A stretch of DNA of 64,000 bases from Artemia franciscana (lineage: Eukaryota > Arthropoda > Branchiopoda > Anostraca > Artemiidae): assembly GCF_032884065.1 (NCBI RefSeq), contig NC_088883.1:28905355-28969354 (forward strand). The letters run 5' to 3'. Positions 1-64,000 of the stretch are shown here, in pieces. The position numbers were made by a program, and so were the translations under genes. Under the pieces are notes generated by a model that was not told the origin of the DNA, searched no databases, and worked only from the letters and a program-made list of their open reading frames with translations. Numbering within the stretch: the first letter of the stretch is position 1; each line of letters opens with the position of its first letter.

Positions 1-7
1 CTCACAA

Positions 8-2262
8 GGAATGTTTACTTTTGCTTTGTTACATCATAGAAAATGTTTTATAAACGAAACATGTTTACAAAACCTAAAGGTGTTGGAAAAAACCTTCAGG
101 GCTTCTTTATTCCAGAATTTCTTTGGATTTTATGTCATAGGGCTTTTACTGTTATATCATAGGACTTGTTTGAGTCTGTTAGTCAAGCGGGGGAGTTGTA
201 TTAAGACATTTTTCTTCAAGATATTTTTCAAGACGTTTCAAGACATTCTAAGACGTTTTTAAGACATTTTTCTTCAAGACACTTCAAGAAATTTCAAAGA
301 CATTTTCTTCAAGACGTTTCTCAAGATGTTTCAAGACATTCTAAGACTTTTTTCAAGACGTTACAAGATTTTTTTAGTCCTTACGTAATAGGGAATGTTT
401 ACGTATTTTAAGAATGACGTATTTACACGTGACTTCAGGGCCCGTGGGGGTTCCCTGCTTGTAATTAAGGAGGGCACACGCGTGGATTGTTATGTAATGA
501 GGATGTACATGTGGGGTATTACATAACACTTAAAAATATTTTTTTTCTTTCAAGACTTTTTTCGGGGAGCATCTATTATAAAAAAAATTTTTGCCCACAT
601 TAGGATTCGAAAGGGATTCCCCTCAGTGAAATGAAGCGCTAACTAGTTGGACTATGAAAGCCTTTCTAATGTTATGATTCGGCTAATACGTTCTACATTA
701 TAACCTGTTTCACGCAAAGTTCGCGCATACTAGAATGATTTAATGAATTGCATGTTCTCGTATGCCTGCAATAATTGACACGCAGAGCGGAATATCGATT
801 ACTAGAGATTGACTGTATTTGAAGTGCACCTACATATTCAGATATGATTTTAGAGGATGTTATCAGATAATACTGCGGGTTCCTCTTAGTGCATTTTTTC
901 CAGGTAAATTAAAGTCCTATTAAGAGCTATTTCTGAGAGATCATAGTGAAAATGCCTTTCAAAATTATATTTTGAAAAATAAAATATGCAAACGAACAAA
1001 AAAGAGACAGATTTCAAAGTGCCTGCCTGTTACATTCCATTAATTTAAAGCTTGATACCAACTAAGTCACATTTTGAAAAATGAAGCATGCAAACGAAAA
1101 AAAGACATACTTTTGCATTCGGTTATACCTGAATGGTTTTAAGAAAAATGCCAGTGGCTTTTAAGGAAAAAGCCACCGTGCCACTATGTGGCTAGACCAC
1201 ACTTGCAAGCAATTGCAGAGGAGGAGAGTTGTTATTAGAGATATATTTAAACCGCATTTAGATATTTTGAAGGATTTTAATGGAAATGCCTTGTTTCTTT
1301 GAGCCAAGACTACATTTCCGATTGACAAGCGCACATTTGAAAAAACAATTTCTCATAATCTTGTTAGAGGTAAATTCAAGCCTCAAGATATTCTGAGGGG
1401 TTTTAATAAAAATATTTTAGAGTGCTAGATTTCACTCCCTCTTAGTCGAGAAACTTTTTAATCTAACTTAACTTTAACCTCTTGAAATGTGCCACACTAT
1501 TACTAGCCTTCGGGCAACCTCTAACACCCCTCATCTTTCCTGTGACATTTAACAGATAGTTTCTTTAAATTTGAGTTAAAAATCAATGATTAAAGACATT
1601 GATTCATGTTTTCGCAACCCAACCCTCTGTGATTCACCGTGTCAATTCACACCACTGTGCGACACTATGACTGGCCCTCTAGAACCCTCTCATCATTCCT
1701 AAGACATTTTTCAGATATTTTTTCTTAAAAATCGTGCATTAAATCCATTGGTTCATGTTTCTGCAAGCCAACCCATCATAATACACCATCTTAATTCACT
1801 GCACTGTGCCTCACTATTACTGGCCCTCTGGCACTCTTTAGCACACCTCATTGTCCCTAAGACATTTTAAAGACACTTTCCCGTCAAAAATCATTTACCA
1901 AATCCATTGGTTCATGTCTTCTGCAAACCAACCCTACATGATACAAAATTTCAATTCACACTACCGTGTCAGACTATGATTGGCCCTCCTGCACACGATG
2001 GCACCTCTCATCATTCTTAAGACATTTTTAGATATTTTATTAAAGTGATAACCAATTCAGTTTCCTCCGATTCTGCTCCCGTCCCCAACCACTTACGGTG
2101 GTCCAGTGTCGATGCTGCTGTTTCCCAGCCTGTTTCTAGTTCCAGCCTCCGGATCCGGCGATTCCAATTCCACTCCCACCGGTCCCGATTCCAATTCTGG
2201 TTCCGTTTCCACCACTTCTGCCCCCTCAATTCCACGGGTCTGATTCCACCAAGTTTCGGGCA
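8..2262 (+). repeat. Left arm of the giant foldback element
   Basis: The arm begins with GGAATGTTTAC and carries, in order, an AAGACATTTTTCTTC-type minisatellite (about 200-375), an internal copy of the terminal motif (391-402), a block near 430-560, unique AT-rich sequence with TCTGAGAGATC-like pieces, about three diverged copies of a ~160-bp repeat containing GTGCGACACTATGACTGGCC (about 1480-2040), and a TTCCAATTCC-rich segment (2050-2262). Each block has a reverse-complement partner in the right arm. Identity is clearly below 100% (I estimate 70-85% by eye), so the arms are old or relaxed. Small ORFs here are chance. Confidence 0.85.
200..375 (+). repeat. CAAGAC/AAGACATTTTT minisatellite, left
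   Basis: Short irregular units of the type TTTTTCTTCAAGACGTTTCA, roughly 20-30 bp, lie between the outer and inner copies of the terminal motif of the left arm. The inverted equivalent lies at 9215-9540 and is longer, so copy number has drifted independently in the two arms. Confidence 0.8.
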
Positions 2263-2269
2263 TTACCAA

Positions 2270-4418
2270 TATTTTGCATCTTATTATCAAAATCTACTAT
2301 GGTTCTTGAAAAATCTTGTCTGACATTATTAAAAATATTGCACTGCATTATCAAAATCTCTCCTGATGTAAGAAGAACCTTCTATTGCATTAGCAAAACC
2401 ACATACAAAGCTGTCAGAATCATGCAAGTTATTACCAAAATCTCACATGGTATTATCGTAGTCTCACAAGCTATTAACGAGATATTTTCACCATCAGTCA
2501 AAACGCGACTGCTATTACCCATATCTAACCTGATTGCTATCAAAATCATGTTATCTATTAACGAAAAATAACATTGTGCAATCAAAATCTTGTGTGATAT
2601 CATCAAGATTAACAACATCCCATCAAATATCATAAGTCTTGTAAGATGTTACGAAATTGTGTTAAATATTACCAAATCTTTTCCTGCATTTTCAAAGTCT
2701 AGTGAGATATTATGACAATCGTTTCAGGGATTACCTAAATCCAGCAAGTCATTATTATAATCTAGAATGGTTCTAGCAAAATCCTGTCTGATATTATCTA
2801 ACATCTTGCGCTACGCTATCAAAATCTTTCCTTATATGACAAGAATCTTCTATTGCATTATCAAAACCACTGACGATACTATCATAATCATGCAAGCTAT
2901 TACCAAAATATTACTTCGTATTATCATGGTCTCACAAGTTATTATCGAAATATTTTCAGCAACAATCAAAACGCGACTGCTATTACGCAGATCTAACCTG
3001 ATGCTATCAAAATCATATTACCTATTAGCTATACCAGACTGTTTATCAAAAATCAGGTCTGAAGCTAGCAAATATCTTGTGCTGCATTATCAAAATCCCA
3101 CATGGTATAATGAGAAACCTCTATGTTATTATCAAAGTTTACATAGTATTATACAAATTTTGCAAGTTATTAGCAAAATCATGCATGGTATTATGAAAAT
3201 TCTACCTAATATTAATAAAAATATTTTTCTGGTAGTATCAAAACGTGTCTGATATTGTCAAATCTCTCATGATGTTATCTAAATTGTGTCTGCCTTTCCC
3301 AAATTTAACATAGTGCGATCAAATCGTGTCTGTTATTGATAAGAATATCAAAATCTTGTCAAATATTATCAAAACCTTACATGATATTATCAAAGTCTTG
3401 CATGAAATTAATAAATCATGTTTGAATATAAGAAAATCTTGTCGTGTATTTTCAAAATCTCGTGAGATATTATGTCAAATCGTGTCTGTTACTATTGAAT
3501 AGTATCCAAGTCTTAGTTGATACTATCAAATCATATTTAAATATTGCAAAATCTTGTGTTGTATATTCAAAGTCTTGTGAGATATAATGTCAAATAGTGT
3601 CTGGTACTGTCAAATACTATCCAAGTCTTATATGATAATACCAAATCTTTTTTTAAATATTACAAAATATTGTCTTGCATTTTCAAAGTCTTGGGAGATA
3701 TTGTTGCAATCCTTTCCGGAATTACCTAAATCTAGAAAGTTATTTTCAAAATATTACCAAGCACCAAAATCTTCTGTGATATTATCCAAATCATGCCTTA
3801 AATTGTCAAATATCTTCTGCTACATTACCAAAACCCTACATGGTATAATGAGAATCCTCCATGATATTATCAAAACTTGACATAGTAGTGTCAAAATCTA
3901 GGAAGTAATTAGCAAAATCATGCTTGGTATAATTAAAATTCTTCCTGATACTCTCAAAAATATTTTTCTGTTAATATCAAATTGTGTCCAATATCGTCAA
4001 ATCTGAAATGATGCTATCTAAATCGTGTCTACTATTACCAAATTTAACATGGTGCTTTCAAGTCATGCCTATAGTTATCAATATTATCAAAATCTTGCCA
4101 AGTATTGCCGAACTCTTGTATGCTACTATAAAAATCTTGTCTGATATTGTGAGACACCTCGCAAAACATTATCAAATTCTCAACTGTTTTATTGAGAATC
4201 CTTTATGACAATATCAACCATACATGGTATTATCAAATCATGAAACTTATTAACAAAATCTTGCAATATATTATCATTTCATCTCGCAAGTCATTAGCGA
4301 AATATCTTCAGATTCAATTAAAACGCGACTGCTATTACTCAAATCTTATTTGATGCTATCAAAATCATGTTACCTGTTAGTGACGCTTAACATATTGCTA
4401 TAAAAATCATCTTTGCCA
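2270..4418 (+). repeat. Degenerate short-period repeat field in the foldback loop
   Basis: Nearly every 25-35 bases repeats a degenerate motif of the form TATTATCAAAATCTTG. A higher-order pattern exists: a block containing AAAACGCGACTGCTATTAC recurs near 2500, 2970 and 4320. The frames are open in places only because the motif is poor in stop codons, so I do not regard them as genes. Confidence 0.8.
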
Positions 4419-4420
4419 TT

Positions 4421-6327
4421 ATCAGGATTATTAAAATCTTGTCAAATATTATCAAAACCTTATATGATATTATCAAAGTCTTGTATGATATTACCAAATT
4501 CTGTTAAATATTAAAAAATCTCGTCTTGCATAATTAAAGTCATGTTGGATATTCTGAGAATCCTTTATCAGGATTATTAAAATCTTGTCAAATATTATCA
4601 AAACCTTATATGATATTATCAAAGTCTTGTATGATATTACCAAATTCTGTTAAATATTAAAAAATCTCGTCTTGCATAATTAAAGTCATGTTGGATATTC
4701 TGAGAATCCTTTATCAGGATTATTAAAATCTTGTCAAATATTATCAAAACCTTATATGATATCATCAAAGTCTTGTATGATATTACCAAATTCTGTTAAA
4801 TATTAAAAAATCTCGTCTTGCATAATTAAAGTCATGTTGGATATTCTGAGAGTCCTTTATCAGGATTATTAAAATCTTGTCAAATATTATCAAAACCTTA
4901 TATGATATTATCAAAGTCTTGTATGATATAAATTCTGTTAAATATTAAAAAATCTCATCTTGCATAATTAAAGTCATGTTGGATATTCTGAGAATCCTTT
5001 ATCAGGATTATTAAAATCTTGTCAAATATTATCAAAACCTTATATGATATTATCAAAGTCTTGTATGATATTACCAAATTCTGTTAAATATTAAAAAATC
5101 TCGTATTGCATAATTAAAGTCATGTTGGATATTCTGAGAATCCTTTATCAGGATTATTAAAATCTTGTCAAATATTATGAAAACCTTATATGATATTATC
5201 AAAGTCTTGTATGATATTACCAAATTCTGTTAAATATTAAAAAATCTCGTCATGTTGTCATGACGATTATTAAAAAAGTCATGTTGGATATTCTGAGAGT
5301 CCTTTATCAGGATTATTAAAATCTTGTCAAATATTATCAAAACCTTATATGATATTATCAAAGTCTTGTATGATATTACCAAATTCTGTTAAATATTAAA
5401 AAATCTCATCTTGCATAATTAAAGTCATGTTGGATATTCTGAGAATCCTTTATCAGGATTATTAAAATCTTGTCAAATATTATCAAAACCTTATATGATA
5501 TTATCAAAGTCTTGTATGATATTACCAAATTCTGTTAAATATTAAAAAATCTCGTATTGCATAATTAAAGTCATGTTGGATATTCTGAGAATCCTTTATC
5601 AGGATTATTAAAATCTTGTCAAATATTATCAAAACCTTATATGATATTATCAAAGTCTTGTATGATATTACCAAATTCTGTTAAATATTAAAAAATCTCG
5701 TCTTGCATAATTAAAGTCATGTTGGATATTCTGAGAATCCTTTATCAGGATTATTAAAATCTTGTCAAATATTATCAAAACCTTATATGATATTATCAAA
5801 GTCTTGTATGATATTACCAAATTCTGTTAAATATTAAAAAATCTCGTCTGGCATAATTAAAGTCATGTTGGATATTCTGAGAATCCTTTATCAGGATTAT
5901 TAAAATCTTGTCAAATATTATCAAAACCTTATATGATATTATCAAAGTCTTGTATGATATTACCAAATTCTGTTAAATATTAAAAAATCTCGTCTTGCAT
6001 AATTAAAGTCATGTTGGATATTCTGAGAATCCTTTATCAGGATTATTAAAATCTTGTCAAATATTATCAAAACCTTATATGATATTATCAAAGTCTTGTA
6101 TGATATTACCAAATTCTGTTAAATCTTAAAAAATCTCGTATTGCATAATTAAAGTCATGTTGGATATTCTGAGAATCCTTTGTCAGGATTATTAAAATCT
6201 TGTCAAATATTATCAAAACCTTATATGATATTATCAAAGTCTTGTATGATATTACCAAATTCTGTTAAATATTAAAAAATCTTTTCTTGCATAATTAAAG
6301 TCATGTTGGATATTCTGAGAATCCTTT
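4421..6327 (+). repeat. 146-bp tandem array, 13 units
   Basis: The landmark ATCAGGATTATTAAAATC recurs at 4421, 4567, 4713, 4859, 5001, 5147, 5306, 5452, 5598, 5744, 5890, 6036 and 6182 (as GTCAGG), and the last unit ends near 6327. The step is 146 bp except one 142-bp unit (deletion near 4930) and one 159-bp unit (insertion near 5255). Units differ by only a few substitutions, whereas the surrounding field is heavily diverged. This indicates recent amplification of one ~146-bp stretch of the older ~30-bp repeat. Confidence 0.95.
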
Positions 6328-7199
6328 ATAGCATTACCTAAATCTTGCAAGTTATTATCACAAATTATAATGGTATTATCCAAATATTGTCTGATTTTAT
6401 CAAACACCTTACTCTTCATTATCAAATTGTCGTCTGATATATCGAGAGTCATCTACTGCATTATCAAAACGTTACGTTTTATTATCAAAATCATACAACC
6501 TAGGGATCGGAATAGGGACCGGGAGCTGGAACTTGAACCGGTTTGGGAAACAGCAGACTCGGAACTGGAACCACCGTAAGCAGTTAGCCGGACAGAAGCG
6601 GAATTTGTTATCACTTTATTAAAAAAATCTAAAAAATGTTTTAGAAGTGATAAGGGCTTTCATTGTGCGCCAGAGGGCCAGTCATGGTGTGGCATGGTGA
6701 TGTTAATTGACAAGATGTATCATGGAGGATTGGTTTGTGAAAAACAGGAACCAATAGATTTAATTCATGATTTATAACAAGAAAATACCTGGAAAAAAAT
6801 CTTAGGAATGATGAGGAGTGCTAGAGGGTGCCACAGGGACAGTAATTGTGTGGCACGGTGGTGACAATTTAGATGGTGTATAATGATGCGTTGGTTTACA
6901 GAAACATGAACCAATGGATTTAATACATGATTTTTAACAAGAAAATACGTGGGAAATGTCTTAGGAATGATGAGAGGGTGCTAGAGGGCCAATCATAGTG
7001 TGGCACAGTAATGTGAATTGAAATGGTGTATAACGGAGGGTTTGGTTGCGGAAACATGAATAAATGGATTTAATGCATGATTTTCAATCAGAAAATAACT
7101 GGAAAATGTCTTAGCAATGATGAGGCGTTTTAGAGGGTGCCCAAGGGCTAGTAATAGTGTGGGGTGGTGTAAATTGCTTTAAATATCATTTTGAGATGT

Positions 7200-8345
7200 T
7201 AAACTTAACCTGGGAGGTCGTAAAAGAATTTTTTGACTTAGGGGGAGGGGTGAAATATAACACTCAGTCAAAAAAACCAAGTAATTTTATTAAAAGTCCT
7301 CAAACATATCATAATATGTCTTAAGTTTAGCTCTAGCGAGATTATGTGAAATTTGAAGAGAAACTATTATCTAAACATGGACTTGTCAACCGAGAATGCA
7401 GTCTTGACTCAAAGAAACGAGAGATTTTAATTAAAATCGCTCAAAAATGTCTTAATTTGGTGTAAATTTTCCTCTAATATCAACCCTCCTCTCTGGGGTA
7501 GGTTAAAAGTGACCCCCAACTTTATTTAATTCATGGTTCTTTTGCTTATATATTATCCTTATAAGCTTTTTTTCGTCTTGGTTTTTCCATTTTTGACTTT
7601 TAATTGTTTTTTTCTCTGTTTTACGGGGCTGCTACATATTGCCATGTTGGTGTGAATCGCTTGGACTAATATGTTCTACAGCTTAAAGTTAAGGTGGAAG
7701 GTTTTGGAGTAATTTTTTCGACTGAAAGGGAGTGAAATCTAATGTTCAGTCAAAGAAACGAGGAATTTTCATTGTAAGCTCTCAAAAATAACTTAGTGTG
7801 GCTTCCATTTACCTCTAACGAAATTATGTGAAATTTGAAGAGAAACATATTCAAATGTGCGCTTGTCAATCGGGAATGTATATGCTTGGCTCAAAGAAAC
7901 GAGGCATTTTCATTAAAAGCCCTTAAAATATCTTAATTTGGTTTAAATTTACCTCTTATAACAAGCCTCCTCTCTGGAAATGCTTGCTAAGATCCTGCCT
8001 TTCTTTAATTCATGGTTCGTTTTCTTATATTTTATCCTTTATAAGATTTTGTCATGTTTTGTTTTGTTTGTTATGCTTTCACTGCTTTTTCTTGGGTTTT
8101 ACGGGCCAGCCACATATTGCCATGTGGTGTGAATTCCTTGAACTAACAGGTTCTTCACCTTAAAGTTAAGGTGAGAGGTGTTAAAATAATTTTTTTGACT
8201 GAGGGGGAGTGAAATACAATGTGCTTGTCAATCTGGAATGTATAATCTTGACTCAAAGAAACGAGACATTTTCATCAAAAACGCTCAAAATATCTTAAAT
8301 GTGGTTTATATTTACCTCTAATAACAACTACCTCCCCCCTCTGGA
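7200..8345 (+). repeat. ~480-bp tandem repeat inside the right arm (about 2.4 copies)
   Basis: Segments starting with TTAA(A)GTTAAGGTG-like sequence near 7200, 7685 and 8163 share long similarity, including TGACT(T/G)A(G)GGGGAG, CTCAAAGAAACGAG and a TTACCTCTAATA block followed by CCTCCTCTCTGG. Period is about 478-485 bp and the third copy is partial. This accounts for the length difference between the arms. Confidence 0.75.
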
Positions 8346-9214
8346 AATACATATTGACACGGTGGCGTGAATACGCATTGCCCTGGCTCAATGAACCTTG
8401 GCATTTTCACTAAAACTCTCAGAAATAACCGAATGCTAAAATTTGTCTCTGTTTTGTTCGTTTGTATGTTTCATTTTTCAAAATATGATCTTTTTTTTAG
8501 TCTCAAGATTTAAATTAACGGAATGTAACAGGCAGGCGCATACGATAATGCAGTAGAAACGACGCTTTTTCACGAAGACCTCTCAGAAAGAGCTCTTATT
8601 AGGTCTTGAATTTACCTGAAAAAATGTGCTAAGAGCAACCCGCAATATTATGATATATATTAAGCATTCCTTAATAAACATTATAATATTATAATATAAT
8701 CTAAAAACACTCCTTATTATGCAAGTGAACTTCAAATTATAGGCAATTACTAATAATTGATTTTCCCCTCCGTGTGTTAACTATTGCAGGCATTTGGGAA
8801 CATGCAATTCATTTAATCATTATAGTATGCATGAACACGGGATTCTCCTTGCGTGCAATAGGTTATCATGTAGAACGTGCTAGCCGAATCATAGTATTGG
8901 TATTAGAAAGGCTTTCATGATCCCACTAGTTAGCGCTCCATTCCATTGAGGGGGAATTTGTTTCGAATCCTAATATGGACAAAAAAAAATCTATAAGCAA
9001 TAAATGTTCCCTGAGAAAACAAAGGCATTGAAAGAAAAAAAATCTCTTAAAGTAGTATGTAACACCCCACGTGTACATCGTCATTACAACATCCCACATG
9101 TGTGTCCTCCTCAGTTGCAAGCAGGGATCCCCCACGGGCCCTGAAAAAAAACAACGTGCGAATGCATCATCCTTAATATAAGTAAACATTCCCTATTACG
9201 TAAGAGCTAAAGAA

Positions 9215-9540
9215 ATCTTGAAACTTCTTGAAGAAAAATGTCTTAAAAACGTCTAGAAATGTCTTGAAACGTCTAGAAGAAAATAGTCTTTAAAAAATGT
9301 CATGGAATGTCTTGCGATATCTTGAAGAAAATGTCTTAAAAATGTTTGGAAACGTCTTGAAGAAAAATGTTTAAAAAGAAATGTATTGAAACGTCTTGAA
9401 AAATGTCTTGAAGAAAAAGTGTTAAAAATGTCTTGAAATTTCTTGAAACATCTTGAAAAACGTCTTGAAGAAAAATGTTTTTAAAAACGTCTTGGAAAGT
9501 CTTGAAACATCTTGAAAAACAGCTTGAAGAAAAATGCTTC
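9215..9540 (-). repeat. GTCTTGAAGAAAAATGTC minisatellite, right
   Basis: About a dozen irregular units of the type CTTGAAGAAAAATGTCTTAAAAACG. It is the inverted counterpart of the repeat at 200-375, between the two copies of the terminal motif of the right arm. Confidence 0.8.
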
Positions 9541-9729
9541 TAACGCATGGCTAACGGCCTCTAACAAGTCATATTACGTAACAGCCCAAACCCAATGACA
9601 TAACATCCAAAGATATCCTGGAGTAAAGAAGCCTTGAAGATATTTCCTACACCTTTAGGTTTTTCAAACATGCTTCGTTTAGAAAACTCTCTCTATGATG
9701 TTAAAAAGCAAAAGTAAACATTCCCTGTA

Positions 9730-11769
9730 TACACTATCTTAGGTATTTGGTTTGACAGGGATGGTTTAGCGTCAGAGATTAAGGGAGTATTTGGTGTGAT
9801 AAAATATATTTAACAAAAATCGAAAACTTGTGGCACTTGATTTTGTAGGTAAAAGTTGAAGAAATATTGAGATTATTATAGGGGGAATGTCTTTTTAGGT
9901 TATCTTGAGGCTATAATTTAGGCCTCTCAGTGATATAGAAATCTCTCTTTAAATGATTAAGTATGTGAAAACATTTTGAACACGTTTTTTATGCTGAAGT
10001 ACAAATATAATTCTTTTTTCAACGATAATTGGTACCCCCCTCCTTCATCTAGAAATCTCCTTAATAACTGTCTTTTGTTCTCCTAATTCTCTAGAATAGT
10101 CATTTAAAATGCCTAATTTCGCTTTTTTTAGAATTTAGGTCGTTTCAAAGGAAAAACAAATTCACGCACGTGTCATATTAATCGACTTGAAACCTGAACC
10201 GCTCTTTACCTAAACCTTCATTTATTTTACTTTTAAGCTTAACAAAACAAAGCATAGTGTGAATAATTTGGATTTAAATTCATAATTAATAAATTGTAGT
10301 CTCGTACATGAAGCTACGAAATGCTGCTATGAAATAATCGATTTTGCTTCTGAATTGCCCTTTTGTTTTGCGAGTTAAAAATTTTGTGTGTCGTTTTTTT
10401 TTCCCCTGTGTTTTGTGGGTTACTGTTCAGTTCACTGTATAACATCTTTCTTTGTTGACTGCTGTGAAGTACATATTTTTTTTAATTAGGCTGTATTTCT
10501 TTGTTATCTAAACAGGAATTGAACTAAATGCTTCTTAATTTGAAATAATTTTCTTTAACTTCATAATTTATAAATTGCAGTCTCGTGTGTGAAGCAAAAG
10601 AATATATTTGTTATCCTTTTGTTTTGCGAGCATGAAACTTTCAAAATTTTCAAATTTTTCAAAACTCTTCATCAATTTTCCTCTCCTGTTGTATGGGATA
10701 CTGTACTGTCCACTCTCTCTTGGGTTTCTCTGCCGAATTATGGTTTTAATTTAACGGCCTTTGATGTTAACTTAAAGTGGATTGAACTAGATGTTTCTAT
10801 GTGGAAAGTAAGTTTCAAACCGGCTGGTAAGTTTGGAGCAAAGCAAAATCCTTGGAACTTCTTCAAAATTTCTTTTTTAAATATTTTGTTTACTAACTTG
10901 AAAAAGCGAGGCGATAATATACTTATACTTGTGTATAATTATGACACTTAACTTTACTTCATATAGCGTTGATGTTTCAATATATGCTTTTCAGTTTTGA
11001 ACCGAATCTGAAGCAAACTAAATGGAGTCATTTTCTTTTAATTGCGCTATTTGGAATCCGGCTGCAGTAGGGAAATTCAGCACATGTGAATCTTGCTTAA
11101 GGAGTTAAAATTTAACTTCGAAACTATGGTTGAAAATGGTAATTTTGTCAAGGAAAACGGCTAAATTGTCCCTACGGGAAACTCGGCTGGGACATCTCAC
11201 TCATATCTAAACTTCTCAAATTCCTTCAAAATTTCTTCTTTAAAAAGGCTGCTTTAACTGCCAACATTAAATAATCAGCCCAAACGATAGAAAAACCGTG
11301 AAAAAGAGAGAAACGAGGATAAATGCAGCCAATGAAGAAAAAGTTGGCAATAATGCAAATATTTCGGTCAAGACCTCCGCTTGACCGCCCTCAGTGCAGA
11401 ATAATAACAAATAATACGGATAAAAAATCCAAAGATAAAGTAAAAAAAACACAATTGTGTTTTTATTCAGTTACCCTTTCATCGTTACTTAGAGAGGGTC
11501 GTCCTATTTTGGCTTTTGTGTTTGTTTTAAGGCTTGGAATAGTTTTTTTTATTATTCGGTCATGGAAGGTCAAGCGGGGGTCAGAACGGAAATATTTACA
11601 TTGTTATTTGCGTTTTTTTCACTGACCGTTTTTACTCTTGTTTCTTTCTTCTTTACGGTTTTTTGTTGTTTAGTCATGATTAGCCAGTTTGGTCTCAGAA
11701 ATTATTTATAAAATAGAAACACAATGGTTTATTTATGTAAGTGCGTAATCATGTAGCTTTAATTTATTT
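9730..11769. other. AT-rich DNA with a diverged direct repeat; no gene seen
   Basis: I find no splice-consistent exon here. A diverged direct duplication links about 10287-10440 and 10559-10720: both contain TTCATAATT(A/T)ATAAATTG(T/C)AGTCTCGT, then CCTTTTGTTTTGCGAG. The 120-codon frame at 10589-10951 has an AT-driven composition and no recognisable domain. Confidence 0.5.
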
Positions 11770-11774
11770 CAAAT

Positions 11775-12398
11775 ACAATTTTGTTACCGACCAATTACAT
11801 TTTACTAATAATTATAATACATAATAATCATATACACCATAATAATAATGAAGGGAAATAGAAGTGAACCGAATTTTTGCTCCCATGAAGATAATTTTGT
11901 TCCTGGGAACGTGAAATTCGACTGCTGAACCGAAATTCTACATATGTCACCATTGCCTAAGAAACTGAATTTTGGTGGCTTAAATTTTTTGAGTCAATAT
12001 CGTAAAGGCTACACCTCCTTAGGACTGTATCTTCTATAGTACAAAATTTCCACACGGTAATTTAATTTAGCTTTAACTTCACCAAAACGGTCACCAAAAT
12101 ATAGTTTAAAACATAATATGTAATTATATACTATTATAGTGTAGCCTATATGGTTATTACATATTATTATATATAAATCATTATATATGATTATATGATT
12201 ATTACATATAACATTCCCACACGGTAATTCAATTTAGCTTTATCTTCTGAACCTACAAATTAGGTTACCATCAAAATATAGTTTAAACATAATATGTAAT
12301 TATTTATTAATATATTGTTTATGGTTATTATATATTATGTGCTATAACTATTAGTAAAATGTAATTGGTCTGTAAATTTGCGGTATAATTAAAGAGAA
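11775..12398. mobile_element. MITE-like segment with ~50-bp inverted ends
   Basis: ACCAATTACATTTTACTAAT near 11790 recurs as its reverse complement (ATTAGTAAAATGTAATTGGT) near 12352, with continuing imperfect similarity into AT-rich sequence. Between them a ~165-bp segment starting CACACGGTAATT is directly repeated (about 12052 and 12219). A short non-autonomous element with internal duplication is the simplest reading. I did not find a clear target-site duplication. Confidence 0.55.
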
Positions 12399-13059
12399 AC
12401 ATAATTAAACAGAAATTAAAACATAATTAAACAGAAATTAAACGGTATAATTAAACAGAAATTAAAGAGAAAAACAAGAGTATACATATTTGATTCACCA
12501 TTCAATACTCTTTCCAAAAATAATTACATCAGCCCCCCCTCCCCTAATGGGGCCAGATATAGGCCCATGCCATATTTAAAAGTTTGCTTATATATGAAAA
12601 TTGCCTTTGTTTCAGATTGTAGACAAATATTGAAAAAAAAAGCACAAAAATAATACGAAACCACAAAATCAAACTTTTGTACTCAAACTTTAGTACATAG
12701 CTTAGGGTTAAATCTGGCCCTATTTGGCTCTATAGGTGGGATTCAGACACAATTGCGACGGTGAGGGTTATAATATCTGAAAGAACATTGAATGGGGAAT
12801 CGATTGGGATATTTCATTTTTTTATCTCAATAAATAATTTCTTAGACCACACTGCTTTTCCATTTACAAAAAAAAGAGAAAAATCGGATTTATTTGAAAT
12901 AACGCAAAATTTGCAAAAAAAAAATGTAAGAGAGAAAAAACGGGTTTATTTTAAATGAGCAGCCATTTACAAAAATTTAAAAGAGAAAAAAGGGGTCTAT
13001 TTTAAATAAAGCAGTGGAACAAAAACACACAAAAAACAACAACTAAACTTTTAATAATA

Positions 13060-13920
13060 TAAAAAAAATTTTACGGATTTTTCCAACATGAGCTGAAGGA
13101 CAAAGAAAAGGATGATAGTGTAGTTTAATAATTGGTAATTTTACGGTATATTCTTGGTAATTTAACAACTCACTGGCTGAATGACGTCAAAATGAATTAT
13201 CCTTGAATAATCTATAATTTACTGTATGGTGGTAGAGACATGAGATAAAAAAAAAGATAGAAAATATATATTATTTTAACTTTTGTTGTCGCTGGTTTTT
13301 TTTGCTCCGCTGTTTTATTTAAGTGAAACTCGTCTTTTCTCTCTCAAGTCTTTTTATTTTGTATTTTCTCATTTCTCTACTGTATCGTAAATCATCAGTT
13401 TTCCAATGATAACTCATTTTGCTGTCCTTCAGCTTGTGTGTTGTTAAATTTCCGAAAATTTACGTAGAATTGCCAATTTTTCAGCTATAATTTATTTTGT
13501 TGTTCTTCAGCTTATGTGTATTGCAAAATTACTAAAAATTTATTATAAAATTGTCAAATATACAACAGCAATTTATTTTGCCGTCTTCAGCTTATTTGTA
13601 CTGCAAAATTACCAATTATTCAACCATATTTTTATTATAATGTACCAAAATTCACCTAATTCACAATTATAACTATATTGTTTCACTGTCATTCAGCTTA
13701 TGGGCTTCACAAAATTGCCGTAACTTTGCCTTAAAATTGTCAGTTATGCATCGATAATTTTTTTTGCGGTCCTTTAGCTTATTTATATTGCAAAATTACC
13801 AGTTATTCAACAACAGTTTATTTCGTTGTCCTTCAGCTTACATGTATTGCAAAATTACCAGCAATTCAACGATCAATTTATTTCATTGTGTCTTCAGCTT
13901 ATGTTATATGCTTTTGTTTC
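13060..13920. repeat. Diverged ~70-bp minisatellite with an inverted portion
   Basis: A motif of the form TTTTGTTGTCCTTCAGCTTA followed by TGTATTGCAAAATTACCA recurs about eight times between about 13400 and 13915. Two related units occur in the opposite orientation at about 13085-13200 (GAGCTGAAGGACAAA; GGCTGAATGACGTCAAAATGA). The block ends just before the RhoGAP exon at 13944. Confidence 0.7.
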
Positions 13921-13943
13921 CTAACTATCTTTAATATACTTAG

Positions 13944-14156
13944 CTTTCACGGATTCAGATTCCGATCTGAGTTCACCGGATCGACTTCGGCTTAGTGATC
14001 CTTTGCACAGAAATTCAAGAAAGCCCGGATCCGGGAAACGGATCCGTCGTAAACGTGCAGCCATTCCGGTAGCAATGCCTAAAGCGCCAAGCCTGCCGCT
14101 TACGCCACGAAGTGACCCGCGTCTTCAGCTTGCGCCAACAGATGGCTCGACTAAAG
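13944..14156 (+). CDS. RhoGAPp190: p190-type RhoGAP exon E1: basic/Ser-rich linker
   Basis: The exon begins after TATACTTAG and ends at AAAG|GTTGGA. Two bases complete a codon from an unseen upstream exon, 70 codons follow, and one base (G) is left over. The peptide has an acidic Ser-Asp start (TDSDSDLSSPDRLRLSDP), a basic cluster (KRIRRKRAAIPVAMPKAPSL) and a Pro-rich end (LTPRSDPRLQLAPTDGSTK). It is richer in GC than the surrounding AT-rich intron and has no stop in this frame. p190 RhoGAPs have a disordered linker of this kind between the FF/middle region and the GAP domain. The leftover G joins either E2 (GTA, Val) or E3 (GGA, Gly). The donor GTTGGA is weak, which could favour regulated splicing. 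The GTPase-like and FF-domain exons expected upstream were not found in the window. Confidence 0.75.
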
Positions 14157-16644
14157 GTTGGATTCACTAAATATGCGCCATATAACGCTTCTTAATATTT
14201 ATTTGGTCGATTAATTTGGGCTGAATTGTTTGCCAATTTTAGTTTGCAACCCTTTTAATAACCCACCCTAATTGCTTTTGCCCGTACTAGCAGCAAAATT
14301 ATAGTCGTGTAGTTATTATAACTACAGTACAGTTTAGTACTATAACTGCCATGTAAATCTACACTATCATCAATTTCTGATTTTATTTATTCATGCCCCA
14401 TCGTCTTACTATTATGTCTTCTTTTTCTTACTAACACCTTTTTATAAAACTTATTGCTGGAAAGGAAGTGGATGCCAGAGTTCAATAGCCTAAGATGTCT
14501 TAGGTACAGTGTTTCCACTTTTCTTTTCAAACAATTTATAGAACCTTCGTGTTTTTCAATATCTTCTTTTTTTGTCGGTAGATGTGATTAGGAATTCGCT
14601 AGATATCCCGAAAAATCGGCAGAAGTGGAAACACTGGCTGAGAAATTAAATCTCCGATCTTCCCTATTAATTTAGATGTATGCTTGTTAGTTTTGCCTCT
14701 AGGCTTAAGTGTTTGCAAAACTATTTTTAATTTGTAGAGATTGTTTACAGTTTACAGTTTAGTTTGCTTTATAGATTTTAGCAAAGAGAATAGAGAGATT
14801 ACTTACCCTTAATTTAGTGGTAAAAAGTATGCTTTAGTTTGATTGGTTTACATCTGTTTAATGGTATATTTTTTAAGCCAATCACAATATTCCTTAATTG
14901 CATGTAAGAAAGGGAATCATTGAACCCCGACTTTTCAAGATTCTTTTTTGTGCGAAATTTCAAACCAGTCAAAACAATAGGAAATATAATTTCTTTTGAT
15001 TGGCCATGCTGTGTGAAATTTCAAGCCAATAAAATGGTAGATAAGTTGTTCAGTTCAGCCGCGTTAATTGGAGGGAGGGTAATTGCTCTCTTGACCATTC
15101 CCCCGCTGTATTTTGAAAATGTCTTTTGGGGGGTATTCTCATTGGAAAATTTCTTTTTTGGTATATTCACTGAAAAAATCAATAAAATAACAAAATACTC
15201 TCCACCCTGATTTTGAACATTAGCGTCAAGATTTGAAAGCTCCCATTCCCTCCCCCTACCTTTTCTCAATCGATGGCCATGGTTGAGTTACAAAATTTTT
15301 TATAAGTAAACTCTCTGTTTCTCTCTGATTTTAGCTTGCTGTTTTTGTATTTTTTGTTTATATTTGAGAGTTTGGAACGTTCGACTAGTGATAAAAAACA
15401 AGAAAATGGAAAAAACGTCGTCGCTCTTTGTGGACTGTAATGACACCTTCATTTGTGTAAATTTTCTTTAATTTATGTTAGCTTTCTATAGCAGGAATGC
15501 TTTTACATAATTATTGTATAAAACGATTTCTTTGACGAAATATTCGTACTTTTTAATAAATCATGTGCTTAGAAAAAAAAAGTTTGCATTACAGTCATGC
15601 TATTTGTAACTTAGGCTCAATGAAATCCTTTGCTTTTTTTACGGCCGGGTCGTAAAATGACCTAAGGCCGGATTAATGAATAAGGCAGAAAATTTCAAAT
15701 GGCTGTGTATAATTCTTACCTGGGGATAAAACGGTTGATTTTCGGTATTAATCGTTATTATAATTGTAAATTGCTACATAAATAATTATTTTAAATTGTG
15801 TTCAAATAATCTTCGTTTGAAGACATAGCTGTCTTTTGAAATTAAAAGACATAATGTTTGAAATTTAACGGGTGAAAAGCATTGTAATATTTAATTAATT
15901 AGTTTTTCTTAATTCATTTCTATGGTTCAACGGGGCAACACTGAAAAATATGTGGCACCTATCTTATAATTTTGAAATAAGTAAAAGAAAATTCATCGAA
16001 AATGGAGGTTTCCAGGTATGAATAGACCTAAGATGGGTGCATATGTTTGCCCTAAATGTTTTCCCAATGCTACCCTAAGATGGGTGGCAAATGTTTTTGT
16101 TTTGATTTTCTTAGTACATAAACTCAGTCATAATACCAAGCCTGCCCTTTGAATGTAAGAATTTCAAGAAGAAGAGAAAAACATGAACAGCAATTAAATT
16201 TAGCATATTCCACAAAGATTAGTTATATAATAGAAACATATGTTAGCTGAAAGATTATGATTAAATTTAAGCGACGGCGAGAAATACCAAATTAAGCGAC
16301 GGCGAGAGATACCAAATTTTAAAACGGAATTAGAATAGTTCTATAAATCATTTTCATGATCCCCCACTCAAGTTTTGTCTATAAGCAATAAAAAAAAAAA
16401 GACCTATTGTCTTAAGCGCTGTCCAAGTATGACCATGAAAAGTTGTTACACTTATTAAAGTTAGTACAGCGGGCAATGTTAATTTCTAGTTGTGGTAGTG
16501 CAGCCCTTTATACCTACGAATAGAAAATGTATGCCTTGTGGCTTTAGATCAAATTCGAATGCCCATAATTTGATTTCAAGATCAGTGTATGGGAGTTGTA
16601 TTTGTCAGTGACAAGCAATTGGTCAATGTACCCTAATACCGTAA
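14157..16644. other. Intron sequence, mostly featureless
   Basis: Apart from a small MITE-like element at 14507-14636 I see only AT-rich intron. Short GC-containing patches near 15060-15260 and 15640-15680 show no splice-consistent coding frame. Confidence 0.5.
14507..14636. mobile_element. 130-bp MITE-like element with 14-bp perfect TIRs
   Basis: CAGTGTTTCCACTT at 14507-14520 is the exact reverse complement of AAGTGGAAACACTG at 14623-14636. The 130-bp length and CAGTG terminus suit a hAT-like MITE. The flanking 8-mers (CTTAGGTA and GCTGAGAA) are not a duplication, so superfamily assignment is open. Confidence 0.6.
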
Positions 16645-17769
16645 TCAAACAGTTCGGGGTAACGAACTGTAAATAAGGAGCAACCCGGCTCAATAGTAAC
16701 CAAAACCCTAAAAAACGAAATTTTTATACCAATAGATACATCAAAAGAATTTGATATTAATGCTGATTTCAAATATACAAGTTTCATCAAGTTTAGTCTT
16801 ACTATCAAAAGTGAAGAGCCTCAGACTATTTGCCTTATTTTCGTAAAATTAACCCCTAGAAGTCATAGAATCTTAATGTAAATCACACCATCAGATTCAG
16901 TGTATCAGAAAACCCTACTGTAGAGGTTTCAAGATTCTATCTGCAAAAATTTTGTATTTTTCGCCAGAAGGAAAGATTACGGATGCATGTTCATTTTTTT
17001 TTTCCCAAGGGTGATCGTATTGACCCAGTGGTCCTGGAATATCGCAAGAGGGCTCATTCGACAGGAAATTAAAAGCTCTAGTTTCCTTTTTAAGTGACCA
17101 AAAAAATTGGAGGGCATCTAGGCCCGCTCCCACGCTCATTTTTTCCCAAAGTCACGATCAAAATTTTGAGCGAGCCATTTTGTTCAGCATAGTCGAAAAA
17201 TCTAATAAATATGTCTTTGAGGATGACTTTATCCCCCACAGTCCCCGGGGAAGGGCTGGAAGTTGTAAACTTTGTCCATTGTTTCCATATAGTATTGGTT
17301 ATTGGGAAGTATACAGGCGTTTTCAGGAGGGATTTTTTGATGGGAGGTTCGAGGGGAGAAGTTTAGATGGGACGATCTTTTCCTGGAGGAATTTTTCATG
17401 GGGGAAGGCATTTTCCGCGAAGGGGTCACGGATTTCCCGGTATTGTTTAAAAAACGATCAGAAGTTAAATTGAATTTTTTTAATGCCACAATACATGGAA
17501 TGGACCCAAAACCTACTAGAAATTGGTACGGCTTGCAAGTTTCTTCAACTGAAAGTAATGAGCAACATTAAAACTTAAAACGAACAAAAAATTTTACATA
17601 TATGAGGGGGTTCGCCCCTTCGTTAATAGCTCGCTCGTACGCTAAAGTTCGAACTTTAGCGTGGAGAGCTAGGTATTGACGAGGGGGGCGAACCTCCTCA
17701 TGTACGTAATAATTTTTGTTTATTTTAAGTTTTAGTGTTGCTCCTTACTTTCTGTTGGAAAAAACTAGA
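16645..17769 (-). mobile_element. Two-hairpin element, copy 1 (minus orientation)
   Basis: Read on the minus strand this starts with CTAGTTTTTTCCAAC then GAAAGTAAGGAGCAACA, folds into a ~200-bp inverted repeat whose apex is the perfect palindrome CGCTAAAGTTCGAACTTTAG(CG) at 17639-17660, continues through a body of about 900 bp containing CCTCCAATTTTTTTGGTCAC and ATTGAGCCGGGTTGCTCCTT, and ends with a small hairpin (CAGTTCG...CGAACTG type, one mismatch in the loop region) followed by TTTGA. Two other copies in the window share both ends. No coding capacity is seen, and the ORFs across it are chance. Confidence 0.8.
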
Positions 17770-18665
17770 TGTATCATGAGTTAAAACACGACACACTAAT
17801 TTCATTAGTCATGAATCAACTTTAATATACCACTTACGTTTTAATTTTACACCTTAAGGTGTAACTCCGTTGCTACCATGATTTGATGCAAGCTTTGATG
17901 TTTGGGACTTCTTTTTGGTGATGACAAGCCAATTCAAGATTAATGTACGCTTATTCCACAAGAGACTCGAAATAGACCAAAGACTTATTAGAAATTTGTA
18001 ACCCTTGCATTTATTTTAGTACTCATGGAAAAAAAACTAATGCACGGTAAATCTGGTAATTTTATGTTTTGAAGTTTAGACAGAACTCCAATAGCCTACT
18101 GTCATGATCTGATATCAACGTCGGTATATGGGCTCGCGTTTGTCAGTGATAAGCCGTTGATCAACGCTAATACGTCAATAGACCTAATAGATCCAAGATA
18201 TAATACGAGTTAGCATACGATGCATTACTTTTACCACTCCAGAATAAAATTTAATTTACCATCCATGTTTTAATTTGATATATTGAGGCTTTAGATTGAA
18301 CCCCAATGCCGTCATGATTTGATGTTAACGCCGGTGTGTGTAAGACTTGCGCTTGTCAATGACTAACCATTAGTCAATATTAATAGACGCTAATACTTAA
18401 ATACACGGAATAGACCCAAGATCTATTAGAAATAAGCACATTCCTATAGTAATTTTAGTATTCTTAGATAAAATGTAATACACCGTACAATCGCTCTTGC
18501 ATTCAGGTTCAATTGTTAAAAATTTGTTTGTGTTATCAGTTTTTGGCGGCATGGACATGGACAAGTTTTACCAAATTAATTGTTATAATCAGATTAGTCG
18601 CACGTTTCAAACTCCTTTCTTAACAAATATTGCTTCTTTTTTATTTTATTCGCTTGCAATTTCAG
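17770..18665. other. Intron with diverged duplications
   Basis: AT-rich intron. Related ~230-bp stretches containing CATGATTTGATG..AACG/AAGC and GTCAATGA-type segments near 17870-18060, 18100-18220 and 18300-18440 look like an old, diverged direct repeat. No coding potential seen until the exon at 18666. Confidence 0.4.
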
Positions 18666-18815
18666 TACATATGATTTCGTCAGAGAGTTCTGAAGAAGAG
18701 TCTAAAAATTTGATTCGTCAATGTGCACCCCGACCGAAGCCCAAAAGAAAAGAAAACGAAACACGACTTTTTACTGAAGACTCCTATTATACAATGCCTT
18801 ACTATTACGGCCAGA
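18666..18815 (+). CDS. RhoGAPp190: p190-type RhoGAP exon E2: candidate cassette exon
   Basis: The exon is bounded by TTGCAATTTCAG and A|GTAAGT, both strong sites. It is 150 bases: two complete the preceding codon, 49 codons follow, and one base (A) is left. The peptide is hydrophilic: an acidic Ser/Glu run (SSESSEEESKNL), a basic Pro/Lys stretch (APRPKPKRKENETR) and a Tyr-rich end (EDSYYTMPYYYGQ). With symmetric phase 1-1 it can be included or skipped without changing frame: inclusion gives ...STK-V-HMISSE... and ...YGQ-R-RVRDP..., skipping gives ...STK-G-RVRDP.... The tyrosines and acidic serines look like possible phosphorylation sites, which is inference. I do not recognise an exact family counterpart; membership rests on phase, strand, splice signals and composition. 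Confidence 0.65.
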
Positions 18816-20445
18816 GTAAGTTGATAAGATGTTTTGCAGTCACGTACACAGGATCTTTAGGGATGGGGGTAATAATGAAACACAAATTTGGTACTTATCT
18901 ATTATAGCGACCCCACTCAAAAACTACGGTGTGTAAAACTTGAGAACAAACCGGTTTCACCTGTCTGTATTAAGAGGCAATTAGCTTACGCTATGTGGAG
19001 GATAACAGAATACATTAGACTTCTGTAATTTGGGCTATATATTTGCAAATTAGGGGGGTAAGTGAAAGTATTTGGACAGCAAGGAGTTAGAAAACAATTC
19101 TTACTTCATAATATGCAGAATAATTGGAGCTAACACGTTTTGCATGCAGATCAAATTTGTTTCTAAAGTATTATATTTTCATCATGTTTTGGTATGTTTC
19201 GTCAGGATTAAGCTAACCTCACATCTTGAGTGGGGTCACTATAACAGTGGCACAATAAGTACCACAAGTTTTATTGGATTATTTAAATAAATAGTGCCCA
19301 GAAATTCAGAAACATTTAGGATTTTGATGGGGTCGGGTCTGAGACGGCATGATCCTGAGTATGTCCCTGTGGCAAGTTTGGTAGTGGTTGTCTGCTCTGC
19401 ACAAGTACGAATTAATATTTTGGGTAGTGTCCATAGACACCGGGTTAAAAGAACATATCGATTTGTCGATAATTACGAAAACATATTTAATGTAGCGATT
19501 AATTTGTCATACAGACTTACACACCACCTGTTTTCACAAAGAGTAGCTGGAGTAGAAAAAAAAACATTTTTTGTCACTTTGTTCTTTGTCTCTCCGCTTT
19601 AACTTGTTTTGCACTGCTATTGAAAATACTAGTTGCATGTGAAAGGGTTTGACTCCAGTATTGCCCCATATTCAGTTGTTATCGGGCTGGGTCCAGCCTT
19701 TGTTTTAATATTTAGTATCCAACAATTTCTCAAAGGTTACAAGAGCATACAGAAGTAACAATTTACTGTCACACAGAGTTTCATATAGTGTTTTTTTTGT
19801 TTTGTTTTTTTGCAAAAAGCAGTGAGCAGGAAAAATCTTTTTGGCCAATTTTTTTCCGTCTGTCCGCTTAAACGGTATTTGCGCTGCTATTGAATATCCT
19901 AGTTTGGCATGAAAGGGTAAACAGTATCGACATTACTCGGTATTCAGTTGTTACCGGTCCTGTTCTTGTCCTTCTTCGTCATATAAGTTTCAAGTAATTC
20001 TTCAATCTCCTGTTTGATATCCTTTTGTCTGCAGATAATTTTTTTTTCATTTATTTATTGTTCTAAAACATTTTTACAGAAAGAAGCAAATATTATTTGA
20101 AAGCAAAAACTGAAAAATGGTCAGAATACTTTTGTTTCACATGAAGTGTGAAGACGTTCAGAACGGCTATTCTGTTCCGATTCCAAAATTCCCTGCAATA
20201 AATAGATTTGAGCAGTAACGATTTTAAGTAATGAAATTCGTTGCTTAACGGGACGTAATAAATTGCGTGTGAAAAACAAAAAATCGTAGAAAAGAAAACT
20301 TAGACCAGGGAAATGCTTAGACGAGGATCGAATAGGTTGATTGGATCAAAATGGACGAACAGGCAAGTTTCTTCAATAGCTGTGGACAGATTCCTAAGGT
20401 CTTAGAAAGCATAGGGTGGCTGCCTCCCAACCCCATAGGTTAAGT

Positions 20446-20912
20446 AGTTTCTAGCTGAATGGCCATGAAACAGAGATTAGTAACGATTTTATAGACTGTC
20501 ATGTCTGATGCTGTGTCCTTTACTCTGTCTTTACTTTAGCTTCAGGGGTACAAATTATAACAGGGCGAATCGCCCCCTTAATTTTGAAAAACATTTTTTC
20601 AGTGTTTTCTTCTTAAAACATATGTAAAAAAACAAAAACAAATTGTCCCCTTCCTAAAATTTGAAAATTTGAATAAGAAGTTTCTGGCTGAAGGGCGATG
20701 AAATAAAGATTACCAGCGTTGCTACACACTGTCAAGTCTGATTCTGGATGTCTACTCTGATTTTACTACCTTGCCTTCAGGGGTACCAATTATAACAGGG
20801 GGAATTACCTCCTAGATTTTGAAAAACATTTTTTTTTCAGTGTCTTCTTCTTCTAAAAAAAAAAATACCCCCTTCTTGAATTTTGAAAAATTGTTTTTTT
20901 GTGTCTTTCACT
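20446..20912 (+). repeat. 233-bp tandem duplication
   Basis: Two adjacent diverged copies begin AGTTTCTAGCTGAA (20446) and AGTTTCTGGCTGAA (20679). Each ends in a T-rich stretch followed by an A-rich stretch, so poly(A)/poly(T) slippage accompanies the duplication. Confidence 0.75.
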
Positions 20913-21846
20913 AAAAAAAAAAAAGAAAAGAAAAAAATTCTGTCAATTGGTACCTCCGGTCACCTTTTTTTTCAGTGTTGGATTCAGTCACGTTCTTGCT
21001 TCTCATTAATAAGTATTTATATGTGTGAATATTCGTCTTATTTTGTTATGATATTGATCTTCCTTTTTCGAAAGTCAATTCTGTATTATTTTTAGCCTTG
21101 AAGACGGCTTGGCAGAGATCTTCATTTAAATATCTGCCTGTTCTTTCTTCATTTCCTTTTCACTAGTGGAAAATTTTCCTTGTTTGGATCTTTTTATGTC
21201 AGATTTTGTGTCTTTCGCGAGGTTATTATTTGTTTTTCTCGTCTAGGCTTTGTTTGTTTTGTTTTTCTCATATGCAATTTTTGTTTTTCGTGATGTCTGG
21301 CACACTTCAAGTAATACGAATATTAGACGAAGACAGCAAATTATGAAAAAGATTTACGAACAGAGAATTACGAACAGAGGAAACTACAGACAGAAAGAAT
21401 GCCATCTTTTTCGGTTGTCGGGAATCTTATATAACACTAAAATAAAAAAAATGACCTAATTAAACCCTTTCAGTTTAATTAAATTCAGCATAAATAATTA
21501 AATTTAGTGCAATGAATTTCTGAAGGGACCATGCTTTGATTTTGAGAGCAATATGGGCTCTCTGGAAGAATCTTCGGTGTGGAGGATTGCCTGCTCTCCC
21601 TTTCTTTGCTTTTGAAGGCGGACATCACTGTATTAAGGCCTTGCCAAAGTCCATGCTTTTCACTCCCTAGTCAACTCTTTTTCTTAGCCGGAAACTCGGT
21701 AGAATACAAAGGTGTCAGTTTTCTTCGTCGCTTCAACTAAAGAAACATAAAAAGGTTGAACTTGAGGGGTTTCTCACTCGAAGTTACGATTGGGCTTAGG
21801 CTATCCTTAGCAATTCTTCTTGTAATTATTTATACAATATAATTTT

Positions 21847-21854
21847 GTATATAT

Positions 21855-21940
<86 letters not shown>
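21847..21940. repeat. (TA)n microsatellite
   Basis: About 90 bases of nearly pure TA with a few interruptions at the left edge. Confidence 0.95.
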
Positions 21941-21943
<3 letters not shown>

Positions 21944-22779
21944 TTTATTTACCGGCAGTTTGTTATCTGCACGCTACTTATTCTCTAGACTCTGTTTAAA
22001 GAGGTTACAACTAACTAATACTTGACTGAATCGCTCCTTAACATTCCGAGTAGATAGTCCCTTGGTGTAATTTATGCATTCTCACACGCTCCGATTACAG
22101 CTGGATCTAGTCTTTTGAGGGGATTTTTTGACTTCGGAACACAAATATGTAAAGTATTTTAAGGGACTGCAGCCAGGAAGTATATATTATAGAAATAAGT
22201 TTCTGATTGTTGAATAGAAATTTTTTTCTCTATTTTTCGATACCCCAGTATAGCAATCTAGAATGCAAACCCGAAATAGGTTTTATAATTATTTTGGAAT
22301 TATAAAAAAAAATAGTTGTCGGCTTTAAGATTTGATAAATCAAAATATTCACCAGATTTTTTTTTTATTTCTATTGAAATAAAAACCGCCGAAATCACTA
22401 AGTCAGGAACGTCAGGCAAACTCCAAATGTTTAACATGGGAGGTATAGGAAGATTCCTTGAGAGTCCGTCCTGCCTTTATGTTTGGTATATCCATAGTGA
22501 ATTGTAATAAAGATATAAAAGGTTATTTTATTTTTTTTTGTGTTCGCAACGCAACACGTTTTGATAAATTGGTTAGTATCGGTGAAATATAGGTCAGGGC
22601 TAACTGCCTTAGTGGCAGGCAGTTAGAAAGGAGCAATGCGAATCGGGAGAATGAGGTTAAGATAGTACTAGAGAATCAAATAATTCAATTCTGGATTGAG
22701 GAGTTAAGTTTTATAAGGATGTTAAGGTGGTTTATTGGCAGGAGTTCTACTTTAAGCTGAATTTTAAGCTAGATATTTG

Positions 22780-23326
22780 ACGTTGTGGGCTAGGGCTATG
22801 CAGCTCAGGGCTAACTGCCTGCCAATTAGTGCAAGATTTAAAAGATATTCTAAAGAAAGATGTTCCAATGAAGACAGATATACTTGCCCACTTTGCAGAG
22901 TTAAAGAGGGCATTGCTTAAGCTGGTGCCAGGGACTCTACGATAAGGGAAGAAATATTTGGAAATAATTAGTTGATACTTCCAGGTGTCTGAAATAGTAC
23001 GTCGTTTCAGTTTATTTGTAGAGTAGCAAGGCATCTGGAAAATCTGTTAAATAAAAAATAATAATAAGTAAATAAAAAAAATCTCAGTATAAAGTAAATA
23101 TAATGTTTTATTTATGTCTTTTTCCGAGTGTTAAGTGTTCTTTTAAAGAACCTTTTTTCAAGCATGAAGAACTAGTATTAGGTCAATGCAGTGTTTCATT
23201 TTAAGCGTTTTATGATGATCGCTGATCAAAGTTTATGTTATTTGTGTCTTTTGTTTATGGTATTGTACTGTGTTCATGACTCTATATTTGGCTTTAAAAT
23301 ACACTTATCTATCTATCTATCTATTG
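22780..23326 (+). pseudogene. 5'-truncated LINE: ORF2 C-terminus and 3' tail
   Basis: A frame from about 22798 reads QLRANCLPISARFKRYS, then a zinc-knuckle-like NEDRYTCPLCRVKEGIA, then after a stop AGARDSTIREEIFG. A QLR-N-LPI segment followed by a CPLC cluster is characteristic of the C-terminus of many non-LTR retrotransposon ORF2 proteins. Stops interrupt the frame, so it is dead. After about 300 bases of 3' UTR the sequence ends GGCTTTAAAATACA followed by (TATC)n at 23306-23326. The complete-looking LINE at 57.15-59.88 kb ends almost the same way. The upstream border is uncertain; LINE sequence may begin near 22560, where a perfect 10-bp hairpin (CTAACTGCCT...AGGCAGTTAG, 22600-22626) occurs. 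Confidence 0.7.
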
Positions 23327-25129
23327 CTTAAGTTTACTATCCCTGCTTAGCGTGCATATGCTTGACCTGGTTTTGCTTAATTACGCTTTATGGTTCTCAG
23401 TAATCGTTTATGATTCTATCACGTAATTCTCTAGAACTTTTCAGACTAGTTTAACTAGTAGACTCCTGCTCTACTTAGGAGTTTATGTCGATACCATAAA
23501 GGATCACCCCTTCTCATCCATTCTTCACTTTTCGCCAAACTATTTAGAACTTATTGGTTAATCTTGCCTTAACTTGTAGAACTCTGATAAGCATTGTTGT
23601 CAACGCTTCGGAAGAAAAGTACCGCAAAAGGCTCTAAAATTGTACCTTACCTATTTTTTTCTGTTGTGCTACGGGCAAGACGAAACTTTTTTTGCGCTAC
23701 GCACAACACGTGGACGATCGGAATATTACATTAGAATAAAGAGAACAAAGTATCAGATGTGCTCTTTCAAAGATATTTGGGAGACCTCCTTTCTCCTGCA
23801 GAGACCATTTTGGTGTCACTCCTCCAAATAGCTGCTCACCTATTTTGTACTTACCGTACAGATGGCTGTGCCGCTTCACGCTATATTATGACCGCAAGAG
23901 GCTAACAAAAGGCACTTAAATAAATGTGTAAAGGAAAACTTACAACTCTGGGAGAGAAAACTAATAAAAACTACAATTCCCTCCGCTCGCTGCGTCCTGA
24001 CGCCCAATTAAATTTTATTATACCATATTGGTATAATTTTTTTTATACCAATTTTATACCAAACGGGTATAATTTTTTTTTTATACCCGTTCAAACCAAA
24101 ATGGTACAATTGTATCGCTGTTGGCAACCTGCTGATAAGAGATAAGATAACTAAAATGTGACACCTACTTTCCCGGAACTTAGAAAAAATATTTAACTTC
24201 TTGTTGAACGGGGCAGAATTTTCTCTTTATACTTTACGAGAGAACAGTCCCTAAATATATTCTTGTATACCTGCTTGAAAAATATTAAAAATCAGCTCAG
24301 AAGAAGTCTCATTGAATAATTTTGCAGCTTCGGAAGTTCCATGTTGTGCTAACTGCCTAAATTGAAATGTTTGCTAACACAGAATAGATATTATTTACCC
24401 TGTATGTACATTGAATGGGCGGAGTGTTGCTTAACAATTAGTAGGAGATTATAGGGATTCTTATTGAGACTAGCCTCTTATTATAATTGTCGGTCTGTTG
24501 ACACATTTAAGATCTTCTATTAATTTTTATCAAAATTACTTCAGAAGCTTTCTATGGTGGGGAGAAAATTTGCTAATTGGCCCTTTGTCTTTAAGAATTT
24601 TAGCCAACGCTGAGACTCGCAGAATAATATTTGTGATATCGTACGTTCTTAAGTAAATTTGTGCGATGCTATGGAAAAGTTAACATTGCTGCAACAAAAC
24701 GGAATAACTGGGTGAAGAATTAATAAATTATAAAAATGAATTGATTAACTGTAAATTCTTTCATGTTTGATCAGAGCTTGATTGTCCGTTTCAAATCTTT
24801 ATTAATATTTGCATAGTTTGCTTTTGATGATTGTGAGGGTTTTATATGATATTTATGCGGTGTTTTTGAATTTTAAGTAGCATAGCGTGAAAGATTATTC
24901 TTAACGTGACCTAAATAACATGCTTAGTTACTTACGGAGGGTGACGTAGTGTACTTGTTGTACTCTGTGCAATCAGCTCCTGCTATTGGCTCCAGCATTT
25001 CCCCCCTTTTTAATAACCATGGGTATTTTGTTCATTTCCTAATTTTGTATTTATTTTGCTTATTTTTTATCCATTCACAGGCCTGATTCACGCCCTAGCC
25101 TAATTCAAGATATTTCATCTTTTTTTCCC
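23327..25129. other. Intron; nothing gene-like
   Basis: AT-rich intron with a cluster of T-loop hairpins at 24021-24091. No exon with plausible splice sites was seen. Confidence 0.5.
24021..24091. repeat. Cluster of T-loop hairpins
   Basis: ATTGGTATAA (24027-24036), T6, TTATACCAAT (24043-24052) forms a 10-bp stem. AACGGGTATAA (24062-24072), T8, TTATACCCGTT (24081-24091) forms a perfect 11-bp stem. The preceding TTATACCATATTGGTATAA is itself a near palindrome. Three inverted repeats in 70 bases share the core GGTATAA. Confidence 0.85.
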
Positions 25130-25790
25130 CTAATAATGGAAAAACGGAATAAAAGAACTGGTGAATCGATTCGTTATGTATCTTATTGGCTCGAACTTGT
25201 TCGTGCGTCGAGTGTCGAGTATTTAACTCTGGATCCCATATTGCCTAGCAAAAATAAACGGAATAAAACAACTACTGAATCGATTCGTTCTATATCTTAT
25301 TGGCTCGAACTTGTTCGCCTGTCGAGTGTCGAGTATCTAACTCCGGGTCCCGTATTGTTTAGCAAAGATAAACGGAATAAATTGGAATAACAGAAAAACG
25401 GAAAACAAAGAACTACTGAATCAATTTGTTCTGCATCTTATTGGTTCGAACTACTTCGTGTGTCGAGTATCTAATTCCGGGTCCCGTATTGCCTAACAAA
25501 GATAAACGAAATAACGGAATAAATCGGAAAAACGGAATAAAAGCACTGCTGAATCGATTCGTTCTACATTTTATTGGCTTTAACGTTTTCGTGTGTCGAG
25601 GATCGAGTATCTAATTCAGGGTACCGTATTGCCTAGCGAAGATAAAGTAAAGTGTAATAACGGAAAAACAAAATAAAAGAACTATTTCGTTCTGCGTATT
25701 ATTGACTCGAACTTGTTCGTGTGTCTAGTGTCGGGTATCTAACTCCGGGTCCCCGTATTGCCTAGCAATAAAAGGCGTTTTTAAAGATAT
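25130..25790 (+). repeat. ~114-141 bp minisatellite, about five copies
   Basis: The core CTGAATCGATTCGTT, TTATTGGCTCGAACTTGTTC and GTCGAGTATCTAACTCCGGG recurs, with the GAATC landmark at 25163, 25277, 25418 and 25551 and a degraded fifth copy near 25686. The first two copies stay open in one frame and read as a repeated peptide, but later copies shift frame, so I treat it as noncoding. Confidence 0.85.
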
Positions 25791-26375
25791 ATTGTAAACA
25801 CAAAATGCTATCTGTATTATTTCAGTACAAAAAAATTGTAATCGATAGATGGTGTTTTAATATGATGAGCCTGGATATTAGAAAAATACACTACCATCTA
25901 GATTTGATCTCCCGAAACACCATTGACAACACATCCCTGATGCCAACTTTTAAATTGAGTCCAAAATTCGTTCTTTTTTTGTTGCTTGTTAAAATCTGTT
26001 AGTCATTCTTAGTTTGAAACAGATTGTGTTATTGTCTAAGTTTTTTACGAAAAGTGTTGTCAAATTTAGCTATTTAGTTTCGCTATATATTTTTATGTTT
26101 CAACGTGACAACGCTGACGTAAATGGTACTTGCCTTAAAACTCCATATTTTTGAACAACCAAAAGAAAAATCTAGGAAAATTGCGGTTCCTTGTCATTAA
26201 TAGACTTAAGACGAGTCCGGGGGGGGGATTAATATCCTTGGTAATTTGAGGACACATCTACGGAATGGGGCTAATAACCGCCTCGTATTTTTCAGGAGGA
26301 TCAAAAGGGTTGTATGTTGATCATTTAGCTCACAGGAGGGTTACTCTTTAATTCAACATCTATTTTTGTTCTTAG

Positions 26376-26470
26376 GAAGGGTGCGAGACCCCACATATGG
26401 CCTTCTACGCGATGACGAGTCAGGAGATGAACTTGCTTCTCCGAAAGACAAAGAAAACAGTACTCTGTTG
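26376..26470 (+). CDS. RhoGAPp190: p190-type RhoGAP exon E3: linker before the GAP domain
   Basis: Acceptor TTTTTGTTCTTAG and donor TTG|GTAAGC enclose 95 bases. Two complete the preceding codon (Gly after E1, or Arg after E2) and 31 codons follow, ending in phase 0. The peptide RVRDPTYGLLRDDESGDELA then SPKDKENSTLL is charged and probably disordered. It lies between the basic linker of E1/E2 and the charged Arg/Glu/Lys segment of E4, as expected just N-terminal to the GAP domain. The phase fits both neighbours exactly, which is the main support. Flanking introns are AT-rich and repeat-filled. Confidence 0.8.
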
Positions 26471-28634
26471 GTAAGCATAAGGATTTTATTCTTGTTAAGC
26501 ACTTTTTGATGAGTTATTATTTTAAAAGGTTACTTTGGGGGGGGGGTATGTAGATTAAACCGTGTGAAAGTTGAAACGAGGAAAATTGTCCATCTCACCG
26601 CTTTAAAGTGAATAATAATTCCTAGGGGCTCCACATGAAAACTCCCTAAATGTAATACACAGTCCTTCAAAGAGACTCGTTCATCAAACAATTGGGAAAA
26701 ATATAGGAAACGATTACCAAAGGCTTACTTGTTTTGATAAAAGGTGATAGTAACTAAAGGAGTAACTAACTAAGGACTAAGTAACTAACTTAACTTAACT
26801 AAGGACTAAGTAACTAACTTAGTAACTAAGGAGAATCCTAACAGTTGATGTTACGTTAAGTAGATTATACTTTTTCCATACTTATCAACAGTTGCCGGGT
26901 TTTTATTAAAGAAGGCGCAAGATTGAAAAGGGCTTGGTCTAGCGGTTTAACTTGCACTTGTACGATTGAATAAAATGTAGGTGGGGGGGGATATATTGTA
27001 TCTTTTGTTGATGATTCGTATGACAGCTATTTTTCCAACTCGAGGGGTGTGAGACAATTCTGTTTTTTTTCGTTTGTGTTGCGAAAACACAGAAAAAGAT
27101 ATTTTTTAAATTAGGGAGAAGGGCAATTCCCCCCACCCAAGGAAAATTTGAAGTACGTAGAAACAGAGAGTATACTTCCTAAAAATATTGTTACTTTAAA
27201 TCCTTTTGTTCTTTAAAAATTTTCCATTAAAGTAATAAATAGATGCAAAATTATAAAAAAGAGGCTTTATTTGGCTTTCCTTTTTGACATACACTTATGG
27301 AATATTGCGATGGGCTCAAGAATAAGCCAATGGAATCAAAGTACGCTTCTTAATATTGATCTCTTTTTCTCTTTTGTGCAAAGGAGATAAAACGCTTGCA
27401 AACCAGACATTGTATTTAGACTATAACAAATATTCGATAACTTCCGTCAGTTTTGCACCTTGGAGGGGACGGAAAACTCAACAATGATTGGTTCATGAAC
27501 TTACCCCCCATCCCCCTCCTCTCTCCAGCAAAAGAAATATCCTCCAATCTTCCCAGAATCAAAACGTAGATATTTTAAGTTTATAATTTCATGTAATTTA
27601 CTCATATTCACCTGCTTCTGATGTTGTTTAGTTCTTAAAGTTATAGGCTAGCCTAACTGTGTCCATCTATACAGTAATTGCTCCAAGCTAAAAGTAGTAA
27701 ATACAGCTTATTTTATTTTTAACTAAACACTACATATTTGAAATACGGAACACGAAATCCCTGGAATTAAGAGACAGATCTTTTATTTCTTTGAGAATCT
27801 TAAAGACAGTGACCGCTGACCTTGTTCTAATAACTAGTCATTATTACTGTAGGGTTTGAAATAGTAAGGGGAAAGCGAAATGGTGTGGTCAGTGCTACAC
27901 CAGTTTACACCATTCGTAGTGTCTGTGCTGACGATCACATTAAGATCTGATCGTAAGTTAAAAATACCTCATTTTTTCTAATTTTTCCGAATTAGCCATC
28001 CCTCTGCTTCCTCCCAGATGGTCGAAATTTACTGCTAAAAAGCTGGGAGTCGTTTGGAATTAAGACTTTGGTATCAATGGTGGGATATTAATTAATATAT
28101 TTTGGAATGTGATTTGGAAGTCGGCGGAAATAAACAAACTCTGAATTGAACTCTGATTCGGAACTTCTGAAACTTCTATGTCTAATGCTTTAGAGTTGTC
28201 ACCCCTTCATTTACCTGCCGATATTATTCTTAATTTTTTTTTTGGCAGCGACTAAATACCAATCTAATGATGAACACGATATATTAAGATAAATATTTAG
28301 TGCTTCTAAGGTTTACACAGACAGTTTATTTGATTTTGTGTCGAAATAGTGCCAAAATTCCTGGAAATAGACTTTTGATAGTTAAAGAGCTAAAGAGAAG
28401 TATATTTAGTTTTTTTTTACGATAACCTTTGCATCCTCCTGTGCCTCAAAAGGTACATAGGGTATGGACAGCTAGCCGCTATTATTCTCCAGCATCCTGT
28501 GTATATCTGCCCGCTTGAGTTGCATTAACTGAAGATCTGATGGGTATGAGCAGCGTAGGAGGTTTTTAGGGTGGCAACCCTTCCTTGATCTCGTTGAAGG
28601 CAACTCTAGCGTTGCCTTGGGTTTCAAGGTGCTC
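26471..28634. other. Intron; small TAACTAAGGAC repeat only
   Basis: A short tandem of TAACTAACTTA/AGGACTAAG type occupies about 26752-26832. Otherwise no coding signal, RNA gene or strong structure was seen. Confidence 0.5.
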
Positions 28635-28718
28635 TGCATCACCTTAGCGGAGTGGTTAGAACTCTAGATTTGAAATCCTTTGTCTGTGAGGATAGGGTTC
28701 GAGTCCTGGTGTCGCTGT
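28635..28718 (+). repeat. tRNA-Ser(TGA)-like SINE head or tRNA pseudogene
   Basis: An A box (TTAGCGGAGTGGTTA at 28644), a TTTGAAA anticodon-loop-like element (anticodon TGA) and a B box (GGGTTCGAGTCC at 28695-28706) are spaced as in a class II tRNA with a variable arm. The acceptor and anticodon stems do not pair well, so a functional tRNA is unlikely. Sequence on both sides (about 28500-28890) has the look of an interspersed repeat, so a tRNA-derived SINE is the best guess. Confidence 0.65.
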
Positions 28719-28897
28719 TTTTTTTGCTTTGAACGGGGGTTTGTGGTGTGACTCTGTAAGGTTAGTCAGAGTCGACCCATCTCTAAGTAGGCACCTGGAG
28801 ATGATTGGATAACGTAAAAAAGAAGGATTATCAAAAGCACAAGATGGTTTGCCCCCAACTTTCCACCGCTTCATGGCTGAAGGCTTATGAGACGCAG

Positions 28898-29033
28898 CAC
28901 CACCGGTAGAGACTTTACGGCACCACCGGTAGAGACAAAGTCTTTACCGGCACCACCGGTAGAGACAAAGTCTTTACCGGCACCACCGGTAGAGACAAAG
29001 TCTTTACCGGCACCACCGGTAGAGACTTTGCCG
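28898..29033. repeat. 30-bp quasi-palindromic minisatellite
   Basis: Three full 30-bp units (28921-28950, 28951-28980, 28981-29010) are flanked by two 23-bp units lacking seven bases (28898-28920, 29011-29033). Each full unit contains an inverted repeat, CCGGTAGAGAC..GTCTTTACCGG, so it can fold into a hairpin with about 10-11 bp of stem. Period 30 is divisible by three and both strands stay open, which creates spurious ORFs. Confidence 0.95.
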
Positions 29034-29686
29034 TGTCCTTTACCCTTTTTTTTCAATTGCACTCAAAACATGGTCTAGATTTTTGCTGGCAGATGATATG
29101 CAGATCGATGCTGGTATATGATATTTGCTGTTAGAGGTTGGCTGCTTATTATTCAGAACCTGAAATTTGAAACTCAATCTGTCCATTTTATGTTTAGGAA
29201 TTTTCTTTAAAATGTAGTCTCGAAGGTAAGAATCTAACACTCTTGTTCTCGGTTTATATGACCCAGCTGCCAGCTGCCAGTTGCAATGACCCAGCTGCAT
29301 ACATATGGCAGGATCGACAGAATTGCCATTTAAAGAGTTTATTTTACAGTGTTTTGATGTAGCCATATTTTTTGTTTTTCAATATTAATTTTGAACCCAT
29401 CCGGTTTTTACCTTCGTACCGGTCTTGCCAAGGAGTAGCTATGCACGTCTCTCTTTTCTTGAGGAATGTCAGTGCTGAAGTCCAGATCACTTAAACGTTT
29501 CTGTGTTTCAAATAATTGTTTGACTCCATGCTTTTATGTATTTTTAGGTTAAAATGCGTTCCTGTTCAACGTTGGGACTCCTTATTTTTATGTTTTGGGC
29601 TGTTTTTTTTTCTTATATTTTCAGTAACTTTTGTAGTAAAGGTCTCGAAAATTGTAGTAAGAGTTCTTTAAAAAAAATTTTCTTAG
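29034..29686. other. Intron before exon E4
   Basis: Contains CAGCTGCCAGCTGCCAG-type microrepeats near 29266-29300 and otherwise ordinary sequence. No exon recognised. Confidence 0.45.
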
Positions 29687-29804
29687 TCTCGCCTTCACGG
29701 AGGACCGGAACGTGAAAGGGAACGTGATCGATCAGCTCAACGTCGACGAGAAAAGCAGAAGGCGAAAGAAGACGAGAAGCTAGAAAGAAGGAAATTAAAA
29801 GAAG
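29687..29804 (+). CDS. RhoGAPp190: p190-type RhoGAP exon E4 (3' end lost in assembly gap)
   Basis: After acceptor AAATTTTCTTAG the frame opens at phase 0, matching the end of E3. It reads SRLHGGPERERERDRS, then AQRRREKQKAKEDEKLERRK, then LKE before running into Ns. This highly charged Arg/Glu/Lys stretch precedes the GAP domain and is probably helical or disordered. GC content and lack of stops contrast with the intron. The exon continues into the gap, so its donor is unseen. Residues that should follow (the first half of the RhoGAP domain, including the arginine-finger loop) are not found between the gap and E5 and are presumably in unassembled sequence. Confidence 0.75.
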
Positions 29805-29823
29805 NNNNNNNNNNNNNNNNNNN
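29805..29823. other. Assembly gap (19 N) inside the RhoGAP gene
   Basis: Nineteen Ns interrupt exon E4. Sequence after the gap is intron-like. Since roughly 60-90 residues of a normal RhoGAP domain are missing between E4 and E5 (family knowledge), the real gap must be longer than 19 bases or sequence has been lost. Confidence 0.95.
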
Positions 29824-30457
29824 TGATTTGAGCGCCCCTGTAATATGACCAATGAAAAAGCAACTATTTTATTGTCGCTGCTGAACAAATTAATCCTAGG
29901 ATAAAACATACGGAACACATATTATGAACTAAACTCTACCTGCTTGATGAATCTAGGGGGAGGGGGGGGGGTAAATGTGTTTTTCAACTGGTATCGGGAG
30001 GGAGGCTTTATTTCAGCTCTTTCTTTCTTTCCATTGGTAAAGAACATTCACTAGGACTGCTAATTTAATTCAATCCATAACCAATCGCTCCGGTATCATC
30101 TGGATTGGGTAGCAGCAACTCATTTCTTGTGGGTTTTTTTATATTCTTTTTCTCTCTGCTGTTCTTTTTTCCGTTTTTATTTTCTTTAGTTCTTGAATTT
30201 CTTATTTTCTTCTTTAAAACATGAAATAGTCCTATATTTTTTTCTTTTTTTTTGCTAAGTCTTTTATTTAGAAAAGACATCACGATTAATTTTCTTCTCT
30301 TCTTTGAATCAAAAGTCGCATCTCTTTTTTTCCTTAGTTTCTCTAGGCTAATTAGGTTTCATTCGGTTTATTATATCCCTCAATCTTTAACTGTCATTAT
30401 CTAATGGGATCCTATCTAATGTGATACGTACTGAAACCAAAAATATTTTCATTTCAG

Positions 30458-30695
30458 ACCCTATAAACCTTGATTTAAAAGTGTTGGATATTCCAGTCAA
30501 CGCGGCAGCTACAGCTTTGAAAGATTTTTTTAAACGTTTTCCCCTGATTCTCACCCCAGAATTAATGACGGAACTGGAAGACGTTGCCCTGAAATCTGAT
30601 AGGAGCTGCAGACTTGTAGCGATACGAAGTTTACTCCAAAAATTCTCTCCTATCACATTTGGAGTTCTCAAATTCATCTTCCAGCATTTAGTTAG
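30458..30695 (+). CDS. RhoGAPp190: p190-type RhoGAP exon E5: middle of the RhoGAP domain
   Basis: Acceptor TTTTCATTTCAG and donor AG|GTAAGT bound 238 bases: two complete an Asp or similar codon, 78 codons follow, and two bases remain. Key segments are DLKVLDIPVNAAATALKDFF, RFPLILTPELMTELEDVALK, SDRSCRLVAIRSLLQKFSPI and VLKFIFQHL. This is the RhoGAP core after the arginine-finger loop. The LK-FF-R-P-L-TPEL pattern includes the conserved Lys that contacts the GTPase in the family. The NAAATALKDFF and DRSCRLVA-RSLLQK segments resemble arthropod p190 RhoGAP rather than other RhoGAPs. The product should stimulate GTP hydrolysis by Rho at the cell cortex; function is inferred from family. Confidence 0.93.
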
Positions 30696-30718
30696 GTAAG
30701 TCAAAAGAATTTCACCCT

Positions 30719-30832
30719 AATAACTTGTACATTTAACAATTTAGTCGTTAAGTCACTAATATACAGTAAGTATATAATAACTAGCACATTTATCAATTTA
30801 GTCGCTAACTCACTAGTACACGGTACTAGTAC
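30719..30832 (+). repeat. 57-bp tandem duplication in the E5-E6 intron
   Basis: TAACTTGTACATTTAACAAT (from about 30721) and TAACTAGCACATTTATCAAT (from about 30778) begin two adjacent diverged copies, both continuing through TTTAGTCG and TCACTA. Confidence 0.8.
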
Positions 30833-31590
30833 ATATTCCAGTCTCGAAGGGATTTACAAGTTTTGTCAAAAGATAAGTAATTGAAAGAACATTTCACTCC
30901 CTTAAGAGGTATTCAATCCAGACCAGATGGCATGAACGTTCATTGACAAGCCTACTTATTCCAAACTCAGAAACTGGCCCCACATCCATCGACGGCAAGC
31001 AACTCGGAACACGACACGATCTAAAATCAGAGAAGGAGAGGAACTTACTTAAGAACAAGTCGTTCCAACAGCTGCAAAACAGCGGTAAATGCTTTGTGAA
31101 TGACATGTTCGCACTCAAGGCCGTATGCAAGAGAGGGTTAAGGGGACTTGACCCCCTCCGTCGAAAAAAAATCCTTTTTTAAATTTCCTTCGCCCAGAAA
31201 AAAGTGTTGGATGCGACCCTGTTCACGATAATCAGCATTGCCTCCAAACTCTAAACTTGGATGAATACAAAAAGGTGGAGACAAAGGCTAAATACGGAAT
31301 TGATCACTTGCCAAGTTTTTCCGAGTATCCTTTTAACATTTGAAAAAAAAATTGAAGGGATTTAGCCTTCTGAACCAAAGGATTTTTAAATACTTGTCTC
31401 GATTTTGAAACACTAAAGACGAGCAGCAGCTTCATGACTTGACCATGACTTGATACCCACTTAATTGGACTATCTGTCTTGGCTTTTCCTACAATTAGCC
31501 AAGACTTGACTTGCCCACGACTATTCCACTTTTAATTCAAAAATCAACTAGTTTTTTATTTAAAATTTTAACTCTTTTTTTTCATTTTAG

Positions 31591-31789
31591 GGTGGCTGAA
31601 AACTCGCGTGTAAATAATATGGACTCAAAAAACATTGCCATTTGTTGGTGGCCGACACTGTTGCCATTTGAATTCAGTGATATGACTCGGTTTGAGTGCA
31701 TGCGACCGCATATGGAAGAAATTGTTCAAGCAATGATTGATCAATATCCGTTCCTATTCCTTAATAAAGACGAGGTGCTTATGGTGTAA
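31591..31789 (+). CDS. RhoGAPp190: p190-type RhoGAP exon E6: end of RhoGAP domain and stop
   Basis: Acceptor TTTTTTTTCATTTTAG supplies one base that completes an AGG Arg with E5. Sixty-five codons and TAA follow. The peptide runs VAENSRVNNMDSKNIAICWW, PTLLPFEFSDMTRFECMRPH, then EEIVQAMIDQYPFLF and a short DEVLMV tail. The N-M-S-N-AI-WWPTL block is the p190 hallmark: other RhoGAPs usually have FGPNL here, while p190 proteins have WPTL. The C-terminal helix ending PFLF closes the domain and the protein ends soon after, as in insect p190. A possible poly(A) signal AATAAA lies at 32855-32860, but I cannot confirm that it is used. Confidence 0.93.
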
Positions 31790-32614
31790 AGTGGAAAATT
31801 TAATGTCGCTTGTGCTCAGGCACGTACGCGGGATTCTTCGGAGTGGGGGGGAGGGGTGTATTTTTGTTTGTTTTTTTAAACAAAAGTCCTAAATGCATCA
31901 AAAATTTGTTCATATGCATTTTTGTTACGTTTTTACGAGGCGGGCAATTTTTTTTTGGGGGGGGAGGAGGGCAAACCTTGTAACTCCCCCTTGATATGGG
32001 CATGGGGGTGTGGTAGAAGAAGAGCAGTAAAAGGAAAAAAAGTTTATTTGACATCCTGAATAACAACTGTCCAGAAAATTTGGGAAAACAAAGTATTTTG
32101 GGGGGCGGATGTCAGGCCACATACTCCTCCCACCCTGCTGAAGTCCCTGCTTTGGTTCTAACTCTATTTATTAAGTGATTTTTTAACTTGTTTCATACCT
32201 CCGCAAGCCTGTTGTGAAGTATTGTGTTTATGCTTTAGACTAAATTGTTTACTCTTTAGTTTATTTCGCCTGTCCTTTGCCAAAACTTAGTATCCGCTTT
32301 TTTCCTAATTTTCTGAAAAAACTTTAAATGATTATTCGTTTTAACGCAGAAACGGATAAGTTTTTGCCGACATTAATTGATGACAGAATTTTGTCGTTAG
32401 GTTTTTTTTTTTGTTTTTTTTGTTCCAGCCAGTAGTTTCTGGTAATTCTAGTATATCAGTAATAAGGCGAGGCTGTCGAATGCCGGTGATTCCTCTTTTT
32501 ACCCATTTAGATGCTAGGTTGTACCCTAGAAATTAGTACAAATAGAAAAATTCTAACTATGCCCTTGAACTTGCCGTGTTGAGATTAGATCCATCGTCCA
32601 TCGTTAAGTGAAAA

Positions 32615-32616
<2 letters not shown>

Positions 32617-32684
<68 letters not shown>
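32617..32684. repeat. 68-base poly-T run
   Basis: Uninterrupted T from 32617 to 32684. A 13-base direct repeat TAGATGCTAGGTT lies at about 32507 and just after the run at 32686, so the run sits in a short duplicated segment. True length is probably unreliable in the assembly. Confidence 0.9.
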
Positions 32685-32685
<1 letters not shown>

Positions 32686-33589
32686 TAGATGCTAGGTTTT
32701 GCTAAAAGACAGTTGAATTCTCATCCGTTATTATTTTTATGTTGCTTTACACGGAGTGACAGAATTAAATCCATCCAGTTTCAGCACTACAATGGCTTTA
32801 AGAGCTAAAGTACTCTTTTTAGAATGAGGGGATAGCAAATAATTAATTCTGATTAATAAAGGTATTAAAAAGTATTTGTAAAAAACTGACTAATCGTGTA
32901 TGCCTTCACTTAATTATTTAATTAGTTAAAACTTTGTTTATTTAGGAAATATATTTACCAAATCATGGGAGTGAATTGTTAAGAATATTAAGTTTGTGTT
33001 GGCCTCAGGTGGCTTGGTGCTGCGGTGAGTTATTATAAGCAGTAGTAATTGGAATTTAAAAACACGAGATGCATTGGGTGTGCACAAAGCACCCAACCTG
33101 GATTAAAACATGGAAAAATTCATAGCAAAACCTTTCTCTCTAAGCCGATTTTACGTCGTCAAAATGTATTGCGTGGAAGGGTTTGATGACTTTTAAACAA
33201 AAATGGTGAAATATCTAAAATTGCTTGAAAAAATTCAAGTGCTGAGTTTAGAACCCCCTTAGTCCTCGCCTTCTCCCTATATGCTTATGTCAAACCTCTC
33301 GTCTACCCTGTTAATACCTTAATATAATTTTGAATTAAAATAAATAAAATATGTTAATAATGCCTTAAAAATAATTTTTGTAAAAACTTAGTTAATTGAT
33401 TTTATCAAGTGTTATTCAAATTTGCATGGTAAGCTTAGTACAAAAACTTGTATGACCACTGAAGGGGTGAAACCTGAAAAAGACGGAACTTGTCTATATA
33501 CTCAATCTCGTGTCTTGGTAATCAAAACTAAACAAAGCAATCGGTTGTCTCACTTAATCATGTTTGTCTTGTCACCAACTTAAAATCAT

Positions 33590-33765
33590 TCTCAGGTTAA
33601 TCATTCAGGTTATCATCAAGTAATCAGGTAGTTTCAGGTAATCAGGTAGTTTCAGATAATCAGGTAGTTATCATCAGGTAATCAGGTAATTCAGGTAATC
33701 ATTCATTCAGGTTAATCATTAAGCAACTTAATCCTTCTCAGGCAGCTTAAAATCATTCTCAGGTG
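33590..33765 (+). repeat. AATCAGGTAGTTTCAGGT minisatellite
   Basis: Irregular units of 9-22 bases built from CAGGTAATCA, CAGGTAGTTT and CAGGTTAATCATT. Confidence 0.85.
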
Positions 33766-34470
33766 GGGTCTAGCTTTAATAAAGTAATAAGGTTGATTAG
33801 GCTATATTTGGAAGAAAAGGAAGAAGAAAAACCGAACGTTTCACCTGGATGAGAAGAAGGCCTCAAAGCTGAAAAGGGAAAGAATTTCAAACGCGAAAAG
33901 GAAAGAACCTAAAATAAAATAAAGAATCAAACCGATCTATCCAGTAACTTTTCCACGTAAAAATCTGGGAAGTGGAATGTGGAATTAAAAATTTTATACC
34001 TATTAATACGGCCGGGATGTTCCCTCTTGGAGGAGGACAGTTGGAATGCAAGGAGGAAACCATGCTACTAGAGTATGAGTTTTCAAATTATTTTCTTCGA
34101 CCTCTGTCAAAGACATTGACTTTAATCTGTCAATCTAGCCTGTATTCATTAATACGCTCGTGTAAAGGAATAAGAAAAAGAAAATCCCCGCTCCTCCAAG
34201 ACCGTATTAATGTTTTTGCGTGGACTGAAATTAGAGACCCTTGCACACAAACACTTGAGAAAACTCTCCAGAGTGGAATTATCCGTGGAGAAAGGGTTTC
34301 AGAAAGAGGAGAAAAAATTTTCTTGAGGGAGAATTGTGCCCAGGGAGCTTTTTCAAATTTAGGGGTCGGGGGTAAGATGGGTTCATGTTTGGATAGTCAA
34401 GCGGTATGGGCTGTATAATATTTTTTTCAAATTATTGGGGGGCAACTACCTCCCCCCCCCCAAACGACGC

Positions 34471-35092
<622 letters not shown>

Positions 35093-38000
35093 AGGATTTA
35101 CTTCATTGTTTAAGTTAGACCCGCTACAGTATTGGAAACCTTCCAGTACTTCGACCTGAGCTATACTCCCCACTGAATGGGCTAAACATGGATACGTTTT
35201 AAAGATAAGCTGATTTCAAGAAACTAGCTTGTGGTTATTAGATTTTTAGTAAAGAAATATACACTAGTCCCTAAAATTTAACGCGAAAATACAGAAAAAT
35301 AAACGTTAATACGTTAAAAAGTAAACGTCATCCAAGTAAACTTTCTTTTCTACGCTACAAAAATTCAAAATAACTCAAAACGATACACCTATGAAATATT
35401 GAAATATGATTTGAAAAGTCAAAATGTAAATTCAAAAGTAATTATCAAATTGGTTAGGTCACTGATATTAATTTCGGTAGTAAGAAATGTAGATTTTTGT
35501 AAAGCTTATATTTTCAACTATTGTAATCTTTTAATGATTGTTAAATAATTATTTATTTTGAAACTGTTATTGTTATTTAATTATCTTTTAATTATTGTAA
35601 TCTCTTTTGGCATACCTCATCTCTTTTTCAATAACTAATTGTGACCATTGAAAAATGATATAATTCGACACTTTGGTCAACTGACCTTGAAACTTTTTTT
35701 TACGACGTTTGTTGCCATGGAAAACATTAAATTAAAAATCAGAAGCCAGACAAAAATGTTTAATAAAAAACTAATGAAACGGAGGATGTGTATGAAAAAT
35801 ATCTTGTGTTTTTATGTTTGCGTGTTATATTTGCTTACTATTGATATTATGAATTGATAAAATTGTATAATATTGTATAATGTAACAAAGTAAGTTAATC
35901 GATTGAAACCTCAGTAATTGAAGCCTAAGAAAGGATAGGGCAGATGGGTAAATGGAGAAAACAGACCTAGTAGATTATAGTGGCTATGGAACGCACAGGA
36001 AATGTATAGGACAGCGAAATGAAAAGCAAAAAATTCCGATGATATGTAATGTTTGTAATTATTGTATAATACTGATACTATGTAAATCAAAAATGGCCTT
36101 CTATCAAGGCTAAACCAAGAATGGGGTTTAGAGGTTTAAACGAATCCTTAAGAAATGTTTGTCTGACTCGTAAGAACATAACAAACGTACATATAAGCAA
36201 ATTTTTAATGCGTTTTTTTTAGTATGTAGGCCACAATTTTTATGTCAAGAGAAAGGGCTTAATTGAATATCACATGTACACGGCCAAATTCACTTTACTA
36301 AAAGTTACGACTGGATCATTTGCTACCTTCTTTTGAAACTTAATATCCATATCTGTTACTCACAAATATCAGATATTAATTTTAATACTATATTAATTTT
36401 AATTTGATATTAATACTACATTGTTGTAGTATTAACACTTTTCGTTCCTAGGTTACAAGTGAAATGGTGTACCTTGTTTAAACTGGAAGAATATTAATGA
36501 TAATATAACAATGGTGTTAATAATAATAATGTAATAGTAATGAATTTCAATATGCGTGATTGATAGTGAAAAGTTGTCTAAGAACACTAACCAAGTAGTA
36601 TCATAATTCTGGCTCGGTGAGTCAACAGATCTGAAACTAATGAATCCAAGTATATGAGTGTCTTTGTTCTATCGTTGGGTGGTATTGTTTCAACCTAAGA
36701 CGGCAATTTTGCTCCCATTGGTTCTCCGATGTTTGGTTTTAATAATGTGCTGAATTTATTTTCTAATTTTTTCTTGTTTTTTTTTTATTACTATTGAAGA
36801 ATAGGTTGAAAAGTTTCAGAAACTCGAAAAATTGGGATTTTTTTTGTTTTTAAACAATCTTAGATCATTCTCTAAAAAGATTTTTAACTTATTTTAACCT
36901 TGGCTGAAACTAATAAAGGCAGTGATAGAAGTATCTTTTCCTTTTGATGCTAACCATAGCTGCAGACTTGATACATAATTTGTTTTTCATATGGAAAATA
37001 AATAAAAAATCCTTAAAAAACATTTTATGATCTGAAATCAGTTCTATGATCTGAAATTAATGAAGACGATGATGTAAGTGTCAGGTTTCTTTTACGGTTC
37101 AACTTATGGCCGTAAGGCTCTACCAAAGTCGCATTATTGACTGAAATGTAACATATGTTAATAAACATGAATTATATATAAACGTTACTTATGTAAACAC
37201 ATAACATATAAACATAAATCTTGACATATCTTTAATTTTTTCAGTGATAATAATACTACTGTTTTTATTATAAAACTAAAGATATTAATATTAAATTACA
37301 TAATTAAACTTTAAATATCAAATTATATAAGACTATATAATGATATTAAATTATTATATTATATGAGTATTATATTATTAAACTATAAAATATTATTAAA
37401 TTATATTAATATTAAGTATATAAAATTAAAGGTTTTAATACAATGATCACAAAGCAATATTAAAAATTCTATCTTTATAAAATAAAATTGTGTTTGGGAA
37501 ATTCCCCATGGTTGTCATAGTTTTGTTTTATTATTATTGATGCACAGATCGAAATTTTTATAGCCAAATGATGATTGACTATTGTATAATCTCTGACTTC
37601 ATATAAAATTCGGTATTTTCCTGCTTTATAAACCCGAAGAAATAGTTGACCCACTTTTTAAAAGATGTAACTATTTTTCTCTCTTGAAGGAATAACGGGT
37701 TTGGATTGAGAAACTATGTCATATAAATAAATAAAATAAAAGCGCACTTTTTGACACTGAAATATAAGACATGATTCTCTCTCTTTTTCTCTTAGGCGCT
37801 ACAGCACATATTATTAATTATTAATAATATCGTTATTACGAAGTTTAATTATTGATAAAGTTATCAATAAATTGTTGTTATTAATGTTATTTTGAGAATG
37901 TTCTATAGCAGTGTCCAAGATTTATTTTACTAACTTGGAGAAAGCGATATACTATTTCAAGACTAGTAGGGGTCCACGTCCCTAGGGGAAACCAGACCCA

Positions 38001-38195
38001 TAAGGTAGGAGAATAACAATAAATATATCTTGGGGTGCGGAGTCTAAACAATTTCACTAAAGAGTTAAATTATCATATTTTTATTGGCTCTTTTTGTCCC
38101 AATATTTCAGGGGTATCCTCAACTTAGCTTAATGTATGTGTTATATCTTAGTTCTGGGGTGAGGTAAGTTCTGTAACTAATTTAGATAAAAAAAA
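35093..38195. other. AT-rich DNA; nothing identifiable
   Basis: Very AT-rich, with TATTAAATTATA-type simple sequence near 37240-37450. No coding frame of note, no RNA gene and no clear repeats beyond low complexity. Confidence 0.5.
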
Positions 38196-39914
38196 CAAGT
38201 TTTTTGAAATGAAAGTAAGGAGCGACATTAAACTTTAAAATGAACAGAAATTACTCCTTATATGAAAGGGGCTTTTCCTCCTCGACACCCCGCTCTTTAC
38301 GCTAATGTTTTTTAACGTTTTAAAAAGTAGAGTTGCGAGAAAGAGTCAAACTTTAGCGCAAGGAGCGGGGTGTCGAGGAGGAAAAGCCCCTTTCATATAA
38401 GGAGTAATTTCTGTTCGTTTTAAAGTTTAATGTCGCTCCTTACTTTCATTTCAAAAAACTTGTTTTTTTTATTTAATTTCTGAAAGTTTTGAATTAATGC
38501 ATGTCTGATTTTGGCTCTCCGTACATAAATTATTAAAATGAAATTTGCTATTAATTCTTTTTTGGCTAAATGGCTTTCTCTTAGTTTTGATCAGACGATT
38601 TTAAGAAATAAGGGGTGGGGAAGGAGGCCTAGTTGCCCTCCAATTTTTTCGGTTACTTATAAAGGCAACTAGAACTTTTAATTTTTAACGAACGTTTTCA
38701 TTAGTAAAAAATATACGTAACTTAAGAATTAACTTACGTAACAAACTTTTATATTCTTATATTTTTGATTATATATATGAGGGAGTATGTCCCCTCGTTA
38801 ATACCTCGCTCTCCACACTAAATCTTAAGTTTTGTCCCAATTCTTTAAGAATGACCCCTGAATCAGAAAGGCCGTAGAATAAATAGTTGAAATTACTAAA
38901 AAAAAATTAGCATAAAGAGCGAAGTATTTATCTCCTTCTAAATACCTGCTCTTTATGCTAATGTATTTTTAGAACCCCTCATATGCTTAATAATCTCTGT
39001 TCGTTTTAAGTTTTAATGTTTCTCCTTACTTTCAATTGTAAAACTTTTTCATGTTTATATTTTCATTGTTTTTTTTTAATAGTAATGCTAGAAAATCCTT
39101 CGCCCTTTTCATTGAATTTCTCTTCCCCCATGAAATATTCCTCCAAGGACAGATCCTCCCATATAGCCCCCTCCCCTGAACCCCACACCCAAACAAAAAA
39201 ATCTCCCTGAAAACGTCGGTACACTTCCCAATAACCATTACTGTATGTAAACATTGGTCAAAGTTAGTAACTTGCAGCCCCCCCTCCAGGGACTGTGGGG
39301 GGTAAGTCATCCCCATTGACACAGTTATTATGGCTTTCGACTATGCGGAACAAAATGGCTATCTCAAAATTTTGATCCGTTGACTTTGGGAAAAAATGAG
39401 CATGGGAGGGGGCCTAGGTACCCTCCAATTTTTTCGGTCACTTAAAAAGGGCACTAGAACTTTTCATTTCCGTTAGAATGAGCCCTCTTGCAACACTCTA
39501 GGACCACTTGGTCGATACGATGACCCCTGGGGAAAAGAAAAAAAAACAAACAAATAAACACGCACCCGTGATTAGTCTTCTGGCAAAAAATACGAAATCC
39601 CACATTTTTGTAGATTGGACCTTGAAATTTTTTCTATAGGGTTCTCTGATACGCTGAATGCGATGGTGGGGTTTTATTACGATCCTATGACTTTTAGGGG
39701 GTGTTTCCCCCTATTTTTCAAAATAAGGCAAATTTTCTTCGGCAAATTTTCTGATGACAAAGACTAAATTTGATAAAACTTATATATTTGAAATCAGCAT
39801 AAAAATCCGAGTCTTTTGGTATATCTTTTAGCATCGAAATTCCGTTTTTTAGAATTTCGTTTACTATTGAGCCGGGTCGCTCCTTACTACAGTTCGTTAC
39901 CACGAACTGTTTGA
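38196..39914 (+). mobile_element. Two-hairpin element, copy 2 (plus orientation)
   Basis: Starts CAAGTTTTTTGAAATGAAAG then TAAGGAGCGACATTAAA. The first ~270 bases are a near-perfect inverted repeat (arms about 38196-38315 and 38350-38465, with GGAGCGGGGTGTCGAGGAGG on the right arm). A second, decayed foldback occupies about 38760-39045, also ending TCTCCTTACTTTCA. The body continues through CCTCCAATTTTTTCGGTCAC and ends ATTGAGCCGGGTCGCTCCTT, then the perfect hairpin CAGTTCGTTACCACGAACTG and TTTGA. At about 1.7 kb this is the longest copy. It has no transposase and the short ORFs are not conserved between copies. Confidence 0.82.
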
Positions 39915-40610
39915 TTTGTATTATGGGAGAAGAATGGATTTTTTTCTTCACTTGCAGAATTTTTTCATTTGAAAAAACTTGGATTTTTCAGTTTTCTAGC
40001 TAAAAATTCGTCTTTAATCCTATGGATTTATTATATAAGTCATGAATAGTAGTAATGAAAATGGATGATTTATTGGAAATAATAGGTATTGGTAGGAAAT
40101 AATTGCCGCGCTGTTAGAAAAATCTGATTATTCTCTGATCATGGAGGGGATTTTTTCTTCTTAAAAGAGGTGCTTGTAAAGCTTGTCAAGTATGAAAATA
40201 ATTATTAATATTTTATTAAAACAAATGCTCGCAAACTAATGCTTTGGAGATTTTTTTCCTGTTTTTATCTCAAGTCAACTATATAATGTCCCATGAGATA
40301 TAAAAAGAAATGAATTGAGAAATAGTTGTGTTTGGCGTTTCTTATAAATAGCTTATATGCTGTTTTGTGATTAGTGTTGATTTATCAGAAGTTTCTTTCT
40401 TGTTTTGTAAGCTATTTGATAGAATTTAATTTAGCTTTTAATTTTAATTGTGTGACATTGAATGCATAGGCAATTTTTTGATTGTGTATTATATTTATCT
40501 TGTATATCCATCTTGCTTTAGTTGATATTTTAGTAATGTGGCGATTTCGTTTTGTCACAAATAAAATCATTCGCTCAATTTATTCATTTATTTCTATTTC
40601 ATGAAGATAC
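39915..40610. other. AT-rich spacer before the satellite
   Basis: No features recognised apart from A/T-rich sequence. The satellite begins at the end of this interval. Confidence 0.5.
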
Positions 40611-43600
40611 CTAGTACAACCACTGAAGCTTGCGTGAAGTTAATTTTAAAACACCAAAGACCTCCTAATAGAAATATTTTTATTCCCTGGATCATCTTAT
40701 ATTTATTTCATAATAGCACACCATATAGTAAAACCATTGAACCTTGCGTGAAGTTAGTTTTAAAACACCAAAAACGTCAAAATACAAAATTTTATTCCTT
40801 GGGTCATCTTATAGTTATTCCATTATAGTACACTATATGATGTACTATAGTACAACATTGAAGCTTGTGTGAAGTTAATTTTAAAACACGAAAGACAAAA
40901 AATAAAATATTTTTATTCCCTGGATCATCTTATATTTATTTCATAATAGCACACCATATAGTACAACCATTGAACCTTGCGTGAAGTTAGTTTTAAAACA
41001 CCAAAAACGTCAAAATACAAAATTTTATTCCTTGGGTCATCTTATAGTTATTCCATTATAGTACACTATATGATGTACTATAGTACAACATTGAAGCTTG
41101 TGTGAAGTTAATTTTAAAACACGAAAGACAAAAAATAAAATATTTTTATTCCCTGGATCATCTTATATTTATTTCATAATAGCACACCATATAGTACAAC
41201 CATTGAACCTTGCGTGAAGTTAGTTTTAAAACACCAAAAACGTCAAAATAAAAAAATTTTATTCGTTGGGTCATCTTATAGTTATTCCATAATAGTACAC
41301 TATATGATGTACTATAGTACAACATTGAAGCTTGTGTGAAGTTAATTTTAAAACACGAAAGACAAAAAATAAAATATTTTTATTCCCTGGATCATCTTAT
41401 ATTTATTTCATAATAGCACACCATATAGTACAACCATTGAACCTTGTGTGAAGTTAGTTTTAAAACACGAAAGACAAAAAATAAAATATTTTTATTCCCT
41501 GGATCATCTTTTATTTATTTCATAATAGCACACCATATAGTAAAACCATTGAACCTTGCGTGAAGTTAGTTTTAAAACACCAAAAACGTCAAAATACAAA
41601 ATTTTATTCCTTGGGTCATCTTATAGTTATTCCATTATAGTACACTATATGATGTACTATAGTACAACATTGAAGCTTGTGTTAAGTTAATTTTAAAACA
41701 CGAAAGACAAAAAAAAAAATATTTTTATTCCCTGGATCATCTTATATTTATTTCATAATAGCACACCATATAGTAAAACCATTGAACCTTGCGTGAAGTT
41801 AGTTTTAAAACACCAAAAACGTCAAAATACAAAATTTTATTCCTTGGGTCATCTTATATTTATTCCATAATAGTACACTATATGATGTACTATAGTACAA
41901 CATTGAAGCTTGTGTGAAGTTAATTTTAAAACACGAAAGACAAAAAATAAAATATTTTTATTCCCTGGATCATCTTATATTTATTTCATAATAGCACACC
42001 ATATAGTAAAACCATTGAACCTTGCGTGAAGTTAGTTTTAAAACACCAAAAACGTCAAAATACAAAATTTTATTCCTTGGGTCATCTTATAGTTATTCCA
42101 TAATAGTACACTATATGATGTACTATAGTACAACATTGAAGCTTGTGTGAAGTTAATTTTAAAACACGAAAGACAAAAAATAAAATATTTTTATTCCCTG
42201 GATCATCTTATATTTATTTCATAATAGCACACCATATAGTAAAACCATTGAACCTTGCGTGAAGTTAGTTTTAAAACACCAAAAACGTCAAAATACAAAA
42301 TTTTATTCGTTGGGTCATCTTATAGTTATTCCATAATAGTACACTATATGATGTACTATAGTACAACATTGAAGCTTGTGTGAAGTTAATTTTAAAACAC
42401 GAAAGACAAAAAATAAAATATTTTTATTCCCTGGATCATCTTATATTTATTTCATAATAGCACACCATATAGTAAAACCATTGAACCTTGCGTGAAGTTA
42501 GTTTTAAAACACCAAAAACGTCAAAATACAAAATTTTATTCCTTGGGTCATCTTATAGTTATTCCATAATAGTACACTATATGATGTACTATAGTACAAC
42601 ATTGAAGCTTGTGTGAAGTTAATTTTAAAACACGAAAGACAAAAAAAAAATATTTTTATTCCCTGGATCATCTTATATTTATTTCATAATAGCACACCAT
42701 ATAGTACAACCATTGAACCTTGTGTGAAGTTAGTTTTAAAACACCAAAAACGTCAAAATACAAAATTTTATTCCTTGGGTCATCTTATAGTTATTCCATT
42801 ATAGTACACTATATGATGTACTATAGTACAACATTGAAGCTTGTGTGAAGTTAATTTTAAAACACGAAAGACAAAAAAAAAATATTTTTATTCCCTGGAT
42901 CATCTTATATTTATTTCATAATAGCACACCATATAGTACAACCATTGAACCTTGTGTGAAGTTAGTTTTAAAACACCAAAAACGTCAAAATACAAAATTT
43001 TATTCCTTGGGTCATCTTATAGTTATTCCATTATAGTACACTATATGATGTACTATAGTACAACCATTGAAGCTTGTGTGAAGTTAATTTTAAAACACGA
43101 AAGACAAAAAATAAAATATTTTTATTCCCTGGATCATCTTATATTTATTTCATAATAGCACACCATATAGTACAACCATTGAACCTTGTGTGAAGTTAGT
43201 TTTAAAACACCAAAAACGTCAAAATACAAAATTTTATTCCTTGGGTCATCTTATAGTTATTCCATTATAGTACACTATATGATGTACTATAGTACAACCA
43301 TTGAAGCTTGTGTGAAGTTAATTTTAAAACACGAAAGACAAAAAATAAAATATTTTTATTCCCTGGATCATCTTATATTTATTTCATAATAGCACACCAT
43401 ATAGTACAACCATTGAACCTTGTGTGAAGTTAGTTTTAAAACACCAAAAACGTCAAAATACAAAATTTTATTCCTTGGGTCATCTTATAGTTATTCCATT
43501 ATAGTACACTATATGATGTACTATAGTACAACCATTGAAGCTTGTGTGAAGTTAATTTTAAAACACGAAAGACAAAAAATAAAATATTTTTATTCCCTGG

Positions 43601-46600
43601 ATCATCTTATATTTATTTCATAATAGCACACCATATAGTACAACCATTGAACCTTGTGTGAAGTTAGTTTTAAAACACCAAAAACGTCAAAATACAAAAT
43701 TTTATTCCTTGGGTCATCTTATAGTTATTCCATTATAGTACACTATATGATGTACTATAGTACAACATTGAAGCTTGTGTGAAGTTAATTTTAAAACACG
43801 AAAGACAAAAAATAAAATATTTTTATTCCCTGGATCATCTTATATTTATTTCATAATAGCACACCATATAGTACAACCATTGAACCTTGCGTGAAGTTAG
43901 TTTTAAAACACCAAAAACGTCAAAATAAAAAAATTTTATTCGTTGGGTCATCTTATAGTTATTCCATAATAGTACACTATATGATGTACTATAGTACAAC
44001 ATTGAAGCTTGTGTGAAGTTAATTTTAAAACACGAAAGACAAAAAATAAAATATTTTTATTCCCTGGATCATCTTATATTTATTTCATAATAGCACACCA
44101 TATAGTACAACCATTGAACCTTGTGTGAAGTTAGTTTTAAAACACGAAAGACAAAAAATAAAATATTTTTATTCCCTGGATCATCTTTTATTTATTTCAT
44201 AATAGCACACCATATAGTAAAACCATTGAACCTTGCGTGAAGTTAGTTTTAAAACACCAAAAACGTCAAAATACAAAATTTTATTCCTTGGGTCATCTTA
44301 TAGTTATTCCATTATAGTACACTATATGATGTACTATAGTACAACATTGAAGCTTGTGTTAAGTTAATTTTAAAACACGAAAGACAAAAAAAAAAATATT
44401 TTTATTCCCTGGATCATCTTATATTTATTTCATAATAGCACACCATATAGTAAAACCATTGAACCTTGCGTGAAGTTAGTTTTAAAACACCAAAAACGTC
44501 AAAATACAAAATTTTATTCCTTGGGTCATCTTATATTTATTCCATAATAGTACACTATATGATGTACTATAGTACAACATTGAAGCTTGTGTGAAGTTAA
44601 TTTTAAAACACGAAAGACAAAAAATAAAATATTTTTATTCCCTGGATCATCTTATATTTATTTCATAATAGCACACCATATAGTAAAACCATTGAACCTT
44701 GCGTGAAGTTAGTTTTAAAACACTAAAAACGTCAAAATACAAAATTTTATTCCTTGGGTCATCTTATAGTTATTCCATAATAGTACACTATATGATGTAC
44801 TATAGTACAACATTGAAGCTTGTGTGAAGTTAATTTTAAAACACGAAAGACAAAAAATAAAATATTTTTATTCCCTGGATCATCTTATATTTATTTCATA
44901 ATAGCACACCATATAGTACAACCATTGAACCTTGTGTGAAGTTAGTTTTAAAACACGAAAGACAAAAAATAAAATATTTTTATTCCCTGGATCATCTTTT
45001 ATTTATTTCATAATAGCACACCATATAGTAAAACCATTGAACCTTGCGTGAAGTTAGTTTTAAAACACCAAAAACGTCAAAATACAAAATTTTATTCCTT
45101 GGGTCATCTTATAGTTATTCCATTATAGTACACTATATGATGTACTATAGTACAACATTGAAGCTTGTGTTAAGTTAATTTTAAAACACGAAAGACAAAA
45201 AAAAAAATATTTTTATTCCCTGGATCATCTTATATTTATTTCATAATAGCACACCATATAGTAAAACCATTGAACCTTGCGTGAAGTTAGTTTTAAAACA
45301 CCAAAAACGTCAAAATACAAAATTTTATTCCTTGGGTCATCTTATATTTATTCCATAATAGTACACTATATGATGTACTATAGTACAACATTGAAGCTTG
45401 TGTGAAGTTAATTTTAAAACACGAAAGACAAAAAATAAAATATTTTTATTCCCTGGATCATCTTATATTTATTTCATAATAGCACACCATATAGTAAAAC
45501 CATTGAACCTTGCGTGAAGTTAGTTTTAAAACACCAAAAACGTCAAAATACAAAATTTTATTCCTTGGGTCATCTTATAGTTATTCCATAATAGTACACT
45601 ATATGATGTACTATAGTACAACATTGAAGCTTGTGTGAAGTTAATTTTAAAACACGAAAGACAAAAAATAAAATATTTTTATTCCCTGGATCATCTTATA
45701 TTTATTTCATAATAGCACACCATATAGTAAAACCATTGAACCTTGCGTGAAGTTAGTTTTAAAACACCAAAAACGTCAAAATACAAAATTTTATTCGTTG
45801 GGTCATCTTATAGTTATTCCATAATAGTACACTATATGATGTACTATAGTACAACATTGAAGCTTGTGTGAAGTTAATTTTAAAACACGAAAGACAAAAA
45901 ATAAAATATTTTTATTCCCTGGATCATCTTATATTTATTTCATAATAGCACACCATATAGTAAAACCATTGAACCTTGCGTGAAGTTAGTTTTAAAACAC
46001 CAAAAACGTCAAAATACAAAATTTTATTCCTTGGGTCATCTTATAGTTATTCCATAATAGTACACTATATGATGTACTATAGTACAACATTTAAGCTTGT
46101 GTGAAGTTAATTTTAAAACACGAAAGACAAAAAATAAAATATTTTTATTCCCTGGATCATCTTATATTTATTTCATAATATCACACCATATAGTACAACC
46201 ATTGAACCTTGTGTGAAGTTAGTTTTAAAACACCAAAAACGTCAAAATACAAAATTTTATTCCTTGGGTCATCTTATAGTTATTCCATTATAGTACACTA
46301 TATGATGTACTATAGTACAACATTGAAGCTTGTGTGAAGTTAATTTTAAAACACGAAAGACAAAAAATAAAATATTTTTATTCCCTGGATCATCTTATAT
46401 TTATTTCATAATAGCACACCATATAGTACAACCATTGAACCTTGTGTGAAGTTAGTTTTAAAACACCAAAAACGTCAAAATACAAAATTTTATTCCTTGG
46501 GTCATCTTATAGTTATTCCATTATGGTACACTATATGATGTACTATAGTACAACATTGAAGCTTGTGTGAAGTTAATTTTAAAACACGAAAGACAAAAAA

Positions 46601-49600
46601 TAAAATATTTTTATTCCCTGGATCATCTTATATTTATTTCATAATAGCACACCATATAGTACAACCATTGAACCTTGTGTGAAGTTAGTTTTAAAACACC
46701 AAAAACGTCAAAATACAAAATTTTATTCCTTGGGTCATCTTATAGTTATTCCATTATAGTACACTATATGATGTACTATAGTACAACATTGAAGCTTGTG
46801 TGAAGTTAATTTTAAAACACGAAAGACAAAAAATAAAATATTTTTATTCCCTGGATCATCTTATATTTATTTCATAATAGCACACCATATAGTACAACCA
46901 TTGAACCTTGCGTGAAGTTAGTTTTAAAACACCAAAAACGTCAAAATACAAAATTTTATTCCTTGGGTCATCTTATAGTTATTCCATAATAGTACACTAT
47001 ATGATGTACTATAGTACAACATTGAAGCTTGTGTGAAGTTAATTTTAAAACACGAAAGACAAAAAATAAAATATTTTTATTCCCTGGATCATCTTATATT
47101 TATTTCATAATAGCACACCATATAGTACAACCATTGAACCTTGTGTGAAGTTAGTTTTAAAACACCAAAAACGTCAAAATACAAAATTTTATTCCTTGGG
47201 TCATCTTATAGTTATTCCATTATAGTACACTATATGATGTACTATAGTACAACATTGAAGCTTGTGTGAAGTTAATTTTAAAACACGAAAGACAAAAAAT
47301 AAAATATTTTTATTCCCTGGATCATCTTATATTTATTTCATAATAGCACACCATATAGTACAACCATTGAACCTTGTGTGAAGTTAGTTTTAAAACACCA
47401 AAAACGTCAAAATACAAAATTTTATTCCTTGGGTCATCTTATAGTTATTCCATTATAGTACACTATATGATGTACTATAGTACAACATTGAAGCTTGTGT
47501 GAAGTTAATTTTAAAACACGAAAGACAAAAAAAAAATATTTTTATTCCCTGGATCATCTTATATTTATTTCATAATAGCACACCATATAGTACAACCATT
47601 GAACCTTGTGTGAAGTTAGTTTTAAAACACCAAAAACGTCAAAATACAAAATTTTATTCCTTGGGTCATCTTATAGTTATTCCATTATAGTACACTATAT
47701 GATGTACTATAGTACAACCATTGAAGCTTGTGTGAAGTTAATTTTAAAACACGAAAGACAAAAAATAAAATATTTTTATTCCCTGGATCATCTTATATTT
47801 ATTTCATAATAGCACACCATATAGTACAACCATTGAACCTTGTGTGAAGTTAGTTTTAAAACACGAAAGACAAAAAATAAAATATTTTTATTCCCTGGAT
47901 CATCTTATATTTATTTCATAATAGCACACCATATAGTACAACCATTGAACCTTGTGTGAAGTTAGTTTTAAAACACGAAAGACAAAAAATAAAATATTTT
48001 TATTCCCTGGATCATCTTATATTTATTTCATAATAGCACACCATATAGTAAAACCATTGAACCTTGCGTTAGTTTTAAAACACCAAAAACGTCAAAATAC
48101 AAAATTTTATTCCTTGGGTCATCTTATATTTATTCCATTATAGTACACTATATGATGTACTATAGTACAACCATTGAAGCTTGTGTGAAGTTAATTTTAA
48201 AACACGAAAGACAAAAAATAAAATATTTTTATTCCCTGGATCATCTTATATTTATTTCATAATAGCACACCATATAGTACAACCATTGAACCTTGTGTGA
48301 AGTTAGTTTTAAAACACGAAAGACAAAAAATAAAATATTTTTATTCCCTGGATCATCTTATATTTATTTCATAATAGCACACCATATAGTACAACCATTG
48401 AACCTTGTGTGAAGTTAGTTTTAAAACACCAAAAACGTCAAAATACAAAATTTTATTCCTTGGGTCATCTTATAGTTATTCCATTATAGTACACTATATG
48501 ATGTACTATAGTACAACATTGAAGCTTGTGTGAAGTTAATTTTAAAACACGAAAGACAAAAAATAAAATATTTTTATTCCCTGGATCATCTTATATTTAT
48601 TTCATAATAGCACACCATATAGTACAACCATTGAACCTTGTGTGAAGTTAGTTTTAAAACACCAAAAACGTCAAAATACAAAATTTTATTCCTTGGGTCA
48701 TCTTATAGTTATTCCATTATAGTACACTATATGATGTACTATAGTACAACATTGAAGCTTGTGTGAAGTTAATTTTAAAACACGAAAGACAAAAAATAAA
48801 ATATTTTTATTCCCTGGATCATCTTATATTTATTTCATAATAGCACACCATATAGTACAACCATTGAACCTTGTGTGAAGTTAGTTTTAAAACACCAAAA
48901 ACGTCAAAATACAAAATTTTATTCCTTGGGTAATCTTATAGTTATTCCATTATAGTACACTATATGATGTACTATAGTACAACATTGAAGCTTGTGTGAA
49001 GTTAATTTTAAAACACGAAAGACAAAAAATAAAATATTTTTATTCCCTGGATCATCTTATATTTATTTCATAATAGCACACCATATAGTACAACCATTGA
49101 ACCTTGCGTGAAGTTAGTTTTAAAACACCAAAAACGTCAAAATAAAAAAAATTTATTCGTTGGGTCATCTTATAGTTATTCCATTATAGTACACTATATG
49201 ATGTACTATAGTACAACATTGAAGCTTGTGTGAAGTTAATTTTAAAACACGAAAGACAAAAAATAAAATATTTTTATTCCCTGGATCATCTTATATTTAT
49301 TTCATAATAGCACACCATATAGTACAACCATTGAACCTTGCGTGAAGTTAGTTTTAAAACACCAAAAACGTCAAAATACAAAATTTTATTCCTTGGGTCA
49401 TCTTATAGTTATTCCATAATAGTACACTATATGATGTACTATAGTACAACATTGAAGCTTGTGTGAAGTTAATTTTAAAACACGAAAGACAAAAAATAAA
49501 ATATTTTTATTCCCTGGATCATCTTATATTTATTTCATAATAGCACACCATATAGTACAACCATTGAACCTTGTGTGAAGTTAGTTTTAAAACACCAAAA

Positions 49601-51905
49601 ACGTCAAAATACAAAATTTTATTCCTTGGGTCATCTTATAGTTATTCCATTATAGTACACTATATGATGTACTATAGTACAACATTGAAGCTTGTGTGAA
49701 GTTAATTTTAAAACACGAAAGACAAAAAATAAAATATTTTTATTCCCTGGATCATCTTATATTTATTTCATAATAGCACACCATATAGTACAACCATTGA
49801 ACCTTGTGTGAAGTTAGTTTTAAAACACCAAAAACGTCAAAATACAAAATTTTATTCCTTGGGTCATCTTATAGTTATTCCATTATAGTACACTATATGA
49901 TGTACTATAGTACAACATTGAAGCTTGTGTGAAGTTAATTTTAAAACACGAAAGACAAAAAATAAAATATTTTTATTCCCTGGATCATCTTATATTTATT
50001 TCATAATAGCACACCATATAGTACAACCATTGAACCTTGCGTGAAGTTAGTTTTAAAACACCAAAAACGTCAAAATAAAAAAATTTTATTCGTTGGGTCA
50101 TCTTATAGTTATTCCATTATAGTACACTATATGATGTACTATAGTACAACATTGAAGCTTGTGTGAAGTTAATTTTAAAACACGAAAGACAAAAAATAAA
50201 ATATTTGTATTCCCTGGATCATCTTATATTTATTTCATAATAGCACACCATATAGTACAACCATTGAACCTTGCGTGAAGTTAGTTTTAAAACACCAAAA
50301 ACGTCAAAATACAAAATTTTATTCCTTGGGTCATCTTATAGTTATTCCATAATAGTACACTATATGATGTTCTATAGTACAACATTGAAGCTCGTGTGAA
50401 GTTAATTTTAAAACACGAAAGACAAAAAATTAAATATTTTTATTCCCTGGATCATCTTATATTTATTTCATAATAGCACACCATATAGTACAACCATTGA
50501 ACCTTGTGTGAAGTTAGTTTTAAAACACGAAAGACAAAAAATAAAATATTTTTATTCCCTGGATCATCTTATATTTATTTCATAATAGCACACCATATAG
50601 TACAACCATTGAACCTTGTGTGAAGTTAGTTTTAAAACACGAAAGACAAAAAATAAAATATATTTATTCCCTGGATCATCTTATATTTATTTCATAATAG
50701 CACACCATATAGTAAAACCATTGAACCTTGCGTGAAGTTAGTTTTAAAACACCAAAAACGTCAAAATACAAAATTTTATTCCTTGGGTCATCTTATATTT
50801 ATTCCATTATAGTACACTATATGATGTACTATAGTACAACCATTGAAGCTTGTGTGAAGTTAATTTTAAAACACGAAAGACAAAAAATAAAATATTTTTA
50901 TTCCCTGGATCATCTTATATTTATTTCATAATAGCACACCATATAGTACAACCATTGAACCTTGTGTGAAGTTAGTTTTAAAACACGAAAGACAAAAAAT
51001 AAAATATTTTTATTCCCTGGATCATCTTATATTTATTTCATAATAGCACACCATATAGTACAACCATTGAACCTTGTGTGAAGTTAGTTTTAAAACACGA
51101 AAGACAAAAAATAAAATATTTTTATTCCCTGGATCATCTTATATTTATTTCATAATAGCACACCATATAGTAAAACCATTGAACCTTGTGTGAAGTTAGT
51201 TTTAAAACACGAAAGACAAAAAATAAAATATTTTTATTCCCTGGATCATCTTATATTTATTTCATAATAGCACACCATATAGTACAACCATTGAACCTTG
51301 TGTGAAGTTAGTTTTAAAACACGAAAGACAAAAAATAAAATATTTTTATTCCCTGGATCATCTTATATTTATTTCATAATAGCACACCATATAGTACAAC
51401 CATTGAACCTTGTGTGAAGTTAGTTTTAAAACACGAAAGACAAAAAATAAAATATTTTTATTCCCTGGATCATCTTATATTTATTTCATAATAGCACACC
51501 ATATAGTAAAACCATTGAACCTTGCGTGAAGTTAGTTTTAAAACACCAAAAACGTCAAAATACAAAATTTTATTCCTTGGGTCATCTTATAGTTATTCCA
51601 TAATAGTACACTATATGATGTTCTATAGTACAACATTGAAGCTCGTGTGAAGTTAATTTTAAAACACGAAAGACAAAAAATAAAATATTTTTATTCCCTG
51701 GATCATCTTATATTTATTTCATAATAGCACACCATATAGTACAACCATTGAACCTTGTGTGAAGTTAGTTTTAAAACACGAAAGACAAAAAATAAAATAT
51801 TTTTATTCCCTGGATCATCTTATATTTATTTCATAATATAAAATAAATTTATTTTTCCTAATAAAAATAAATTTATTCCCTGAATCATAATATATTTATG
51901 CATAC
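40611..51905 (+). repeat. 11.2-kb satellite array of alternating 121-bp and 112-bp monomers
   Basis: Two related monomers alternate. B (112 bp) starts TGAAGCTTGTGTGAAGTTAA and contains GAAAGACAAAAAATAAAATA. A (about 121 bp) starts TGAACCTTGCGTGAAGTTAG and contains CCAAAAACGTCAAAATACAA and the dyad GTACTATAGTAC. The dimer is about 233 bp (landmarks 40851, 41084, 41318). In places two or more B-type monomers follow each other (e.g. 41430-41540, 47840-48050, and nearly all of 50500-51840, step 112). There are about 96 monomers in total. The last copy decays into 51838-51905. I recall a ~113-bp AluI satellite in Artemia heterochromatin; the B monomer length and its AGCT site are compatible, but I cannot compare sequences. 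ORFs repeated across the array are by-products. Confidence 0.97.
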
Positions 51906-53061
51906 CCGAAAACCGCGATTTTGTAATATTTTTGTTAGTGTTGCCACATTGAACCGTGAAATAAATAAAAAAAAAAACAATTTGTTAAATTCGACAGCAC
52001 TTTTCGTCCGTTAAATTTAAGCATTAACCATCTATTGACTTTCTAAGACAGATACATTTAAAATCATGAAAAGAAAAGCTATATCTTCTTAAGCTGTTTG
52101 ATACCGTATGTTTTTAGCTTATTTTTTGCAATTTTTCATCATTTTCTCTTTTTTTTTAATCAATGTCCGTTAACACCAAAAACTGCATTACTGCACATGG
52201 CGGTCTTTTTTATTCTTGTTTAATGATTTTAAATGTTTAAATGATTTTAAATGATTTTATGTTTAATGATTATGTTTAATGATGTATTATATGTTATATA
52301 ATATATATGTATTATATGATGTATAATATGTTATGTTTAATGATTTTAAATTAATTTTTTCATATGATTTTAATGATTTAATGGTTTAATGATTTTTTTT
52401 AGACCATTGTCTTAAGACCATACAAAATTGTTTTTTAAGATTTTTTTTTGTATGGTTTTGTCAGTTTCCTCTTCACCAGTTCAAACAATAAGTTTTAATT
52501 GTCACCGTGCTTGGTATTTTAGGCAAGTTTTATAGGCTTAATCGGTTATCCTAAACCGTAACACTTGATCTGTATAGTCACTGTTTTGGAGTCAGATGGA
52601 TCATGATGTTTCCAACCCTCTTTGTCAGTTGATGACGTTTGAAAAATTAAAGGACTTCCTTAATTTTTCCCTGCTTTAAAATAGAAGATGTTCCATGCGT
52701 TTTATGCAGTTTTCCAACGGGTCTTCCAACGCAGTTTTCCGTATCGTATAAATAACAGCTTACTAGGGAAAACCTTTTTATTTGACAGCGAACCATAAAA
52801 ATATCTTTGGGTATCCCGGTCACATACACAGTGACCCTCCTCAGCGATGACCAATATAGTACAGCTAGAATATCGACATTTATACACAATTTTGTTTCTA
52901 TATTGTTTAATGCTCTTATTTTCTCCAAAGCATTTACAATCACAAATGTTTTTGATTTCCTAGTTTCCAGGCCATTGTCTTGATTCTTACGACTTATTTA
53001 TGCAGTCCATTTTAAATGCCCTGGATTTTTGTTACTCAGCCTTGGATCATAAGGCAAAGTA
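51906..53061. other. AT-rich spacer with ATGATTTTAA microrepeats
   Basis: About 52205-52400 is built from TTTAATGATTTTAAATG-like units. A minus-strand frame at 52647-52943 (98 codons) is unrecognised and lacks support. Confidence 0.5.
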
Positions 53062-53577
53062 TCAATAACATACTTCTGGCAAAAATCAAACATCAGTTGC
53101 ACAACGAAACTGCGGATCTTCAACGCTCTAGTCGGCTCTGTGATGCTTCACGGAGCTGAGACATGGCAAGCACCAGCTGCAACCCTCAAGAAAATTGACG
53201 TAATTCATGCGAAGAGCCTGAGGAGGATTGAGGGCCTACGATGGTCCGACTTCTTCAGCAATGAGAAGCTTCTGCAGCTCACAAAGTAGTATTAGTTTTC
53301 GACTCAAGCAGCCGAGCGAACCTTACGGTGGTTCGGGCATCTGCTTTGAATGCCACCACATCTACCCGCAAAGATGATCTACGACTTCGACCCTATCGAG
53401 GTTGTTTGGAATAGACCTCGCGGCGGACCGAAGAAACGTTGGTCCGTCAGCCTGTCCGAGTTCTTGACAAGGGCAAACATCAGACAGGGCGAAGAGCAAA
53501 TACTCGCCATGGACCAAAGTGGATGGAGGAGGCAGATGTCACTCTCTACGGTTAGAAGTGCCCGGCTGGAGACTTAA
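53062..53577 (+). pseudogene. LINE reverse transcriptase C-terminal fragment
   Basis: One frame with three internal stops reads FWQKSNISCTTKLRIFNALV, GSVMLHGAETWQAP, KSLRRIEGLRWSDFFSNEKL, TLRWFGHLL, then WNRPRGGPKKRWS and DQSGWRRQMS. The order K-R-F-A-V-S-LHG-ETW, then SLRRI-WSDFFSNE, LRWFGH, RPRGGPKKRW, W-R is the standard C-terminus of endonuclease/reverse-transcriptase LINE proteins. The three in-frame stops (about 53287-53293 and 53347) show it is inactive. It ends in TCAAGTAAGTCAAGT, a likely 3' tail. This is a different lineage from the LINE fragments at 22.8 and 57-60 kb, which end in (TATC)n. It sits between two satellite arrays. Confidence 0.88.
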
Positions 53578-53639
53578 ATCAAGTAAGTCAAGTCCCCAGT
53601 TATGTCTAAGAATTCCTTAGAAATATCCTGAAACTTTTT

Positions 53640-56275
53640 TCTTCTTGAAATAGTCACGGCAACCAGATTCTCTATCGTCAGGAAAATCTTGACTAATCAG
53701 CAACGGATAGGACGACGTAGGATCAGCATTGATGTTAGTATAATTCTCAAAATTCTCCATCGTCAGAAAAATTTTGACAAATCGACAACGGATAGGTTGA
53801 TGAAGGATCAGCATCGATGCTTGTATAATTTTCCAAATTCTCCATCGTCAGGAAAATTTTGACGAACCGACAACTTATAGTGTGACAAAGGATCAGCATC
53901 GATGTTAGTATAATTCTCCAAATACTCCATCATCAGGAAAATTTTGACAAATCGAAAACGGATAGGACGATGAAGGATCAGCATAGATGTTAGTACAATT
54001 CTGTAATTTCTCCATCGTCAGGAAAATTTTGACGAACTGACAACAGATAGGCTGACGAAGAATCAGAATCTATGTTAGTATAATTTTCCAAATTCTACAT
54101 TGTCAGGAGAATTTTTGACGAATCGGCGAAGGATCAGTATCGATGTTAGTATAATTCTCCAAATTCTCCATCGTCAGGAAAATTACGACGAGTTGACAAC
54201 GGATAGGACGATGAAGGATCAGCATTTATGTTAGTTAATTCTCCAAATTCTCCATCATGGTCCTCCAAATTCTCCATCGCCAGAAAAATTTTGACGAATT
54301 GACAACAAATAGGACAACGGAGGCATCAGCGTCGATATTACTATAATTCTCTAAATTCTCCATCGTTAGGAAAATTCTGACGAAACAACAACGGATAGGA
54401 CGACGCAAGATCAACACAATAATTTTAACGGATCGACAACGGACACACGACGGAGGATCAGCATCGATGTTAGTATAATTCTCTTTCGTCAGGAAAATTT
54501 TTGACGAATAGGCGAAGGATCAGTATCGATGTTAGTGTAATTCTCCAAATTCTCCATCGTCAGGAAAATTTTGACTTGTTGACAACGGATAGGACGATGA
54601 AGGATCAGCATTTATGTTAGTTAATTCTCCAAATTCTCCATCGTAGCTCTCCAAATTCTCCATCGCCAGAAAAATTTTGACGAATTGACAACAAATAGGA
54701 CAACGGAGGCATCAGCGTCGATATTACTATAATTCTCTAAATTCTCCATCTTTAGGAAAATTCTGACGATACAACAACGGATAGCACGACGCAAGATCAA
54801 CACAATAATTTAACGGATCGACAACGGACACACGACGGAGGATCAGCATCGATGTTAGTATAATTCTCTTTCGTCAGGAAAATTTTAAAGAATCGACAAC
54901 GGATAGGACGACAAAGGATCAGCATCGATGTTAGTACAATTCTCCAAAATCTCCATCGTCAGTAGAATTGCAAACGGATAGGACGGCGAAGGATCAGCAT
55001 TGATGTTAGTATAATTCTCCAAATTCTCTGTTGCCAGAAAAATTTTGACGAATCTTTAACGGATAGGACGACGGAGGATCAGCGTCGATGTTACTATAAT
55101 TCGCTAAATTCTCCATAATCAGGAAAATTCTGACGAATTGACAACAGGTAGGGCGACGCAAGATCAACATCGATGTTAGTATAATTTCCAAATTCTTCAT
55201 CGTCACGAAAATTTTAACAGATCGACAAAGGACAGGACGACGGAGGATCAGCATCGATGTTAGTATGATTCTCTATCATTAGGAAAATTTGAACGAATCG
55301 ACAACGGATAGGACGACGGAGGATCAGCATCGATGTTAGTATGATTCTCTATCATTAAGAAAATTGTAACGAATCGACAACGGATAGGACGACGAAGGAT
55401 CTGTATCGATTTTAGTATAATTCTCTAGTTTCTCCATCGTCAGGAAAATTTTGACGAACTGACAACGAATAGGCTGACGAAGAATCAGGATTGATCTTAG
55501 TATAATTCTCCAAATTCTCCATCGTCAGGAAAATTTTTGACTGATCGGCAACAGATAGGACGGCAAAGGATCAGTATCGACGTTAGCATCATTCTCCAAA
55601 TTCTCCGTCGTCAGGAAAATTTTGACGAATCAACAACGGATAAGACGATGAAGGATCAGCATTGATGTTAGTATAATTCTCGAAATTCTCCATCGTAATA
55701 CTCCAAATTCTCTATTGCCAGTAAAATTTTTACGAATATATAACGGATAGGACGATGGAAGATCAGCGTCGGTGTTATAATAATTCTCCAAATTCTCTAT
55801 CGTCAGGACAATGTTGACAAATAGACAACGGATAGAACGACGCAAGATCAAAATTGATGTTATTATAATTTTCCAAGTTCTCCATCTTCAGCACCATCCG
55901 ACGACGGAGGATCAACATCGATGTTACTATAATTCCTTATCGTCAGGAAAATTTTAACGAATCGACAACGGATAGGACGATGAAGAATCAGCATCGATGT
56001 TAGTATAATTCACTAAATATTCCAACGTCAGGAAAATTTTGACAAATCGAAAACGGAAAGGACGACGAAGGATCATTATCGACTTTAGGATAATTCTCCA
56101 ATTTCTCCATCTTCAGGAAGATTTTAACGCATCAACGACGGATAGGACGACGAAGGGTCAGCATCGATGTTAGTGTATTTCTTCAAATTTTCCATTGTCA
56201 GGAAAATTTTGACGAATCGACGACGGATAGGACGACGAAGGATCGTTATCGATGTTAGCATAATTCTCCAAATCC
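53640..56275 (+). repeat. ~85-bp satellite array, about 31 copies
   Basis: Unit landmarks are AATTCTCCAAATTCTCCATC, GTCAGGAAAATTTTGACGAA, CGACAACGGATAGGACGACG and AGGATCAGCATCGATGTTAG. Steps are 84-86 bp (e.g. TCCATCGTCAG near 53757, 53841, 53927, 54012). Several units are truncated or expanded. A ~386-bp block (about 54185-54470) is repeated almost exactly at about 54571-54860, showing higher-order duplication. The period is not a multiple of three, so the minus-strand ORFs across it are chance. Confidence 0.95.
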
Positions 56276-56385
56276 TTGCTTAATTTTTATTTTTTGAAAA
56301 AGGGATATATAAATTGTATACTCAATAAAACTTGTCATTTTTTACTGAGTTATTTTATTTAATAAACAATCTATTATTATTTATT

Positions 56386-57060
56386 TTACTTCAACCTTCC
56401 TTTAATTCTCTTTTTGAATGCTTCATCTAGATCTTTTTCAAGTATATTTATTCTATTATTTTTGAGATTGTCTAAACTTTCAGATAACTAAAGAAATCTT
56501 CGAGTATACCAATAATGTTGAAAAATTAACCGCATCTGCACCATTTTTTGGGATTTGCAATATTTCTAACTCTTATATTTTCTGCATTATTATCTTCTTT
56601 TGTTATTTTAAAGTATTTTTAACTAATATTCCTTTGCCATCAACTCTAGTCAATATGTTGTGAGGTGATTGACAAATTGTAGTATACCTGTTAATATCTT
56701 CACTTAATTTTAGGTTTTTTATGGTTAGATCTTTACTAGTTTCTTGTTTGAAATCGCTTAACGTCGAAAAATTAACTGTATCTGCAATATTTTCTGGGTT
56801 TGTAACTTTTTCAATTCTTATATTTTCAACATTTGTATCTTATTTTGTTATTTCTAAATTTTTTGTTAACGAATAATCTTTCACCATCGATTCTAGTCAA
56901 TATGTTATCAGGTGACTGATAAATTTCAGTTAATCTATTAATATCTTCACTTAGATACTGATTTGTAAGAACTTGTTGGTTAGCAACTTCACCCTTGAAA
57001 TCGTTTAAAATAATTTTCACATTTTATAAAGTAACAGCATCGTTTTCTGATTTTCGCAAG
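56386..57060 (-). pseudogene. Relic of a repeat protein: two ~82-aa repeats plus charged C-terminal tail
   Basis: On the minus strand two DNA copies, offset 247 bases, encode matching peptides: LSEDINRLTEIYQSPDNILT then RIDGERLFVNKKF, and LSEDINRYTTICQSPHNILT then RVDGKGILVKNTL. Each is preceded by a DFK(G/Q)E segment, and the spacer NVENIRIEKVTNPENIADTV is also matched (NAENIRVRNIANP). The end reads LSESLDNLKNNRINILEKDL, DEAFKKRIKGRLK and a stop at 56386-56388, a charged helical tail. AATAAA-like sequence follows within 20 bases. Frameshifts and a stop near 57020 break the frame, and the 5' part is missing. Amino-acid similarity with conservative changes argues for past selection on protein. 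I do not recognise the family. It directly precedes the head-to-head LINE. Confidence 0.6.
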
Positions 57061-57149
57061 ACAGTTGGAAAATAATTAGAATGAATATTTCGGCCCTAAG
57101 TCCAAGGACCGTCCTTAGCAAAACGTAAATATATAAGAAGAAAACTTGT

Positions 57150-59880
57150 GTTAACATTACACAAGTAATATTGATCACAAATAATATTGATTACGTCTTT
57201 TCTAACTTTTCTATCCCCTCACCTGACATGTGGATTCAGAGCATACCTCAAGAGATCATCTTGGACTTATGTTTAATGTTCCTTTTAGTCGCGATGTGAA
57301 ATCAAAAAGGCCCGATTATACAGAGAGACGCCAGTGGAAAAAGATTAACCACAGTTTGTACCAAACGACGTGTGACGAAATTTTGGACAAAATAAAAGTC
57401 TCGTTCCACCTTCTTGTCCGTGGGTGTGATGACAAGATTGCACTCAATACATACTGCGCTGAAATTACTCCCGCGCTAAAACTTACTGAGTCTCCAGCCG
57501 TGCCTATTGCAGTTATTAGGAAAGGTAGAAGGAAAAGAGAATGGAGTGACCATCCTTACGTGAAATTAAATAAAAAAAAACTAGTTTTTTTTAACTGAAA
57601 GTAAGGAGCGACATTAAAACTTAAAATGAACAGAAATTACTTCGTATATGAAAAGGGCTGCTTCCTCATCAACGCCCCGCTCTTTACGCTAAAGTTTGAC
57701 TCTTTCTCTCAACTCTACTTCTTAAAACAGTAAAAGACTTTAGCGTAAAGAGCGGAGCGTTGATGAGGAAGCAGCCCCTTTCATATATGAAGTAATTTCT
57801 AGTTTCTCAGGCTCGTAGCTTTTGATGGGTAAGACTAAACTTGATGGAACTTATATATACAAAATCAGTATTAAAATGTGATTCTTTTGATGTGCGATTG
57901 TATTGGTATCAAAATTCCATTTATTAGAGTTTTGGTTACTATTGAGCCGGGTCGCTCCTTACTACAGTTTGTTACCACGAACTGCTTGACATGTCAAATG
58001 GAGGTCTATGATATGGTGTTCTGTGTGGCGCGACTTCGGCAAGCCGTGGACCGGTACTCTCTTAAACCTCTTTCGTAAAACAAAAGAGAATATAAGCATG
58101 TGTGGATGAGCTGAAAATGAAGGAGACAGAAACTGCTTCAGAAGAGGCTATCCGTGACCTGCAAAATGTATGGAAGAAGTTCAAAAGTAGTAAAGTGCAG
58201 TCCAAGCCATGTGTCATGATACCTGAGGAACAGTGGTTAAAACATTCCATGAAGGTCTGCGGGTAAAAAGCTACTCCCTTGGAAAAGGAATATGATGAAT
58301 CGCTTAAATCGCCTCTTGATTCACTGTTGAAAAAGAGAAATTATTTTTTGATATCTGCGAATAGTGTTTTGAGGGCTGTTTGCCAGTTAAAGGTTAACAA
58401 GGCTCTAGGTGTTGATAGTGCAAGTGGTGATCAGTTGCGCAATGGTTCACCGATTTTGCTCCAAGAAAGGCAACTACTTTTTCAGATCTGTATAGATAGT
58501 GCCCCCGTCCCCAAATCGTTTTGTTCCGGGAGTCGTTACAAAGATCCTGAAGAAATGAAAAACGTGAATGAGTGTGGAGGCTACCGACCGATTACTGTCT
58601 CAAGTACGTTGAGCAAGGTGCTGGAAAAATTAGTCCTTCGCGATGTTATATCGAAGTGTGTGATATACTACAGGCAGTTTGGGTTCCGGAAACATCTCAG
58701 CTGTGCTTTCGCCCATAGACTTCTAAAGCGCATTCTTGCCGAGGCTGATTCACTTGGGTTATCCGTACAAATATGTAGTATTGATATTTCCATTGCATTT
58801 GATTCAGTAATCCAGTCTGCTGCATTCCATGTCTTGCTAGATGCCTGTGCAAACGCTCATATAGTAGATATGTTATTATTTTGGTACTTTAATAAGTGAA
58901 CTGTTTGGTACTTTAATAAGTGGGTACTTTAAAAGTGAAACTTGGCATTGAAAACTTAGTGAGCCAGTTAAACTAAGGAGAGGAATTCGACAAGGTTTCA
59001 TCTTAAGTCTTTAATTATTTAACACGTTGACTCCTAAGGTTACAAAACAGATTTCTGGCAGGCTAAGCTTTGATACTTGTGATTTGAGTCTAATGAGCTA
59101 TGCTGATGATTTACTTATGTTGAGTTTCTCATTGAGTGTACTGTAGGATGATTTAGATAAGCTTGTATCTGGTTATTGGTTTTATAAGCGTTATTGGTCT
59201 GCAAGTTAATGGCCAGAAAACTGAATTTCTGGTTTTTAGCTCTGCAAAACGAGAGGCACCAGCACCAACTTTATTCGTAGATGGCGCTGTTATTGCACCG
59301 TCTTCTTCGCTCAAATATTTAGGTCTTTTGTTCGGCCAAGATAAGAAAACTACAAGAACTCTTTGCCTCTATACCCTTGTGTCTAATCTGTGAGTGAGCT
59401 ATGCTAAACTAGCCCCACTGAAGTATTCTTACAATCGGAAAGTTCTGGAGAGACTGCACAGAGAAGTAACATTACCTCATGTCCTTTTCCTTTCCCCGCT
59501 TTGGGAATGGTTCACAGAAACAGAGAGGCTGAAAGTTAAGTCCGCGTTATGTAGATATTTGGAGTTTTTGATACGCATATTGTTTTTCGATAAAAACTCA
59601 TTTCTTTTGAATAATTATCAAATTCCAGATCCTATGAAGCTCTGGCAGAACTGGAAATAAATGCTAGAAAAGGTACCCTTCAGCAACTTTATGATTTAAT
59701 GCCATTGCACGTCATATACGAGCCATTAAAGTATACAATGAATGTAATCTAATCGTTTAATCTTAAAGTATTGTTTTTCGTCTTTTTCCTTTTTCTTTTT
59801 TTTTCGTTATACTCAGCCATGTTGTTGTTTAGATAATGGGCTAAAATATACTATCTATCTATCTATATATCTATTTTACG
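57150..59880 (+). pseudogene. Decayed non-LTR retrotransposon (LINE): endonuclease C-terminus, RT, 3' tail
   Basis: Fragments in shifting frames follow LINE ORF2 order. ITNNIDYVFSNFSIPSPDMW (about 57165-57225) and DHLGLMFNVPFS (57257) look like the end of an APE-type endonuclease. RRQWKKINHSLYQ follows, and after a nested insertion KWRSMIWCSVWRDFGKPWTG (from 57998). The RT core at 58279-58899 has NKALGVDSASGDQLRNG, GYRPITVSSTLSKVLEKLV, QFGFRKHLSCAFAHRLLKRI and the catalytic SIDISIAFDS; the second catalytic motif SYADDLLML lies at 59096-59122 in another frame. The thumb/C-terminal part continues at 59163-59660 with a TGA at 59391. The tail ends GGGCTAAAATATACTATCTATC. At least three frames and several stops make it inactive. 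A CR1/L2/Jockey-like group is likely; clade not assigned. Confidence 0.9.
57575..57988 (+). mobile_element. Two-hairpin element, copy 3, nested in the LINE
   Basis: It interrupts the LINE between coding for YVKLN and KWRSM. It starts CTAGTTTTTTTTAACTGAAA then GTAAGGAGCGACATTAAAAC, folds into a ~200-bp inverted repeat around GCGTAAAGAGCGGAGCGTTG, keeps only about 190 bases of body, and ends ATTGAGCCGGGTCGCTCCTT, CAGTTTGTTACCACGAACTG and CTTGA. It is an internally deleted copy of the 1.1-1.7 kb elements at 16.6 and 38.2 kb. Confidence 0.85.
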
Positions 59881-60955
59881 ACAAGATATAACCGATATAA
59901 CTAAAATGAAATTTTTTTTTAAGAAAAGAGTCCTAACATCCTTTCTTCAGCGAAGTTCAACCAGGATTGACAAATAAATTGTGAAGAAAAGAGGCATTGA
60001 AAAGAGGCTCTTTTATTTCAATTTTCATTGAAATAAAAGAGAATGTTTAAAACGTTCTGAGTGCTAATCTTGATTTTTTAGCTGCTGATCTCATTGGTCT
60101 ATTTGTGAGAGGTTCTGTCTGAATATCTGTTGGTTTTTATAGTATTTTGTATGATCGTTTTTAATTAAATTTGTGCATAGAGCATTTAGTGAAATTCGCC
60201 CAAGTCCCTATTTAAGGAAAACTTAGTATTTATCTTAAGTCTGATTTCAATTACTTCTTTAACTACTTGCTTTATGCCTAGGTCTTTACTAATACGGGTG
60301 GAGTTTTTAAAAAGTATTTTGTGGCTAGGATTTCTTGAAAACTTGGCTGCTTAGAGCAGAATCAAAAGAAACAGAAATACTTAATTAACTGGAATTTAAT
60401 TTACTTAGTAACTAAGTAAGTTTAGGGTACGATCGACGAGAGATTACGACAGCTCTTTTAACTTGTGGGGGTTGGTTTGATTTAAAATGTAGATACTATT
60501 GTTTTGCGTTGTTTTCTGTAAATAGTAAAATTGAGTTTATCTGAGGTACAAATAATAGTCACATCTAGGAATTTCTAAGTCAGATATATGAGAAATATAT
60601 AAAAAAAAGTATAAATGCAAGTCTAAAACATGTGAAATCAAATGGTTATAAATGCTGCTCCAAGTCTATAATGTTTAACCACATCATTAAACCCCTCTTA
60701 CTTTCCGCACTACATTCTCCAAAACTTTCAAAATACAAACCATCTTTTTTTTAGAATTCCAAGGCACCATTTAACCAAATAACGTGTCTCTACTCAAATT
60801 GTTTCTGACGCGTCTTTCGTTTTTTTCTTTGGATTTTGTCTTCGGTTTCACTAGGGAAATTTTGGTGAAGAAAGCCAAAGGTTATTAAAGGATTAAAAAT
60901 TATTTCGCATTCACGAAATTTGTTCAATAAAATTATTTACTAATTATTTGCTAAT
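59881..60955. other. AT-rich sequence; nothing identifiable
   Basis: Low-complexity AT-rich DNA without a convincing ORF, RNA gene or repeat. Confidence 0.5.
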
Positions 60956-61250
60956 CGAACATTCCCTGTGTCCCCGTCGTCATTTATATTCCCAGTATCC
61001 CGGTCATGATTTGTGTCCCAGTGTCCCAGTTCGTAATTTCTCTTTGAGCGTCCCAGTCGTCATTTATATTCCCTGTGTCCCGGTGTCCCGGTCGTCATTT
61101 GTGTCCCGGTGTCCCGGTCTGTAATTTACCTTTGAGTGTCCCAGTCGTCATTTATATCTCCCGGTCGTTATTTGTGCCCCAGTGTCCCAGTCTGTAATTT
61201 CTCTTTGAGTGTACTGGTCGTCATTTATGTTCCCTGTGTCCCGGTTTTTA
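60956..61250 (-). repeat. GGGACAC / AATGACGAC minisatellite
   Basis: Irregular units of GTGTCCCGGTCGTCATTTRTG and GTCCCAGTCGTCATTTATAT with a CTGTAATTTCTCTTTGAGTG spacer, period roughly 85-105 bases with sub-repeats of GTGTCCCGGT. On the minus strand it lies downstream of a tRNA-like head and an A-rich tract. Confidence 0.9.
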
Positions 61251-61530
61251 GTTTTCTTTTTCTCCTTTATTTTTCAGTTTTTTTCCTTTTTTTAGTTTCC
61301 TTTTCCTTTTCAGTTTTTAGTTTTTTAGTTTTTTTATTAGTTTTTTTCTTTTTTGTTTTTTTTTGTAGTTTTTACCTTTTTTTAGTTTTTTTTAGTTTTT
61401 TCTTTTTTAGTTTTTAGTTTTTTACCTTTTTTTTAGTTTTTTTAGTTTTTTAGCTTTTTTAGTTTTTTTAGTATTTTCTTTTTAGTTTTTTTTGTAGTTT
61501 TTACCTTTTTTAGGTTTTTTCTTCTTTTTT
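61251..61530 (-). repeat. T-rich (TTTTTAG)n tract; A-rich on the minus strand
   Basis: About 280 bases of TTTTTTAGTTTTT-type sequence. On the minus strand this is an A-rich tract directly downstream of the tRNA-like sequence, as expected of a SINE tail. Confidence 0.85.
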
Positions 61531-61536
61531 ATTGAT

Positions 61537-61616
61537 GCTAAAGCCAAGGTTCGAACCTGGAACCTCTCGGACCTGGAACCTGGAACATAACGCTTTACCA
61601 ACTCAGCTACTTCGGC
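61537..61616 (-). repeat. tRNA-derived SINE head (or tRNA pseudogene)
   Basis: On the minus strand GCCGAAG pairs largely with CTTTAGC as an acceptor stem. A D-arm/A box (TAGCTGAGTTGGTAAAGC) follows, then a disrupted anticodon region carrying a GGTTCCA duplication, then a T arm CCAGGTTCGAACCTTGG with a good 5-bp stem and B box. The length is 80 bases. Because the anticodon stem is broken and an A-rich tract follows, a SINE head is more likely than a working tRNA. Confidence 0.7.
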
Positions 61617-61784
61617 ACGCTTTCTTTTCTTACTTTCTCTATCAGCCGCAAGTTTTTGGCATAGACTCTTTGAGCAGCTTCCTCGGCTGTTGCCACTGTG
61701 GTTCTTCAGTCATTTTACAATTAAACGTTTTTCTGTCCACGATCTTCTTACAATTAAAAATTTGTCTTTGAACGATTTTCTTAA

Positions 61785-61875
61785 ATACCTTTAATGACGT
61801 CATCGTCATAACAAACATGACGACAACTAACTTCATGACGACATGACGACATAATGACATGACGTCACTCGACAG
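61785..61875. repeat. ATGACGAC microrepeat with two TGACGTCA palindromes
   Basis: Units of ATGACGAC(A)T are repeated about ten times. The CRE-type palindrome TGACGTCA occurs near 61795 and 61861. Nothing shows regulatory use. Confidence 0.8.
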
Positions 61876-61894
61876 ACATAACCCACAAACAACT

Positions 61895-63597
<1,703 letters not shown>

Positions 63598-63763
63598 CAT
63601 AGTTTCCAGTTTAGAGCACTTAGAAATGCTAATTCTAGAAGAACATCCATTTCTAGTTGACCCTCCTCCTCCATGGGACAAACTGAAAACGTGTAAAGTG
63701 GGCAGAGTTTTGAAGCCAAGGGAAAATTTGGGGTTGTACAATATAAATGAAATTATACTTTAA
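63598..63763 (+). CDS. Candidate terminal coding exon, possibly RhoGAP-like end
   Basis: Acceptor TTTTGTTGCTTTGCAG precedes a frame of one base plus 54 codons and TAA. The peptide reads SLEHLEMLILEEHPFLVDPP, PPWDKLKTCKVGRVLKPREN, then LGLYNINEIIL. GC content and codon usage are more gene-like than the flanks. The HLEMLILEEHPFL helix resembles the closing helix of E6 (HMEEIVQAMIDQYPFL), and the splice phase (one base completing a codon) is the same as E6. It could be an alternative last exon of the same gene, the last exon of another RhoGAP-type gene, or an unrelated exon. No partner exon lies in the 30 kb upstream, which is mostly satellite and transposons. Confidence 0.4.
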
Positions 63764-64000
63764 ATACTAATTTGAGTCATCACTGGTAATTTTTGTATAG
63801 CAGGAAGTCAAAAGATAATGAAAAAACTCATGCTTCCATTAATGCTAATATCCAAGATGGCTCACTTCCTCTTTTGAGTTTGAAATAGTCAGCTGTTTTG
63901 AAGAATTGCAATAGCCTGCTAGCTATTGTAACATTGGCCTGTGACAAAATTTGAACCCACAAATCAGATCAATTAGTTAAATATTACAAAAGGTGGACAG

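Follow-up and report, generated by a model that had tools for sequence, protein, structure and literature searches.

A large inverted repeat with unequal arms and a satellite loop, probably an old non-autonomous foldback-type DNA transposon

Results

Features of the locus

The window, i.e. the whole stretch of 64,000 nucleotides analysed here, opens on a large inverted repeat whose two unequal arms enclose a loop composed mostly of satellite DNA (Table 1). Outside this repeat there are 34 open reading frames (ORFs) of at least 90 aa, of which 16 were scanned against Pfam. Only three passed the cut-off, two as RhoGAP and one as reverse transcriptase, and no transposase source was found among the 16. 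The RhoGAP exon-like ORFs and the reverse-transcriptase ORF indicate that the window is eukaryotic DNA. A dispersed repeat elsewhere in the window has widely spaced copies in opposite orientation, at 16631-17407 and 39122-39926, that are 78% identical.

Table 1. Coordinates of the inverted repeat, its internal domains and the recognised ORFs in the window
Feature	Position	Strand	Remarks
Left inverted arm	4-2171	+	Collinear with the reverse complement of 6503-9728
Right inverted arm	6503-9728	-	Longer by additional tandem material; gapped local alignment
Outer end motif, left	7-18	+	1 mismatch to GGGAATGTTTAC; 3 window bases precede the match start
Outer end motif, right	9714-9725	-	GGGAATGTTTAC, exact
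Left subterminal array	202-362	+	AAGAC-like cores
Right subterminal array	9216-9536	-	AAGAC-like cores
Internal motif copy, left arm	381-402	+	Within TTACGTAATAGGGAATGTTTAC, exact in both arms; motif from 391
Internal motif copy, right arm	9182-9203	-	Exact
Left inner tandem repeat	1642-2028	+	Period ~160 bp, 2.5 copies, 71% matches
Right inner tandem repeat	6669-7162	-	Period ~150 bp, 3.1 copies, 75% matches
Right-arm tandem copies	7165-8348	-	Copies of a stretch that is single in the left arm (1205-1486)
Loop	2172-6502	+	Mostly 21-bp-period satellite in single-strand orientation; first ~100 bases TTCC-rich
146-bp higher-order unit	4419-6404	+	13.5 copies, 95% matches (Tandem Repeats Finder)
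RhoGAP exon-like ORFs	30391-30699 and 31499-31789		Pfam
Reverse-transcriptase ORF	58267-58899		Pfam

Alignment of the arms

Bases 1-2300 were aligned with the reverse complement of 6381-9900 by gapped local alignment. This produced a single collinear inverted path, pairing 4-2171 with 9728-6503. The first-pass annotation had described arms of about 2.25 and 3.2 kb matching in reverse complement and in the same order; the alignment agrees, giving 2168 bases for the left arm and 3226 for the right. The arms are 82.8% identical (1720 of 2078 aligned columns, with gap columns excluded and cheap gaps allowed), and the 358 differing columns consist of 186 transitions and 172 transversions, equivalent to a K2P distance of 0.197. 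The alignment score is 1641; the highest of 50 dinucleotide shuffles scored 67.4, and the same-strand (direct) alignment 47. In BLAST, the three main pieces of the path are 71-76% identical when gaps are counted, with a best E value of 4.6e-161. A continuous antidiagonal between the arm regions is thus present as one collinear path; its order is unbroken, but indels interrupt it, the longest spanning several hundred bases, and most of them reflect surplus tandem material in the right arm. The inverted repeat is confirmed.

Domain structure of the arms

From outside to inside, both arms follow the same order: outer motif, subterminal array, internal motif, 150-160-bp repeats and a TTCC-rich edge, which closes each arm beside the satellite. 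With at most one mismatch allowed, GGGAATGTTTAC occurs four times in the 64 kb, all in the arms: each arm has one copy at its outer end and one further in, the latter belonging to a 22-bp block that is identical between the arms. The motif had been put forward as a marker of the ends. It is indeed found at both outer ends, but since it is repeated inside each arm (391 and 9182), the motif alone does not mark them. The subterminal arrays adjoin the outer 200 bases of the arms. The left array region (196-380) contains 15 AAGAH cores, with all 14 spacings between 10 and 15 bp, and the right one (9206-9545) contains 18, with 10 of 17 spacings in this range and the remaining seven at 21-39 bp. The density of AAGAC is 59 and 35 per kb in the two arrays, counted on one strand, versus 2.7 per kb in 9801-64000, counted on both strands.

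As in the foldback class, the arms carry internal tandem repeats. Among the inner 150-160-bp units of the left (L1-L3) and right (R1-R3) arms, only L2 and R2 are unambiguously each other's best match (89%). L1 is nearest to R1 (80%), yet R1 is nearer to L2 (83%); L3 and R3 are just 73% identical, both being nearer to neighbours in their own arm (L3-L2 78%, R3-R2 82%). As the pairings are mixed within and between arms, they do not demonstrate that the inner array is older than the arm pair. The right arm also contains an internal direct repeat, with 7165-7818 and 7648-8321 being 72% identical. For the larger unit, which has one copy in the left arm (L) and tandem copies in the right (A, B and C), L-B (83%) and L-C (85%, 136 columns) are above A-B (78%), but B-C reaches 86%.

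The loop satellite

The loop had been described as filled with repeats, and both a 21-bp satellite and a 146-bp array were found in it. Autocorrelation peaks at 21 and its multiples in 2172-4418, and at 146 in 4419-6404. Within the loop, three satellite 9-mers were counted 62 times, all on the + strand (0 on the - strand), indicating that the loop lies outside the palindrome. The similarity among the 146-bp units (95%) is far above that between the arms and suggests that the 146-bp units were amplified more recently than the arms diverged, with concerted evolution as an alternative cause.

Coding content, further copies and termini

The ORF listing for 1-12000 contains 36 ORFs, 29 of them inside 1-9729. 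All 29 stop-to-stop ORFs of at least 60 aa in 1-9729 were scanned against Pfam, and none reached the cut-off; the best sub-threshold scores, YkiC (E 0.016), Erf4 (E 0.025) and Nup188 (E 0.033), were far below it. A coding element is therefore ruled out at the Pfam cut-off, with 0 of 29 intact ORFs of at least 60 aa. The first-pass statement that there is no transposase holds among these 29 ORFs: Pfam recognised neither a MULE transposase, which a non-autonomous copy would lack anyway, nor a THAP/P-type transposase domain.

Using nhmmer, no third copy of the arms was found in the 64-kb window (12 arm rows, all within 1-9739), and the single row for the loop was the loop itself. Solo arms at other loci, named at first pass as evidence against the element, are thus absent from the 64-kb window. 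The 22-bp internal motif had 0 matches in prokaryote contigs and 0 in viral contigs, collections ill-suited to a eukaryotic element. The 18-bp end motif matched two loci in the viral collection; these were rejected, as they shared only the 18 bases and background-level pieces.

The arm match starts at window base 4, leaving just three flanking bases to the left. Arm blocks do pair inward from both ends, as originally proposed, but with these three bases the left terminus is not fixed. The ends of the element probably lie near bases 4-8 and 9724-9728. A check for target-site duplications over 30 combinations of terminus and length, with three left-flank bases in the window, gave only matches that were partial and uninformative.

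Discussion

A foldback-type transposon as the best reading

We consider the locus to be an old non-autonomous foldback-type DNA transposon that was moved in trans and whose loop satellite expanded later, with a probability of about 0.7. This reading is the best one because of the long, internally repetitive inverted arms, the common outer motif, the subterminal tandem repeats and the lack of a recognised coding domain. The original proposal of a foldback element without transposase is thus partly supported, as the best fit to the anatomy, with the left flank lying outside the window. In such an element, the long arms would be expanded terminal inverted repeats (TIRs), and the outer motif and subterminal cores would be bound by a transposase whose gene lies elsewhere. 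This transposase would pair the two ends, and the element would have been moved by cut-and-paste; by analogy with known foldback elements, the array may gather transposase at each end. After insertion, point mutation and changes in the number of tandem copies, by gain or loss, would have eroded the arms; the 21-bp loop satellite would have expanded locally into the 146-bp higher-order array. Mobility and transposase binding are inferred. As for the superfamily, Mutator-like would be the most likely and P-like is possible; target-site duplications are 8-10 bp long in Mutator-like elements and about 7-8 bp in the P superfamily. Several points speak against a foldback transposon: the 64-kb window holds no other arm copy, no transposase source was found among the ORFs scanned, the check for target-site duplications gave partial matches, the motif is not restricted to the ends, an inverted repeat continuing to the left would give an equal match start, and the arm identity of 82.8% leaves gap columns aside in an alignment with cheap gaps. 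The suggestion that the structure could form a cruciform is weak, because the arms are ~4.3 kb apart and match at ~83%.

Alternative explanations

The arms might instead be two independent insertions, in opposite orientation, of one 2-3 kb dispersed repeat flanking a satellite array, although we think this unlikely. The arms are ~83% alike and unequal in length, as two family members would be, such a repeat could have one of its ends at the TTCC-rich inner edges, and the window does contain a different dispersed repeat whose copies lie far apart in opposite orientation. However, the arms end at corresponding points on both sides, the satellite starts within ~100 bases of each inner edge and a third copy is absent from the 64-kb window, all of which speaks against separate insertions.

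Somewhat less likely still is a reading in which nothing here was ever mobile and the satellite sits in the middle of an inverted segmental duplication, or of a larger palindrome that the window edge truncates. The end-like motif at the right end argues against it, as do the repeated motif and array, which are typical of transposon ends, and the arms contain no recognised host gene. In addition, no more than one of the three bases preceding the match agrees with the right flank, which hints weakly at an end of the homology there. Yet a match start at base 4 is exactly as expected for a window opening inside a palindrome, which is likelier a priori than a window opening at a transposon end by chance, unless the contig starts there, and the partial matches in the search for target-site duplications are also consistent with this explanation.

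A host hairpin-RNA locus, whose transcript would form long double-stranded RNA and give rise to small RNAs, is very unlikely: three pairs of arm segments have predicted RNA duplex energies of -204, -336 and -379 kcal/mol (without a shuffled control), but any old inverted repeat yields such energies. Inverted chimeras are a recognised type of artefact, but an assembly or read artefact of this foldback kind is scarcely credible here, as such chimeras have near-identical arms whereas 358 of 2078 columns differ, and the 17% arm divergence together with independent indels rules out an assembly chimera.

Comparison with known foldback systems

Foldback elements include FB of Drosophila, TU of sea urchin and FARE of Arabidopsis. 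The kind is already known structurally, and the element described here is a large example that is not placed in a named superfamily. Tetris of Drosophila virilis is described as a non-coding, non-autonomous foldback element with long three-domain TIRs that has given rise to a satellite (PMC4079207). According to the sections of that account used here, its TIRs reach up to 1,735 bp and contain 220-bp tandem repeats, and its target-site duplications are 8-10 bp (PMC4079207). The likeness to our element lies in the domain-built long TIRs with internal tandem repeats, the non-coding middle and a satellite grown within the element. The two differ in arm length, at most 1,735 bp versus 2.2 and 3.2 kb, and in the position of the satellite, which in Tetris derives from a TIR repeat, whereas the amplified array here is in the loop. 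The satellite loop had been called unusual; a connection of foldback elements with satellite DNA has already been published for Tetris (PMC4079207), and it is the location in the loop that differs.

In Galileo, a member of the P superfamily, the TIRs in D. mojavensis are reported to range from 18 to 1,250 bp, with single TIRs up to 1,264 bp (PMC3573991), and the tandem repeats of Galileo TIRs, which provide extra transposase-binding sites, bind the THAP domain of its transposase (PMC3573991; PMC3688188). Galileo resembles our element in its long repetitive TIRs, the length of which shifts by gain and loss of tandem repeats, and in tandem repeats that, in our element putatively, contain transposase-binding sites. 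It differs in having a known transposase, and the cited parts of its description include no satellite loop. The size of the element had also been judged unusual, which is fair in comparison with Tetris (1,735 bp) and Galileo (18-1,250 bp), for these two families only and as far as the cited accounts go; larger foldback elements may be in print.

Two Mutator-related elements offer parallels at the ends. Muta1, a MULE of Aedes aegypti, is described as a type 2 foldback in which a terminal motif is accompanied by nine subterminal repeats of 12 bp (PMC5225508). Our element likewise has an outer end motif and a subterminal array of ~12-bp repeats, whereas Muta1, as outlined in the same source, is autonomous and 3.2 kb long, with 145-bp TIRs and 8-9 bp target-site duplications (PMC5225508). 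Tm1 of root-knot nematodes (Mutator/foldback) is reported to have composite TIRs with 13-15-bp tandem repeats (PMC3169594), and shares with our element composite TIRs carrying short tandem repeats. It is far smaller and present in many copies, with 8-10 bp duplications listed for 45 of 53 complete elements (PMC3169594).

If the foldback transposon is confirmed, its arms would exceed those described for Tetris and Galileo in the cited accounts. The loop, rather than the arm, would be a second setting for a freshly amplified satellite in a foldback element, and the locus would help to test foldback elements as general sources of satellite DNA. Should the locus prove not to be a transposon, it is an old inverted repeat of an ordinary kind. 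We also considered whether the satellite could have grown from the putative transposase-binding repeats of one arm, which would make the element a satellite nursery with arrays still binding transposase; this is quite improbable. The 7-, 8- and 9-mers common to the loop and the arrays show no excess over shuffles. Loop satellite and subterminal array have the core hexamer [AG]TCTTG (CAAGA[CT] on the other strand) in common; picked post hoc from the same data, it occurs 15 times in 2272-4418 (1.6 expected) and 34 times in 4419-6404 (1.7 expected).

The arm-array hexamer in the loop satellite

Within the satellite in the loop of the putative foldback element (2272-6404), the hexamer [AG]TCTTG, which is complementary to the core of the arm arrays, is far more frequent than in shuffles, and it is confined to the + strand. 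More generally, this satellite and the arm arrays have no more words in common than shuffles do.

Other repeats and gene-like features

One dispersed repeat is present in opposite orientations, with 22 kb between the two copies (78% identity), and as a further piece. A near-palindrome of 229 bp, self-complementary at 83% and accompanied by partial copies, is a MITE-like foldback. The tandem arrays include an 11.2-kb satellite with 48.5 copies (94%) of a 233-bp unit, itself composed of two halves of ~112 bp each. Two RhoGAP exon-like ORFs were also found, the second having human-type Rho GTPase-activating protein 35 as its nearest solved structure, together with a tRNA-like match scoring 38.3 bits against a gathering threshold of 29.

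Repeats and gene-like features in the window
Feature	Position	Strand
Dispersed repeat, opposite orientations	16631-17407; 39122-39926	
Dispersed repeat, further piece	57805-57989	
Near-palindrome	17538-17766	
Near-palindrome, partial copies	around 38198-38309; 38346-38462; 38975-39046; 57581-57699	
233-bp satellite	40612-51838	
85-bp unit, degenerate arrays	53663-56273	
TA dinucleotide arrays	21848-21940; 34474-35048; 61900-62020	
RhoGAP exon-like ORFs	30391-30699; 31499-31789	
tRNA-like match	61536-61616	-
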